From the NCBI GenBank assembly GCA_003117195.1, contig BDSI01000031.1:905501-969500 (forward strand): a stretch of 64,000 nt of DNA, in the 5' to 3' direction. This document shows, piece after piece, positions 1 to 64,000 of the stretch. The stretch comes from Eudorina sp. 2006-703-Eu-15 (Eukaryota > Chlorophyta > Chlorophyceae > Chlamydomonadales > Volvocaceae). The notes under the pieces were generated by a model. That model was not told the DNA's origin and did not search any database. It saw nothing but the letters and a program-made list of their open reading frames with translations. Position 1 is the stretch's first letter. Each line of letters opens with the position of its first letter. The position numbers and the translations under genes were made by a program.

Positions 1-1379
1 GCAGGCAGGTGGCCGGGCCGGACGGACATGCTTCATCAGAACAACAGGTGCATGAGGGCAGCAGCAGATGGTGAAGGTAGAGGGGACATAGTGACCTGCC
101 GGATGCAGCAACTGATGAGCGAGGGGAAGGGACATGTGTGATGCTGCTTACAAGTCGGGTGGGAAAGTAGGCAAAGGACCTGCATGTGGCGTGAGCTCAC
201 CCATCCTCAGATTGCGTCGCTCGGCTGGCTGTGACTGTAAGGCGCAAAGGCTTATCGAATGCGTGCGGCGCACTTTGCTATGTTTTTGTAAGGTGCCATC
301 CCTGTGCGGATTGCCGTACGGACTTACATACAGTGACGGGACAATAAATGAATGCGCTGCACATCTATGACTTTACCACCTGCCCTCTGCAGGTACCGTA
401 GACTGTGAATCACTTACCGGGAGCGAGTATGCAGTATCGGCTGTATATATGGACTGTGGCATGCGGCCGGCCATGGGCATGGACTGTGGAGCTAGCGGCC
501 TTACTCAGGAGAGTAATAAAATGGCAGGTGGGTGGGTTTGCGGGCGGATAGGTTGCCTCTGTGGGATGGCTGGATACGGGTGGGCGGCCAGGCTGCGTAC
601 GTAGCTATATGCAAGGCAGGCCCATGGGCGGGCAGAGAGGGTGTTAAGGCAGGGTATAGATTGGTATGTGGGCACAGTAGTGAGCAGATAGGCAGCAGAA
701 ACTGACTCTCAGAGATGGGTGATTGGTGGAATCAGGTTACCGCATACAAGGGCGCGGGCGGCTCAAACTATGGAACGCAGGCAAGTGGCCGGTCCATGCC
801 GCCAGCGAAAGAAATAACAATGATAATAAAATAATACTAAAATGCCTCGGACTTAAATCGACGTGCGCGGGCGGGGATGAAGAGGTTATGGGTTCCCCCG
901 ACCTTTGCACCTCCCGCAACCGCTGGGTAGCGAAAGAATACGCGTGAAATCCGGGAGCTGTACAAGACACGGTGGTTTTACTACCTTACTATCAACAAAA
1001 GACGGCCGTCCACGGGCTTTTCCATAAACACAGGTCAGTGTACCCCCGGTGTCTCACGAATCTCTCTCTATATATATGTATATATGTATATGTTTGTGAG
1101 AAGCAAGGGGGTGGTAGACACTGCATCTAGCCACGGGTGGCATTTATTCTCATCGGTATGACTTGCACGTGCAAGTATGTGTCGACACGCACCCCAACTG
1201 CCTAAACTGCCCAAACAGACAGCCGCATACGTACATGGAATACGGGTTAAGTACGGCATTCGCAACGTAATCTGCAGTACCCTGTTGTATGAGCTCTTAG
1301 TAAAATAAGCATGCCTTCGTTCGTTACGCTATTTCGTTTGATTGCATGTACACACGCCCCGCGAAGTGCCCTGCCAGTC
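1..1379. other. No gene recognised
   Basis: I see no supported gene here. The DNA lies 3' of the last visible SRCR exon and would hold its 3' untranslated region or further exons. Short GGCAGG-type and TATATG simple repeats occur (for example about 1,071-1,092). Reading frames in this stretch are short and show no family motif. Confidence 0.5.
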
Positions 1380-1423
1380 TCATACACCCAAACGCGGCCA
1401 GCCAGTAGTGCGGAAGCTCTTAC

Positions 1424-1843
1424 CATTACACGAAAGGCCGACGGTGGCGTTCGTGATGTTGCCGTTGAACTCGCCGATGACGTCATAGACATCACGACAC
1501 TGCTGACCTGCTGGCAGCAGCGCTGTCTCGTTCCCCAGCGGGCATGTAAAGCCTAGGTTCAGGACTGGGCCCTCGACGCTGCCGCCGAACAGTGCGCCTG
1601 CCCCAGTAACTGCCTGTCCGGATGGCCAGCCCAGCTGCCGGCAAGCCGCCGACGCGGCTCGGTCGTCGAAAAGATAGCTGGTTGCGTTGTACATGGCAAG
1701 ACTTGAGAGAGTGGCCCATATGCCTGCCGGGCAGACCTGCAGTATGCCCGCCCTCACAGCCGATCCATTCGCCGCCACCACGGGGGCTCCTCCGGATGAG
1801 CTGCCGTTGACCAGGCGGAGCTCGCCGGCAGAGCACTCGGTTG
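1424..1843 (-). CDS. SRCR exon 9 (type 3, module C), last one visible
   Basis: Type-3 SRCR domain starting TECSAGELRLVNGSSSGG and ending LSCNG at a G|GTAAGA donor. If that donor is not used, translation reads through about 14 codons to a stop near 1,380, so this could be the terminal exon. Otherwise the gene continues to the left, where I recognise no further SRCR domain. Confidence 0.8.
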
Positions 1844-4800
1844 CTGAATAGTTTGGACGTACGGACAACCGGAACGTACGATTGCACAACAGAGGGCAAT
1901 GAGATGTATGCGCGTCTATGGGGCCAGAATACGCGTGTGATAGCAAGTATGTATCTATATGCGTGTAGACGTAACCTAGGTTGGATATGGGCAAGACCGC
2001 AGGTGCGCGTTCGTTTACGGCGGGTGCGTCAAAGCAGCGCTTCCTACTTAAGCCATATGAAGTTGACAGAACGCCAACACACTCACCGTTGCGGCATTCC
2101 AGAGCAATCGCCGAGAATGGCGCTTCGCTGACATCACTGGCTAAGACGCCGCTGGCCGCAGCCGTATGTGAGCACTCGTCCAGCAGGTATGCCTCGGTTC
2201 CATTGCACGCCAGGCCCAGACGCACGACTGGACCGTAGATAGGGGTTGTTGGACTGATGTAGTTTGGACTCATAAGGCCTGAAACCCAGCCAAGCTGCCG
2301 ACAAGCCACGCGTGCAGTTTCCCACTCGCGCTCGAGGGTTGAGCCGAGGATGTGGGCGTCATAGGGATCCAATGCAACCCAATGGCCCGTATCGAACATC
2401 TGGAGGATGCCGAACTGTGAGCCGGGTAAGCCGGAGCCGCCTGTCTGGGGCACCAAGCGCAGCTGGCCCTCCACGCCAGCCGACTCTGAAATTGATTGAG
2501 GCGCGAGCGAGAGGCGGGCAACAACAATGCCAGAAAGAACGTGCGTAGGGTAAAAACCCCGAGGGTAGGCAGAACAGCTTTAGGTGTACAGATATATAGA
2601 TATATAGCTAGTAAGCTAAATCATACCCGTTGATGCAAGTCAGACAAAAACACAATATACATGGTACCGTAACCCGCGCGCACATGTGTATACCTTAAAT
2701 GAACCTAGGCGTGCAACAGCAGTAAGAACTTACTACAATAATTGATAAATGATAAGCAATGTGTTGCGGGTAGCTGGTGGTGTATGTACCCAGCCTGCGA
2801 AGGCAATCTCACTGGCTGGCCACACGATACGCACTTACATAGCATAGATAACCTACCGCAATAAACACCAAGGGTATCGTTGCGGCTGGTCCCATTGGTC
2901 GTGCTGCCAAGGTAGATATCCGCAATTGTACAGTCTTCCAGGCGCGCCTCGGTGCCGCTGCAGCTCACGTTGCCGTTGAAGAGGTTGACGTCCATGGTGA
3001 CGCCGCCGCCGAATTTGGTCCCGGCGTTACGGACTGGAACGCCGCTGCTCCACCCCAGCTGACGACAAGAGACAAGCGCCTCTTCGAGGCCAAAGCTCGC
3101 GGCGTTGTTGTTATCACGGACCACGTTCCACCGGCCGTCCTTGCAGAAAACGATCACCCCACCCGCCGGAGCGCCGTCCGCGGGGGCGGCGGTGGTGATC
3201 ACGCTGCCGCTGCTGACCAGGCGCAACTCGCCGTCGGTACATACTGGTGCTGCAGTGCGTGCATGCGCCAAGAGGTGGAAGATGGGCGCTGATTTGTTAG
3301 ATACATAACTCTGGGAAAGACTTTCCGTACATACGTAAGGAGTTGTAGTAGTTTTCCTTTACACGGAGTACACAATAATTTTTGCGTTGTGGTAAGGAAA
3401 CAACCTCACGCCCAAGCATTGTGTTAATTGCAACGAATGTGGTTATCTGTGCTAGTGCGGGGGGTAAGTACAAAGGTCAGGAGTAACCCATAACCTGTAC
3501 ACCCCCGCCTACCCCGCCCCCCTTGACCCCTTAACACACCTGTTTAAGACCGAGGCGTATTGTTGTTGCCATATTAGTCTTACCTTATTTTTTCTTATAC
3601 AAAGATATAAAAAAATTGGATTAATACTATGCGTCGAAGAAACGAGGTTACGTTATCGAGCTGCAGCAGCCCGGCTCCCTGCGTGCTTGTGCGTGCGTGC
3701 CCTGCCTTCCTGACTTGCCCCTTTCACTTCCTCCTCACCGTTGCAAGACAAGCCAATCGTGGCATTCGTTCTGCTGCCATCAAACTCGTAAACTGACAGG
3801 TAGTAATTGATTGCAGCACACTGGGACAATAGTCTTGTCTCGGCCCCGGTGGCACACCGGAAATCAACGTACATGACGGGCCCTTTGATGCCACCGCCGA
3901 ATATTGTGCCGGATGTATTTACCACCGCCCCGGTCGACCAGCCCAACTGTCGGCAAGCTGCCCAAGCCATGCGTGGGTTCAGGTAGTCAACCATAAGGAA
4001 AACGCGGCTGTCTAGCGTTGCCCATATGCCTGCCGGGCAGATCTGCAGTATGCCCGCCCTCACAGCGGATCCATTCGCCGCCACCACGGGGGCTCCTCCG
4101 GATGAGCTGCCGTTGACCAGGCGGAGCTCGCCGGCAGAGCACTCGGTTGCTTCATAAGCACGCAGCATGCAGCAGTGAACGCACGCAGGCGAACACGCAC
4201 GCACATGGGTAGGTTGAGCGCAATCCACGGAGATGGATCCCAAGTACAGCTAGTACAGCAAGCAGTACATCATACCACCATTATTACTGCATGCACACGC
4301 ATCGATGGTATACACTCTAATAATATGCATGGTACATACATGCAAATCAATTCGCACATACACAGATGGGTTGGTAGCTGCCTGTACGCAGCAGCAGATA
4401 GCTAGTGAAGAAGATACAATGCAAATGTCTTTTCCAACAAATCATCATGCGCCGAACGATCACATACGTACACCTAGTACAGCGAAGCATCGATCTATGT
4501 ATCGACGCTCCTCCCAATCGCTGCAGGTAGGTTTATGCGCGATAGCTGACGCACGCACCGTTGCGGCACTCCACCGCCGCGGCATCATGGGACCAGTCCC
4601 AGGTACTCGACGACGACAGGTCCTGGACGACGACGTCTCCAGAGGCACCGCGAGGGCACTCGTTGAGCAGGTGCGCTTCGGTACCGTTGCATTTGAAGTC
4701 CAGGCGGATGACCGGGCCATACAGGGGCGTCGTTGGCGTGGCGCTCAGTGTCGCGGCCATGTAGCCGGTGACCCAACCGAGCTGCCGGCACGCCACTGCA

Positions 4801-7800
4801 GCGGTCTGGGATCTCTGGACAAGGCTCGAGTTGTCTTGGTGGTCAGGATTCAGGTACACCCAAAGGCCTGAAGTGAACATTTGGAGGACGCCAAACTGGG
4901 AGCCGGCCACACCGGTGCCGCCTGGCTCGGGTATTAAGCGTAGCTGCCCGTCCACACCAGCCGACTCTTGATTTTGTAATGGGCATCGATGACGGAGTGG
5001 AGCGGGTTGGAGGGTAGTTGGCGAGCATACATGCACCCAATCCAACATACGGTGCGTACACACACTGGCAATCAACATGAGGGTCCGCTGTAACATTCAT
5101 TCATTCATTCATGAGGGTGACGGCCTGGCACCAAGTAGTATGTCAGAATAATGAAGCAGATCCTAAAATTATATTTGTATCCATCCGTTCCGTCCATGCA
5201 CGCACGCGCATATGTGAAAATAAGGCTGTACATTATTTAATAAAAATATAATAATAATAATAATTAGATATTGTAAATAAACATCGTACACGCGCGCTGC
5301 GGGTTACGTCCACGCATACGCACCGCAGTACGCGCCAATAGTGGTTTCATCATAACTGTAAGAGAGGAAAAAACCCTCGATGAGCTCGCCCATATCTGTT
5401 ATGGAGCACGACGTCAGGCGTGCCTCCGTTCCCGAGCAGCTCAGGTTGGCAAGGAGCATGCCCATAGGCGGCGAGTACGCGGCACCGCCGACCTTGGGCC
5501 ACGCATTTCGGAGTACCACGCCGGTGGTCCATCCCAGCTGTCGACATACCGCCAGCGCGACTTTGGAGTTGTAGTACCCGCCATTTGCAAGTGCAAATGC
5601 GTCCTGAACAAACACATACCACGCGCCGCCTCTGCAGAAGTTGATCACTCCACTCGCCGGCGCGCTGTCTGCCGGGGCGGCTGTGATGGTGACGTTGCCG
5701 CGATTCCGTACCAGTCGCACATCGCCGTCCGTACATTGAGCGACTACGTACATTTCGAAAGGAAACGGCGGCATGACGAACGAACGAGTGCGAGCTGAAA
5801 GAAGAAAGAGCGGCGGCCCTTCAGCTGATATGGTGATGGTGTATGTATGTAGATTATTGCGGGCGGTAGATAGACATGCACTCAAGCAAAGCCATGTATT
5901 ATAAATAAAGTTTTTTGCTCGGCGAGCGGTCCTTGTACAGTGGCGTACGTCGATCATCGCCTACGCACCACAGACAGGCATGCATCTAGCTACCCCGACC
6001 TATTTAGACCAGCAGGTCACGGCACATACCCGGGGTACAAATGATAATGCAGCGTGCCAATTTTTCTCTCCCAGTCCCGAGTCATGCATAAAAATGTCTG
6101 ATCGCGCGCAGCGGGGCCAGCCCCATCTATCTGACAACTTACCGTCGCACGACACGCCCATTGTGTCATTTGAATTGTAGCCGATGAACCTGGTGACGTC
6201 AGATCTAAATGCGCCTCTTGATTCCGGAGAGCAGCCGGAGAGCAGGCTTGTTTCACTCCCCAAACAATAAAAATTGTCATCTATTACGGGATTTCGCAGT
6301 ACACCGCCACCGAAGACTGAACCCGCCATGCTGACCAGCACGCCCGTTGGCCAGCCTATCTGTCGGCACGCAACCAGGGCAGCCTCGTTGCCGCTAATGA
6401 TCGTGTCGTGTGGGCTGGTAAGGCTAGCCCATATCCCCGTCGGGCAGATCTGCAGTATGCCCGCCTTCACAGCCGATCCATTCGCCGCTACCACGGGGCC
6501 TCCTCCGGATGAGCTGCCGTTCACCAGGCGGAGGTCGCCGACCGTGCACTCGATTGCTGAAGTAGTACGCAACAGGGGTAGTAAGAAACCGTCAAGCGCG
6601 GTGCGTGGTGACGATAATAGTGACAAACAACGATAATATTAGCTTATAGCGGTGGTCGGGAGGTGCAATGGGCAGGGGATGGAACCCATAATCTCTCCAC
6701 CCCGGCCCCTTGACGCAAGCGTCGGCTTAAGACCGAGGCGCGCGTATTATGATCGATTATGAAATTCTTCTTATTATTGTCGTTATTATAACAGTGATAA
6801 GAAAAACAATAACATTACAAGATAACACTACAATGAATATCTGTTATTATTAATGTTACAACGAAATAGCAAATGATAGATTGAAATAATATTTAATGTA
6901 CAATTATATAATAAACAAGAATAATAATATTGATACGTTATTACATTATAATATACCCTGATAGTTTCAATCGGCCTGCTGATCGATCCGTGAGATGTTT
7001 TCATACGCCGCGGATTAAGCCGTAATCCGTGGATGGTGTTCATACTAAAAATGGAAACACCCTGTTAGGATAAATTACACAACATTAATAACGATGATGA
7101 TTGTACAAAAGGTATGTTGTATTACGCAAAAAAATGAATTATTATGGCGAGGGGATATCGTACTCCATACATAGTTGCCACGGCCCAAGGACATGCCCCC
7201 GTGAACGAAGCACGCCAGCTAGTTGTACGGCGCTTCATTCCCACGCACTCGCACGCACGTGCTCGCGCCCATCTATGCACACCTACCACTCCATATACAG
7301 TCATACGCACGTGAACTTACTGTCGCGGCACTCGAGCCCAACAACGGTGTAAGTTGTGTAGCCCTGGCTGACGTCAAGGTCACTCAAGGAGCTGCTGGAA
7401 AGCAAGCATCCGCCCAGGAGATTTGACTCGGTTCCATTGCAGCTGATTTTTAAAACGATTAACGGACCGAACGCGGGGGCTGTGATCAACGGCGCGTGCG
7501 CATAGGTGGCCGTCATGAGCCCGGTGGCCCAGCCAAGTTGCCGACAGGCCACCCTGGCGATCTGCGAGCTTCCAGTGATGGGGCTTGCGCCAGGCGCTGG
7601 GTCGGAGGGAGATATGGACGCCCAATAGCCGGAGCGGAACACTTGGAGGAGGCCGTATGTGGCGTTGTAGGAGCCGGGCAGCCGGGCGCCGTCAGCTCCG
7701 GGAATCAGCCGTAGCTGGCCCTCCACACCCGCCGGCTCTTCGTTCGTTCGTTGTTGGTCCATTCATTTGGTATATATTTTGTCGGAAGACGGATGTACAG

Positions 7801-8617
7801 AGTCGTACATACACATACGTACGAATGGAATGAAGCCATCCAGCACAATCCATCATTTGTTTGCGACCGCGCGCGCACACATGCATGCGCGCACGGGCGC
7901 GCACATACATACAGCGATGGAGCGGCGGGCGGTCAGTGGCAGGCACGCACGTTTATTTGGAACAGACTACCGTATTCGGTTCGATCGTTGTGCGTGCCCG
8001 CAGGTATTCATGGCAAGCAGCGTTTGGGTGCGTGAGGCTGTGTTGAGCTGCAGCGGCCGGCTGATGGATGCCGTGTTTGTTTGTATGTACGTATGCGTGG
8101 TGTGATGCGGTCGTTTGTGTGTATTGAAGCCTGCTACGTATCTACGTACACAGCAAGCAAGTGATCTCTCGCCCTCCCCCCCCCCGCCACGTACTACACG
8201 TACCGCAATACGCGCCAATGGTGTCATTGCGGTTGGTGCCGTTCACCGTGGTGCTTGGGTTCAAATCCGTGATTGTGCAGTCCGCCAGGCGCGCTTCACT
8301 CCCAATGCAGTCCACATTGGCTGACAGCATGGAAACGGATGGGGCCGATACGCCGCCACCAAACTTGGACCCCGCATCAAGGACGGTGACGCCGCTGCTC
8401 CACCCCAACTGCCGGCAAACCACCAGGGCTTCCTGGGGACCGAAATAGGATGTGTCTGCATTGGACGAAGACATGCGCTGGAGAACGATCCACTGTCCGT
8501 TCCGGCAGAAGATGACCACTCCGCCCGCCGGGGAGCCGTCGGCAGGAGCGGCTGTGATGGTGACGCTGCCGGCGTCGCGCACTAGACGCAGATCGCCGTC
8601 CACACATTCCGACGGTG
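1424..8617 (-). CDS. Multi-SRCR-domain protein gene (partial), nine SRCR exons
   Basis: This gene encodes a protein built of scavenger receptor cysteine-rich domains, normally extracellular or membrane-anchored ligand-binding modules. Nine exons, read right to left, each encode one domain of about 131-140 residues: 8617-8204, 7737-7321, 6556-6143, 5743-5324, 4966-4559, 4149-3739, 3249-2857, 2485-2087 and 1843-1424. Every exon begins and ends in phase 1, with donors such as GTAAGT, GTACGT and GTGCGT. The hallmark CRQLGW is present in all nine. The domains follow an ordered 1-2-3 pattern repeated three times, summing to about 1,232 residues. No signal peptide exon, lectin domain or transmembrane exon was found, so the 5' end is missing from the model. 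The 3' end is either a read-through stop at about 1,380 or lies beyond. Volvocine algae are known to carry many SRCR proteins; the ligand of this one is unknown. Confidence 0.85.
2087..2485 (-). CDS. SRCR exon 8 (type 2, module C)
   Basis: Type-2 SRCR domain starting ESAGVEGQLRLVPQTGG, with CRQLGW, LACNGTEAYL, DECSH and LECRNG. Cysteines one and two are again missing (VEGQLRL, LQMFDTGHW). The acceptor is TTTCAG|AGTCGG and the donor G|GTGAGT. Confidence 0.83.
2857..3249 (-). CDS. SRCR exon 7 (type 1, module C)
   Basis: Type-1 SRCR domain (VCTDGELRLV, VFCKDGRWNVV, SCRQLGW, VSCSGTEARLEDC, VYCG), the shortest of the nine at 131 codons. The acceptor is GCAG|CACCAG and the donor G|GTAGGT. Confidence 0.83.
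3739..4149 (-). CDS. SRCR exon 6 (type 3, module B)
   Basis: Type-3 SRCR domain starting TECSAGELRLVNGSSSGG, then GILQICPAGIWATL, CRQLGW, FRCATGAETRL, SQC and LSCNG. Its first third (about 4,021-4,149) differs by only about two bases from the equivalent part of exon 9. The donor is G|GTGAGG. Confidence 0.84.
4559..4966 (-). CDS. SRCR exon 5 (type 2, module B)
   Basis: Type-2 SRCR domain starting ESAGVDGQLRLIPEPGG, with CRQLGW, FKCNGTEAHL, NEC and VECRNG. As in the other type-2 exons the first two cysteines are absent (VDGQLRL, LQMFTSGLW). The acceptor is CAAG|AGTCGG and the donor G|GTGCGT. Confidence 0.83.
5324..5743 (-). CDS. SRCR exon 4 (type 1, module B)
   Basis: Type-1 SRCR domain (QCTDGDVRLVRN, NFCRGGAWYVF, VCRQLGW, LSCSGTEARL, TSC, AYCG). 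The acceptor is TAG|TCGCTC and the donor G|GTGCGT. It is longer than its type-1 partners by two to nine codons. Confidence 0.84.
6143..6556 (-). CDS. SRCR exon 3 (type 3, module A)
   Basis: Type-3 SRCR domain starting IECTVGDLRLVNGSSSGG, with CRQIGW in place of CRQLGW, ending SCDG. It has six cysteines. The acceptor is TTCAG|CAATCG and the donor G|GTAAGT, phase 1-1. The NGSSSGG loop is shared with the other two type-3 exons. Confidence 0.84.
7321..7737 (-). CDS. SRCR exon 2 (type 2, module A)
   Basis: Type-2 SRCR domain beginning EPAGVEGQLRLIP. It keeps CRQLGW, the ISCNGTES cysteine, the next cysteine and the final LEC, but has no cysteine at the usual first and second positions (AGVEGQLRL, LLQVFRSGYW). 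The acceptor AAG|AGCC is non-CAG but matches its paralogues; the donor is A|GTAAGT. Confidence 0.82.
8204..8617 (-). CDS. SRCR exon 1 (type 1, module A)
   Basis: One SRCR domain with six cysteines (ECVDGDLRLV, IFCRNGQW, VCRQLGW, VDCIGSEARL, ADC, YCG). The acceptor is CAG before CACCGTCGG and the donor is G|GTACGT, phase 1 at both ends. It is the most 5' domain found. The intron before it should carry the link to an unseen first exon. Confidence 0.85.
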
Positions 8618-11600
8618 CTGACATGTGTGCAGCGAGGCGGAATGAAGGCACGCAAAGGACACGCAAGGGCGGCATGATGGGCGAGTGGGGAGGCAGGGGA
8701 CCAGGCGATGGCGATTACTTATATCCCATCACGCCTCCGCCTCGAGGCACAAGAAGCTCCCCTTCGGGCAGCCAGGTCGCCATCATGTCGCGCGCATATC
8801 ATGTGTGCGTACAGTTGTTTTATTGACCGCGAGGAAAGGGATGAATGATGTGTATGTACTGGGTGCAGTTAGGGATGTGGAGGCAGGATGCGCAGAGCCA
8901 CATATACACCCACGCATAATCCAGAAATTAGTGGCACAAGTGGCCCCATTCACCGCATTGGGGTGAAAATGTGGGGCGGCTGGATCGATCGACAAGCATT
9001 GACGCTGCGTGCTCTGCCTTTGTTTCGCCACGCAACACCACAGTACGACAGGCCGTGTACACCGACCATGCATATGCTCAAGTGATAGGTAAAGAACATG
9101 CTGCTTGTACCCGGATAATTTTTAGAGTTACGTTAAACTTAGCGTTCCGACATGCGACGGACAAGGACAGACCTGACGAGGTCTGCAGTACATTTCGCCG
9201 CCCAAGCCCTCCGAAGAGCTCCCCAAAAGGCAATCCAGCAGAAATACCTTCCGAAGCTGCAATAAAGATGAGGACATATGTTCAAATTCCTTATACTGGC
9301 ATGTTCCGAACAGCCGCTTGTAGTTCAGCTTCGGTATTGCTACACACCTGGACAAACAAGTGCGACTGTGAATCCCACTAGTAACTGTATGATTATGGCG
9401 CACAGAAAGCCCAAAGACGCACACTTAATGTTACTATCGCTAGGGTATCGAGTAACTAACAAAAGATGCCGAGGAAAGCGCATTCCTTTGAAAGGCTAAA
9501 CTCAAGGATCGTGAACAAAGTGCGCAAATATTGTATGTCATGTTATTGGTTGCCATTTCCTTAGCATTCCAACTGTCTCGGGGTGCGTACGGCTGACGGG
9601 ACACCATGACCGACGACGTTGTGATTGTTCCTTACTATCACCGAAACGAACATGGCATAACGTAAATAATATAGGTTATATTTCTCATCAATTGTTGGTA
9701 GGTTTTTAAAAAGGATTGCTATGCAGCAGTTGGTCATTTGGTAAGTTGGTAAGTGTACAACTAAATAATGAATGAATGATACATATGCTCTTTAAAATTT
9801 TATTCATCGGACGATAATTCACGAGAGCTTCTTATTGTCTAAAGGATTGAAATGAGTGTGTTGAATTCGTACTGCAGCTAGGGCTGGGCAGGCAAGAACG
9901 GCCCTGAACGACCACAGTAACATAATACGATGCAGGTTTTGTTGTGCTGAATCAACATTGCGCCCATATTGGCAGTGCGGAAGCTCGCTCGAAGTATCTT
10001 TACAGTCGTAACATGTCGGGTTCTGGTTGTGATTATCGGCTGCTATATGGAACATCCGATGAACCATTGGTATCAAATGCTGTATTGAATTACCGTTCTA
10101 CTGTTCGATTCTGCTTTGCCTTAACCAGAGTACAGCGTAGCATGGTCGACGCGCGCTTTTCATCACCCGCCGTTACACGTCTTGCACTACTCGGCATCCT
10201 TCGGCATATAGATTAATGTGCAGCCGTGTACAACTGAACTCATCAGATTTCCCAAAAATCCGCCGGAAGGCGCCGTTAGCCCTAGATGGATAGGGTCGCA
10301 AGCTCGGACAAGTACAGCACAAGCATCGAGGATCGTGAACAGTCTTGTGAACACTTGGATGCATCTAAGGTGCGTACAACATATCTGGGGCATCAGCGCC
10401 AGGGGGACCACTATTAGCGAAGGTGAAAAGGCGTCAAAAATATTTATCAGGGGGAAGACGTCACACAGCTAGCTAGCGGTAGAACGGGTGCGGGGTGTAT
10501 ATGCTTCGATGCGCTTGTGGGAGCCTGCCCGGTGCGCCGTATGTACATATACATGATGCATGGCGTCGTTCTGCTGTCACACTGTGCACAGTATATAGCG
10601 GAACGGTAGCACAGTACCTGGAGATGGTTACACGACCATAAATGCACATCCCTGGGTGCGGCGTTGGGCACGTGTCATATTGTTAATGATGGTACAGTGA
10701 ACCCAGCGGGTCATCCTCGGTGTCAGACGCAGATAGCCTCCTCACCCACACACTGCACAAACGAAACCGCGCCAACTCTGCACACCGGACAGGCTCCACA
10801 AGTTCACCCAAGCGCACCACGCACCCACTCTAACAGGGAACTGTAAGCTGGTACGGCAGTGCGCCGTACAGACGCTCACAATATAGGGAGCCCAAATGGG
10901 TTCCCAACCATCCGGTAAGCCTTTGCGTCTTACAGGAACTACGCTTCCCGTCCTGAGGACCAACCATGCATAGTGAAGGACAAAGCCCGCTCAGGGGGAG
11001 CTAGCCACCGGGGTGCCCTATTAGTGGACAACTACCACGGCCAAGACCGGCTGCCGTCTCCGTCTTATGCAAACATGTATACAAGGGTGCGTAGCCCCGT
11101 ACATGAGCAACAACCCGTATCCGTCGAATCAAGATGCGCAGCTGCAAACACGAACGCGCAAGTGCATTAAACCAGCGCTCGCGTCATGTAGCCAACAAAT
11201 CCGAACGAATCAAGTAACGAAGTCAATTGTAAATTAAGCGATCCCGTGTTGCCGATTCACGTCCACATGTTGCTCACATGCACTACTGGTCCCATCCTGA
11301 GCGGCTCACATACACACGCAATAAACACGGCTTTCCCACACACACGCAACACGGCTTTCCCACAATAGACCTACGTATTTCCAGCGTTCTTTCGCATTTT
11401 CGTGTGTGCTTGATAAGGATTTACATGTATGCCGCCACACACACCGCACGCAGATGCCCCCAGAAGCGCCCGAAACTCGCTCGCTGAGCTGCTTGGTCAT
11501 TCGGTTTGATGAAAGCCTACCGCCTACGGCTACCCGGGAGAAAGACAGACCGACATTGGGATGTGCGTAATGAAATCCAAGCAATCGAATCACAGTCCAG

Positions 11601-11968
11601 CCAGTAGCACTTGCCTCAGTGTCGGCAACCGTGCACATGACAACCTGTGCCGGCCGATCCTCCTCGGTGGCCAGCATGAAGGCCAAGCTGCCGGAAACGG
11701 AAGGTCGCGTATTATGTCGTCAATCACCAATCAATGCTCTTTGCCAACCCATGCACCCATCCGGCATCCCATCCCAACCTGCGTGATTGCCTTTCCACCG
11801 CACACCGTCCACCCTCCGCCATCCCGCCTTGCAGCAGGTAATGCGGTGTCGCGCGCCGACCACCTGCGTGCTTGCAAACCTGTCCTCAGCGGGTGTTCGT
11901 TCAGCCCTCCCATTCATCTGTCCCGCCCGCATAAGATACGGGATCAGCGCTGTCCCACAGACCGGCGT
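8618..11968. other. Intergenic DNA between SRCR gene and first callose synthase gene
   Basis: No gene is supported here. The stretch must contain the promoter and first exon of the SRCR gene (minus strand) and the 3' untranslated region of the callose synthase gene. TTACA at about 11,421-11,425 is TGTAA on the minus strand, the usual Chlamydomonas polyadenylation signal, about 545 nt past the stop codon; this is suggestive only. A dispersed repeat occupies about 10,699-10,813, with a second copy in the callose synthase gene. Confidence 0.45.
10699..10813. repeat. Dispersed repeat, copy A
   Basis: This stretch resembles 26,921-27,032 in the same orientation. Over the last 53 bases (10,761-10,813 against 26,980-27,032) I count 41 matches without gaps, including a shared GGACAGGCT and CACCCAAGC. 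Upstream, the shared blocks GGGTCATC and CCTCACC extend the similarity. The class of element is not recognised. Confidence 0.5.
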
Positions 11969-12857
11969 CTATGGCGACAGGAGTGCAGCTGACGGCTGCG
12001 GTGCTGGTCCCGCCTCTGCCTGCACACGCTGTGATGCTGGGTCCATCTGTGCTGCCGGCGGCCTTGTCAGCGACTGCATAGTAGTCATCGGTGTGCCCTC
12101 CACCACAGCTGGCGGCTGGTACGACACGGGCAGTGGCGGCGATCCGTCGGCACCCGCCTCCACTACCGGCGCTTGGTCCTCCTCAGGGATCACCGGTGCG
12201 CACGGGGATGCACGGGGAGCGGGTGCGCCACCAGTGGTGGCGCCTTCACCGACACCATTCGCCAAGCTGAGGGGCGCGGCCGTGGAAACCACCCACTCCG
12301 GCTTGGCGCGGAAAGCTTCCTGTGTGCGTGGACTGTACCAATCTGGGGTTCCGCTGAAGCTGGCAAAGTTGGGGGTGGCGCACTCCGCGGCGGGGCTGCC
12401 GCTGGCGACGGGCCCTGCTGGTTGCTGCTGCTGTGCACCACCTGCAAAGGCGGGTCGACCGCGGGCGTCACCATCCGCGGCGACACTCCCTGTGGCCGTC
12501 AGCAGGCGCGTCGTCGACTCGCTATCTGTGCGGGCCTCGCGCCGTCGCAGTTTGGAGTTGAAGGGCAGGTCATCCGCGCCAGTGTAGGATCGCGCAGCCT
12601 GGCTGTGGATGTAGCGGTCATTGAACTGCACCAGAGTCTGAATCTTGTCGACCATGACGAGGCCAATCTCGCCGATAAAGCAGATTAGGAGCAGGACGAT
12701 TGCCAGCGCCACGCCCAAGACTGTGTCGGTGCGTTTGTACAAGGCATTGGCAATGGAACGCGCCAACACGTTCCTTGGAAGCCACACCACCAGCACCGTC
12801 ACCACCAGGCTCGCCACTGAGTAGTTGGCGTACAGCGTGATGAGGAAACTGGAAAAC
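11969..12857 (-). CDS. Callose synthase copy 1, last exon and C-terminal tail
   Basis: Terminal exon of 296 codons including the stop. The first half has two or three membrane segments (LITLYANYSVASLVVTVLVV, VLGVALAIVLLLICFIGEIG) followed by VDKIQTLVQFNDRYIHSQAAR, which is nearly the same in copy 2. The remaining roughly 190 residues are low-complexity Ala/Pro/Gly/Ser-rich sequence without recognisable domains, probably a cytosolic disordered tail. It is far shorter than the equivalent tail of copy 2. Confidence 0.82.
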
Positions 12858-15800
12858 CTGCACGGGGGTTTTACATTCAGGCGGAGGGGCGGGCATGCAT
12901 TCTTACAGCGAGGAAGAGGAAGAGGATCACCGGGCCGACCATGCATGCATCGTAGCTTTGATCGACTTTAGTGACACGGGCACCAAGGGGAAGCGAGTAA
13001 TTCGAAATATATGTATGTAAATAATGTTGTTCGTCGAGGTCCGGGGGATGGGGTAAGCTGACATGTGGCACGGTGATCGACGTTGCGCATCGGTCCTTGC
13101 GCTGCCTTCTTCTGTTGGCAGCTGCGCGCAAACTCCATTTTTGGACGCTGCGACTGACACCTTGGGCGGCATCGCATCGATCCCCACGTTCTTACCTGAG
13201 GCCCCTCCTCTCCATGAACAGGCACGCAGCCGCCAGAGTTACCAACAGACCCAGAACCGCAATCTGCACCAAACCCTTGGACCAGCGCCACGCCATGGAC
13301 AGTCCCGACGTCAGGTAGGCCTTGCGGCAAGCCGAGACGCCTGCCAACAGACACCACGCCACCGCGCTGCCGCCGAACACCCACACCAGGTCGGGCAGGT
13401 CGCTGTCGAAATGCGCGCTGGACACCGCCGTGATGGCGGACAGAGAGCAGATGGCGGCGCGGGGTACGACGATGGCTAGCGTGCTCCAGAAGCGGTACCT
13501 GGGCACCTGGGCCCCAGCGTCGTCGCGCAGGGCGGAGAGCTGCGAGGCGTTCCACTCGGGCCAGCTCTCCGCCACACCGCGCGCGGCGCTGCCCGCGACC
13601 CAGGCCCTGAACTCCCGGGTGTCATGCAGCACCTGTACGGGGTGTCAAGCGAGTGGAAAACTGAGTTTGGGTGAAGGCAACACGGACTGGCGCTCTCGTG
13701 GAGACAACTTGGCAGGTTCCCTTGTTGCCGTGTATGGTGACGCGGTTTCGCCTGTTATCGATGACCCGTGGTCGGAGCTCGGAGGACCAACGACTACCAC
13801 CTGGTCGGTACCAGGCGTAGGGTATTTATTGGTGAGGACCAATGACGGATTGCGTTGCAGGACCAATGGTTGTGCGCATCATGATGTAGTACTAATGTCC
13901 GCGTTTGTGAGAGGACCGAACGTACCGCCTGCAGTTTGAAGAAGAAGGGCGTGAACCAGAAGGGCCCTGCCAGCAGCGCCGCAGCCACCAGGATCGGGCT
14001 CCACATCGCCGCGGCGGGGATGGGCATGGTGTTGCCGCCGTTGTTGCCCACCACCAGGATCAGGATCACCATCAGAAGGATGTCGGCGCCCAAGTACAGG
14101 TGGGAGCGACCGTAGTTGCAGTACACCTGTGAGCGGGAGGAAGATGCGGGCGGGGCGTATGGGTTGTAACAGCTGCCCTGCCCGCGCACAGTATCCCAGC
14201 CCCCGACAACTGTGATCTCGCAACGACTGCGGTGGCAGACCGTTGCCATGGACCCATGGGCCGCACAGAGTCGTACCTGTGTGAACGTCCGGCGCTTCAA
14301 GCTGAAGCCCCGGCCCGTCGCCACGTAGCTGGCACCGCCGAACAGCACCGCACGGCCAAGGTGGAAGGCGCTGGTCACGGACCTGGGGCGAAGCGCGTTG
14401 TCGGGGGCGAGCAACGACCAGCAGATGGGGATGGAGCCCGGGTCCGGTCCAATGAACAAAGATGAAACGCAAGGGGGAGATCGCTGAGGCAGGTCAGATA
14501 GACAGGACGACGACCCGCCGGGGCTGGAGGGAGGTTCGACATGCACGTAAGGCGTGACACGCACGTGCAACTCTCCCACGTGCAACTCTCCGCTCAACGG
14601 GTCACTGCGCCCACCAGCGCCAGCACCGGCGTGTCTGGGTGTTCAATCAAACATTGTGTTCAGCCGCCACGACCGACCTGACGATGTGGAAGAGGAGCCC
14701 GCCACCGATGAAGTGCCGCGCCAACGTGACCACGGCCACGCCCAAACCCGACTCGAGCCACGTGTTGAACAGGAAGCCCAGCAGCGGCATAGTGCCCAGC
14801 TGCAGAATCTGTATGGCACCAATCGCACTTGCGACCCTGCACATGAGACGACCAAGGCACGAACGAGGTAATGCTGTATCGTACTGGAACTTGGATCCAA
14901 GTAGGGACATTTCAAGGCGTCGGCACTCGGGAGGGTTCAACGTTTTTCAATCTAGTTACAAGACGCATACATACGGCATGATGCGACAATGGGGCAACCT
15001 GGGCCGTCTGCCTCATTCGCCCAACCTCGTTCCCTGCTGCACCTATCCATGCCCGCCCGACATACCGGCTGCCCGTCTTCCCCACGCCTCCCAGCAGCAG
15101 CAGCAGCTGCACCCATATGCCCAGCTGGATGGTGACCACCGTGAGCCAGGTGTTGATGAAGTGACCAGGCACGGTCAGGTACAGCGACATGGCGCGAAAG
15201 AAGTCCGTGTTGCTGCCCAGGAACCGCAGGTCGCGACTCATCAGCTGCTCGGCGCAGCCCTTGGAGATCTGCGATCAAAACAAACGGAGGAGCACCAGGG
15301 GAGGTCGCTTTATTTCATTTGGGGCGACGTCCGAGGGATGCCGACTGACTTTACACGGTTCATTATGAAACATGGAAATTGACGAAGTCCCAGCGCAGCA
15401 TGCTGGTCACGCTAGCTCACCTTGCCCTCGAAGCCCAGGATGGAGTCGAGGCCCATGTCGCGGCCCTTGCCCACACTGATGTACGACACGTACTTGGACA
15501 GGCCGCCCCGCTTGAGCGCGTTGTAGCCGCCAAACACGTCCTGGGTTTTACGGGTTGGATGAATGTTCGCCGGTCGGTTGTAGGCCGTCAATGTTTCATG
15601 GATGACTAACCTCCAGTACAATGTGGGACGCATTTATGACGGAGTCATATCTCACCTCGGAGACGTGCTGTACGGCATTCGCCTTGCTGACTCCTCCGCG
15701 GGTCATTATGAAAGGCCGGTGCCAGAAATCGGGGTGGCCGTAGTTGGCGCGAACAGCACCTGGGTGCGGAGGCGGGCAGCGGCAAGCCGTCGGCAGTTGG

Positions 15801-18800
15801 ATTGGTGCATGGATGCGTAGGATTGCGCCTGGGCTGAGAATGGAATTTCTTGTAGCATACGATGCGTGGGCGCTGGAGCTCATTAGCACAGCAACAGCAC
15901 AGTTTGCGACAGGTTTTCAAGTCACAACACACGCACAAAGCAATTGAATAGACAACTTGTGGTACTGCTCGCTCCTCAGTGAGCACTTACTTGGAAACGC
16001 CATCACGCGCTGGATTTGCGTCCTGCACGCACGCATACAACCGATTGCAGGGGTGGCCAGACATGTTGGCGTTTCTGACGCATTGACTGCATACATACGT
16101 CGAGCAACTTGTCTATGTGTACACTATCCACTATCCCTAAAACAAAAGCACGTGCCATGGTACCCATGCCATTCTTACAACGAACAGCACCGCGCCCTGC
16201 CATGCCATGTCACGCCGCGCACCCACCCGAATGTCCGCTCCGTGGCCGCCGCCAGGTCCGCCAGCAGCCCGCATCTGTACGAGAAGATCCACTCCGGGTA
16301 CCCCAGCGCAGCCACCTGCTGGCTCTCCCGGCCGGGACCTAGGGGCTCGAACTCGCGAGTGGTGTTGCGAAGCTTGAAGGCCTGCCGGTATATACACACG
16401 CACGCCATATTATATATATATATATTGTTTAATATGCTTTATCACCGTAAGCGCTTGCATCCTGAAGGAGCGAGCACTGTTGCACCCACGCACCTGCGCG
16501 AGCGAATTGTCCTGGTTCATGTCGATGGTCTGCAGCAGCACTCCCGGGCAGTACGGCACCGCGCTGTTCTGGTTCTCCGGCTTGCCCTCGCCCAGGATGA
16601 CACCCACGCCCGAGGCGGTGCGGTCGTAGTAGTTAACGGGCAGCTGAAGCCTGTGTGTGGGTGGGCATACCGCAGGGGGGTAGCCCGGCAAGGTGCGGAG
16701 CGCAGGAAACGTGTTCAACAAACAAGTTATGCGTGTACAGATAGACATAATAGCTTGGGGTTTCATATAATAGGAAAGACACACTGGCATGCTGTCCCGC
16801 GCCCCGTGGTTAGGTGGTTTGAATCCCGGCCGCCTCCCCGCCAGTTGATTCGGCGGGGCTGGTGTGGCTTCCAGGAGAGGCCTCACCTGTACAGGACCTC
16901 CATTTCCACGGCCTCGAGCTTGTCCAGCAGGAAGCGGCGCTGCCAGATCCGCAGCGCGACCTCCCTCTTCCCAGCAGGACCCCTACTCAGTGCGCTGCTA
17001 ATTTCGCCACGTCCGTCGTTGGCAGTCATGTCGGTATTGGCGGCAGCGTCTTGGTCAGGCAAAAGAATCGGCGACGGCCGCCTCTGTGTCCGCGTTGAGG
17101 TAAGCTCCTCTTCATCAGCATCGGGCTTCAGGGCCAACTCCAGCTCGTGCTCCAGGGGCACGGCTCGTGCGAGCACGCTGGCCTGGTGCGCCACGCAATA
17201 CTGGAAATCGGGCGCGTCAAAAAGTTTAATTTTGTCGCCGTCCTGCAATCCAGGGCAGAGAATAAATTCAATAAGAGCACGCACGCCGGGCGGAGGTTGA
17301 CAGGTACTTAGCTAGGGGTGGGGAACTGAGGGAGGCGTAACCACCTCTGTATGACCACACCACCGATTCAGGGTCAAGTGCAGAGGCATAAGCACGAGTA
17401 ACACACACAGGCCACCGCAGGTCGAGCTTACGGGCCTTACCAGCTGGGCTGCAGTCGCAGCATCCTAATTATGTATCGCCCATCGTATCCTTATCAACCC
17501 TGGTTCTAAACTGGCTCCCTGCCTGCCCGGTCCTGGCATCCATCTTCACGATTGGTTATGGCCCCGGCGTGCCGCAACGCGCAGGTGGCGTACCTGCTCA
17601 AGATACGCCACCTTCATGGCGCTGTACCGAGTTGCCAACAGCTTGATCCCGTGTGCCCGCCAGCGGTCTGCTAAGCTCTTGGATGCGGCCATTTTCGAGA
17701 ACACTTGGCTGGCCACGACCAACCCATACTTGCGGTCAAGGAGGGCGCCCAAACCCGGGGCATCTTGAACCAGCTTGGCAACGACCTCCTCCACGGAGAG
17801 ATTGTCGTTCTCCTGCAGACAGCGGTGGGGGTGGTGCGTGCGTGGCGATCACTCGAGCGCAGCGGGCTGCCAACCCCACCGATGTTACGACCGAAGATGC
17901 GTCCATAGGATCTAAGCGATAATCAAACCAACACTTTTTGAAGGTCAGCTCCAGTACTCATTGTCATTGACGTTGAGAGTACCTTCAGGATGTCGAGAAC
18001 CTTCTTTTCGGCATCAGAGCTCAGATGGAACCGCTGTCCGCCTCCCTCTGTCGGGCCAGCAGCAGCCGCCTGAGGTCCTGGCTGCGCGCGTGCCTCTGCC
18101 ACGGACTCTCCAGCGGCGTGGGCCACAGCAGTGGCGGCGGTGTTGCTTTGCAGGGCGTCGTGTACGGCCTGTAGCGCCAGTGCCGTACGGTACATGCACA
18201 TGCCGTCCACTGTACGGGCCAACACCTGGCCGCGGCAGGAGGCCCAGAGAAGCAGCTGCGCTCGCCCATCGTACAACCTGCCGCTGGGCAGGAAGTCCTC
18301 CTGTACGGACATGTACGGACATGTCGGACAGTCCGCCCCAGGGGAATCTCAGTACACATCACAGTAATCATTAGTCGCCGTCATCGTTAACATGTATGTC
18401 ATCAAGTCAGTTCTCTGGATCGACAATCGTGACTTCTGTTGCGTCTACGGGCTGCGTCTACGGGCTGCGGTCACCTGCCGTCTGCAGCACGTTTCCACTT
18501 CCCCGTCCAAAAGGCGAGCGAATCGCTGCTTGCTGCTTGACAGACAAACGGGTAACATGTGGCGTTCGTCGCGAGAGCAGGACACAAAGCGGCAGGTGCC
18601 CGGCGGGTGGCCGCGCGGGTGCCCCTGAAAGCAAAGTTTGCAGAAACGAACAGCGCGACGAAATTCGCCTGCGCCCTGCCTGCTGGCTGCAGGCGCGCAC
18701 ATCGTCCCCCCGCATACCCGGCAACCTCACCAGGGTGTAGGCCGGGCTAGCCAGGCTTCCGTCCGCCAAACGGTAGAGAGTCCGGCAGCGCTCCAGCAAG

Positions 18801-21800
18801 TTTTGGAATTCGTCCGGAAAAGTGGAGAGCAAGTACTGCAGCAAGGTGCTCGGTTTGTACTCCTCGCCATCCCTGCTGAGGTATAGGCGATCAAGGAATA
18901 AAATGCATGTTAGCTAGCTAGCTAGGATGCAGTTACGGCGATCAGTATTGCTTGCGATACTGCTGCGTGGAGCCGCCCGGGTCTGTTGCTTTCTAGCTTG
19001 TTGTGGTGACATGTTGCCTCACGCAGCATCCACCCAAACCCACTTATTAAACAGGACGTCGTCATCCGAGAGCTTGCCCTCCAGGTTCTTCGCCCCTGCC
19101 TGTTCCAGCACTGCGCGAGCATCGCAGCTGCTTAAGGCATACAGCACCGGCTCCTGCGTGAGGGTGATGACAGAGCGTGTGCCGATTATGGCGGAATTTT
19201 CAGTAAGGGGAACACCCGGTCCGGACTCGGGTCCATCTTGAACCGGTTACTACATGATGTGCGATGTAAATAAGGGGAAAGTGAGGGCCGGAACACAGGG
19301 AGTGAACGGGAGGTCCTCAACACGGGGAATGAACTGGAGGGCCGGAACACACACGCGAAAGGAATTATTGGTATATATATCTACTGTCTGTCGTGATTCA
19401 TTGTGTGGGTGTTACATGGACATGGATGCGCGGGCATTCATATTTGCAAACTACTGTGTGACATCCCGGGGCCGAAACCGCATACCTCGTAATGTGGAAT
19501 GAGTGTGGACACGGCCCTCATGGAGTCCACGCGGGGTGCGATAGGCAGCCGAGGGTTCATCAGCCCCGAGCAAAAGTCCGCCAGCAGCGACACCGCCTCC
19601 TGGCTGGAGGGCGCGGTGCCCTCGTCGTTCGACCGCAGGATGGCCAACAGCCAGGTAGACACCTGCGGATAGCGGCAGACGGACATGCGGCCAGTCGGTC
19701 ATCCTTCAACAACACCACATCGGGAAGGACGTGCAATAGTGTGACATGCATGATATGCGTGCGTGGGTGCTCGCCTAACTAATCTTCATGCAGAGCCTCC
19801 GTGCGTCACATTTGACGGACCCCTGCGTGCTGCAAGCAATTCTGTGTGTTGGGAAAGTTTTTCGTGGGCGCGTTGACTTTCAGTGACAACCTGTCTAGCT
19901 AGGCCAGCAGGAGAAATGGTTCAGGGGACAACCTTTGCTTTGTAACAGCTTGTAACCGCTACAGTACGTTGCCGTAACGGCAAGTAACTTCGCAAGTGAT
20001 GGTGAATGATGACGACCGATGACGGATGGGTTTTACGTTCCGCAGTCGGTAGCTAGGTAGGTAGGTAAGTAGGTCGGGTGCTGATATGTAGTCAATACGT
20101 ACCGCAGGACTGCTGGCTGCGTGCTTGACTACCGTTATAACGTTATACGTATGTACCTTGACAAAATCGTTGTAGTTGATGATGCGATGAGTATGTATTT
20201 TGTCCACCATCATGGAGAAGCCCATCTTCAGCTGGAATACCACATCGCGATCCTTGAAGTGCTGCCCGTCAACGACTGCCTTCATAGCTTGGGTGATGCT
20301 GACGGGCAGATCCCGTGTCTGGCGGAGGCCAAAGCAAGGAGTTGGCGAGGACGGGAGTGAATGTAGCACAAATCATCGGCAGACGTTGCATACATACATA
20401 AGGCAAGTGCGTAGGTCACACTACGGCCCCCGGCGGTCTCGAGCGCGTTGATTGGGTCCCCCGGGAGCTTTGTTCACGCCTACGATCCAAATCGCAGCTA
20501 AGCAGCAGGCAGCGCAGACCAAATTCCTTTAAATTTTTTATTTTACAGGTAGTTGCCTTGCTATATCCGAAATTGCGATGTAAATGCGGATGAACCCTCG
20601 CTCGAAGCCTCGCACCTGTGACATGCACCGGGCAACCGAATGCAACGTCTTGGAAAGCTTGTTGATAACTTCCTCGCGGCTCGGGTCCGTCAAGTGGTTT
20701 TCGGCTTGGGTCCGGTCAAACACCTGTGTGCAGTTGTGCAGTTGATTGTGTACAGGACACATACATACATACACGCAGCGAACGGACGATCGATATGAAA
20801 CATGCTGTGTGCCACATACGTACAAGCTCTATATATCATATATATCGGCCATACATTACTATTTTTTCATTATCAGATAGACTCAATCCTTGACAGACAT
20901 GCACATCCATGCATGCATGCACCGCCGCCTCCTAAACCCACCTTGCCGGCCTCCCCGAGGACGGAGACAAGCTCCACCACCTTGCCCAGCAGCTTCTTGC
21001 GCTGCTCTATGCGCTTGTATGACCAAGTCCACCATGAAATACCTGTGAACGTACTGATTTGCAGGCTGTGACTGTCAAGACCTCTGGCGGTGGCAGCCGG
21101 CGGCGCCTCCTGGATGGAAGTACGTAGTGGGGAATGCGTATGCATGAATCCCGAAAAAATAGCAGCAAAACGCTGCTAATTCAAGATGCATCGCTCGAGC
21201 GGTATGATGACAACATCATAGTATTCCGCCCAGCATCCGTCACTTACAAAACAGGCAGACACTTGGTAGGCAGACACTTGGTACGTGGACCTGGTAATTC
21301 AAACTCATTCATAAAAACATAAACTGTGCGCATGCTAGCTAGCTAGCTACGCACACGCACACCTGGCTTGGGCCGGCACCATTCGGGTCGCTCGGAACTA
21401 CCTACCGAGACGTCAGCAACCACGCCCACCGCCACCAGCAGGTGCAGCAGGCACAGGTAGGCCTCCTGGAGAACCTCAAGCTGCTCCGAGGAGGGGATGG
21501 CGCCCGTTATGACCAGCTGGGGAATTTGACCTGTTGTTGGGCGATAAAAATGTGGAGACGGCACATCGGTTAATTCACAGATCCATGGGATATCATGCAT
21601 GGTAAAAAAGGGACAAGAAGCAAGGCCGCTCGGACAAGCAGCGAAGTGGATAACGGGGTAGGTAAGGCAACCCATATATAGGTAGGCAAACCCATATAGG
21701 TAGGCAAACCCATATATAATAATAAAAAAGTATTACAAAAAATAAAACAACAAGTAGGGGTCGGCTTCCTCGAAGCCGGAAAAGGGCGGGGCCCCCTATA

Positions 21801-22638
21801 ATCCGTACAGGCCGCTTGCTTTAGAACGAAAACTCTATTACCGCGCAACAGTGTGAGAGAGTGAAAGGTTACCATTGGGGGTGTCATTGATGTTGAAGGT
21901 GGATTGGCGTGCATAGATTCACCAAGCCCAAACACGTCGGCAGCCCCGAAACCATCCTGCAGGACGCGCCGCCGGCGACGGCGGTCACCGTATCGTAACG
22001 CTAGACGCCTCTGCACTACCGCATCCGTCTGTCAAGCAGATTATCACATAGCAAGCTTGAAGCATTCTTGTTTTGCCCTGAAACTGTAGTTGTTTGGTCC
22101 GTCGGCAAGCATGCAGCCCTTCAGTTGCACGCCCGCAGCAGACGTGAACCTCTAAAGTTTGCTATCAATAGTTACATAGCAAATATAAGGCAAGAACAGG
22201 GTGCGAAAAGAGACCCGGACTTCGGCCATCGGAACTGGAGAACTCGTTGGTACTTGGTATGCTATCCCTTGGCATCTTGAAACTTTGATTCAATACATAA
22301 TGTTAAATTGTATTCATCTGGCAAAACAGAAAGGCAAATCTTGGTGTTGGTGGCATCTTGATGTTTGAACATCAGAACACTATGGAAGTTCAATTTAGCA
22401 CACGCCGCCCATTCCTAATTCAAGTATTCATCACGCGGCACCCGTTGCAACAAATATGAGCGCGAGAGGCGTTGGTTGGATGTTGACTCGGGTCCATGGG
22501 GACCGCGGAGCTTTACTTTGACCGTTTGTGCGCAAAGAATTTTTTTCAGCCAAACCAAAGTTACCTTGCAATAGAGGACAATTAATATGACAAACATAGC
22601 GAATTTGTTTAGCGGATAATGAACGTTTTGCCGTTACC

Positions 22639-22681
<43 letters not shown>

Positions 22682-25600
22682 CATGGGCAATCCTAGGGGG
22701 CGGGGCCCCCCGAACGCGCTTCGCGCTGGGGCCCCGCCCAAAAATATAACATAATATGACATATATATTAAAATTGTGCAGTTTACTTAATAATAGTACA
22801 ACAATAATGATACGACCAGCCATATACTGGGCATGGCAGGCAGGGGCGATGAGGCTATGGTCACAATCCAGTTCGCCCTGGACTACCTGATGTATACACC
22901 AAGCACTGCAATGATTTCCAGGATATGCCCTGGCATACCTGGTGTATACGCTAAGCACTAAAATGATTTTTTTAGATACATAGGGTACTAAGCTGCAATG
23001 GTAACATACAAATGGAGCTTTGATTACGCAAGTAAGCAAGTCATGAACGAACGCCCCACGTACCCACGTGCACCGCCATGGGTGGAAGATAGGTCATCTT
23101 CATCTCCTGCTGTTCTTTACCATGACGATCACCACCATGATGACGACCTGGTGAGACGACGAGAAGTCAAACAAGGAAGCAGCCATAGACGTGCAGATAG
23201 CTAGATCCGCATATGGTGCATACACGCCATGCCCAGCCAGTGGCCGGGCCCCCTCGCTCGCTTGCATGCACGTCCTATATATATATCCCTGGCGAGCGAG
23301 TTAGATAGCAGTCGTCATACGACCACTGCCACATTAGCAAGTCATTAGCTGATTCCATCGCTATGAAGGATGTAGCCGCCCGCGGCCGCGCGCCCACCCA
23401 GCTGTTCATATTCATGACATGGACCCAGCTATCCACGCACGCATCGAACTACCCACCACCAGGAGGTATGTTGATTTCCCGAATACGAATTGAAGACGGC
23501 GTTAAAGCCACCGGGGTGAACGACAGCGCCAAGGCCTCACGGTTAGACAGCAGGTCGCGGTCCCGCAAGGAGCGCACGATGGCGTTCCATAAGGGCGCCG
23601 TAACGGCAATCATCCGCTGATGAAATGGAACAAAGGGAATGAACCCAAGTCAGACGTACGTGTCCATGATAAGGGGACACACGCGTGCATACAATTATAG
23701 GTAAATTATATAAGTTATTTATGATTACCAGCCATCACTATTATTATTATTTTGCATGACTATTACCGTATGACTATTGGCATTGTTAGTATATTGTCAT
23801 TATATTATGATCAATATTGGTATTGTTATAATAACAATACCAATATTGTTATTATATTGTTTAATATTTCACAAGTATAAAAATCAGCAAGAGTATCTGC
23901 CACATCTGATTCTATTTCATTCATGATCTTCATAGCCTCTATAATAACACACGCAGACCGTCTGATTATGGCTGATTGATTGCCCCTCTTGTACGAAGGG
24001 AGCAGCCTCCGGACTTAATATTATCATTTTATTATTATTGCGATTGTTATTACTGTTGTATGTCGATCATAATATCGATTACCAGATCATCATTACTAGT
24101 CTAACCGCGCGATATATATACGCACCTCGCGGGCCTCCCAACGCGTCGTCGGAGTGTCATCAGGAGCGCGTGCCGGCGGCAGGCCGCAGAGCCGGCGCAT
24201 CAACATCCCTAAGTATGCGCCCAGCAGCTTGAATACGTTCTTAGACCGGCGAGAGACAACACGGATGTCCCACGACTGCCAGTCCCTGATGACGCTCTTC
24301 TCCATCCTGCGGTGTTCAACGATTAGCGCCGTCGCTCCGTTTCGAATGATCCGGATCATTTCATCATAGCGTGAGAATCCTGCGGGCCGCTTACACTGGC
24401 CACGCAGCTGGTCATTGTTAATGTTAGTATCGATACCTTTGCTGGGGTGGATAGCTTGCCTCCCAGACGCACCGGGCCCCAGTCAGTGCATCAGGGTGCG
24501 AGGCAGGATTGCCGATGTGTCCTACGTACGTACGTGCCGAGCAATGCGCCGTACGTAGCTACTGCTGTCCGTACTTCGCTGTTTATGCATGTACAATGAA
24601 TAGTTCACCATAAGGCATGCCGTAGCCGCCCGCCCAGCCGCACTTACTGAATAAGCAGCTTGTCCCGCATTGCCTTCTGAATGCGGTGGAAACCCGCCCT
24701 GATGTGGCGCCAGTGGCGGATGGAGCCGATGCCCTGAACCACGCCCTGCATGGCGCCCCACAGCGCCGTGGCCACGATGTACGACACGCCTGTGCTGACC
24801 AGGCTCAGCAGGAACAGCACAATCACCTGCAAGGGCACGTCGTAGAAGTTGGTATTGTGTGGGCTGCATGATAAGCGGGATTAGCATTTTTTCGTAGCTT
24901 GTAAGCTTGGCGGTCGATGCATGCACGCTCGCAGCAGGTGGTGGTGGCCCTTTCCGCAGAAGTGGACTTCCTTACTGTCGTGGTGAACATCCCTGCTGGG
25001 AACGCGCCCTGCTGGATAATACATTCGCTAAGGCCCTTGCATAATGGTCTATGCGCGAGTCATGTAACACCTATAATAATATGTACCTGTGCGCCTGCCA
25101 TCAAAGGGTCCAGGTCCACATAGACTCGTCGAGATCCGACGCGGTATGACGAGGGCAAACTGTCCGTCCTCATGATATCCCGAAGGTGCGGCCCCGCAGG
25201 TCCCACGAGAATGTAGAAGTCGATGATGAACTTAATGCCCAGCGTGACCGTCCACAACAGCGCGTTGCCCAGCAAATAGTTCAATCCCGTGCGGAGGTGC
25301 GTGGCCGGATCATACAGCGGGTTGCACGACGAGGATGCGGACGCCGTGCCCAGACGCACACGCTCCAAGACCACCCGGTAAAACTGGCGGCGAGCGTAGC
25401 CGCCGAAGGTTGACTGCCTGTGGTCATATATAGACAAACAGCGTGCATCCGAAATCACATTCCCAAGTGGATGAGATATGTCGATGGGCTCTGTCGTACC
25501 CAGTTATGTAGTACATACCATGCATGTACGTGCGGTATGTGCGGGAACATTAGGACATATGTATGTGGAGCTGGGCAGGGCGGCGAATGTCGGTCTGTGG

Positions 25601-28600
25601 GCTGGAACGCAGGCAGCCGCCCGTTCGTCGCATACGTAGATGGTGAAGGATTGCGACATGCTGCATACATACATGATGTACTTTTTTATCATCTCATCAA
25701 GAGCCTGCAGCAGCCCATCATGCATGCATCGACCATCCTACTTTACTTGACGCACAACGGAATCACACACCTACCTGTACAAGATCTCGTACGCAAACAG
25801 CGCTGCGGTATACGCCGCAAAGATGCCTCGGTAGCAGTTCTGGCCCTGCGGACCGTGAAACAAAAAGGCCGGCGGGGGCTCAGGCAGCCGGTTGTATACA
25901 CGGTCCATCCGCGGCATGTGTCACTCTTTCCGAATTTTCTGCTGCTGCGTAACGAATAAACTGGGAGCAGTCATCCGAAGCTTTGGCGACATGGACAGGA
26001 TAGCTAAGACTCCCTCCTTATCGAACTTGGTGTCGGGGGCACGACAGGGGTACATTGCTCAGGCTCCCCGGTGGCAGCGGCGTATATGCTCAGTACGACT
26101 ACATATGCACCGCCTCGCCCTGCACCGTTATTATTTCACGATAGGGTTTGCCCAGCCAGCGTTTTGTTAATGTTGTTTTATAATTTATTTATATTGGTAA
26201 TTATATATTATTATTAGTAGTGTATTGTATTATTACTGTGCATTAATGTATTATTGTTCAGATTATCAGTATTAGGAATATCATCAAAGAGCAAACGACG
26301 GGCGAGGCAACCAAGAATATCTACCAACGCTTCGTATGCCACAGCAGACATACGGGGGCGGCTTTCCTTGATCGCATGCATGTGTACAAACGAACAAGAT
26401 GTGCCGCACCGTCACATACAACACTTACACGGTCGCCGCACGTAGTGCTGGACGGCACCTCGGTGTAGGTGACGTAGACGCCCACAAAAAATGCCGTCCA
26501 GGTGATGGACACCAGAATCACCTGACAGAAATGGTATGCGGTGCTGTACAGGGCGAAAGGCGCCCGCGGTTCGATGCCGAGCAGGCGCTCAGCTGTGGCG
26601 CATGTGCCATCCAGAAGTAGTGGCCATCCAGAAGCAAACAGCCAGGGAGGTGACCTCATTTAGATTTGCGGTTACGAGGATGACATAAATTTTATTTGGG
26701 GATTCCACCCTCCTATCTACGTACGCGCAAAAAACCCTACACATAACTCTTTCGTACGATCGATGCATGCCGATAGCGCGTTACGTACAAGAGCGTTGCG
26801 GGCTTCATGGAAAGACCTTTAGGAGCGCGAGGCCAGCCCGACATTCTTCATCAATATGACGAGCGAGCGACGCACTACCCGTGTTGCTTGCTTTGCTTGT
26901 ATTATTATAATGATCTTTCAGTGGACCCCGTGGGTCATCAGTGACAGCCTAGCTTCCTCACCAAACACTGAAAAAAAATCCGAAAACGCCCCACCGTGGC
27001 GCACTGGACAGGCTTCAAAAGTGCACCCAAGCACTGAAGCTTGCCGCTTAAGCGAGCTGAACCCGTCGCTCGTATGTACGTACGTACCTTCCTTTGTGCC
27101 GTACGATGGCACCACGACGTTGTTCCGTTTCACCCGCGGCTTGAAGGACAAGACGATCTGCCGCCGTGTTTCATGACAGGCATGCATGCATGTTTAATGG
27201 CCGGCGTTGTCAGCTGGATGGTTGCCAGGAGCGAGTACTAGTACTTCTAGTGCACCATACGCTGAGCGAGCTTGTACCTGTACACGATGTGAATGCTTAT
27301 GAACCAAGTGGATGCGCTAGGACAGTGGGTACAGTAGTTAAACTACTGCTGTGCTTGCCGGCTAGCATTGAAGCTCTGTCTGCGGAAAGCCACATGCCGA
27401 TCGAATCGGAACTAGGTAACATCCAGCTTTGCCCGAGCCGCCCGCGAGTAGTAAGTTGGAAAGCCGGCGCGGAGCCCTGTCCGCTTAATCCTCGCCAGAG
27501 ATGAACGCTCGGTGTAACCGACCATAATTTCTGAGCAACTAATACCGACAAACAAGGTTCAGGATCGCGGCACCCAGCTCACCATTGCCACACGCCCATC
27601 AGTCCCACTACTCAGATATGAGCCGGAGTCCCTTGCTTATTACATATCTCACCGTGCTACAACCTCCAACACGATGTGCGCGATGATGCATCAATCAATC
27701 TGGGTACGTACGTACCTGCATGCTCCACAGCAGGCAGTTCGTGCCCCAGTGCAGCGGGACAGTGGAGGCCACCCACGCCCACCGGTTATCGGGCTCTGAC
27801 CAGTTCTGCAGTTCCGACCATGCAAAATGGTAAACGACTGGTAAAAAGGCAGTGAAAGTACGAACAGGAACGAACGAAGGCGGCAACAAAAAAAATCAAG
27901 CAACCGCCGAGCCGTCGTATACAGCTTGATTGCTCGTCGCGTATGCAGGGGCCGGTGGGGACGTGTGCACAGGTTTTCACGTGTCTACACCGACGATATG
28001 TATTTAGTAAGTCTCTACGCTCGTATCTACATGGCGTACATCCGGACGTTGCTTGTTCTCCATCCGCTTCAGTAGATAAGCAAGACGTACCAGGACGCAC
28101 ATAAGGTAGAACCAGATCAGGTGGAACTGGAAAACCCGCTTGAACGCCAGCAAGGGCATGGCCAGGCTGCGGTGCTCCGCAAACGTCTTTCGCAGCACGT
28201 GTTGCGCCCACCAGTCCGCGGCGGCGTTGGCGCGGCGCAGGCGGCCCAGCTCCGAGGCCGCCTTATCCGACAGTGACTCCAAGTGAAAAAAGGGAACGAA
28301 AGCAACGTCCTTTTCCATGAGGCGTAACAACGAAGCAGGTAGACCTTTATTTGTATGAATTGTCGTGCGGCTGTCTGTGGATGAGTGATTTTGTTGGCAC
28401 CGATTAAACAATGCAAACGGTTGTTATGCATCAGTAGTGCTGCTGCATTCCGGATCACTTGAATAAACGCGCCTATGCGGGAGGCATACATTCATCCGCG
28501 GCAACACCCGGATCCAAAGCACCTCTATCTATCCCCGTGTGGTGGAGCACGTAGGTACGTTTTCAGAAGCACGCCAGCAGCAGCAAAGATGAGCTAGCAC

Positions 28601-31600
28601 CCGCACCACGCACGCACTGCACATACACACGCTAGATGGCATGCAAGGCCCTCTGCGACCAAAGGCCCCCCGCCCGATGTTTCGACCATGGCGGCACCTA
28701 CGACCTACCTGCTGCTGGCTGCCGACGCCGCTGCGCGCCATCGCTGCGCTTCCGTCAGGTGCTTCCACGTCGCTCGCGGTGTGAACCCCGTTGCCGCCGA
28801 AGCATCGTCCCCACCAGGTGAGCGTTCGGGGGCGGGACAGCGACATCCGGGCGCCGGCGGGCTGCGGGAATTCGGCACCCGGAGTACTGTTGAAGGTGTT
28901 GATAGTGTTGGTAGCGCCTTGTCGGAGCAAGTGCAGCAGCTGCGGGCGATAGTGCTCCATGTCGCCTTGCCAAGGGATACGTGTGGACTCCGCCAGGGGT
29001 TGCAGGTCACCTGCATGTGCCGTGGAGCAGCCGAGCAGCGAGGAGCTGTACGTGTTCATCACAGCCCACACAGAATGGGACTGTGGCGGTTTGGGCGGGC
29101 GGGTCTCCCGCGAAACACACAGCGCAGCTGTAATGGGCACGAATGAAGCGCACGTGCGTGTGCTTACCAGGACGAACTTAGACGCTCCGGCCTGTGCAGC
29201 TGACAACTGCAGGTGCAGCTGTCGACGGCAGAGGCCCACAACAAATACTTTGCGAGCCGACTGCGAGCGAGCGACCGGGAGGATGGACCCTTCGCGCCAC
29301 ATCGCTGACTGTACGACAGCCCCGCACGTGCCAGCGTTCAGCGCGCACATTCAGAAATGTCCCGTACTCTATTCACCAAATACAGCTGTGTACATGCATG
29401 CATTCCATGGGCGGGCAAGCAAGGCCGCGAGGTACTTACACAGCTTCAGTAGACGTGACCAGTACCACTGCTCATCATCAGCAGGCAGATTAGCCTTGGA
29501 TGCGCGCCCGTGTTGCAGCGAACCCGTCCGTTGAGGTCGTCCAGACAGTGACAAGGGGACGCGGTCGTCGCCGTTGGCGGTCTCGACATCTCTCAGGGGA
29601 TTAATGTGATCAGCCGGCGGGAGCGCCGCCAGCGCCGCCGCCACCACCCTCGGGTGCGCCATGCTCTCCGACACGTCATCGTATCCGATCCGCACCGCGG
29701 CCTCCAGCCCCTGTCGCCTCGCCTGGCCCAGCTCGTACACTTGCTCCGTCAGGAACAAAAACAGCGGCTGCACCACCTGCGCACATGAAAGAAATGAATG
29801 AATGCATGGGTGACCAAAAAGCAACAAGCATGAAATCAGATATACAATCACGCAAGGGGCGTACCCTACCAAGACCTGAGCATGTGCTTGGTGCCTTGGT
29901 ATGGATATGGCCGTAGGCAAGGTCCTTCAAAATCCCACCACGCCGCAAATGCGACATAATGGCATGCGATCCCTTACACCCACTCCTCCGCCCCGAAAGG
30001 GAGGAGAGTGCTTGGGCGGTCTGTCCGCTAGGGTCATTCCGAGAGCAGCCCTTGGCCGCCGTCAGGCCCGGTCAATTTTGTTGTTATAGCTAGCACGCGC
30101 GCACGCCAGCACGCACACACACACACACCGTATATTTGCACCTGGGGTCAGGCGGGCGGGCGGGTTGCATTTCTATACACACACACAGTGTCGGCCCGGC
30201 AGATATGTAACGATTCACACGCGCACGCACGCACACACACACACACGCGCACGCACGCACGCACACACACACACGCGCACGCACACACACACAGACACGC
30301 ACACACACACCGCACAAGCCTGGACGACCAGGTACCCATCCCTCACCCCCTCGAGAAACCGCATGCTGTTGCCCGTCGAGCTGCCTCCTGGACCACCGGT
30401 CGGGATCCCCGCCGTCAGCGCCGCGTCCACCGCCGCCTCGTTCGGGCAGAAGCGGAGCAGCAGCTCCCGGTAGTCCGCGACCGGTGGGTCCCAAGTGGGT
30501 GACGGGGGAGTCCTGCGGTTGGACCTCTGCGGCGACATCTCGATTTCCACGGAGGTGGAACCAGCCGCTGCTGGCTCCGCTTGTGCACGCTTTGCCATCT
30601 GCTCACCAACCGTTGGTGAGTTGGTCGTGCTGACGGAACCTGTCTTGGAGGAGCTGCTGCCGCGGCTGGTGCTGGTTGCAGCCGCTGCGTCTGCGGAACC
30701 AGCCGCAGCCGATGAGCCACTAGCGGGTGAGCCACTAGCGGATGAGCCACCAGCGGATGACAACGGCACTGCTGTCGGGAAGGTGAGGCTGCTGCTGTAA
30801 GCTGAGACGCTATATGTGTCACGGTTGCTTGCTGCGGCGGCCTTGGCAGTGTTAGGGTTGGGGACCGCAGGGTCCCGGCTGCTCATCCGCATATGGAAAG
30901 TGGCCTCCCTTTGAAACTGCTTTCCATCCGCCGCATTGTTACCACCGCTTCCGCCATGTCCCTGATTTCCGACGCCAGAGTTGACACCGCAACCCCCCGG
31001 TGGTGCCGTACGGTACTTGTAGTGCAAGGTCTGTACGGCAAGCACCAACCCATGCCCTAACGCACGCAGCCACGGCTGCTGGAGGTCCTCGATGTGATTC
31101 CGAACCTGCATGATGTTTGAAGGAAACATGTATGCTAATTATTTGTAAGAACAACGAGGGAAGTCCTCCTTGAACTAAGCAAGCGGCAAATGTGCAATCT
31201 GCTGTTCACGAAGGGTCATGAACGAAGGCCGGCACATGCACACGCGCACCTGTGTAGCCTGCCAGCTCCTCTGCGCGCAGAAGAATATGAACCAGAGCAT
31301 TTCGGGCGTGTGGCGCAGGTTGGCTGCCTCGCTGTACACCAGCCAGTACAGCGCCAGATCCTGTGGACCGTTGTGGACCGAAGGGGAGGACTCCGTGCAG
31401 CTCAAATCGCAACGTCTGAAGTCTATCAATGTGCAGCCGGCTTTCTCAATCCGCGCGAAGGTGATGAAGGGAAATGATTAAAGCGAAAGCGCTCTACATG
31501 CGCAATAGCGGTCATGGAACGTAACCCTGTGCTACTCAAACCCCAAACTAGCATGCAGCGGCCACTCACCGCCAGCTCCTGATGCGGAAAATCGGTGGTG

Positions 31601-32051
31601 GTGGGTTGCAGGCTGGTAGCAGGCTGCTGCAGTTCCGCGGCCTGAAGCCATGTGTCGTACGGCTGAAATATCATGCTGTGCAATTCGCGGACCGCACAGG
31701 GCAGGCCTGCACAGTGTGCCGGGGCGCAGTCGTGTTTGGGCTGCTCAGTAGCGTACAAAAAAGGAGCTATCGGATGAGGTTGCGTGCGTTGGTTACGCGA
31801 CTGCAAAAGTTGGTCGATTGTTTTGGTGCGCGCGTAGATTGTCGCAAGGGGGCCATCAAGGAGGAATAAGGCACGTGCTGGACAAGGACAATGAATGTGG
31901 CGTGTATGTGTTTGTGTTATCGGCCTGTCTGAGCGGTGACCTGCGGTGACGTCTTTGACTTACCAGCGCTGCTGCATCTGCTGGATACATCCCGCAGCAA
32001 TGCCGTAAGGTTTGAACTCGCAAGGAAGACAGTAGATGGATACCATTCTTG
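11969..32051 (-). CDS. Callose (1,3-beta-glucan) synthase gene, copy 1
   Basis: This gene encodes a plant/fungal-type 1,3-beta-glucan synthase (GT48, FKS1/GSL family), a large plasma-membrane enzyme that polymerises UDP-glucose into callose. About 35 exons were placed with consistent phases, giving roughly 2,510 residues plus a missing N-terminus. Family hallmarks in order are YSEAANLRHTPEM, RSLAMPLLAFKRVF, RTVDGMCMYRTALALQA, GEGKPENQNSAVPYCPG, DMNQDN, NYGHPDF, TRGGVSKAN, DVFGGYNA, GKGRDMGLD, SRDLRFLG and GGASYVATGRGF. The order and content match plant GSL proteins closely. A paralogue lies downstream at 49.5-63.9 kb in the same orientation. The 5' coding start is not found. One 23-codon exon of the paralogue has no counterpart here, but its absence keeps the frame. 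Confidence 0.9.
13196..15268 (-). CDS. Callose synthase copy 1, C-terminal membrane block
   Basis: Exons: 15268-15066, 14836-14678, 14382-14277, 14126-13926, 13632-13196. The first carries ISKGCAEQLMSRDLRFLGSN and a long hydrophobic run (INTWLTVVTIQLGIWVQLLL). Next come ILQLGTMPLLGFLFN, then LFGGASYVATGRGFSLKRR and YCNYGRSHLYLGADILLMVI, equivalent to the strongly conserved plant GGAKYRATGRGF and NYRLYSRSHF segments. GPFWFTPFFFKL corresponds to the family's FAPFLFNP. The 14,678 donor is AG|GTCGGT where copy 2 has GTAGGT. Confidence 0.86.
15421..21530 (-). CDS. Callose synthase copy 1, large cytosolic catalytic domain
   Basis: Exons: 21530-21406, 21109-20942, 20723-20616, 20318-20157, 19662-19486, 19153-19044, 18875-18731, 18300-17983, 17812-17594, 17242-16887, 16650-16494, 16381-16227, 16022-15991, 15759-15656, 15540-15421. 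This is the glucan synthase (GT48) domain, which binds UDP-glucose in the family. Motifs seen: PRVDSMRAVSTLIPHYEV, FPDEFQNLLERCRTL, LLLWASCRGQVLARTV, ATRYSAMKVAYLEQV, GVILGEGKPENQNS, QTIDMNQDNSLAQV, FEPLGPGRE, RVMAFPS in a 32-nt exon, RANYGHPDFWHR, MTRGGVSKANAVQHVSE, and YISVGKGRDMGLDSILGFE. Phases are compatible through the whole chain. The exon structure is the same as in copy 2. Confidence 0.88.
16790..16860 (+). repeat. tRNA-like fragment, possible SINE remnant
   Basis: GGTTTGAATCCC near 16,828 resembles the internal RNA polymerase III B box of tRNAs, and GTGGTTAGG just upstream resembles part of a tRNA D arm. The A and B boxes lie too close for a tRNA gene, so at most it is a truncated tRNA-derived SINE in an intron of callose synthase copy 1. 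Confidence 0.2.
21661..21718. repeat. Tandem repeat, about 18-20 bp x 3
   Basis: Three adjacent copies of a unit close to GGTAGGCAAACCCATATA, within an intron of callose synthase copy 1. No function is suggested. Confidence 0.8.
22641..22678. repeat. CA microsatellite
   Basis: Nineteen uninterrupted CA/AC units in an intron of callose synthase copy 1, immediately upstream of the GC palindrome at 22,698. Confidence 0.95.
22698..22739. repeat. GC-rich palindromic element
   Basis: The 12-mer GGGCGGGGCCCC (22,698-22,709) and its reverse complement (22,728-22,739) flank an 18-nt GC-rich spacer that can itself fold. A third copy of the 12-mer is at 21,784-21,795. The surrounding DNA is AT-rich. 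GC palindromes in AT-rich DNA are typical of volvocine organelle genomes, so an organellar origin is possible but unproven. Confidence 0.7.
23457..28276 (-). CDS. Callose synthase copy 1, first membrane block
   Basis: Exons: 28276-28091, 27805-27716, 26587-26429, 25845-25775, 25417-25087, 24826-24648, 24306-24126, 23616-23457. The block opens with KTFAEHRSLAMPLLAFKRVF, equivalent to the conserved RSFWHIFRSFDRMW lead-in to the first transmembrane cluster. Hydrophobic segments follow (HLIWFYLMCVL, ILVSITWTAFFVGVYV, LFAYEIL, LLWTVTLGIKFIIDFYI, VIVLFLLSLVSTGVSYIV). It closes with PLWNAIVRSLRDRDLLSNRE, the start of the large cytosolic domain. The acceptors TTGGAG at 28,276 and CTGAG at 26,587 are unusual, so those starts are less certain. 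Confidence 0.8.
23812..23848. repeat. Perfect AT-rich inverted repeat
   Basis: 18-bp perfect arms starting CAATATTGGTATTG around a single-base centre at 23,830, inside an intron of callose synthase copy 1 and within a longer ATT-rich tract. It could form a hairpin in RNA or a cruciform in DNA. Confidence 0.85.
26921..27032. repeat. Dispersed repeat, copy B
   Basis: Second copy of the repeat at 10,699-10,813, here in the intron between the callose synthase exons at 27,805 and 26,587. The sense of both copies is the same. Confidence 0.5.
28709..32051 (-). CDS. Callose synthase copy 1, N-terminal FKS1-domain-1 exons
   Basis: Exons: 32051-31964 (first recognised, tentative), 31706-31570, 31360-31250, 31105-30347, 29776-29440, 29010-28709. 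The first three encode SNLTALLRDVSSR, LHSMIFQPYDTWL and ALYWLVYSEAANLRHTPEM, which align with the FKS1_dom1 segments of plant callose synthases (NQREHL.LLLAN, LFKNY..WC, YLLIWGEAANLR). The 253-codon exon carries a long Ser/Ala-rich, probably disordered insertion, including an 18-bp unit repeated about three times near 30,715-30,768. It ends FLEG and joins VVQPLFLFLTEQVYE in the next exon. IGYDDVSE corresponds to the plant YDDLNEYFW motif. This part is cytosolic in the family. Confidence 0.78.
30109..30312. repeat. AC/GCAC microsatellite cluster
   Basis: Several runs of (AC)n and (GCAC)n, broken by unique sequence, in the intron between the exons ending 30,347 and starting 29,776. The Thr/His or Cys/Val reading frames it creates are artefacts of the repeat. 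Confidence 0.9.
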
Positions 32052-33669
32052 CTGAGCGGTGCCCTGGTTGGGGTCGTTGGCGGAGCGGGATGTAAATTGA
32101 TTGAACGAGTTGGTGGGACTTCGTGCGCCATTCACATCATGTATTATTTCAAATCTCCAAAACATTCTTTATTTGGCAGTCCGGCAAGTCTGTCCCCGGC
32201 CCTCGCCTTACCTTCGATGTGAAAGTTTGAAATCCGAACTGGACGCCCAGACTAAGGCAATACTGCGAATGGATAAAAATACATAGCAGAATGTCTAGTT
32301 ATATTGAACATCATCAATCTTGCAAAATTTGTGGCTTGCACGGGGAAGCTGAGCGCGGAAGTCGCAACTTATCGATTCCCCTGCTCATGTCCTACAAACA
32401 AACTTGGATACAGAACAGACTATATTCAAAGTAAGACAATGAAGTGCGCGTCACTCATTTGATGTTGCACCGACATACCACAAACACGGCGTCGTCCCAA
32501 CCATCGTTACTTCCGGCACCTGCGACGGCGCCGTTATTGTCTTGCATCGTGCTATGTAAAATAAATCTTTATAACCAGGTAAGTGGTCAGAAATGATTCC
32601 CTTATGAACTGGTGAGTGCGATTACCGTATGCAACACGGGGCGGATCGCTGCGTCCACTAACGTTTCCTGATATGTACAATACAATCACATATGGCCAGT
32701 GAGGATACGATTGCCGTCGGATCGAATGCGCCTATGAGCGGTATAAATGCCATGAATCCGAAACCCCAGCTTCTGAATGATTCTGGTCGTACGCCCGTTG
32801 GGGCCCGTTCAGGAACCCATGCAAATGCAGCAAGACGCAATGAAAACCAAGCGAAGCTGTAACAGCAGGTTCCTTACTCCTTCATTGGCGCGATGTGTTC
32901 TTCGGAGGAGTTGACGTACGAACCTGTCTCTGAGCAATTATAATCGCAAGTACACTCATTGCTTTGTATGGGACCTTTCGTGCCTAGCTGCCGACTGATT
33001 TCTCGCTTGTGTAACGGGCGTTCGGGATAAATGCCTGACGTGCACACGAAAGGAGAAAAAATCGGGCCCGAGCGAAGGAGAAAACAGCGGGCCCGAGCGA
33101 AGGGGGAACATGAGATAAGCCCCGCAGGGCCCGATCGATGAGACACGCCAGCAGCTCTCCCCGGCATCCTCCGGCACCCGGCGACGCACCACCACCAAAT
33201 GGGCACACAGAGGTGGGTGCTCCTACCCTGCGGGTGCGGAGCCTAACCGCCCTCTGGCTCCGGTTGCTATTCTCAGGTCTACGCGATTTCGCCATTTGTG
33301 GGCGGGCCTGCCCCGTTGCCCTGCCAAGCGATGGGTGACTGGATGATGTCGATCGCTGACCGATGGCGCGATGGACGGTATCTCGGTATCTCGGTAAATC
33401 AGCATGATGGACGGAGCGGCGGAACCTGGCTGCGGCTTTTCGCTTGGACCGGTCCTGACCTGCTGTAGCCAGCAGTGAGGGGCGAGACTCCGTCCTATGC
33501 GCGCGCGGTGGCTGACTTCTGAGTTCGCCTGCGGGTTTTATTTGCTTCTGTATGTGATGCCGCGCCGCCGCCGGGAGGGGGAATGCTGGCATCCTTATTA
33601 CCTGCCTACGAGTGGTGGATGGCGCCCTAGCCGTACCTCTGATGAGCGGCTGCTCTAGAGCGGTGACGG
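32052..33669. other. DNA between callose synthase copy 1 and the retrotransposon
   Basis: This should contain the missing first exons and promoter of callose synthase copy 1 (minus strand) and the 5' end of the outer retrotransposon (plus strand). A minus-strand reading frame around 32,660-32,840 with FIPLIGAFDPTAIVSS could be another callose synthase exon but cannot be anchored. No LTR, primer-binding site or gag reading frame was recognised. A duplicated GGGCCCGAGCGAAGG unit lies at about 33,063-33,100. Confidence 0.4.
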
Positions 33670-35211
33670 TTGCCGCTGGGGAGGTGGCCTGTTCACCAGG
33701 CGGTCTGGGTTCTCTCGTTCCTCGAAGTCTGTTACCCAGGGGGAAATGAAGATGGGCATCGCGGTCTGCTGTTGCTGCCGGAATATCGTGTCACCATTCC
33801 CATGCAACCGGTCATAAGCAACACGAACAAAACAGCGCAGCTGGCCGTTGCCTGTGTTAGCGCGACCACGGACAGCTCGTCTCCCTCTGGTTCCGATCTG
33901 GGGGGGGAACCAGCCAACGCTGCCAGCATGCCCGTCGAGCCCATGCACTGCTGTTCCACGGGGGATGCCGCACCGCCACCAGCAGCATCTCCCTCACCAG
34001 GCGGAGCTCAGCCATCCAAGTGCGTAACGTCTCTGCCAAGGCATATTGCCAGCTGGGGCATGTGGAAGGGCGTCCTCACGTACCTCCTCACCAGCCTGCT
34101 CACGCTGATCTCCACGTCCACCGCATTCTGTTGCGCCGCGGCAAAGCCGGTGGGGATGGTGCTGGATCGGCTGATCGAGTCAGCGTGCATGGCGACTGCC
34201 TCGTTCCCTGTTACACCACCGCTTTCGACCCGGTCATTCGTCGAGCGCAAGGGTAAGCGCAAGCGGGCTCGTTTGGGGCGCCGTCAGAAGAGTGTTAGCA
34301 GTCCCCCACCCGCTCGGCGGACCTGGTTCAGCCTTGCTTCCTTTGCACTCGTCACTTGTTTGCTGTTCACACTCGCTGCGGGTGCTGGTGCCATGCACGG
34401 CGCCGTGCTTGACAGTGACCTTGCATCTATATCTTCCAATGTCGTGACTTCCGGGGGCATTCTCTTGCAACACGGGGGTGTTCGTCTGCCTGAGTACGGC
34501 GGTTTGGGATATGATCCTTGGGCAGAGACAGATCCTAGGGACTATGCGCGATGGGAGACGCGGGGTCACGCCATGGCTATGGCCAGTGTGGGGTCTTTCA
34601 CCCCTGAGGGAAATTCGGCCGCCGCTGCCTATCAGCGCTACGTGAAGGACAGCGATGGGGGATGGATTTGGGGAAATAGTTCCTTGTTTGAGCCCAGTGC
34701 GTCACACGCCTTGCGCGAGGCCGTTCGCATGCGCAAGGGCAAGGCTTTTGCGTACAGCATGGAGGAGCTGCCCGGTTACTCGGGTGAGCAGGGGCCGTTC
34801 ACCTTAGATTTGGACACCGAACGCCCCATCGTGCAACCGCCGCGCCGGTACTCGCCGAAGGAAAAGGAGGTTATCATGCAGAAAACGGCGGAGCTGGTCA
34901 AGGCGGGCATAGTTCTTGAGCATACGGGTCCCACGGTGTGCGCTGTCAATCCTGTGATCGCCGCCAAGAAGGATCCTGACACGGGCCTGTGGACGGATCA
35001 CCGTATGGCGCAAGACTACCGACCGGTGAACAAGCATACCCGATCTGACAGGTATGGACTCCACCGCCCGGAGGACATTTTCCATCAGTGCGCTAAGGCG
35101 AAAGTTTTCTCTAAGTTGGACCTTAGGCAGGGCTTTCTGCAGATCCCTATTGCCAAGCAGGACCAGCCCAAAACTGCGTACTGGATGGGTAATAAGTTGA
35201 TGATGTACGGC
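33670..35211 (+). CDS. Outer element pol, 5' half: hydrophobic N-terminal region and RT fingers/palm
   Basis: The open frame follows a TGA at 33,664; the first ATG in frame is at about 33,802. The first 350 or so residues are not gag-like or protease-like. They include two hydrophobic segments (GVLTYLLTSLLTLISTSTAF and FSLASFALVTCLLFTLAAGA) separated by a basic stretch (ERKGKRKRARLGRRQK). From about residue 390 the RT begins: PRRYSPKEKEVI, then DYRPVNKHT, and KVFSKLDLRQGFLQIPI with the first catalytic aspartate. The frame reaches MMYG and is cut at 35,211 by the nested LTR. The role of the hydrophobic region is unknown. Confidence 0.8.
35207..35211. repeat. Target site duplication, left copy
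   Basis: ACGGC directly before the TG of the 5' LTR. It is the last part of the TAC-GGC codons in the RT of the outer element. Confidence 0.92.
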
Positions 35212-35607
35212 TGTAACGCGGATGTTACGGACTTAAGAAATACTTAAGGACGTAGGCATCGCGACACAAAGCCACAGAGCTATCGGCCTGGGAAGCCGTA
35301 TACGGTTATGACGTATACGGGAAGGACCGTAGGCCTTGCCTATTTAGGATCACCTTCAAGACACCTTCCACTACGGGGCGTACGTCGTGGTAGGGTTTAT
35401 GGTATCACGCGCTACATGCCGTAGTACGGCACTAGGCCTGAGCGAGGGCCTAGGCGCATAAAGGCTCGCACGGGTAGGGCGGGTGCCGTCGCTATTACGC
35501 CTAGCGACGTAGGATCGTTTCCTCACTACGCCAAGACTACTAGACTCTGATCCTACGCTTCCGCAGTGGTTACACTTGTACGCTAAGTACCCACACGCGT
35601 CGTTACA
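35212..35607 (+). repeat. Chromovirus 5' LTR
   Basis: 396 bp, TG..CA ends (TGTAACGCGG ... CGTTACA). It differs from the 3' LTR by a G/A, a GT/TG dinucleotide and a C/A change. Confidence 0.95.
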
Positions 35608-38600
35608 GTGGTATCGAGGGTTTCTGTTTAAGACATACCCTGTGGGAACTCCGTTGTTTACGGGCCCAGGGAAAGATGGACAACGGGTGCAGCTACCGGG
35701 AATTCGTTGGCCGGTGCAGCTTTGGTACGACCCGCCCAGGGAACCAGCGAAGTTGAGTACTCTGTGCGTTGGGCGCAGTCATACGATGCAGTTCGATGCT
35801 AGGATTGCCGATTCTCCAGCACGAACTCTGGTAGACAGCGGTGCGGATTGCAACGGAACTGCCCGTGGCTTTATTACGTTGTCCCTTGCACGACGCTTGT
35901 CTTTGCTTGTACAGCAATCAGTTACGGTCACGGTACGGCTTGCAGATGGCCAATCCTCTCGGTTACACGGTCAGGTCCGTGCTAGATTACGGATTGGAAA
36001 TCATACCGAGTGGGTCACACTGTTGGTGCTGCCCGAAGGGGTGCCGGGAATCGACGTAATCCTGAGTTCAGATTGGCTACACGCCCGCCAGGCACGTATG
36101 GATTACAAGCGTAACAGGGTGATCATTTGCCACAAAGGACGTGATGTCAAACTCAAGCCGTCACACGCAGCGCGGGAAGGCTTTGATCCGCTGAGCGGCA
36201 AACCGCTGCTTAGTACCGCAACTGTTCAGGTTACCGGCGATAATGATATAGGGCTCCTTTCTGCTAAACAAGCGGCAAAGGCCCTTGCACGGGGAGCGCG
36301 CAGTTATCTAATGCTGGTGCGCGCAGAGAGCCAACCGTCCGTCGAGCGCACAGCGCTCGCAGCAACCGTCGCTGGCCGAGCCGAAAGTGTCGGTGACAAC
36401 CTGGTTCCGGAGCAGGAAATACAGGCGCTATTACATGAATTTCAGGACGTGTTTGAAGAGCTCAAAGGCCTACCGCCTGACCGCGGTACCGGTCACACTA
36501 TTCCCCTCGTGCCGAATGCGGAACCGCCTGCAAAACGGATGTATAGGCTTTCGCCTAAAGAAATGGAGGAAGTACGGAAACAAGTCACCGATCTTCTGGC
36601 GAAAGGTTATATTGAGCCTTCCAATTCCCCGTACGGGGCGCCGGTACTTTTCGTCCAGAAAGCAAGCGGAGAGCTGCGTATGTGCCTCGACTATCGCGCT
36701 CTGAACAAAATTACGGTGAAAAGGCGGTACCCAATGCCCAACATCACGGAAATTTTTGACACGCTACAAGGTGCACAAGTGTTTACATCACTCGACCTCC
36801 AGCAAGGTTATTATCAGATCCGCATATCTCCGGAAGATATTCCCAAAACGGCATTTATCGCCCCGGGAATGGGTCAGTTCGCTTTTCGGGTACTTTGTTT
36901 CGGACTGACAAATGCGCCTGCGACTTTCCAATCCGTGATGAATGGGATTTTTGCTAAGTACATTGGGAAATTTGTCCTAGTGTATTTGGATGACATTTTG
37001 GTGTTTAGTAAGACACCTGGCGAGCACATACAACACCTCCGTACTGTGTTGTCGTTGCTGCGCGAGCACCAGTTCAAGGCTAAGCTGTCAAAATGCGACT
37101 TCAATAAATCGGAATTGAAGTTCCTCGGGCATATCGTGAGCCGCGAGGGTCTGAAAGTTGATGCCACTAAGGTCGCGACGGTGCGTGATTGGCCCGTCCC
37201 CAAGGACGTTCGTAAGCTCCGCGAATTCCTTGGATTGGCAAATTACTTCAGACGCTTTATCCAGGGGTACTCGAGCTTAGCAGCTCCCTTGACAGCTCTG
37301 ACCGGGTCGAAAGTGCCCTTCGACTGGTCGCCTCGGTGCCAAGCTGCATTCGAGGGCATTAAGACAGCCTTGATCAATGCACCTGTCCTCGCCCTACCCC
37401 AGCTGGATAAATCCTTTGAGGTCTGGTCCGACGCATCGATATACGGTACGGGAGCCGTCCTTATGCAGGACGGACACCCAGTAGCCTACACAAGCCAGAA
37501 GTTCACCAGTGCTGAACACAACTACACAACCACGGATCAGGAATGCCTCGGAGTCATTCACGCTTTGACGGAATGGCGCTGTTACCTAGAGGGTTTTGAG
37601 TTCACTCTGGTTACGGACCACCACCCCTTGGTTTATTTGCATGAGCAGCGCGGAGCTGGGTTGCTGTCTCGCAGACAGGCACGCTGGATGGAATACCTTC
37701 AGCGGTTCAACGGTATGAAATGGGAATACCGCCCAGGGCGTATCAACGTGACTGACCCCCTCAGTCGGATCCATGACACGGTGCTAACGGTGCTTGCCGG
37801 GGCCCTAACGGTTGGCGACCTTGGCAAACGGATACGTGGAGGGTATGCTGGAGACCCTTGGTTCTCAGGAAGAAAACCGAAGGCAGCACGGATGCAGTTA
37901 AAAAGACGGGAAGATGGGTTCTGGTACAAGGGAGATCAGATAGTCGTACCCAATGACCCCGCGCTGCGCACGTCAATTATTCAGGAGTACCATGACACTC
38001 CGTTCAGTGGGCACCGTGGTGCAAATCGCACCCAGGAAGCAATCGCGCGAACGTTCTGGTGGCCTGGCCTCCACACAGACGTACAACGATACGTTGCAGC
38101 TTGCCCTTCGTGCCAGCAAAACAAGCCCCTAAACAGGAAGCCGGGGGGCCTACTGCGTCCTCTCCCGATTCCACAGGGAGTGTGGGAAAGCGTGTCCCTG
38201 GATCTGATCACACAGCTGCCAACCACCAAAAACGGGCATGACGCTGTCGTTGTGTTTGTGGACCGGCTCAGCAAGATGACCCACTTTGCTGCCACGCACA
38301 CCAGCGCCACGGCGGAAGACTTGGCACGCCTATTTGTGTCCACTGTCTTCAAGCAACACGGACTACCCAGAAACTTAGTCTCAGACCGCGATCCACGGTT
38401 CACGAGCAAATTCTGGAAGGAAGTAACGCGCCTGCTTGGGACTCATTGCTATATGAGTACGGCGTTTCATCCACAAACAGATGGCCAGACCGAGCGGATG
38501 AACCGACTCCTAGAGGAGACACTCAGGCACTACATTGGTCCCACACATGATGATTGGGAAGACCACCTGCCGCTTGTGGAGTTCGCGATAAACAATGCTT

Positions 38601-39430
38601 GGCAGGAGTCTATTGGCACCACCCCGTTCTTATTGAACGGTGGGAGGCAGCCGCGTACCCCGGCTGACCTTGGGTTACAAAGTAATGTGCCTGGCGCTGT
38701 ACGATTCGAGTCCAGCCTCCGTGAACGACTCGCGAGAGCAAAGGCGTGCCTGCAAGTCGCGCAGGAACATCAGAAGAAGCATGCCGACAAGCGACGGAAA
38801 GCTGTCGCCTTCTCTGAGGGTCAAGAGGTGTTGCTCAATACGAAGAACATTACGTTCAAGTCCCCTGGGACGCGCAAGCTGATGCCGCGTTGGATCGGTC
38901 CGTACCGTATAGAGAAGATGGTTGGATCCGCGGCCGCCAAACCCAGTTTGCCAGTAGACATGAAGATACACCCAGTGTTCCACGTTTCGTTGCTGAAACC
39001 TTACAAGCGGGATGGCCGGACTCCGCCACCACCGGCCTTCACAATCGGTGAAAATGAGTACTGGATGGTAGATGATATCGTGGATCACCGAGATGTCAGT
39101 GCCGGTCGGGGCCGATACAGGCGCGAGTATTTTGTCAAATGGCAGGGCTTCCCACCTTCTGAAAACAGTTGGGAGCCTGACGACTCGCTACGGGAGTCCG
39201 CCCCGGTGGAACAGCTGGTGGAAGCATACGAAGCCCGCCTGCCTGAGGCGAGCCGCAAGGAGCATTGTCATGCTGCGCTCAAGGCGCAAAAACAGGAAAA
39301 CCGGGCCAGGGAAGTGGCCCCTCCGCCTCAACAGGAGAAGCAAGATGCATCGGCCGTTCCGCAGCCGCCCCAGGGTGCTGATGACACTCGGCGGAACTCA
39401 CGACGGCTGCTGGGTAAACAACAACGGTAA
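35608..39430 (+). CDS. Chromovirus pol: protease, RT, RNase H, integrase, chromodomain
   Basis: The open frame enters from inside the 5' LTR (35,576); the first ATG in frame is 35,786. An aspartic protease begins with LVDSGAD at about 35,834. RT carries DYRALNKIT, SLDLQQGYYQI and the catalytic YLDD at 36,983-36,994. RNase H has VWSDASIYGTGAVL and TDHHPLVYL. Integrase has the H2C2 zinc domain (HRGANRTQEAI, CPSCQQNK), then LDLITQL, SDRDPRFTS and HPQTDGQTERMN as the DDE core. A chromodomain near 39,060-39,240 (VDDIVDHRD, YFVKWQGFPPSENSWEP) ends the protein; in chromoviruses this targets integration to methylated histone H3. No frameshift or stop is seen. Gag is missing. Confidence 0.93.
35609..35620 (+). 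other. Probable primer-binding site of the chromovirus
   Basis: TGGTATCGAGGG lies one base after the 5' LTR and resembles the TGGTATCAGAGC site used by many plant chromoviruses, which pairs with the 3' end of initiator tRNA-Met. The second half diverges from that consensus. Confidence 0.65.
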
Positions 39431-39473
39431 ATGGCTGATGGCTGATGACCCCTGCTCTCGGGACGTTCGCTTC

Positions 39474-39486
39474 AGAGGGGGGGGAG
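39474..39486 (+). other. Polypurine tract of the chromovirus
   Basis: AGAGGGGGGGGAG directly abuts the 3' LTR, the standard place for the plus-strand primer of LTR retrotransposons. Confidence 0.88.
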
Positions 39487-39882
39487 TGTAACGCGGATGT
39501 TACGGACTTAAGAAATACTTAAGGACGTAGGCATCGCGACACAAAGCCACAGAGCTATCGGCCTAGGAAGCCGTATACGGTTATGACGTATACGGGAAGG
39601 ACCGTAGGCCTTGCCTATTTAGGATCACCTTCAAGACACCTTCCACTACGGGGCGTACGTCGTGGTAGGGTTTATGGTATCACGCGCTACATGCCGTAGT
39701 ACGGCACTAGGCCTGAGCGAGGGCCTAGGCGCATAAAGGCTCGCACGGGTAGGGCGGGTGCCGTCGCTATTACGCCTAGCGACTGAGGATCGTTTCCTCA
39801 CTACGCCAAGACTACTAGACTCTGATCCTACGCTTCCGCAGTGGTTACACTTGTACGCTAAGTACCAACACGCGTCGTTACA
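39487..39882 (+). repeat. Chromovirus 3' LTR
   Basis: 396 bp, about 99% identical to the 5' LTR by direct comparison. It is followed directly by the second ACGGC target duplication and the resumed RT frame of the outer element. Confidence 0.95.
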
Positions 39883-39887
39883 ACGGC
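39883..39887. repeat. Target site duplication, right copy
   Basis: ACGGC directly after the CA end of the 3' LTR, followed by CGTATGCCGTACGGG, where the outer RT frame resumes. Confidence 0.92.
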
Positions 39888-42800
39888 CGTATGCCGTACG
39901 GGTTGAAAAATGCGTCTGCCAAGTTTCAACGGGTCATGGATTACGAGTTGGCTAAGGCCGGCTTAGACCACTGCGCCCGTGCGTACATTGACGATGTTTT
40001 AATCTTCAGCAATTCCCCCGAGGAACATGTGCAGCATGTCGCTGCTGTCCTCGATGCCCTTCACTCATGTGGTCTTCGTGCGCACCCGGATAAATCCATT
40101 TTCGGAGCTGATGTCATTGAGTATTTGGGTCACAACCTGAGCGCGGACGGAATCAGCCCTCACCACGCCAAGGTGTCCGCGATCCTGAACCTTCCCACTC
40201 CTCGCAATGTGTCTGAGCTTCGCGCTCACTTGGGTTTCATCAATTACTACCGGTGCTACATCCCCAACATGAGCCTGCTCACCACCGATCTCACGGTGCT
40301 TCTCAAGAAGGATCAGCCATGGGTGTGGGGTCCCGCACAGGATGCAGCTTTCACCGCGCTCAAGTCCGTATTCTCCAAGGAGGGGTTGATTCTTCGCCCT
40401 ATCGACTACTCCAAGCCCCTCATCTTGCACACCGACTTCTCCAACAAGGGGTTGGGTGCCGTGCTGGGTCAGCTGGACGACCAGGGCAACGAATACATGT
40501 GCGCCTGCATCAGCAGATCACTCAATAAGCATGAGCGGCATTACAGCAGCTACAAAGGTGAGATGCTCGCGGCCGTGTGGGCAGTGAAAATGTTTAGACA
40601 TCACTTGTTGGGTGGTCCGAAGTTCAGCCTGGTCACTGATCATCAACCTCTCACGTACCTCATGAGTGCGGACAGGCTCACGGGCCAGTACGCCCGGTTT
40701 GCCCTTGTACTGCAAGAATACGACTTTGAGGTTATCCATCGCCCGGGTCTCAAGCATCAAAATGCGGATGTGTTGTCGCGACATCCCGAGGAGACGACCG
40801 CTGATAATACCGGTGCCCGGCTGGATGAGGAGGATTTGGCCGGCGTTCGGCGTGTGTCTGCTGCCCTGTCGCATGCATCTCAGGAGTGCACAGCAGTGCG
40901 CACCGCACTGTCTTCCCACGTGCCGCACGCTAAGTTTTCCGACGACTTTTGCTTTGTCCCTGACCAGTTTCTGTCGGGTCATCTGGGCCTTCCGTCTGAC
41001 GTGATAGACATGCCTCCATCTAAGGAGTCTGACTTGGTCAGGGAGCGTCGTGACGCCGTTCATGCCTCGGCGGTCAAGTGGGTCCGTTCAGCTGCGCGCG
41101 CCAATCCCGAGCTTTTCGCAAATACTTCACATCCTACGTCCCGCGCATTCTTTTCTCAAGCCTTGGGTAAGGGAGTCACTGTTTACGAGCCCTTGGGGGG
41201 CATGTGTGCTGGTCTGGAGGCCCTGCTTCGGTGCGGCGTCCGGGTGAATCGCTACATCTCGTCTGAACCAGATCCAGTTGCCGCCCAAATCGTGTCTGCG
41301 CGCTTGGATCGGTTGAGCGCTGAATACCCCGCGCAGTTCGCCCCTGACTCCTACAAGCGTGTGTGGTTGGACCTTCCTCTTGATCCCCGCAAAGTAACGG
41401 AGGAATCACTCATGGCCACTGGAGCTTGTGACGGCTCCCAGTGGGTGGTGTTTGCGAGCTGGTGCTGGCACGACGTAGGTAAGGAACCGGGCTCCCTTAC
41501 ACCCGAGTCCTGCGTCGTGGATCACGTCGTTCGCATTATTCAGACTTTGCAGCGCGTCCAGCGGCGTTCGCCCGCTTATTTCCTTGTCTGTGAGCAGCCT
41601 CGTGAGTCCTGGAAGAACGCATGCGCTGCCCAGTCACGAGTCACGAGTGCGTTCGGTGACCCCATCACGTTTGATGCAGTGCAATTTGGCGCACTTGCGC
41701 ATCGCGTATCCACGCATTGGACAAACCTCTCACCGCCAAAGCCGCTTGCCGCGGTGATCTCTGGGGTGCAGCCGCCCACCACGGCCGTGCTCCAGGATGT
41801 GCTCTCCCCAGGGCGCACTGTGCGTCTCGCGCAAGCGCCTGATCCCCCGGGCACGTACCCCCGGAACAAAGTGGGAGAGCCTTTGTGCGTGGCTCCCAGC
41901 CTGAGTCGGCCGGAGCTGCAGCGCCAATATGATCTCGTGTTCGATCCCTGTGAGCCGAAATTGGGCAGTCTAACAGTCCTTGAGTGTGCCCGGGCCATGG
42001 GCTACCCTGATGACGCCACAGAGGCTCGCGAGGTAAGCGAGGCTCAGAAGCGCCGCATTCTGGGTCTTGCGCCCGACTTGGCCTCCACCGTTGGTGTGTT
42101 GTCTTTGTGCCGAGTTCTTTCCAACACGTCACTGCATGAGGTCGTTGCTGCGTGTGCTCTGAGTGACTCGTCCCCAGCTGTGCCTGAGCCGTCTCATGGC
42201 CTGGCCTATCCCCTGTTTCCCTGCGAGCCTGTTTCCCCTTGGCCCACGGTCTTCGCCGCGGCTGTCCAAGCGGAGCAGGAGGACTCTTCGGGGTCCCAGG
42301 GACGATGGCCGGATATCTGGGATGATGAAGCATCTATGCATTTCCTTCGTACGGGCACGCACGTGTCCAACCTGCCCCCGTCCGAGCAGAGGCGTGTCAC
42401 GCGGAGGGTTCGTGCCTACCGCATGCAAGGGGGTGAGTTGTACCGCGTGTTCAACGACTCCAAAGCACGTCTGGTTCCCAAGCCTTCTGATCGTGTGGAA
42501 CTGATCAAACTCACGCACGAGGAGACTGGCCATTTCGGGGTGCGTCGTACTGTCGCGCTGCTGCTTACCCGTCACTGGTGGCATGGCGTCTACCGAGACG
42601 TAGTCAACTTTGTCAAACACTGTGAGCATTGTGATCGTGTTAATACCTCGTTTTCAGCCCCGTCGCCTGACCTGCATCCATTGCCGGTACAGGGCTTGTT
42701 CTATCGCTGGGGCGTGGATCTTTGTGGCCCGTTCACTCGCACCAATTCGGGGAATGTCTACGTGATGATTTGTGTAGAGCATTTCTCTAAGTACACAGTT

Positions 42801-43202
42801 TTTGTTCCGTTGCCTGACAAGGAGGCCGATCGCACGGCTTCCGCGTTCTTGCACCATATCCTAGGGCGCTACGGTGCCTGCGCCGAGGTCTGCACCGACC
42901 AGGGTAGTGAGTGGAAGGGTGCCTTTTCGTTGCTCTTGCTGAATTCGCTGATAGATCATCGTGAGACGTCACCCAACCACCCGCAGGCCAATGGCTTGGC
43001 GGAACGGGTGGTCCAGACCTGCAAAAGGGCGCTCCGTCGCATGGTGCGGCAGCGGGCTGAAGGCAGGGATTGGGATGAATTGTTACCGTACGTCATGTTA
43101 GGTTATAACTGTTCCGTGCATCAGTCCACGGGGTTCAGCCCTTATCATGCATGGTGTAGAGCCCACCATTCCTCCTGCGATCAAACCCCGATTCGCGGAT
43201 AA
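39888..43202 (+). CDS. Outer element pol, 3' half: RT, RNase H, DNA methyltransferase-like, integrase
   Basis: Numbered from the ATG at 39,891. RT resumes with MPYGLKNASAKFQ and the catalytic AYIDDVLIF. RNase H spans roughly 176-300 (LHTDFSNKGLGAVLG, SLVTDHQPLTYL). A C5-methyltransferase-like domain occupies about 429-745. The integrase zinc domain follows (His876 region, HCEHC), then the DDE core with Asp943 (VDLCGP), Asp1003 (CTDQGSEW) and Glu1038 (QANGLAERV). The frame ends at 43,202 just after TGFSPYH, where the conserved integrase sequence continues in another frame. Apart from the nested insertion and this shift there are no internal stops over more than 1,100 codons. Confidence 0.88.
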   Translation, partial: RMPYGLKNASAKFQRVMDYELAKAGLDHCARAYIDDVLIFSNSPEEHVQHVAAVLDALHSCGLRAHPDKSIFGADVIEYLGHNLSADGISPHHAKVSAILNLPTPRNVSELRAHLGFINYYRCYIPNMSLLTTDLTVLLKKDQPWVWGPAQDAAFTALKSVFSKEGLILRPIDYSKPLILHTDFSNKGLGAVLGQLDDQGNEYMCACISRSLNKHERHYSSYKGEMLAAVWAVKMFRHHLLGGPKFSLVTDHQPLTYLMSADRLTGQYARFALVLQEYDFEVIHRPGLKHQNADVLSRHPEETTADNTGARLDEEDLAGVRRVSAALSHASQECTAVRTALSSHVPHAKFSDDFCFVPDQFLSGHLGLPSDVIDMPPSKESDLVRERRDAVHASAVKWVRSAARANPELFANTSHPTSRAFFSQALGKGVTVYEPLGGMCAGLEALLRCGVRVNRYISSEPDPVAAQIVSARLDRLSAEYPAQFAPDSYKRVWLDLPLDPRKVTEESLMATGACDGSQWVVFASWCWHDVGKEPGSLTPESCVVDHVVRIIQTLQRVQRRSPAYFLVCEQPRESWKNACAAQSRVTSAFGDPITFDAVQFGALAHRVSTHWTNLSPPKPLAAVISGVQPPTTAVLQDVLSPGRTVRLAQAPDPPGTYPRNKVGEPLCVAPSLSRPELQRQYDLVFDPCEPKLGSLTVLECARAMGYPDDATEAREVSEAQKRRILGLAPDLASTVGVLSLCRVLSNTSLHEVVAACALSDSSPAVPEPSHGLAYPLFPCEPVSPWPTVFAAAVQAEQEDSSGSQGRWPDIWDDEASMHFLRTGTHVSNLPPSEQRRVTRRVRAYRMQGGELYRVFNDSKARLVPKPSDRVELIKLTHEETGHFGVRRTVALLLTRHWWHGVYRDVVNFVKHCEHCDRVNTSFSAPSPDLHPLPVQGLFYRWGVDLCGPFTRTNSGNVYVMICVEHFSKYTVFVPLPDKEADRTASAFLHHILGRYGACAEVCTDQGSEWKGAFSLLLLNSLIDHRETSPNHPQANGLAERVVQTCKRALRRMVRQRAEGRDWDELLPYVMLGYNCSVHQSTGFSPYHAWCRAHHSSCDQTPIRG
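41175..42130 (+). other. C5 cytosine methyltransferase-like domain inside pol
   Basis: The order of DNMT motifs is recognisable. Motif I-like VYEPLGGMCAGLEALL is followed by YISSEPDPVAAQ with the expected acidic residue. A motif IV-like segment VFASWCWHDVG keeps a cysteine (residue 525) but has Trp instead of the usual Pro before it. A motif VI-like LVCEQPRESW keeps Glu (568) but reads EQP instead of ENV. A motif VIII-like AHRVSTHWTNL corresponds to AHRARYFWGNL in DNMT3-type enzymes, and LTVLECARAMGYPDD resembles the GFPDD segment before motif X. Homology to DNMTs is an inference from motif order and spacing. Activity is uncertain because of the changed motifs IV and VI. DNMT-carrying retrotransposons have been reported in some algae and dinoflagellates. 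Confidence 0.75.
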
Positions 43203-44673
43203 CATCTCCTTCGACAACCCTGAGCTAGCCGCCTCATCGCTTCTCTCACGAGGGGAGGCCATGCGGCAGCGCATCTCCATTGCTGGGGATAACCTGCTGA
43301 TCGCGCAGCACAGGGACACCCTTCGGTATGCTGCTCTTCGTGGGGGTGGCTACCATCCAAAAATGCGCGAGTTCGAAGTTGGGGACTATGTCTACTACCG
43401 CAATACTACTTCTCAGACGACGCTGGACTCCGCCGCCAGGCCCACTATTCTGCGGGTCATTGAGGTGCGGCCCACCGGTGTTTTGGTTCTTCAGGGTCAG
43501 AACGGGTTGACACTCAAATCTCACGTAAAGGATTGTGCTCCTTGCCACCTGCCCATTCGGGATGAGACTGTGGATCCACGTCTTGCTAAACCCTCTGCTT
43601 TGCTCCCTTGTGAAGTGTGCCGATCCCCGTCCGGTGACGAGTGGATGTTGCTCTGCGATGGCTGCGGGAAGGGCTGGCACACGTACTGTCTTACTCCCCC
43701 GTTGTGTCACATCCCCGAGGGCACCTGGGTGTGCCCCGAGTGCGTCGCTCAAGGTGTCACTCCCCAGCAGATTGATGCCAGGCCTCTTGCCAAGGTGCCT
43801 GTTCCCGATGTATCCCCCAAGCCTGCGCCTGAGCCCCCCTCGTACCTAAAGCATCTGCAAGGTGCCAGGGTGCTTCGCGCAGGGTCCGGGATGGGTGCGC
43901 AAGGTGCTGTGTCCAGCATTGCCACTTACGTAGGCCTTCAGGGCCGCACTCATTTGTTTGACGTCGTGTATCAGAATGGCGCCAGCGAAATGGTCACGGT
44001 ACGACAGCTGCGCACTATGCTTGCCCCCACTAGTCCACGCCCAACACGTGTTCTTCGCGCCTCAGCGGCGGTGACCTCCGTCCAGTCAGGGGATTGGAGC
44101 TTGGAATCTGGGGGGGCGGTAGCCGCTGCACTCTCTATGGCCATGCCTGGGGATCACTCCGCGTCCAAGGTTGCACTCATCTCCAATGCGCTGTCCAGCA
44201 GTTTCACCGAGTCCAGCGTGCCCAGCGAGCATGTCGATGTGTTGAAGTCGGCGTTGGATCTGGGCATGGTGGGGGAGGTCGTTTGCCCTTGGGAGGTCTC
44301 GCCGACGGTGCGGTCGGTTTTGATGTCGCATGGTGTCCGCATCATGAAAGGTAAGTCTGCCGATCCTAAGGGGCCGCTGGTGCCGTCGTTTTATGAGTCA
44401 GTGCAGCAGCAGGTGTCCGCCGTCCAGTCTGTGTTCTTGTCTGCTTCCGGTCATGTGCTTGATCTGGCCTTGCCAGGGGCAGTCCGTTTCACGCAAAGTT
44501 TCGTGGTGGCGCGCGTCCCTGTGTCATATATCGCTACGGCGGATGAGTTGCGCATGCGCTGGTTGAAGTCGTTGCAGCGGCAGGGTCGTTTGCTTATGCT
44601 GCACTGCCCCCTGTTCCATGTGGGTAATCATTTTCGCGTCGCCGTTGGTCAAGCAGCTGATCGTGAAAGATAG
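43147..44673 (+). CDS. Outer element pol, integrase C-terminus with PHD finger
   Basis: This frame overlaps the previous one and is shifted by +1. It continues the integrase (MHGVEPTIPPAIK, then FEVGDYVYYRN, typical of the integrase C-terminal SH3-like part). A PHD zinc finger at 43,609-43,743 has the Cys4-His-Cys3 pattern (CEVC, CDGC, WHTYC, VCPEC). A segment at about 43,860-44,030 (GARVLRAGSGMGAQG, HLFDVVYQNGASEMVTV, LRTML) looks like a Tudor-type fold. The last 200 residues are unrecognised. PHD and Tudor domains read histone tails, so by analogy with chromodomains of chromoviruses they may guide integration. Confidence 0.82.
   Translation: MHGVEPTIPPAIKPRFADNISFDNPELAASSLLSRGEAMRQRISIAGDNLLIAQHRDTLRYAALRGGGYHPKMREFEVGDYVYYRNTTSQTTLDSAARPTILRVIEVRPTGVLVLQGQNGLTLKSHVKDCAPCHLPIRDETVDPRLAKPSALLPCEVCRSPSGDEWMLLCDGCGKGWHTYCLTPPLCHIPEGTWVCPECVAQGVTPQQIDARPLAKVPVPDVSPKPAPEPPSYLKHLQGARVLRAGSGMGAQGAVSSIATYVGLQGRTHLFDVVYQNGASEMVTVRQLRTMLAPTSPRPTRVLRASAAVTSVQSGDWSLESGGAVAAALSMAMPGDHSASKVALISNALSSSFTESSVPSEHVDVLKSALDLGMVGEVVCPWEVSPTVRSVLMSHGVRIMKGKSADPKGPLVPSFYESVQQQVSAVQSVFLSASGHVLDLALPGAVRFTQSFVVARVPVSYIATADELRMRWLKSLQRQGRLLMLHCPLFHVGNHFRVAVGQAADRER
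43609..43743 (+). other. PHD finger
   Basis: Cys4-His-Cys3 zinc finger: CEVC, CDGC, H in WHTYC, and CPEC, with the usual Trp two residues before the last Cys pair (TWVCPEC). PHD fingers commonly bind histone H3 tails. Which modification this one reads cannot be told from the sequence. Confidence 0.9.
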
Positions 44674-44766
44674 CGGTTTGGTGGAAGATTTGGTTTAAAG
44701 TTCGTGCCTCGTGGCTTAGTCGCCGCGGATCACCCTGCATGCATCGGGTGACCGCTTGGGGGGGGA

Positions 44767-47700
44767 GTCTCCCCTAGGCACTTATTACGTCAGTAGAGCA
44801 GTCATGCGGCCTGACAGCTGTCACGCCGTTTGGGTGTCATCGTCATTTTACTGCGCAGCGAGCAGCAGTTACCTAATTCGGATTTATGTTGGTTAGTTTG
44901 TGGCATTAGCCCACCGTTTTGTCGCGAGTGAGGTGTTCCGTCGCGATGCGTTATGGCGCGCGTTGTAACCGCCGCCCAGTCGGTAGCCGGCCCGTAGGTG
45001 TGAGGAATCGAGCGGGAAAGAGTGATCGTTCGATTCGTGAGTTGGGATCAGGTAGCAACCGTGAATTGCTTTGCGTTGTTTATTCCGTTGCGTATATCTT
45101 TGCGTCTTATTTGCGTGTGTATTGGAGCGCCGCGTTGCGGTAAGACTCCAGTCGGCCTTACGAACTTGAGAGGCGTTCGAACCCACGAGGTCGTACGTCT
45201 GCGTTTGCGCTTATTAGCCAAAAGCGTGCTGGAAAGCATCGCTTTTCGGCTATGTCTGGATGATTGTAAGCGTCCTCTGAGCTAGACTAAAGGCCCTGTG
45301 CATTTCGGTCGCACAAGTATTTTGCTCCTGATCACATCACCACTCACATTGGCATCTTTTACCGGCAGCTCAGCGCGTGGGAACTCGCGATCCTCACGCT
45401 CTGTTGTAACAGCCGGCGCGGTGAGAAGGGGACTTACAGCTTTCTGCTTTGCAGCGCTGTGCGAGCGCACGTGGTGTGCCTTCGCAACAGCTCTTCATCG
45501 TCGGAGCTTGTAATCGTCCGTTCCCACCTCCATCCCCTTTTAACACCGCATCCCGGGAAAGCATGCGCGAAGAAGAAAAGACTCCTCAGCGCATGCGCGC
45601 ACGTTGGCTGTTCCATTCAAACAAGTCTGCATCAACACAAGATCAGAAATAACATGCCATCGTGGAGGCAGCAGAAACGCTGTTGTAGGTTCGCGACACC
45701 GGAGGCAAGGCCGAAGGTAGGATCAGCTGGCTGGTCCGTTGCAGAAGCGACGCCGCGCAGCTGTCCATAACGCTGATGTAAGCACTGCGCGTGCAAATGA
45801 TGACAATGGAACAAGGGCTCGGTCCAGGAGATGAATGATGTGATGAACGACCTTACATGTCTCTTCCGCTAGGCCAGGTCCATAACCTAACGAAAGGGGC
45901 CTACTAGTTGCTCATCGGCTATTGCCGAAGAGCAAATCGATACAAAGCACCAAGGCAAAGCCTCGACCTAAATCACAAGACAAACAAGTACGACACTCTA
46001 CCATCAGAGATGGTCACGAAACCAAAGGAAACGGACAACCGAATCACACAACAACTCACAATAACCGCAAATAACCGAATTGGAGCAGTAAACTGACGGG
46101 TGCAGTCAATCGGCGTGACACGGCTGGCTGCCTTTGGCGGAACAGGGGCCTGCAGGCTTCTGCATTATCTCTTTCGAGGCCCAAATGACTACCTGCTGCC
46201 ACTGGGCGGCGGTAACCGTAGTTGGGCTGTTTAGGTGTTACTTGGGCTTGGGGGTAATCTCCTCTGCCGTCTAGGTGCGCTATCAACGAAAAACACCGCC
46301 CACAGCAGTTGGCTGTGTCAGCAACCCGGCCCCTGCTGCTTGAGGTGGCTGTGCACGACTCCAAGCAAGCTGACAGGCAAGTCAACGGGCCGGTCGCTGC
46401 CTCACCGATGCGAGAATTAGTGCGGCGCCGCGGGATGAGGTCACTCCTGGTGATCACGAACCTGCTCGCGAATCCCCGCCCCGGGCTGTATTTCTGTGGC
46501 TTCGGCCAAGGGCATCGCGTCGGGCGCGCGTCCCAACATCGCCCCGACCCCGGCCGCGTGATTGCATCCCATCCAGCCATCGGGAAACTCCTGCATGCAT
46601 GCATGCTTGAGCCCACAGCCCCGCCCGCAGATTCCTGATATTGCTCTGTGCCTCGACTTTGGGTCCTTGACTAAGTTAGCAGCTTTGTACCGCCCCTACT
46701 TCGTCGCTCTAACCTTCCGCCCCCAGCCGCCGTGCGGCGCCCCCCCCCCCCAAAAGCCCAGGTCCTGCGCTTCGGTCTCTTGCTTGCCTTCGTTCTGTTT
46801 GATTAAGCGGTATCATGCTGATCCTCCATACATGCATGTGCTGTATTCTCTTTTATGTAGGCCCGATATGTTTTGGAAGTCGCACTAACGTACAGCCATA
46901 AGCCAAGACACATCATAACCTACTGACAATCACAGCAAATCTCAAAAGTCCTGATGAGCAGATCACAACCGCCATCCGCTCTTCGCACAAACGTAGTAGA
47001 AAACCTCCAACCACATGTAACCACCTCTAATCAACTGGCTCCGCCTTCGTTGAGCCTCAGAACAATAAGCGTAATCTGCGACAATTATCTTTCAATAAAA
47101 ATTACAACTGTCGCACGCGCTGGTCGTGTGGTCATACGGTACTGCTGTCGAGTTATGTGCCCGTCCTAGCTTGCTGTTTAGGCGCTCGATTCGTGGTACT
47201 GCTAGAGCTTCCGGGTAGCTTGGGACCATTATAAGACTAATCATGTATGCATGCTTGTTTTTGTTCATCGGCTGGGGTTCATAGGGACAAGCTACCTGGC
47301 AGTGGTCGGAACTCTGTATGTTCTCTGTTCGCAGCCCGTATCCATCGGCTTGCTGATTCTCTGTCTTTGTCACATCCAAATTGGATTGAAGGACTCCATC
47401 GCATCATTCACCGCAAGGGCGGGTCCGCACATGGATGGGGCAAATGCACCCGAACACACATTTCACAGACTGGGTTCCGTTGAGCCGTAACGGGTAGCTA
47501 GTTCTGCAAAAAGCGCGGTTGTAGGGGAAAACTATCCTCCTGGCCCAACTAACGGCACCCTGACAAATACGCACCAACAGAGTTACAGGGCCCCACCAGT
47601 GGAGTTCCTGCATGTGGTTCCGTCCCCTCGTGGAACTCGGTAGGGGCCATTCCAACCTATTTTCAGGGCGTCGGGGGGAGTCCTGCATTGTGCAGGGCCT

Positions 47701-49518
47701 GTTGCTGAGGACTGAGGCCCGGGCGCCCCGTCCCCTATTTGCTGCGGGTTCACCTACCCGCGGCCCAGATCGGTGACCTGGCCTACCCTCCACTGCTGTA
47801 GGGGGCCCGGCATTCCACTAGCCCCGTTTTGAGGGGCTACGGTGTTCGTTGGGTGAGGGTGCCCCACTAGCGGTCGCTGGGCACTGTCACGAGCCAGGTC
47901 CAGATCTCGAGAGGGTGCGGCGCTAGGGGTGTGGTAGCTGTGGGTCCCCGAGGGTCCCCAAAGGTTCCGGAGGGTCTCCGAGGGTTCCCGAAGGTCCCCA
48001 AGCCTCCCGAAGGCCGCCAAGGGTCTGGAAATTCCCCGAAAGTGATGGGTTACCTGTGTCCCCCGTGCTTGGCTTTATCCATTTCTGGGGATCCAGCAGG
48101 ACCCAGCCCGATACTGTGCCTATCACTTTGGTAGTGTTGCCCCGCTGTGCGTCTCTGCTTGCGTAGGTGGCTGTCTGGGTGGGGTTATGGCCCTCCGCAT
48201 ATTTGTTCGCGGTTGAGGTGTGGGGGTACCTTGCCGCCTGGTCGGTGGGGCCCGCCCTGTAACGTTCATTCATTCATTGTTTCATTTATATGCAATACAA
48301 CCGTTACAAGGTGGACCCGAGGTGTTCCAACGGGCTCAGGTAGCTCGTAGGCGCCTCAATCCCAAGGACTACGCACCCATCATCACCCGGGGGGGGCTTT
48401 ATGTAGCCATACCAGCCATCACACCAGGTCACCAGCGCGCCAGGATTGCCTCCTCTGGAAACCGCGCCAGACTCGCCGAATCACGTGGCGGGGAGGGAGC
48501 CGGGATTCGATCTGCGAATCTACGGACAGAGATAATGCACGGGATCTGCCGCTCCAACCTTAGACGTAGTGTGTTGTCACACAGTAAACACCGCGAAAGA
48601 AGCATTAGAGGGTTACAAAGCCTGTCAGTGATGTTTGTCGCATGTTGCACCGAAAGCAATCTATCTCTCGGGGACCAGCGTCGGCGCGTATCTGTTGGGG
48701 TCATAACCTAAACAACGGCCAACTGCCAAAACAATAATATCAAGGGACGGGTCCAGCTTGTAACGGTTACAGACAAGGGACGCATGCCCCAATAATGTGC
48801 GAAACCAGAGCCTTGCTAACTCCTGCCAGAAGCCGTGCACATATAACCTGCCGAGGGTCCCTATCTAGGACGGGCCCAGCATGCTGGAGGACGCAAGCGG
48901 CTGCCACGCAAACACGTTGCCATCCTGCCTTCCCCCGTGTTCGATTGTTTGCTGGTCCAGTAAATAGCCCGGTCAATTGAGACCCGCCCCGCCCGCCGGT
49001 GTGCATCTTATTCTTTGTTCCAACAACAACCAGTCCGGCGGGACTTCAACAACGCAAACAACAGAAAGCAATCGTGCCTGCCAACCTGCCCATTAGCCGG
49101 AATCGCGGCCAACCCAACCTGCGGACCAGCAACTCATCCCCCAACCTGCGTCGTACGTCTTTCAACTTGTCTAATGAATCCAATTTCGATCGTCAAGAGC
49201 CACTCCTGGATTAATGAGCACCGTCTCTGGCGCCCGCCGTACGGCAGCCACGACATGTTGTACGTCGTGTGCCTCACTCGCTCCGCCGCAACGGCAACAG
49301 CAACTTTCCCCCATCCCGAGCACAAGCGCTCACTCTCGCGACACAGACTTCGTCTAGCACAGGCTTTCCGAGGCGCCATGATTCACGGTCACAGGTCATA
49401 CACAGGTGGCGTGCGCGAGCGGCCACACATGCGTGCCTCGCCGTCCGGGAGGTCAGGATCACGTGCTACGAACTGAATACAGGGAGCGGGTAGCGGGTCG
49501 CGAGTGGCGGGATAATGA
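44767..49518. other. Intergenic repeat-rich DNA
   Basis: I recognise no gene in this 4.7-kb stretch between the outer retrotransposon and the 3' end of callose synthase copy 2. The first part may contain the outer element's 3' LTR, but no second copy was found upstream. It includes a degenerate G-rich repeat at 47,938-48,045 and two short copies of an AACCGTTACAAG motif (48,299 and 48,757). The 3' untranslated region of callose synthase copy 2 must lie at the right end. Confidence 0.45.
47938..48045. repeat. Degenerate G-rich tandem repeat
   Basis: Many imperfect copies of a unit of about 10-12 bp close to CCGAGGGTCCCC / CCGAAGGTCCCC. One frame gives repeated GTLGDP-like peptides, which are a by-product of the repeat. 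Confidence 0.75.
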
Positions 49519-51553
49519 TCATTTGCCCCTGGACGACAGGCCTCGAGTCAACGGCGCCCAAGGTGAATGTGATGCTGGCTGCGAGCCGTCCTGCGCGTTC
49601 GACGCGGGGGCTGATGAGGCCGACACTGATGCCGCTAGGGAGGCGTAGCTGCCCGGACTCACCGCCGCCGTTGGGGCCCGTGGTGGCGGTGCCAGCATCA
49701 GCGCTGGACCAGCACCGCTGCTCGAAGCCCGGCCCCCGCCGGTCCCACCGCTGCCGCTGTTGCGGCCGCCGGCGGCGGCGCTCTTCGCTGGGCTGATGAT
49801 CAGGCCCCCGCCATGACCGCTGTCACTGACGCGGCCTGGGGTGATGCCCACAGCTGCTTTTGGGGTGCCGGTCACGCCCATGCTCAGTTGGCGCTGCGGG
49901 GTACGCGACCGCGCCGTCGTCGCAGCGACCACTGAGGTCCAAGGTGGTGATGGTGACGTCGCAGATGTTGCTGCTGCAGATGCAAGTGTGGGTCTCTGAG
50001 GCAGAGGGCTCTTGCGCCTTGGGCTGGGTGCGCGGCCCCGGAGCCCCGAATGTGGAGCAGCTGGGGCGATCGCCCACCGGCCCGGCGATGCCGACGTAGC
50101 GACAGCCGTTGCGTCTGCTGCGTCTGCTGCAGCCGGTGTGCCATTCGGTACGGATGTCCGTGGTGCCGAAGACGCAGGGACGGCAGCGGCGGGCCGCGGC
50201 AGCGCAACGCGGCCTTGGTGCTGCTGGTGCGCGCTCTGCCGCGGGTACGCTGCCGGCGGAAGCGGGTATGCCGCCGGAGGTAAGAGCACGGGGGCCTGTC
50301 CTGCGGCGCGGCGGGATGAGGCCACGGAGGCCACCTCCTCGGCCACACCATGCCAGTCCTCCGCCGGCGGTAACCGGTTCCGCGCGTACCTGGACAACCT
50401 GCCGGCGACAGCAGCAGATGACGAAGAGCCTTGTGGTGCGTTGCCTGATGAAATCGGCGCCGCTGCCGTCGCCGCGCTGGCGGCGCGTGAAAGCTGTGGA
50501 CTGGACGCTGACGCGCCTGACGTCGCAGCGGCCGCCATGGCACCTCTACTGTTGGTGCCGCCGCTGCTGCTGGCATCCGCTCCGTTGCTGCCACCCAGCG
50601 CCTCCGACCCGATGGCGGGCTTTGGGGCTGTCGGGTTGCAGCTGCTGCCCCACGAGGTGACTCTAGATGGTTGCCCTGGCGGCGAGGCCGTTGTCAAGGC
50701 GCCGCCGCCGCTGCTTGTACGGAAGCTGCTGCCGCCAGCCAGCGTGAATGGGGCCGGGACCGACGAAAGGGGCGCGACAGCGACGCCGCTCCGCTGCTGC
50801 CCGCCGCGCTCCAGGGATGCCTGGGACGGCCTCACTGCCGTCACCTCCTGGCTTGACCAGACATGCGTGGCGCGGTTGACGGGGCCCGCAGCTTGCACAG
50901 TGAATGGCGAGCTGTCGACGCCGCACGCCACAGGAGGAACGGCATCAGTGGCGGCGGCAGCAGTAGCCAGGTGCGAACAGGAGCAGCCATTGGTGAAGGA
51001 TAAGGAGGGCGTCGCGCCGCCATCCGAACGGAACTGAGGGCTCACCCAGCCGTGCACCGTCGAGGGAGGCCGCGAGCCGCTGACCAGGGCCCCACCGGCG
51101 CCTCCCGCCGTTGCTCGCCACCCGCCGCCGCCGCCACTGGCGCCCATGCCGCAAGGAGTCGGCGGGACGCCGCTCAGCATGGGCGTTCCTCGCCGCCGCA
51201 GCGCGGCGGCGGAGAGACATCCAGCACCGCCGCCGGCACCGCCACCACCGCCGCCAGCGGTGACGTCATCCTCTCCGCCGTACGGCCGCGCAGCCTGGCT
51301 GTGGATGTAGCGGTCATTGAACTGCACCAGAGTCTGAACCTTGTCGACCATGATGAGGCCAATCTCGCCGATAAAGCAGATGACAATCAGTACGGCAGCC
51401 AGTGCCGTACCCAGTACGGCATCTGTGTGGCGGTAGGCCGTGTTGGCGAGTGAGCGCGCCAACATGCCCTTGGGCATCCAGACCACGAGCACTGTGACCA
51501 CGAGCGACGCGACCGAGTAGTTCGCGTATAGCGCGATGAGGAGCCCAGAGAAC
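49519..51553 (-). CDS. Callose synthase copy 2, last exon with long disordered tail
   Basis: Terminal exon of 678 codons including the stop. It starts with the conserved membrane segments (LIALYANYSVASLVVTVLVV, VLGTALAAVLIVICFIGEIG) and VQTLVQFNDRYIHSQAAR. About 550 residues of Ala/Ser/Gly/Pro-rich low-complexity sequence follow, with no recognised domain. Copy 1 has only about 190 residues here. A plus-strand open frame of 341 codons lies antisense to this tail and is a by-product of the codon bias. Confidence 0.8.
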
Positions 51554-54500
51554 CTGCACCGATACCACATAAAGCACATGTCCATGTTACCGCATGTATG
51601 GAGCGATACGTGTGTGACTCCATCACACACGAAAAGTTGAAGATCCTTAATCATCAAAAAGTCATATCGAAAATACCCATCTGTCACACGTAGGATGACG
51701 GTCGCATGACTTTCTGGTTCGTGCCATTCACAACGGCTTGGGACGGTCGCACCTGCAACCCGACGAAACCTTCACATTTCTGGAAGCTCAGACCCGATGC
51801 CCTCACACAAACACCACATACATGCCCTCGACCCCCTACATGTCCAGCTGCCCCTCGGGCTCGCGCACTCGCCCCCATCCCTGGCGGTCCCCACCTGAGG
51901 CCCCTCTTGTTCATAAAGAGACACACGACCGCCAGGGCCGCCAACGCCGCCATCGCTACCACTTGAACCACGCCCTTGGCCCACCGCCAGCGAACCTCCA
52001 GGCCAGAGGTCAGGTAGGTCTTGCGGCTGGCGGCCAGGGCCCCCATCAGCAGCCACGCAGCCGCGCTTCCGCCCAGCACCCACACCAGGTCGGGCATGAA
52101 GGGCGCGTCAAAGCGGGCGCCTGTTACCGCCGTGATGGCGGACAGAGAGCAGATGGCGGCGCGGGGTACGACGATGGCTAGCGTGCTCCAGAAGCGGTAC
52201 CTGGGCACCTGGGCCCCAGCGTCGTCGCGCAGGGCGGAGAGCTGCGAGGCGTTCCACTCGGGCCAGCTCTCCGCCACACCGCGCGCGGCGCTGCCCGCGA
52301 CCCAGGCCCTAAACTCCCGGGTGTCACGCAGCACCTGCACATGTTGGGAACGACAGGGAGCAAGGCCAAGCGCAGTCGCCTCGATTGCATTCCCCCCAAG
52401 ACAGCGGTGGTGCACCACATCATGCAGGCTCGTCTGGGTCTGTGCTTCCACACAGGTACCGACCGCACGCACGTACGTACCGGCTGCAGTCTGAAGAAGA
52501 AGGGCGTGAACCAGAAGGGCCCTGCCAGCAGCGCCGCAGCCACCAGGATCGGGCTCCACATCGCCGCGGCGGGGATGGGCATGGTGTTGCCGCCGTTGTT
52601 GCCCACCACCAGGATCAGGATCACCATCAGAAGGATGTCGGCGCCCAAGTACAGGTGGGAGCGACCGTAGTTGCAGTACACCTGCGCTCCATCCAAAAGG
52701 TGCAAAAAACGAGAGCGATTCAGATCGGACCTTGCCCTTCGGCCACCCCTACCTACGCTCTACTTCCTGGGGATGCACGAGTGTGCTCTGCGCCTCTTCC
52801 GTCCCGCAGGCAACCCACGCCTACACCCCATGTTGGTGATGACCCATGGGTAGCACCTGTGTGAACGTCCGGCGCCGCAGGCTGAAGCCCCGGCCCGTCG
52901 CCACGTAGCTGGCACCGCCGAACAGCACCGCACGGCCAAGGTGGAAGGCGCTGGTCACGGACCTGGAGCAAGGCGGAGCGGAAGGTATGCGGCAGCGTGA
53001 CACTTGGGATTCGCCCTTTCGTGTGACGTGTGACGTGTGATGCCGTGTGATGGGTCGCCGTGTTGCATGGGCGAACTCGTCGACCTCTAGGTGGGCCTCT
53101 AGGTGGTGGTCAGTGCGGTCTGACAGTCTGTTCGACACCTGAGGAGATTTCCATTGGCCCTTGAACTGACATCGATCGCCGCTGGACAACCCGTCAATCT
53201 CTCCCGCGCGCTGCTTCCCACCCCACCTACCTGACAATGTGGAACAGCAGCCCGCCAGCAATGAACTGGCGCGCCAACGTGGCCGCCGCGACCGCCATGC
53301 CCGACTCCAGCCAGAGGTTGAACAGGAAGCCCAGCAGCGGCATAGTGCCCAGCTGCAGAATCTGAACGGCGCCGATCGCGCTCGAGACACTGCAAGCACA
53401 TTCATGGAAGGACATCGCATGTAGCAGAAAGGCAAAATGACGACATGAGCACTGTCAGGCCGGTGAAACCACGCAATGCGTTGTGAGAGTCACGCGAATT
53501 TGTGCATTGTGGGGACGTTGTCTGGTTGTGTTAGTGTGTGGGTGCCTGCACATTGGACAACACCACAGGACCTTGCTGTTTCAGGAACTCTCAGCGCCCT
53601 CCAACCCTCACCTGCTGCCCGTCTTCCCCACGCCTCCCAGCAGCAGCAGCAGCTGCACCCAGATGCCCAGCTGGATGGTGACCACCGTGAGCCAGGTGTT
53701 GATGAAGTGACCAGGCACGGTCAGGTACAGCGACATGGCGCGGAAGAAGTCCGTGTTGCTGCCCAGGAACCGCAGGTCGCGACTCATCAGCTGCTCGGCG
53801 CAGCCCTTGGAGATCTGGGATCAAGACAAACGGAGGAGCACCAGGGGAGGTCGCTTTATTTCATTTGGGGCGACGTCCGAGGAATGCCGACTGACTTTAC
53901 ACGGCTCATTGCAAAACATGGAAATTGGCGAAGTCCCAGCGCAGCATGCTGGTCACGCTAGCTCACCTTGCCCTCGAAGCCCAGGATGGAGTCGAGGCCC
54001 ATGTCGCGGCCCTTGCCCACACTGATGTACGACACGTACTTGGACAGGCCGCCCCGCTTGAGCGCGTTGTAGCCGCCAAACACGTCCTGGGATATGTGAA
54101 TTTAATGCACCCATAGGGAGTATACGCGGCTCTTAGGGTTAGGGGTTGGTAGGTAACGAGTGCAGTGGACAATTCAAATGGCACTTAAACAAAACACAGA
54201 GACGGCTTCAAGAGGATGATAGAAAAGGCGGCGACTGTCACAGATGGCCCGCGGGGATTAATGTGACATTGATAATAACAATAATCATACCAAGTTCGAG
54301 CAGGCCAGCACGCAAGCTCGAAACACTGACAAGAAGTAATTAGTTTCACGCCCGTTACCCACCTCCGACACGTGCTGTACGGCATTCGCCTTGCTGACTC
54401 CTCCGCGGGTCATTGCAAAGAGGCGGTTCCACAGATCTGGGTGACCGTAATGCGCGCGGACGGCACCTGGCAGGTGGGGGTTTCGACGTTCGAGTGAGGA

Positions 54501-57500
54501 GGGCAGCGGACGAGATGGGTGCGGGGGCCCGAAGGTGATGCACCAGGCATCAGGATAGCCGCCTAGCGGCCGAAAAGATGTGGCTCGCAATGAATCGTTT
54601 TCCCATCCAGGGACCCCAGCGTCACAAAAATAGTTTGAGCAGAACCCTGTAAAGGCAAGACACCACATGCGTTGTACTTACTGGGGTACGACATGACGCG
54701 TTGGATTTGGGTCCTGCAGGCAGGAAACATCAAGGCGGGCAGACGTGCATGCTCAGCAGCCATCAGCGGATGCTTGCTTCTGAGGATGCAAAGACGAATC
54801 GATGCAAGAATGGCCGGCACTGGCGAGCAGCAGCGCAGCCGTTAGTTGCCGCACCACATCAGTGGCGAGGAGCTACTCACGAGAAAACGGACGCTGCCGA
54901 GTGAAATGATCAAACAGCAGCCCGCATGTCGTCACTGCATCTAATAAATCGCACGACCCTGCCGTAAGGCCCGCTTTTCAAAGTTCTTCACGCCTATACA
55001 GGTAGGCACACGCCATGCCATGCCAGATGCCACCCATGCCATTCTTACAACGAACAGCACCGCGCCCTGCCATGTAATGTAACCGTTACAAGGCCCTGCC
55101 ATGCCAGATGCCGCGCACCCACCCGAATGTCCGCTCCGTGGCCGCCGCCAGGTCCGCCAGCAGCCCGCATCTGTACGAGAAGATCCACTCCGGGTACCCC
55201 AACACGGCCACCTGCTGGCTCTCCCGGCCGGGACCTAGGGGCTCGAACTCGAGAGTGGCGTTGCGAAGCTTGAAGGCCTGCCGGCATACACGCACGCACG
55301 CACGCCATACATATCGTTTCATACGCTTCATCGCCGTTAACGCTTATATCTGGTATACATCCATCCTGCCATTGTTGCACCCACGCACCTGCGCGAGCGA
55401 GTTGTCCTGGTTCATGTCGATGGTCTGCAGCAGCACCCCCGGGCAGTACGGCACCGCGCTGTTCTGGTTCTCCGGCTTGCCCTCGCCCAGGATGACACCC
55501 ACGCCCGAGGCGGTGCGGTCGTAGTAGTTGACGGGCAGCTGAAGCCTGGGGGGGGGGGCGCATATACCGCAGGTGGGCAACATACACACCCCAGGACAGC
55601 GTGTCTGTCGAGCGGTTGCCGTGTTTGCGTGTTTTCAATCTTGTCCCTGGAAGATGGCACCCGTGGAGTGGATGTGGGAGCGGTGAAGCATCTTTACTCG
55701 AGGCTGGCCTGGTGTGAGGCGTCCGCAGCTGGAGATGAATCCACCTGGACCCCCATCTGACCCCCGTCTGATCCCTACCTGAACAGTACCTCCAGTTCGG
55801 CCGCCTTCAGGTGCTTCAACAGGAACCGCCGCTTCCACAGCCGCAGCACGGCGCCCCTGTCCGCGCCGCCATCCTCATCGCCGTCGTCGTCATCCGCCGG
55901 ATCGCCATCGCTGTCCATCTCCTCAGAGTCCTCCCCCTCGTCTCCAACCGCGCTCACCGCGTCCGCCCAGCTGCCTGGTGGCGTCACGGATGGCCGCGGC
56001 TTCACTGTCGTAGTCACCGTGTTCGACGCCGCCGTGTCTGGAGAGGTGACGACACCACCCCCGCCTTCGTGCCCTGTGCCGTACATGGTCGTGGTTGCGG
56101 GTGAAGAGGCTGATGTCGGCGATGCAAAGTCGGCTGTGAAGCCCGGCGCGTCTTGAGCTGCCTTTAGCGGCGCAGCCGCAGCGGCACGCTTCGCGGCCCG
56201 GGCCGTACGGCGGGCCTCCACCTCTTGCTCCAGGGACACCGCCCGGACGAGCATACTGGCCTGGTGTACGACACGGTAGGCGAAGTCCGGCGCCTTGAAG
56301 AGTGTGATGGGGTCCCCGTCCTGTGAGAAGTGAGTGAAGGGGCACGCGAAGTCTTTTGTGCCCGAAGGGTGGCACGGCGTTCCAACAACGGCGCCACGCT
56401 CGTCTCGGCTACGCCCAGTCAGCAACCTCCCTTCACCGGGCCCTCCAGACCGGTCCTCCAGGCCCATTCGGCCTCGAGGCTCCTCAACCTACACACCTGC
56501 TCCAGATACGCCACCCTCATGGAGCTGTACCGGGTCGCCAGCAAAGCGATGCCGTGCGCCCGCCACCTGTCCGATAAGGTCTTGGACCCCGCCATCTTGG
56601 AGAAGACCTGGCTCGACACCACCAGGCTGTACTTGCGCTCCAACAGGGGCCCCAGCCCGGGGATCACGTCCACCAGCTGAGCCACCAGCTCCTCCACACA
56701 CAGACTCTCATCCTGGGGAGCGAGAGGGTTGGCAGGGGCGTCGGAAGGACAGGCGGTGGTGGGATGGCCTAAAGGGCTGTCGGCAGGGCGAATGCAACGA
56801 TTGCGGCATTTACCCGTTCTGGGATCTGCCACAATGCCAACTCGTTACTCGTTTGTAAAAATGACTGTGGTCATCACAGCAAGGGGTCACGGTACCTTGA
56901 GGATGCCCTGGACCATCATCTTCTGCACGCCGCTCAGCTTCAGCCTGCCTTCCTGTCTAGCCCCAGTATCTGACTGAGGCCTCAAAGGAGATGTTGGCAG
57001 GCGCTGGCTTCGGCTACCCGCGCCAACAGCGGAGCTGCCGTCCATCAAGGCGTCGTGTACGGCCTGCAGCGCCAGTGCCGTACGGTACATGCACATGCCA
57101 TCGACTGTACGGGCCAACACCTGGCCGCGGCAGGAAGCCCAGAGCAGCAGTTGCGCTCGGTGATCGTACAATCTACCGTACGGTAGGAAGTCCTCCTGCA
57201 GGCGGAATGAATGCAACATGTACGGAACATATCTTGGTCAACTGTACGAGCACTGTGCTACCATGCGATGGCGTGGTCATTGAACATACAGTAAAGCTTG
57301 CATGAAGTCCAATCATAAGGGGCGTTCGGGGCAAGGTTTCGCCCGACGGCGTACCAGGGCATACGGCGGGCCGTCCTTAGCGAGAGGGACGAGCGTACGG
57401 CACCGCTCCAGCAGGTTTCGGAACTCCTCCGGAAACTCCGAAACCAGATACTGCAGCAGCTCGCTGGGAGAGCCCGCGTCGCTGCGAGGTATGAAGAGCG

Positions 57501-60500
57501 CGAGGCAGGGTTGGCTGAGAGGGAAAGCGCGTCACACACCACGCGCAGCACAAAGATGGTTCTCTACCAGGATCTCTCAATTTCATCACGATCTGCGACA
57601 TCTCATCATCCAGATTCCGGCACTATTTGCTCACAGGGTCTTCCAAACTCACTTTTTGAATAGCACCTCGTCGTCCGGCAGCTTGCCCTCCAGGTTGGTG
57701 GCGCCCGCCTGCTCCAACACCCGACGGGCGTCTGCACTGCTGAGTGCGTACAGCACCGTCTCCTGCACACGGATCCGGGAGGGGGCAGCACATCACGTCA
57801 GGAGGGCCACAATTGCGCTCGGCAAGCAAGGCCAGTCCTGCACAGTCGGCCAGGGCGCAGAGGAAACATCGACCCGGGTGACGATCGTTGTGTAGGAAAG
57901 CTCTGGCGGAGGGCGCCCGGACTGGCTTGCCTTTCCTGATCATTGGGTTGCTGAGGGTTGCTGAGCTTCAGGGTTTCTGGGTTGCTGGGGCATTCTTCTA
58001 GAGTATCCCCAGCCGGTGCAACTTCCCATGTCGGCGTCACTCGCACATACATATGCGCACACGCCCCTACCTGCAAGCACACACGCGCTTGCACGCGCTG
58101 GGTTGCAATTCTAAACACACGCGCTTCATTCCTTGCGAATCCGTACACCGTCACCCCATCCTCACGCGCACCTGGTAGTGTGGAATGAGTGTGGACACGG
58201 CCCTCATGGAGTCCACGCGGGGTGCGATAGGCAGCCGGGGGTGCATCAGCCCCGAGCAAAAGTCCGCCAGCAGCGACACCGCCTCCTGGCTGGAGGGCGC
58301 GGTGCCCTCATCAGTGGGCCGGAGGATGGCCAGCAGCCACGACGACACCTGCGCGCCATGGCATGGCAAGGGGCCGGAGGGGAGAAATTCGTAGTGAAAC
58401 CAGCCCAGCGGGGGGCAGGGCAGCCCGCGTGACATAAGAGCTGCCGGGAAGAGACAGGAGCCGAACACGGGCAGACTTGAGGGCCCGGCCCGGTACTCCA
58501 CATGGCTGGCCAACGATGCTGGCCAACCATCGCTGGATCAGGACTTTCGGACCGCAAGACCAACGGGTGTCGCGGTCCGAAAGTCAGTCCTGATCCAGCC
58601 CGCGTGCGTGACTCATAAATGGCGCGCGGGCATCCTCGACAAACAGCTGGCGCAGTCGGAACAACGTGACGTGTGTCTAGGGATGACATCCTCCCGACCC
58701 GAACCAGTGGCACGTGTGCCATCGGCAGCGTGCCGCGCGGGTACCTTGGCAAAGTCATCGTAGGAAGGCATGTGCTCCGCCCCCCAGGCGGTGGCGTTGT
58801 TGCGCCGGACGTCCACCAGCTGGGAGAAGCCGCGGTGTAGCTGCGCCTTGACGGCGGCCTGGTGGTAGTGCTGCCGTGCGACCACTCTGTTCATAATCAG
58901 CGATATGCCCCAGGGCAAGTCGCGCATCTGGAGGAGGAGGAGGACGCGAACCAGCGGCGGGACAACACGGTCCGGCAGGCCCATGGTTGCCGGTCAGCGG
59001 CCGGGAGAGCGAGTGGGGCGGGCGTTAAGAGAGAGCAAGAGCAAGATGTGAGGTCCAAATGTACGGTGTAAGGATTTGCAAGGTCCACCACCATCATACC
59101 CATAGGGAGGGTGTGAGTCCTCTACCCCCGTCCTTGCACGTCGAGTCACTCCACGTCGATTTAGCAGTCCGGGAGGGTCCCAGCAGACGCCTTTGTACAC
59201 ACTACACCACACCACACCATACTACACCACACCACACACAGTTGGGTTGGTTGGGTCGGATCGATCGATTTATTTCCACCACATCACCCCCTATCCCCCA
59301 CCCACCCCCCATCCTACCCCTTCCCACACTCCACCCCACCCAAGCCTGTGTCCCCACCCCATATCGAACCACCGCACTCAGGACCGCACACTGCGCACTC
59401 GCTCGGCGCACCTGGCACATGCACCTGGCGACCGCGTGCAGCGCCATGGACAGCTTGTCGATGTTCCGACTGCGGCTCGACACGGCCGCCGGCGAGGACG
59501 ACTGCGCCTCTGTGTCCTTGTACACCTGGATGGACACATCACACACACCGGGGGAAGGGCTGTCAAAACAACCTTGTAACGGTTGCATTACAAGGAGGAG
59601 GAGCATGGTGATGAACTATTGCCAAAGCGGTCGACGTTTCTACGGGCGGTCGACCTGGGGCTTTCCAACTGGGTGATCACAGCACAGGATGGATGGGGCT
59701 GCGCGCACCCCTAACCGGCCACACAGAGGTCACCCTGTAGACAATGAATGAAAACACGGAGCAGGCAGCAGGCCCCGCGGACAGGCACCCGAGCAGCTCC
59801 TCGTCCGGAAGCCCTCACCACTTCGCCCTGGCAGCCCCGACACCGCCGCCAACCCGCCAACTGCCCCATTTATGCCCCTTGCGCCAGAGCAAGGCAGGCC
59901 CCCCCTCCCCGTCCTCTCAAGCCGTACCTTGCCCGCATCCACCAGCGCCCGCACCAGCGCCACCACCGACCCCAGCAGCTCCCGTCGGGCCACCAGCCGG
60001 CGGTGCGACCAGGCCCGCGGGGGCATCCCCAAAAACTTGTCCGGGTGGAAGCTGTCCTTGTGCAGGTCGGGGCACGTCGCGCCGGCCGCTGCGGCTGCCG
60101 CGTCTGGCGTGTTGGAGCCCTTTGGAGGGTTCAAAAGGGGGCATCAGAGGGGGGATGATGCATGGAAGGTTCATCAAAGGGGCCATCAGATGGGGAGGAT
60201 GGAAGGGGGAAGTGTTCGCAGATCGACCGATGCGTGTTCGCAGAGGGGATACTGCATAGCGCGGGTCCTTGACTGACAGCAGCCCCACCGAGTGGGAGAA
60301 TCAAGACGAGTCCAGGGCCCTCAGACGGACAGCTTCGCCATTACGGAGCAGGACGCAATAGTGCGTAGTAGATGACAACCCGCCAATTACAGGCTACACA
60401 CACATAGTCACATACACAAGGTGCCGCAGCGATTACGGCCAGCCACACCCGGGGCTGCGTGATCGGGCACCACTAGTCCATCCAGGACGCACCGGTTCGG

Positions 60501-63425
60501 AGCCGCCGGCGGTGGCCGCGGCGGCGGTGTGCGCGGGCGCCCGGGGCACCGCCCCCACCGCCACCAGCAGGTGCAGCAGGTACAGGTAGGCCTCCTGGAG
60601 CACCTCAAGCTGCTCCGAGGAGGGGGTGGAGCCCGTGATGACCAGCTGGGGGATTTGAGCTGCGTTGGGCAAAGTGGAAGGGAGAGGAAAGGAAAGAACG
60701 CGCAGGAGTAGTCGAGATACGGACAGACGTTGTTGACCAGATGGTGTGGACCACCGGAGATCGCATAAATAGCAAAAGCTGAGGATCCCCGATGATACAC
60801 TCGTCATCCAGATTCCTACAAATCCCATTTTCCATCGCCCATCCACACGCACCATATGTAGTCCATGTTCGACTCTACCGTGCCATAGTGGCCCGAATCA
60901 AGTCTGCCCCTTGCCGTAGATGTGTCGTATTCGTCCCACATATGCGCCTATTCCACTAGTCGTGATCGACCCGATTCGCTGGCAACTGCCGTACCGCCTG
61001 ATGGCCCGAATCGTTCACTACGATCACCCAGAATGGATCAATGACCCAACGTCCCCGCACTCCCCACTTCTCCGCTCGCACAGCTCCGCACTTACCCACA
61101 TACACCGCCACGGGTGGCAGGTACGTCTCCCGGAACGTCCACCCGTCGGTACCCGCCCGGCGACCTGCATTTGGCCGTCGGTTGTTGGTTATCGATCGAC
61201 ACAACGTCTCAGGAGTAATGGCCGTTGGGCTGCAACTGTCATGTACTCATTGAACGGTGCAAAATGCATGCTACGACTTCTAGTGAGATGCTATTTAGTG
61301 AGATGCTATCTAGAGATGCTATGACTTGCAATTAGGATACCTAGTCCCATCATTAGAAGACCATGTCCCTACAAGATGTGATGGCCAAACAAGAGGACCT
61401 CCGGGGAAACATGTCTACCCCCGCCCGGCCCCACTCTCACCCATAGTGTCGCCGCCCGACCCGTGCGTCCCTGTCCGCCTCCACGTCGCCAGCATAGAAG
61501 AAGGGCTGAAGGATACCGCCGTGAAGGCCAGGGCCGCAGCCTCGCGGTCAGACAGCATATCCCGGCCACGCATGGACCGCACGACGGCGTTCCAGAACGG
61601 AGCAGTCAGGAGGAGGGTGGTCTGCGGCAGGAACGGGTAGGGGACACCGTCGGCAAACCCTGAAGGGGAGCACGGTGGGCAAACCACTGAGGAGGACAAA
61701 GGGTCCATGGCCTATGTACCGGGAATTCGCTGCACTGGACAAAGCCGTCCGTAATGTACAAGGAAAGGACCCAAGCAAGGACATACCTCCCGCTCCACCC
61801 AGCTCTTGGGTCGATCGTCGGCCGGTGCAGGCAGACCCAACAGCCAGCGCACCGAGCCCGCCACACACGTGTACGGCAGCAATAGTACAGTAAGGATCGA
61901 GCGCCCGAGCCAAGTGGCGACGCGGAGCGCCCAGGTCCGGGTGTCTGGAGCGCTCACGTCATCGCTGCGGTTTCAGAGCCGACGGGAGGCAGAGTGGGCA
62001 AACGAGTCGTTCATACCATCGCATGGTTTTGGGTGACAAACCCCAAAGACGGCGTTCCCCCTCCCGGATTCGCTACAATGTCGGCTACACTACAGTTCAC
62101 TTTGATTCAGAGAGACCCTAGGCGATTCGATCCCCGTCCACCCAGGTTAGGGACCGTGGAATCAATTAAGTTGATCCCGCCAAGAACTGAGTACTCACGC
62201 CGTGAGCAGCTTGGTCCGCATTGCCTCCTGAATGCGATGGAAACCCGCCCTGATGTGGCGCCAGTGGCGGATGGAGCCGATGCCCTGAACCACGCCCTGC
62301 ATGGCGCCCCACAGCGCCGTGGCCACGGTGTACGACACACCTGTGCTGACCAGGCTCAGCAGGAACAGCACAATCACCTGCACGAGCCATGGGGAAAGGC
62401 AGAGTATGCTGGGGCCGCTGCAGGTGGTTGCAGACAGTACCGTGCACGACACAGGCCCTCATCATAATTCACACGAACATACACATTTATATTTGTACAA
62501 ATCCCCTGATGCATGAACGCCCGACTTCACCAGCCAAAACAGGTCCCCAGCCAAAACCAGCTGCGGGTATCCCCGCGACGTTGCAGGTGGGCCGGGGGCC
62601 CATCCAAGCCTGTGCTCACCTGTGCAGCCGCCATGCAGGGGTCCAGGTCCACCGTGAAATGACGGGACCAGCCCTCAGGCCACCAGGACCACTCGATGTC
62701 AAACGACCAGGCCAGCTTGTTGGTGGCCATGATCTCCTTGACCTGCGGACCCGCGGGTCGCACGATGATGAAGTAGTCGATGACGAATTTGAGGCCCAGC
62801 GTGCCGCCCCACAGCACCGTGTTGCCGAACAGGTAGCTAAGACCGGTGCGGAGGTGCTTGGCGGGGTCGTACAGCGGGTTGTACGGCGAGGATGCTGTGG
62901 CAGTGCCATGGCTGGGCACCAGTCGCAGCAAAATGTCGTACAGGTGACCCCGGACGTAGCCGCCGAAGTTGAGCTGCCTGCAGGGTGGATGTTTGTTTGG
63001 GAGGCAACACGGGGAGTGTTTGATGCGGGCGTGGGGGGGGGGGTTAATATAAAGAGCAAGTGGCAGGGAGGGTGATGTTGGAATGGCAGCATGAGCAGGG
63101 ACATAAAATCGTCGCGAAAGACGGGCACCAAGCTTATCAAACAAACACAGTCAAAGCATACATACAGGACAATGAGACGATATTCCAGGCCGCGCACCGG
63201 GGTCCACCCACGACGCCGACGCTTGCAGGCACTCACCGGTACAGCAGCTCGTACGCAATCAGCACGCAGCCGTACAGTACGGAGATCCACCAGTAGCAGG
63301 ACTTTCCCCCCAGCAGCGGATAGCACTACGATGCAAGGCACACACCAACGGGCATGCCCCGAAGTTCAGGCGTGTCCACACAGAAGCGGCACGCAGCTCT
63401 CAAAGCCTACTTCGAACCCTGCCTG

Positions 63426-63462
<37 letters not shown>

Positions 63463-63866
63463 AGAATTGCAACCCGCCCGCCCGCCGTGTGTGTGTGTAT
63501 GTGTGTGAGTGTGTTTAGATAAGAGACCCGTGTGTGTGTGAGTGTCTATTGGGTTGTGTGACGGGTACCGTCCGCAGTGACGGACCCAACCCTAGGCATG
63601 TCATGTACGCCTGTGCAATCTGCGACAACGACCCCCACATACTGGATCCAGGACTGTCGCACCCGTCACAGAACACGCAACTGCCAATAGACCCACGGGT
63701 CGCACCTGGTACCCATAAAAGTCGTGCTTGGGCCAGACGATGTAGGCGATGTACAGCCACACACCCAGGGCCGTCCAGGCAAGACCCAGCAGGTACAGGT
63801 GCACTATATTGTACCGCAGACCGTACATCCTGTACGGCGCCGCTGGCCCGGTTCCGCGCCGCGGCC
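49519..63866 (-). CDS. Callose (1,3-beta-glucan) synthase gene, copy 2 (5' end beyond the window)
   Basis: This is a second GT48/GSL-type 1,3-beta-glucan synthase, in direct tandem with copy 1 and sharing nearly all recognised intron positions and phases with it. About 28 exons are visible, from the first membrane block to the stop codon; the N-terminal exons lie beyond position 64,000. It has every catalytic-region hallmark of copy 1, for example GEGKPENQNSAVPYCPG, QTIDMNQDN, RAHYGHPDLWNR, TRGGVSKAN, GKGRDMGLD and GGASYVATGRGF. It differs from copy 1 in an extra symmetrical 69-nt exon, a longer acidic insertion in the exon at 56,320-55,779 and a much longer C-terminal tail. Near-identical stretches point to gene conversion with copy 1. 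Confidence 0.9.
51895..53814 (-). CDS. Callose synthase copy 2, C-terminal membrane block
   Basis: Exons: 53814-53612, 53389-53231, 52962-52857, 52681-52481, 52334-51895. Lengths equal those of copy 1 (203, 159, 106, 201 nt, and 440 against 437). They encode ISKGCAEQLMSRDLRFLGSN, ILQLGTMPLLGFLFN, LFGGASYVATGRGFSLRRR, YCNYGRSHLYLGADILLMVI and GPFWFTPFFFRLQ. Much of this block is nearly identical to copy 1 at the nucleotide level. Confidence 0.87.
53967..60659 (-). CDS. Callose synthase copy 2, large cytosolic catalytic domain
   Basis: Exons: 60659-60493, 60119-59928, 59525-59412, 58927-58745, 58348-58172, 57762-57653, 57481-57355, 57195-56896, 56712-56497, 56320-55779, 55545-55389, 55277-55123, 54713-54682, 54466-54363, 54086-53967. 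The GT48 domain motifs are intact: LIPHYQV, FPEEFRNLLERCRTL, LLLWASCRGQVLARTV, ATRYSSMRVAYLEQV, VILGEGKPENQN, QTIDMNQDNSLAQ, RVMSYP (32-nt exon), RAHYGHPDLWNR, MTRGGVSKANAVQHVSE, YISVGKGRDMGLDSIL. The exon at 56,320-55,779 carries a strongly acidic stretch (DDDDGDEDGGAD) not present in copy 1. Confidence 0.88.
58532..58599. repeat. Strong hairpin-forming inverted repeat
   Basis: A 24-nt left arm starting GCTGGATCAGGA (58,532-58,555) pairs with a 28-nt right arm (58,572-58,599), with only a 4-nt bulge, around a 16-nt loop. It lies in the intron between the exons at 58,927-58,745 and 58,348-58,172 of callose synthase copy 2. A duplicated GCTGGCCAAC-like unit sits just upstream. It could be a small inverted-repeat transposon or a small-RNA precursor. 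Confidence 0.75.
59572..59595. repeat. Short inverted repeat with AACCGTTACAAGG motif
   Basis: CCTTGTAA and TTACAAGG are inverted around an 8-nt centre. The left 13 bases are the reverse complement of a motif also present at 48,299-48,311 and 55,081-55,093. Confidence 0.6.
61096..63866 (-). CDS. Callose synthase copy 2, first membrane block and entry to the cytosolic domain
   Basis: Exons: about 63866-63706 (start uncertain), 63301-63237, 62977-62620, 62377-62199, 61964-61787, 61621-61441, 61164-61096. They encode YNIVHLYLLGLAWTALGVWL, LYGCVLIAYELLY, LSYLFGNTVLWGGTLGLKF, VIVLFLLSLVSTGVSYTVAT, then PFWNAVVRSMRGRDMLSDRE. The last exon (TYLPPVAVYVG) is phase 1-1 and has no counterpart in copy 1; it sits where plant enzymes have QWPPFLLASKI. 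The acceptor of 63,301 (GGAAAG) is not a CAG. Confidence 0.78.
63428..63512. repeat. GT microsatellites
   Basis: A run of about 16 GT units (63,428-63,460), then a second interrupted GT run (about 63,487-63,512), in an intron of callose synthase copy 2. Confidence 0.92.
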
Positions 63867-64000
63867 GACCTGCGCATATCAGCCATCAGCGGGCGGCGTC
63901 GTGTCGCGTCGCGTCACGCCGTGAACGGTCAACAAGCTTCCCGCCAGATTCGGTTGGAACACGTACGCCCCGGGACGCTCCGCGATTCACACGTTGCAGT

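Follow-up and report, generated by a model that had tools for sequence, protein, structure and literature searches.

Introduction

Cytosine DNA methyltransferases (DNMTs) have been described in dinoflagellate LINE and DIRS retrotransposons and in Klebsormidium gypsy elements, in each case with the key residues conserved, as set out in part of PMC5890265. The same part of that paper reports CG methylation for SymbioDIRS and suggests that a DNMT carried by a retrotransposon serves to methylate the cDNA of that element (PMC5890265). Green-algal terms were looked for in its main text and none was found. An excerpt of PMC12344493 refers to DNMT3 in streptophyte and dinoflagellate retrotransposons, and to a group named 'ChloroDNMT' that comprises chlorophytes and charophytes and is often accompanied by PWWP. 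Among surveyed plant-lineage algae, DNMT3/DRM homologues are assigned to a red alga and a charophyte only in the relevant excerpt of PMC9861306, which cites Ma et al. 2017.

A Ty3/gypsy element was analyzed in a window of 64,000 nucleotides (the whole stretch of DNA under study). Its pol carries, between RNase H and integrase, a homologue of DNMT3-type C5-methyltransferases (C5-MTases) in which the catalytic residues have been replaced, and the motifs that replaced them are conserved among related copies.

Results

Architecture of the outer element

The open reading frame at 39819-43202 encodes, as determined by Pfam, the C-terminus of reverse transcriptase (RT) and RNase H, followed by a long additional segment and then by integrase H2C2 and rve, and so shows the RT - RNase H - integrase succession by which Ty3/gypsy elements are recognized (Table 1). 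The rve match of 28.3 bits fell under the Pfam cut-off of 32.6 bits, and the N-terminal part of pol, on the other side of a nested insertion, gave a partial RVT_1 match that was likewise under the cut-off. The outer element is classed as a Ty3/gypsy retrotransposon, and its host is probably a green alga. An earlier interpretation of the letters alone, henceforth referred to as the sequence-only reading, had placed motifs in DNMT order within the extra segment between RNase H and integrase of such a pol; both the motif order and the pol context were indeed observed.

The reading frame of pol is shifted near 43145, between high-scoring segment pairs at 39888-43145 and 43141-44634. The LTRs of the nested element, 396 nt each (35212-35607 and 39487-39882), differ by four mismatches and are flanked by a 5-bp target duplication, ACGGC; the near-identical LTRs and the duplication identify a recent insertion into an older outer element. 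No LTR pair of the outer element was found, the interval from 28 to 48 kb holding no repeat pair of at least 60 nt beyond the LTRs of the nested element. The copy in the window is thus nested, frame-shifted and probably 5'-truncated. Its probable 3' LTR was assigned tentatively from another genomic copy, L054, in which the first 50 nt of the segment are repeated directly after the LTR end, at the boundary of the retrieved sequence. In the reverse complement of L054 these positions are 8160-8209 and 8951-9000, with the probable LTR start occurring again after the LTR end in a tandem-LTR-like arrangement. A further copy, L053, contains an 89-nt exact direct repeat (7522-7610 and 7820-7908) directly 3' of the pol end, where the match to the window stops. 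Elsewhere in the window, an open reading frame on the minus strand at 1383-2579 contains two SRCR (scavenger receptor cysteine-rich) stretches (PF00530, E 1.6e-9).

Table 1 Features of the outer element, its nested insertion and the altered methyltransferase domain, in window positions.
Feature	Position	Strand	Basis
Outer pol, N-terminal part, into RT start, 5' of nested insertion	34408..35208	+	tblastn with Pleodorina P0002 residues 1-266, 73% identity
Nested chromodomain Ty3/gypsy element, interrupting outer pol	35212..39882	+	LTR pair; pol with chromodomain
Outer pol, C-terminal RT and RNase H	39888..40721	+	RVT_1 and RT_RNaseH matches
DNMT3-like C5-methyltransferase domain with altered active site (putative pseudo-DNMT)	41172..42128	+	AlphaFold, Foldseek, family alignment
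Motif IV region, WCWHDVGK	41460..41483	+	Family alignment
Motif VI region, VCEQPR	41586..41603	+	Val and Cys in the Glu-Asn columns
Motif VIII region, HRVSTHWTNL	41700..41729	+	Second Arg of AHRxR is Ser (41709-41711)
Outer pol, integrase zinc-binding and core domains	42483..42983	+	Integrase_H2C2 1.9e-15; rve 2.2e-6
PHD finger of outer pol, 3' of frame break	43609..43743	+	PF00628, E 7e-10
Probable 3' LTR of outer element (tentative)	44766..45554	+	Inferred from copy L054

Identity of the extra domain

Searched by itself, the window domain gave no Pfam match at E<=1, so that the PF00145 profile by which a C5-methyltransferase might have been recognized directly returned nothing; the nearest scores were E 0.19 for TIGR00675 and E 0.12 for DNMT3A in the PDB, and in a protein search the isolated domain retrieved just one short relative. 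The family was recovered by searching with the whole pol plus region instead. This protein search gave ten relatives, including proteins of Cymbomonas tetramitiformis and a Pleodorina starrii protein (P0002, 62% identity) that is the closest named relative and makes a volvocine host plausible. A second protein search with the Cymbomonas domain gave 57 relatives, some of them labelled Scenedesmus sp. or Haematococcus lacustris. Relatives of the domain come from Cymbomonas, Scenedesmus, Haematococcus, Pleodorina, metagenomes and the genome of the window itself. One gypsy pol of the DNMT-bearing family (P0041) is labelled as a Minisyncoccia bacterium MAG and is probably a mis-binned eukaryotic contig.

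The AlphaFold model of window positions 41055-42179, built on an input alignment of mostly intact relatives, has a mean pLDDT of 91.5 and a pTM of 0.91. Foldseek returned 123 matches at E<=0.001. The best 50 of the 123 are all DNMT3 entries, with a best E of 1e-11, a TM by target of at most 0.78, a TM by query of 0.51-0.59 and identities of 13-18%; the TM by query indicates that, in these best 50 of 123, the structural matches cover the window domain in part only. The least confident inner stretch of the model (residues 141-150, mean pLDDT 63) lies at the expected place of the catalytic loop.

Sequence profiles gave a second connection. A profile of lineage A, the branch to which the window domain belongs, matched a profile of the Cymbomonas relatives at an hhalign E of 2.6e-42 over 360 columns. 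Cymbomonas protein P0008 in turn matched PF00145 at 2.2e-9 (37.6 bits, above the cut-off of 22), and the best PDB sequence matches of its domain were DNMT3C (3e-6), DNMT3B (7e-5) and DNMT3A (8e-5), with M.HhaI at 0.05. Among the four relatives scanned, P0056 reached 13.7 bits with PF00145 (E 0.042, under the cut-off of 22), and P0002 and P0003 gave no PF00145 match at E<=0.1. Because intermediate relatives bridge it to PF00145 and DNMT3, the window domain can be assigned to the C5-MTase family. A search of the same genome gave 111 match rows, a lower bound in which fragments are counted, and these rows together with the homologues elsewhere show that the resemblance is not due to chance. Judged by sequence profiles and a predicted Rossmann-type MTase fold, the extra domain is a homologue of DNMT3-type C5-methyltransferases. 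The C5-methyltransferase homology put forward in the sequence-only reading is borne out by the profile link to the PF00145-positive family and by the DNMT3-like model, whose match to DNMT3 structures is significant.

Related elements in other organisms

By Pfam, the gypsy elements of Cymbomonas, Scenedesmus and Haematococcus (P0008, P0036 and P0056) have the same pol order, PHD finger and domain as the window element. They differ from it at the active site, where motif IV reads GFPCQDL, GWPCQDL or GWECQDL and is accompanied by EN in motif VI. The form GWECQDL, with Glu in place of the Pro before the catalytic Cys, was observed in P0003, P0056, P0058 and others (20 of the 39 rows of the alignment described below), and P0032 has GWSCEDLS. 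Pro before Cys is paired with ENV in 14 of 15 rows and Glu before Cys with ENT, ENA or ENS in 18 of 20. Judging from this pairing, Glu-Cys with ENT/ENA/ENS may represent a second, coupled active-site variant of C5-MTases.

Replacement of the catalytic residues

The active site was examined in an alignment of 39 rows (the window domain and 38 of 64 database proteins), the one also used for the structural model. Column 138, which corresponds to the catalytic Cys, contains C in 36 of the 39 rows and W in three. In the window this column is filled by the Trp codon at 41466-41468. The Cys that the sequence-only reading had taken to be the retained motif IV residue is encoded one column away (41463-41465), in the Pro/Glu column, where the other rows contain Glu (20), Pro (15) or Ser (1). 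The register of motif IV is firm, since the Asp after the motif (column 140) is D in 39/39 rows and the alignment is free of inserted columns from window residue 131 to 141. The motif VI Glu, also described as kept, was not found in place: columns 178 and 179 are E and N in 36/39 rows and V and C in the remaining three, in a register less secure than the one for motif IV, because the rows vary in length on either side, after residues 173 and 194. Column 219 contains the second Arg of motif VIII in 36/39 rows and Ser in three. The three rows with W, V, C and S are the window, P0001 and Pleodorina P0002. The loop that follows motif IV is 3 residues shorter in the window than in 36/39 rows, and the SAM-binding motif I of the window, YEPLGGMCAGLE, aligns with that of the intact relatives.

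The active site is therefore unusual, as had been proposed, with residues of motifs IV, VI and VIII replaced. As aligned here, the window domain appears to lack the motif IV Cys and the motif VI Glu of active C5-MTases while keeping the motif I sequence. The suggestion that the element methylates its own copies depended on retention of that Cys and Glu, and it is left unsupported by their loss.

A domain that is still an enzyme could be imagined if Cys137 (one position upstream) and Glu180 (two positions downstream) formed a shifted, working active site, which would be close to what the sequence-only reading had assumed. Both residues adjoin the lost positions, lineage A has conserved the new motifs and retained the SAM motif I sequence, and the register of motif VI is not fully firm. 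Such a site, however, would require two shifts in opposite directions in addition to the loss of the motif VIII Arg, and would have to function beside the shortened loop; moreover, C, E and N occupy fixed columns in 36/36 of the other rows. We consider a shifted active site quite improbable.

Copies and lineages in the same genome

When the genome was searched with the P0003 domain, 92 matches were obtained, and the P0008 domain yielded 82, mostly at the same places as the 111 match rows. Copies were read at 51 places (L003-L052 and L080), with several weak match places left out. Motif IV was readable at 47 of the 51; L009, L032, L049 and L050 do not show the motif. A canonical motif IV, [FW][PES]C[QE]D[LVF][SG], occurred at none of the 47 readable places, which fall into lineages A (28), B (7), C (5), D (2), E (4) and F (1).

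In lineage A, five representatives (three genomic lineages, P0001 and P0002) share identical WCWHDVGK and VCEQPR motifs, and single copies depart from them by one residue each, namely L013 (WCWQDVG) and L015 (CEQARESW). In the other lineages, motif IV, the catalytic loop or motif VI has been lost in differing ways. The catalytic loop is deleted in lineages B, C, E and F, with Ser in the Cys column in B; copies L037-L039, L042-L046, L048 and L080 make up C, E and F. Lineage D (L040 and L041) has a Cys in register (ATLRCPE) together with a lost motif VI Glu and a degraded motif I. The motif I sequence is kept in A, B and E (as GGLASGL in E), altered in F (EGICPGL) and degraded in C as well as D. 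Over the fetched 6 kb, pol is open in lineage C (a frame of 1787 aa) and in lineage D (1999 aa), and the fetched copies of B and E contain frame breaks.

Lineages A and B were joined at a support of 100 in trees of RT and of RT plus integrase (RT+IN) rooted on Cymbomonas. The RT tree placed A+B, C+E and D apart, but a single clade of A-E was not rejected (p-AU 0.113 for RT and 0.516 for RT+IN). The MTase tree groups A-E with a support of 88, which is under the starred level and carries a long-branch warning. The catalytic site may thus have been lost between one and three times across A-E, as far as these trees allow.

Selection and divergence

Synonymous divergence (dS) calculated with the Biopython NG86 and YN00 methods was often saturated or undefined, and raw pN/pS with bootstrap was used instead. 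For the pairs of A1, A2 and A3, pN/pS of the MTase domain was 0.140 (bootstrap 0.101-0.177), 0.368 (0.309-0.428) and 0.332 (0.273-0.394), at a pS of 0.74-0.83, which is near saturation. The corresponding values were 0.062-0.114 for RT/RNase H and 0.070-0.211 for the part towards integrase, making the MTase domain the least conserved part of pol in these pairs. Within the codons of SWCWHDVGK and VCEQPRE, solely synonymous differences were found among A1, A2 and A3. Among recent pairs, for which NG86 dN/dS values are based on few changes, the MTase domain gave 0.68 (L006-L008) and 0.08 (L010-L011); a B, a C and an E pair gave 0.23, 0.54 and 0.22, and the lineage D pair gave 0.73 over the whole fragment. 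Of the features by which DNMT-bearing retrotransposons are recognized, a DNMT homologue in the coding region and purifying selection were both observed, and conserved key functional residues were absent from the window domain.

The MTase distance was also expressed relative to the RT+IN distance, as medians binned by RT+IN distance over pairs that are not independent. In the bin 0.6-1.2 the ratio was 1.04 for intact pairs (n=587) and 1.54 for A versus intact (n=144); in the bin 0.3-0.6 it was 1.26 for intact pairs (n=12) and 3.57 for A-B (n=4); in the bin 0.1-0.3 it was 2.34 for intact pairs (n=21) and 2.80 for A-A (n=5); and in the bin 0.02-0.1 it was 1.43 for intact pairs (n=9) and 3.65 for A-A (n=1). 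The raised ratio on the A-B split and in one close A pair indicates that relaxed constraint accounts for part of the pattern. The medians can be read as a burst of change on the A/B stem with constraint restored afterwards, but this is suggestive only, because the pairs are non-independent and the closest A pair runs counter to it.

These data bear on whether the domain is a decaying leftover after loss of function, kept only since pol must stay in frame. Decay would be consistent with a domain that evolves faster than RT and integrase, with the degraded motif I of C and D and with the loop deletions of B, C, E and F. It accords poorly with a pN/pS well below 1 at near-saturated synonymous sites, with altered motifs that are identical in five representatives, and with a ratio within A that is close to that of intact pairs in the 0.1-0.3 bin, although those pairs are not independent. 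Decay is accordingly judged rather unlikely.

DNMT loci of the host genome

A search of the genome with PF00145, which works exon by exon and may miss further DNMTs, identified two loci, L001 and L002. L001 reads GGPPCQGYSGMNRF and LLENV, and L002 reads TPPCQP and LLENV; by their signatures we take them to be DNMT1-like and DNMT2-like, respectively. The presence of such loci, with PCQ and ENV, would suit a domain that acts as an anti-silencing decoy by binding new cDNA, a host DNMT or SAM and blocking methylation of new copies. Inactive DNMT3 homologues are known to act as cofactors of active ones, and lineages A and B retain the SAM motif I sequence. In C and D, however, that sequence is degraded, and a decoy is in our estimation unlikely.

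Discussion

The catalytic Cys is required for the covalent step of known C5-MTases, and the most likely reading of the lineage-A domain is consequently a pseudo-DNMT kept for binding. In this reading, to which we attach somewhat better than even confidence, the fold and motif I have been kept, the catalytic residues replaced and the domain retained as a binding protein. The identity of the new motifs in five representatives, despite near-saturated synonymous sites, points to a maintained pseudo-DNMT and not to a self-methylating enzyme. The domain is, on this evidence from conservation, probably retained for a job other than methyl transfer.

In the explanation that we favour, the element belongs to a Ty3/gypsy lineage of chlorophytes whose pol has a DNMT3-type domain placed between RNase H and integrase, with a PHD finger following the latter. 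In lineage A the Cys, the motif VI Glu-Asn and the second motif VIII Arg have been swapped for a new residue set that has since been conserved, and the domain would no longer methylate cytosine by the normal covalent mechanism. It would most likely help the RT/integrase complex to bind nucleic acid or chromatin, in the manner of an inactive partner such as DNMT3L or DNMT3B3 and not as an enzyme. Candidate binding partners are the cDNA of the element, the integration complex and chromatin, and the presence of a PHD finger in the same polyprotein would fit a chromatin role. More tentatively, a captured DNMT3 could have become a DNMT3L-like regulatory pseudoenzyme with a new WCWHDVGK/VCEQPR site, one that binds target DNA or chromatin or disturbs host methylation during integration; this is possible but doubtful.

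The readable copies of one genome all lack a canonical site, while the enzymes of related elements in different green algae still look active. A branch without the catalytic residues but with the fold and a new conserved motif, beside intact relatives, would allow a direct test of whether the elements need methylation or mere binding. Dispersal of a DNMT3-like domain among chlorophytes by a retroelement would also be relevant to how DNMT3 evolved in green algae, and the Glu-for-Pro motif IV is a second unusual active site worth testing.

The sequence-only reading had regarded both the placement within pol and the active-site variant as possibly new. The former was anticipated by KnitGypsy-Dnmt3, in which a DNMT in a gypsy pol is already described (in part of PMC5890265), whereas a chlorophyte gypsy family and a rebuilt active site appear new. 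Among the matches listed in a search of the open-access literature, no title was recognized on a chlorophyte gypsy DNMT or on a catalytically dead retrotransposon DNMT, and neither was found in the portions covered of PMC9033089, PMC12477816, PMC6338049 and PMC12730594. Since this scope is the open-access literature, the novelty is provisional.

KnitGypsy-Dnmt3 of Klebsormidium nitens, as described in part of PMC5890265, has a DNMT3-type domain in a gypsy pol polyprotein under purifying selection, as does the window family. It differs, in a comparison made by description, in that its key residues are reported conserved, its host is a charophyte and its repeats have a DIRS-like layout (same part of PMC5890265). 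No Klebsormidium label was present among the named matches of the protein searches with the pol region and the Cymbomonas domain. SymbioDIRS-Dnmt3 of dinoflagellates likewise has a DNMT3 domain inside a retrotransposon pol, but it belongs to a DIRS element with a tyrosine recombinase, keeps the key residues and is reported to have CG methylation (PMC5890265, in part).

The predicted fold of the window domain is similar to that of DNMT3A, DNMT3B and DNMT3L. These are regulatory genes of the host in which an ADD domain precedes the MTase, and DNMT3L is catalytically dead; the window domain, in contrast, is located in a retrotransposon pol in which a PHD finger follows the integrase.
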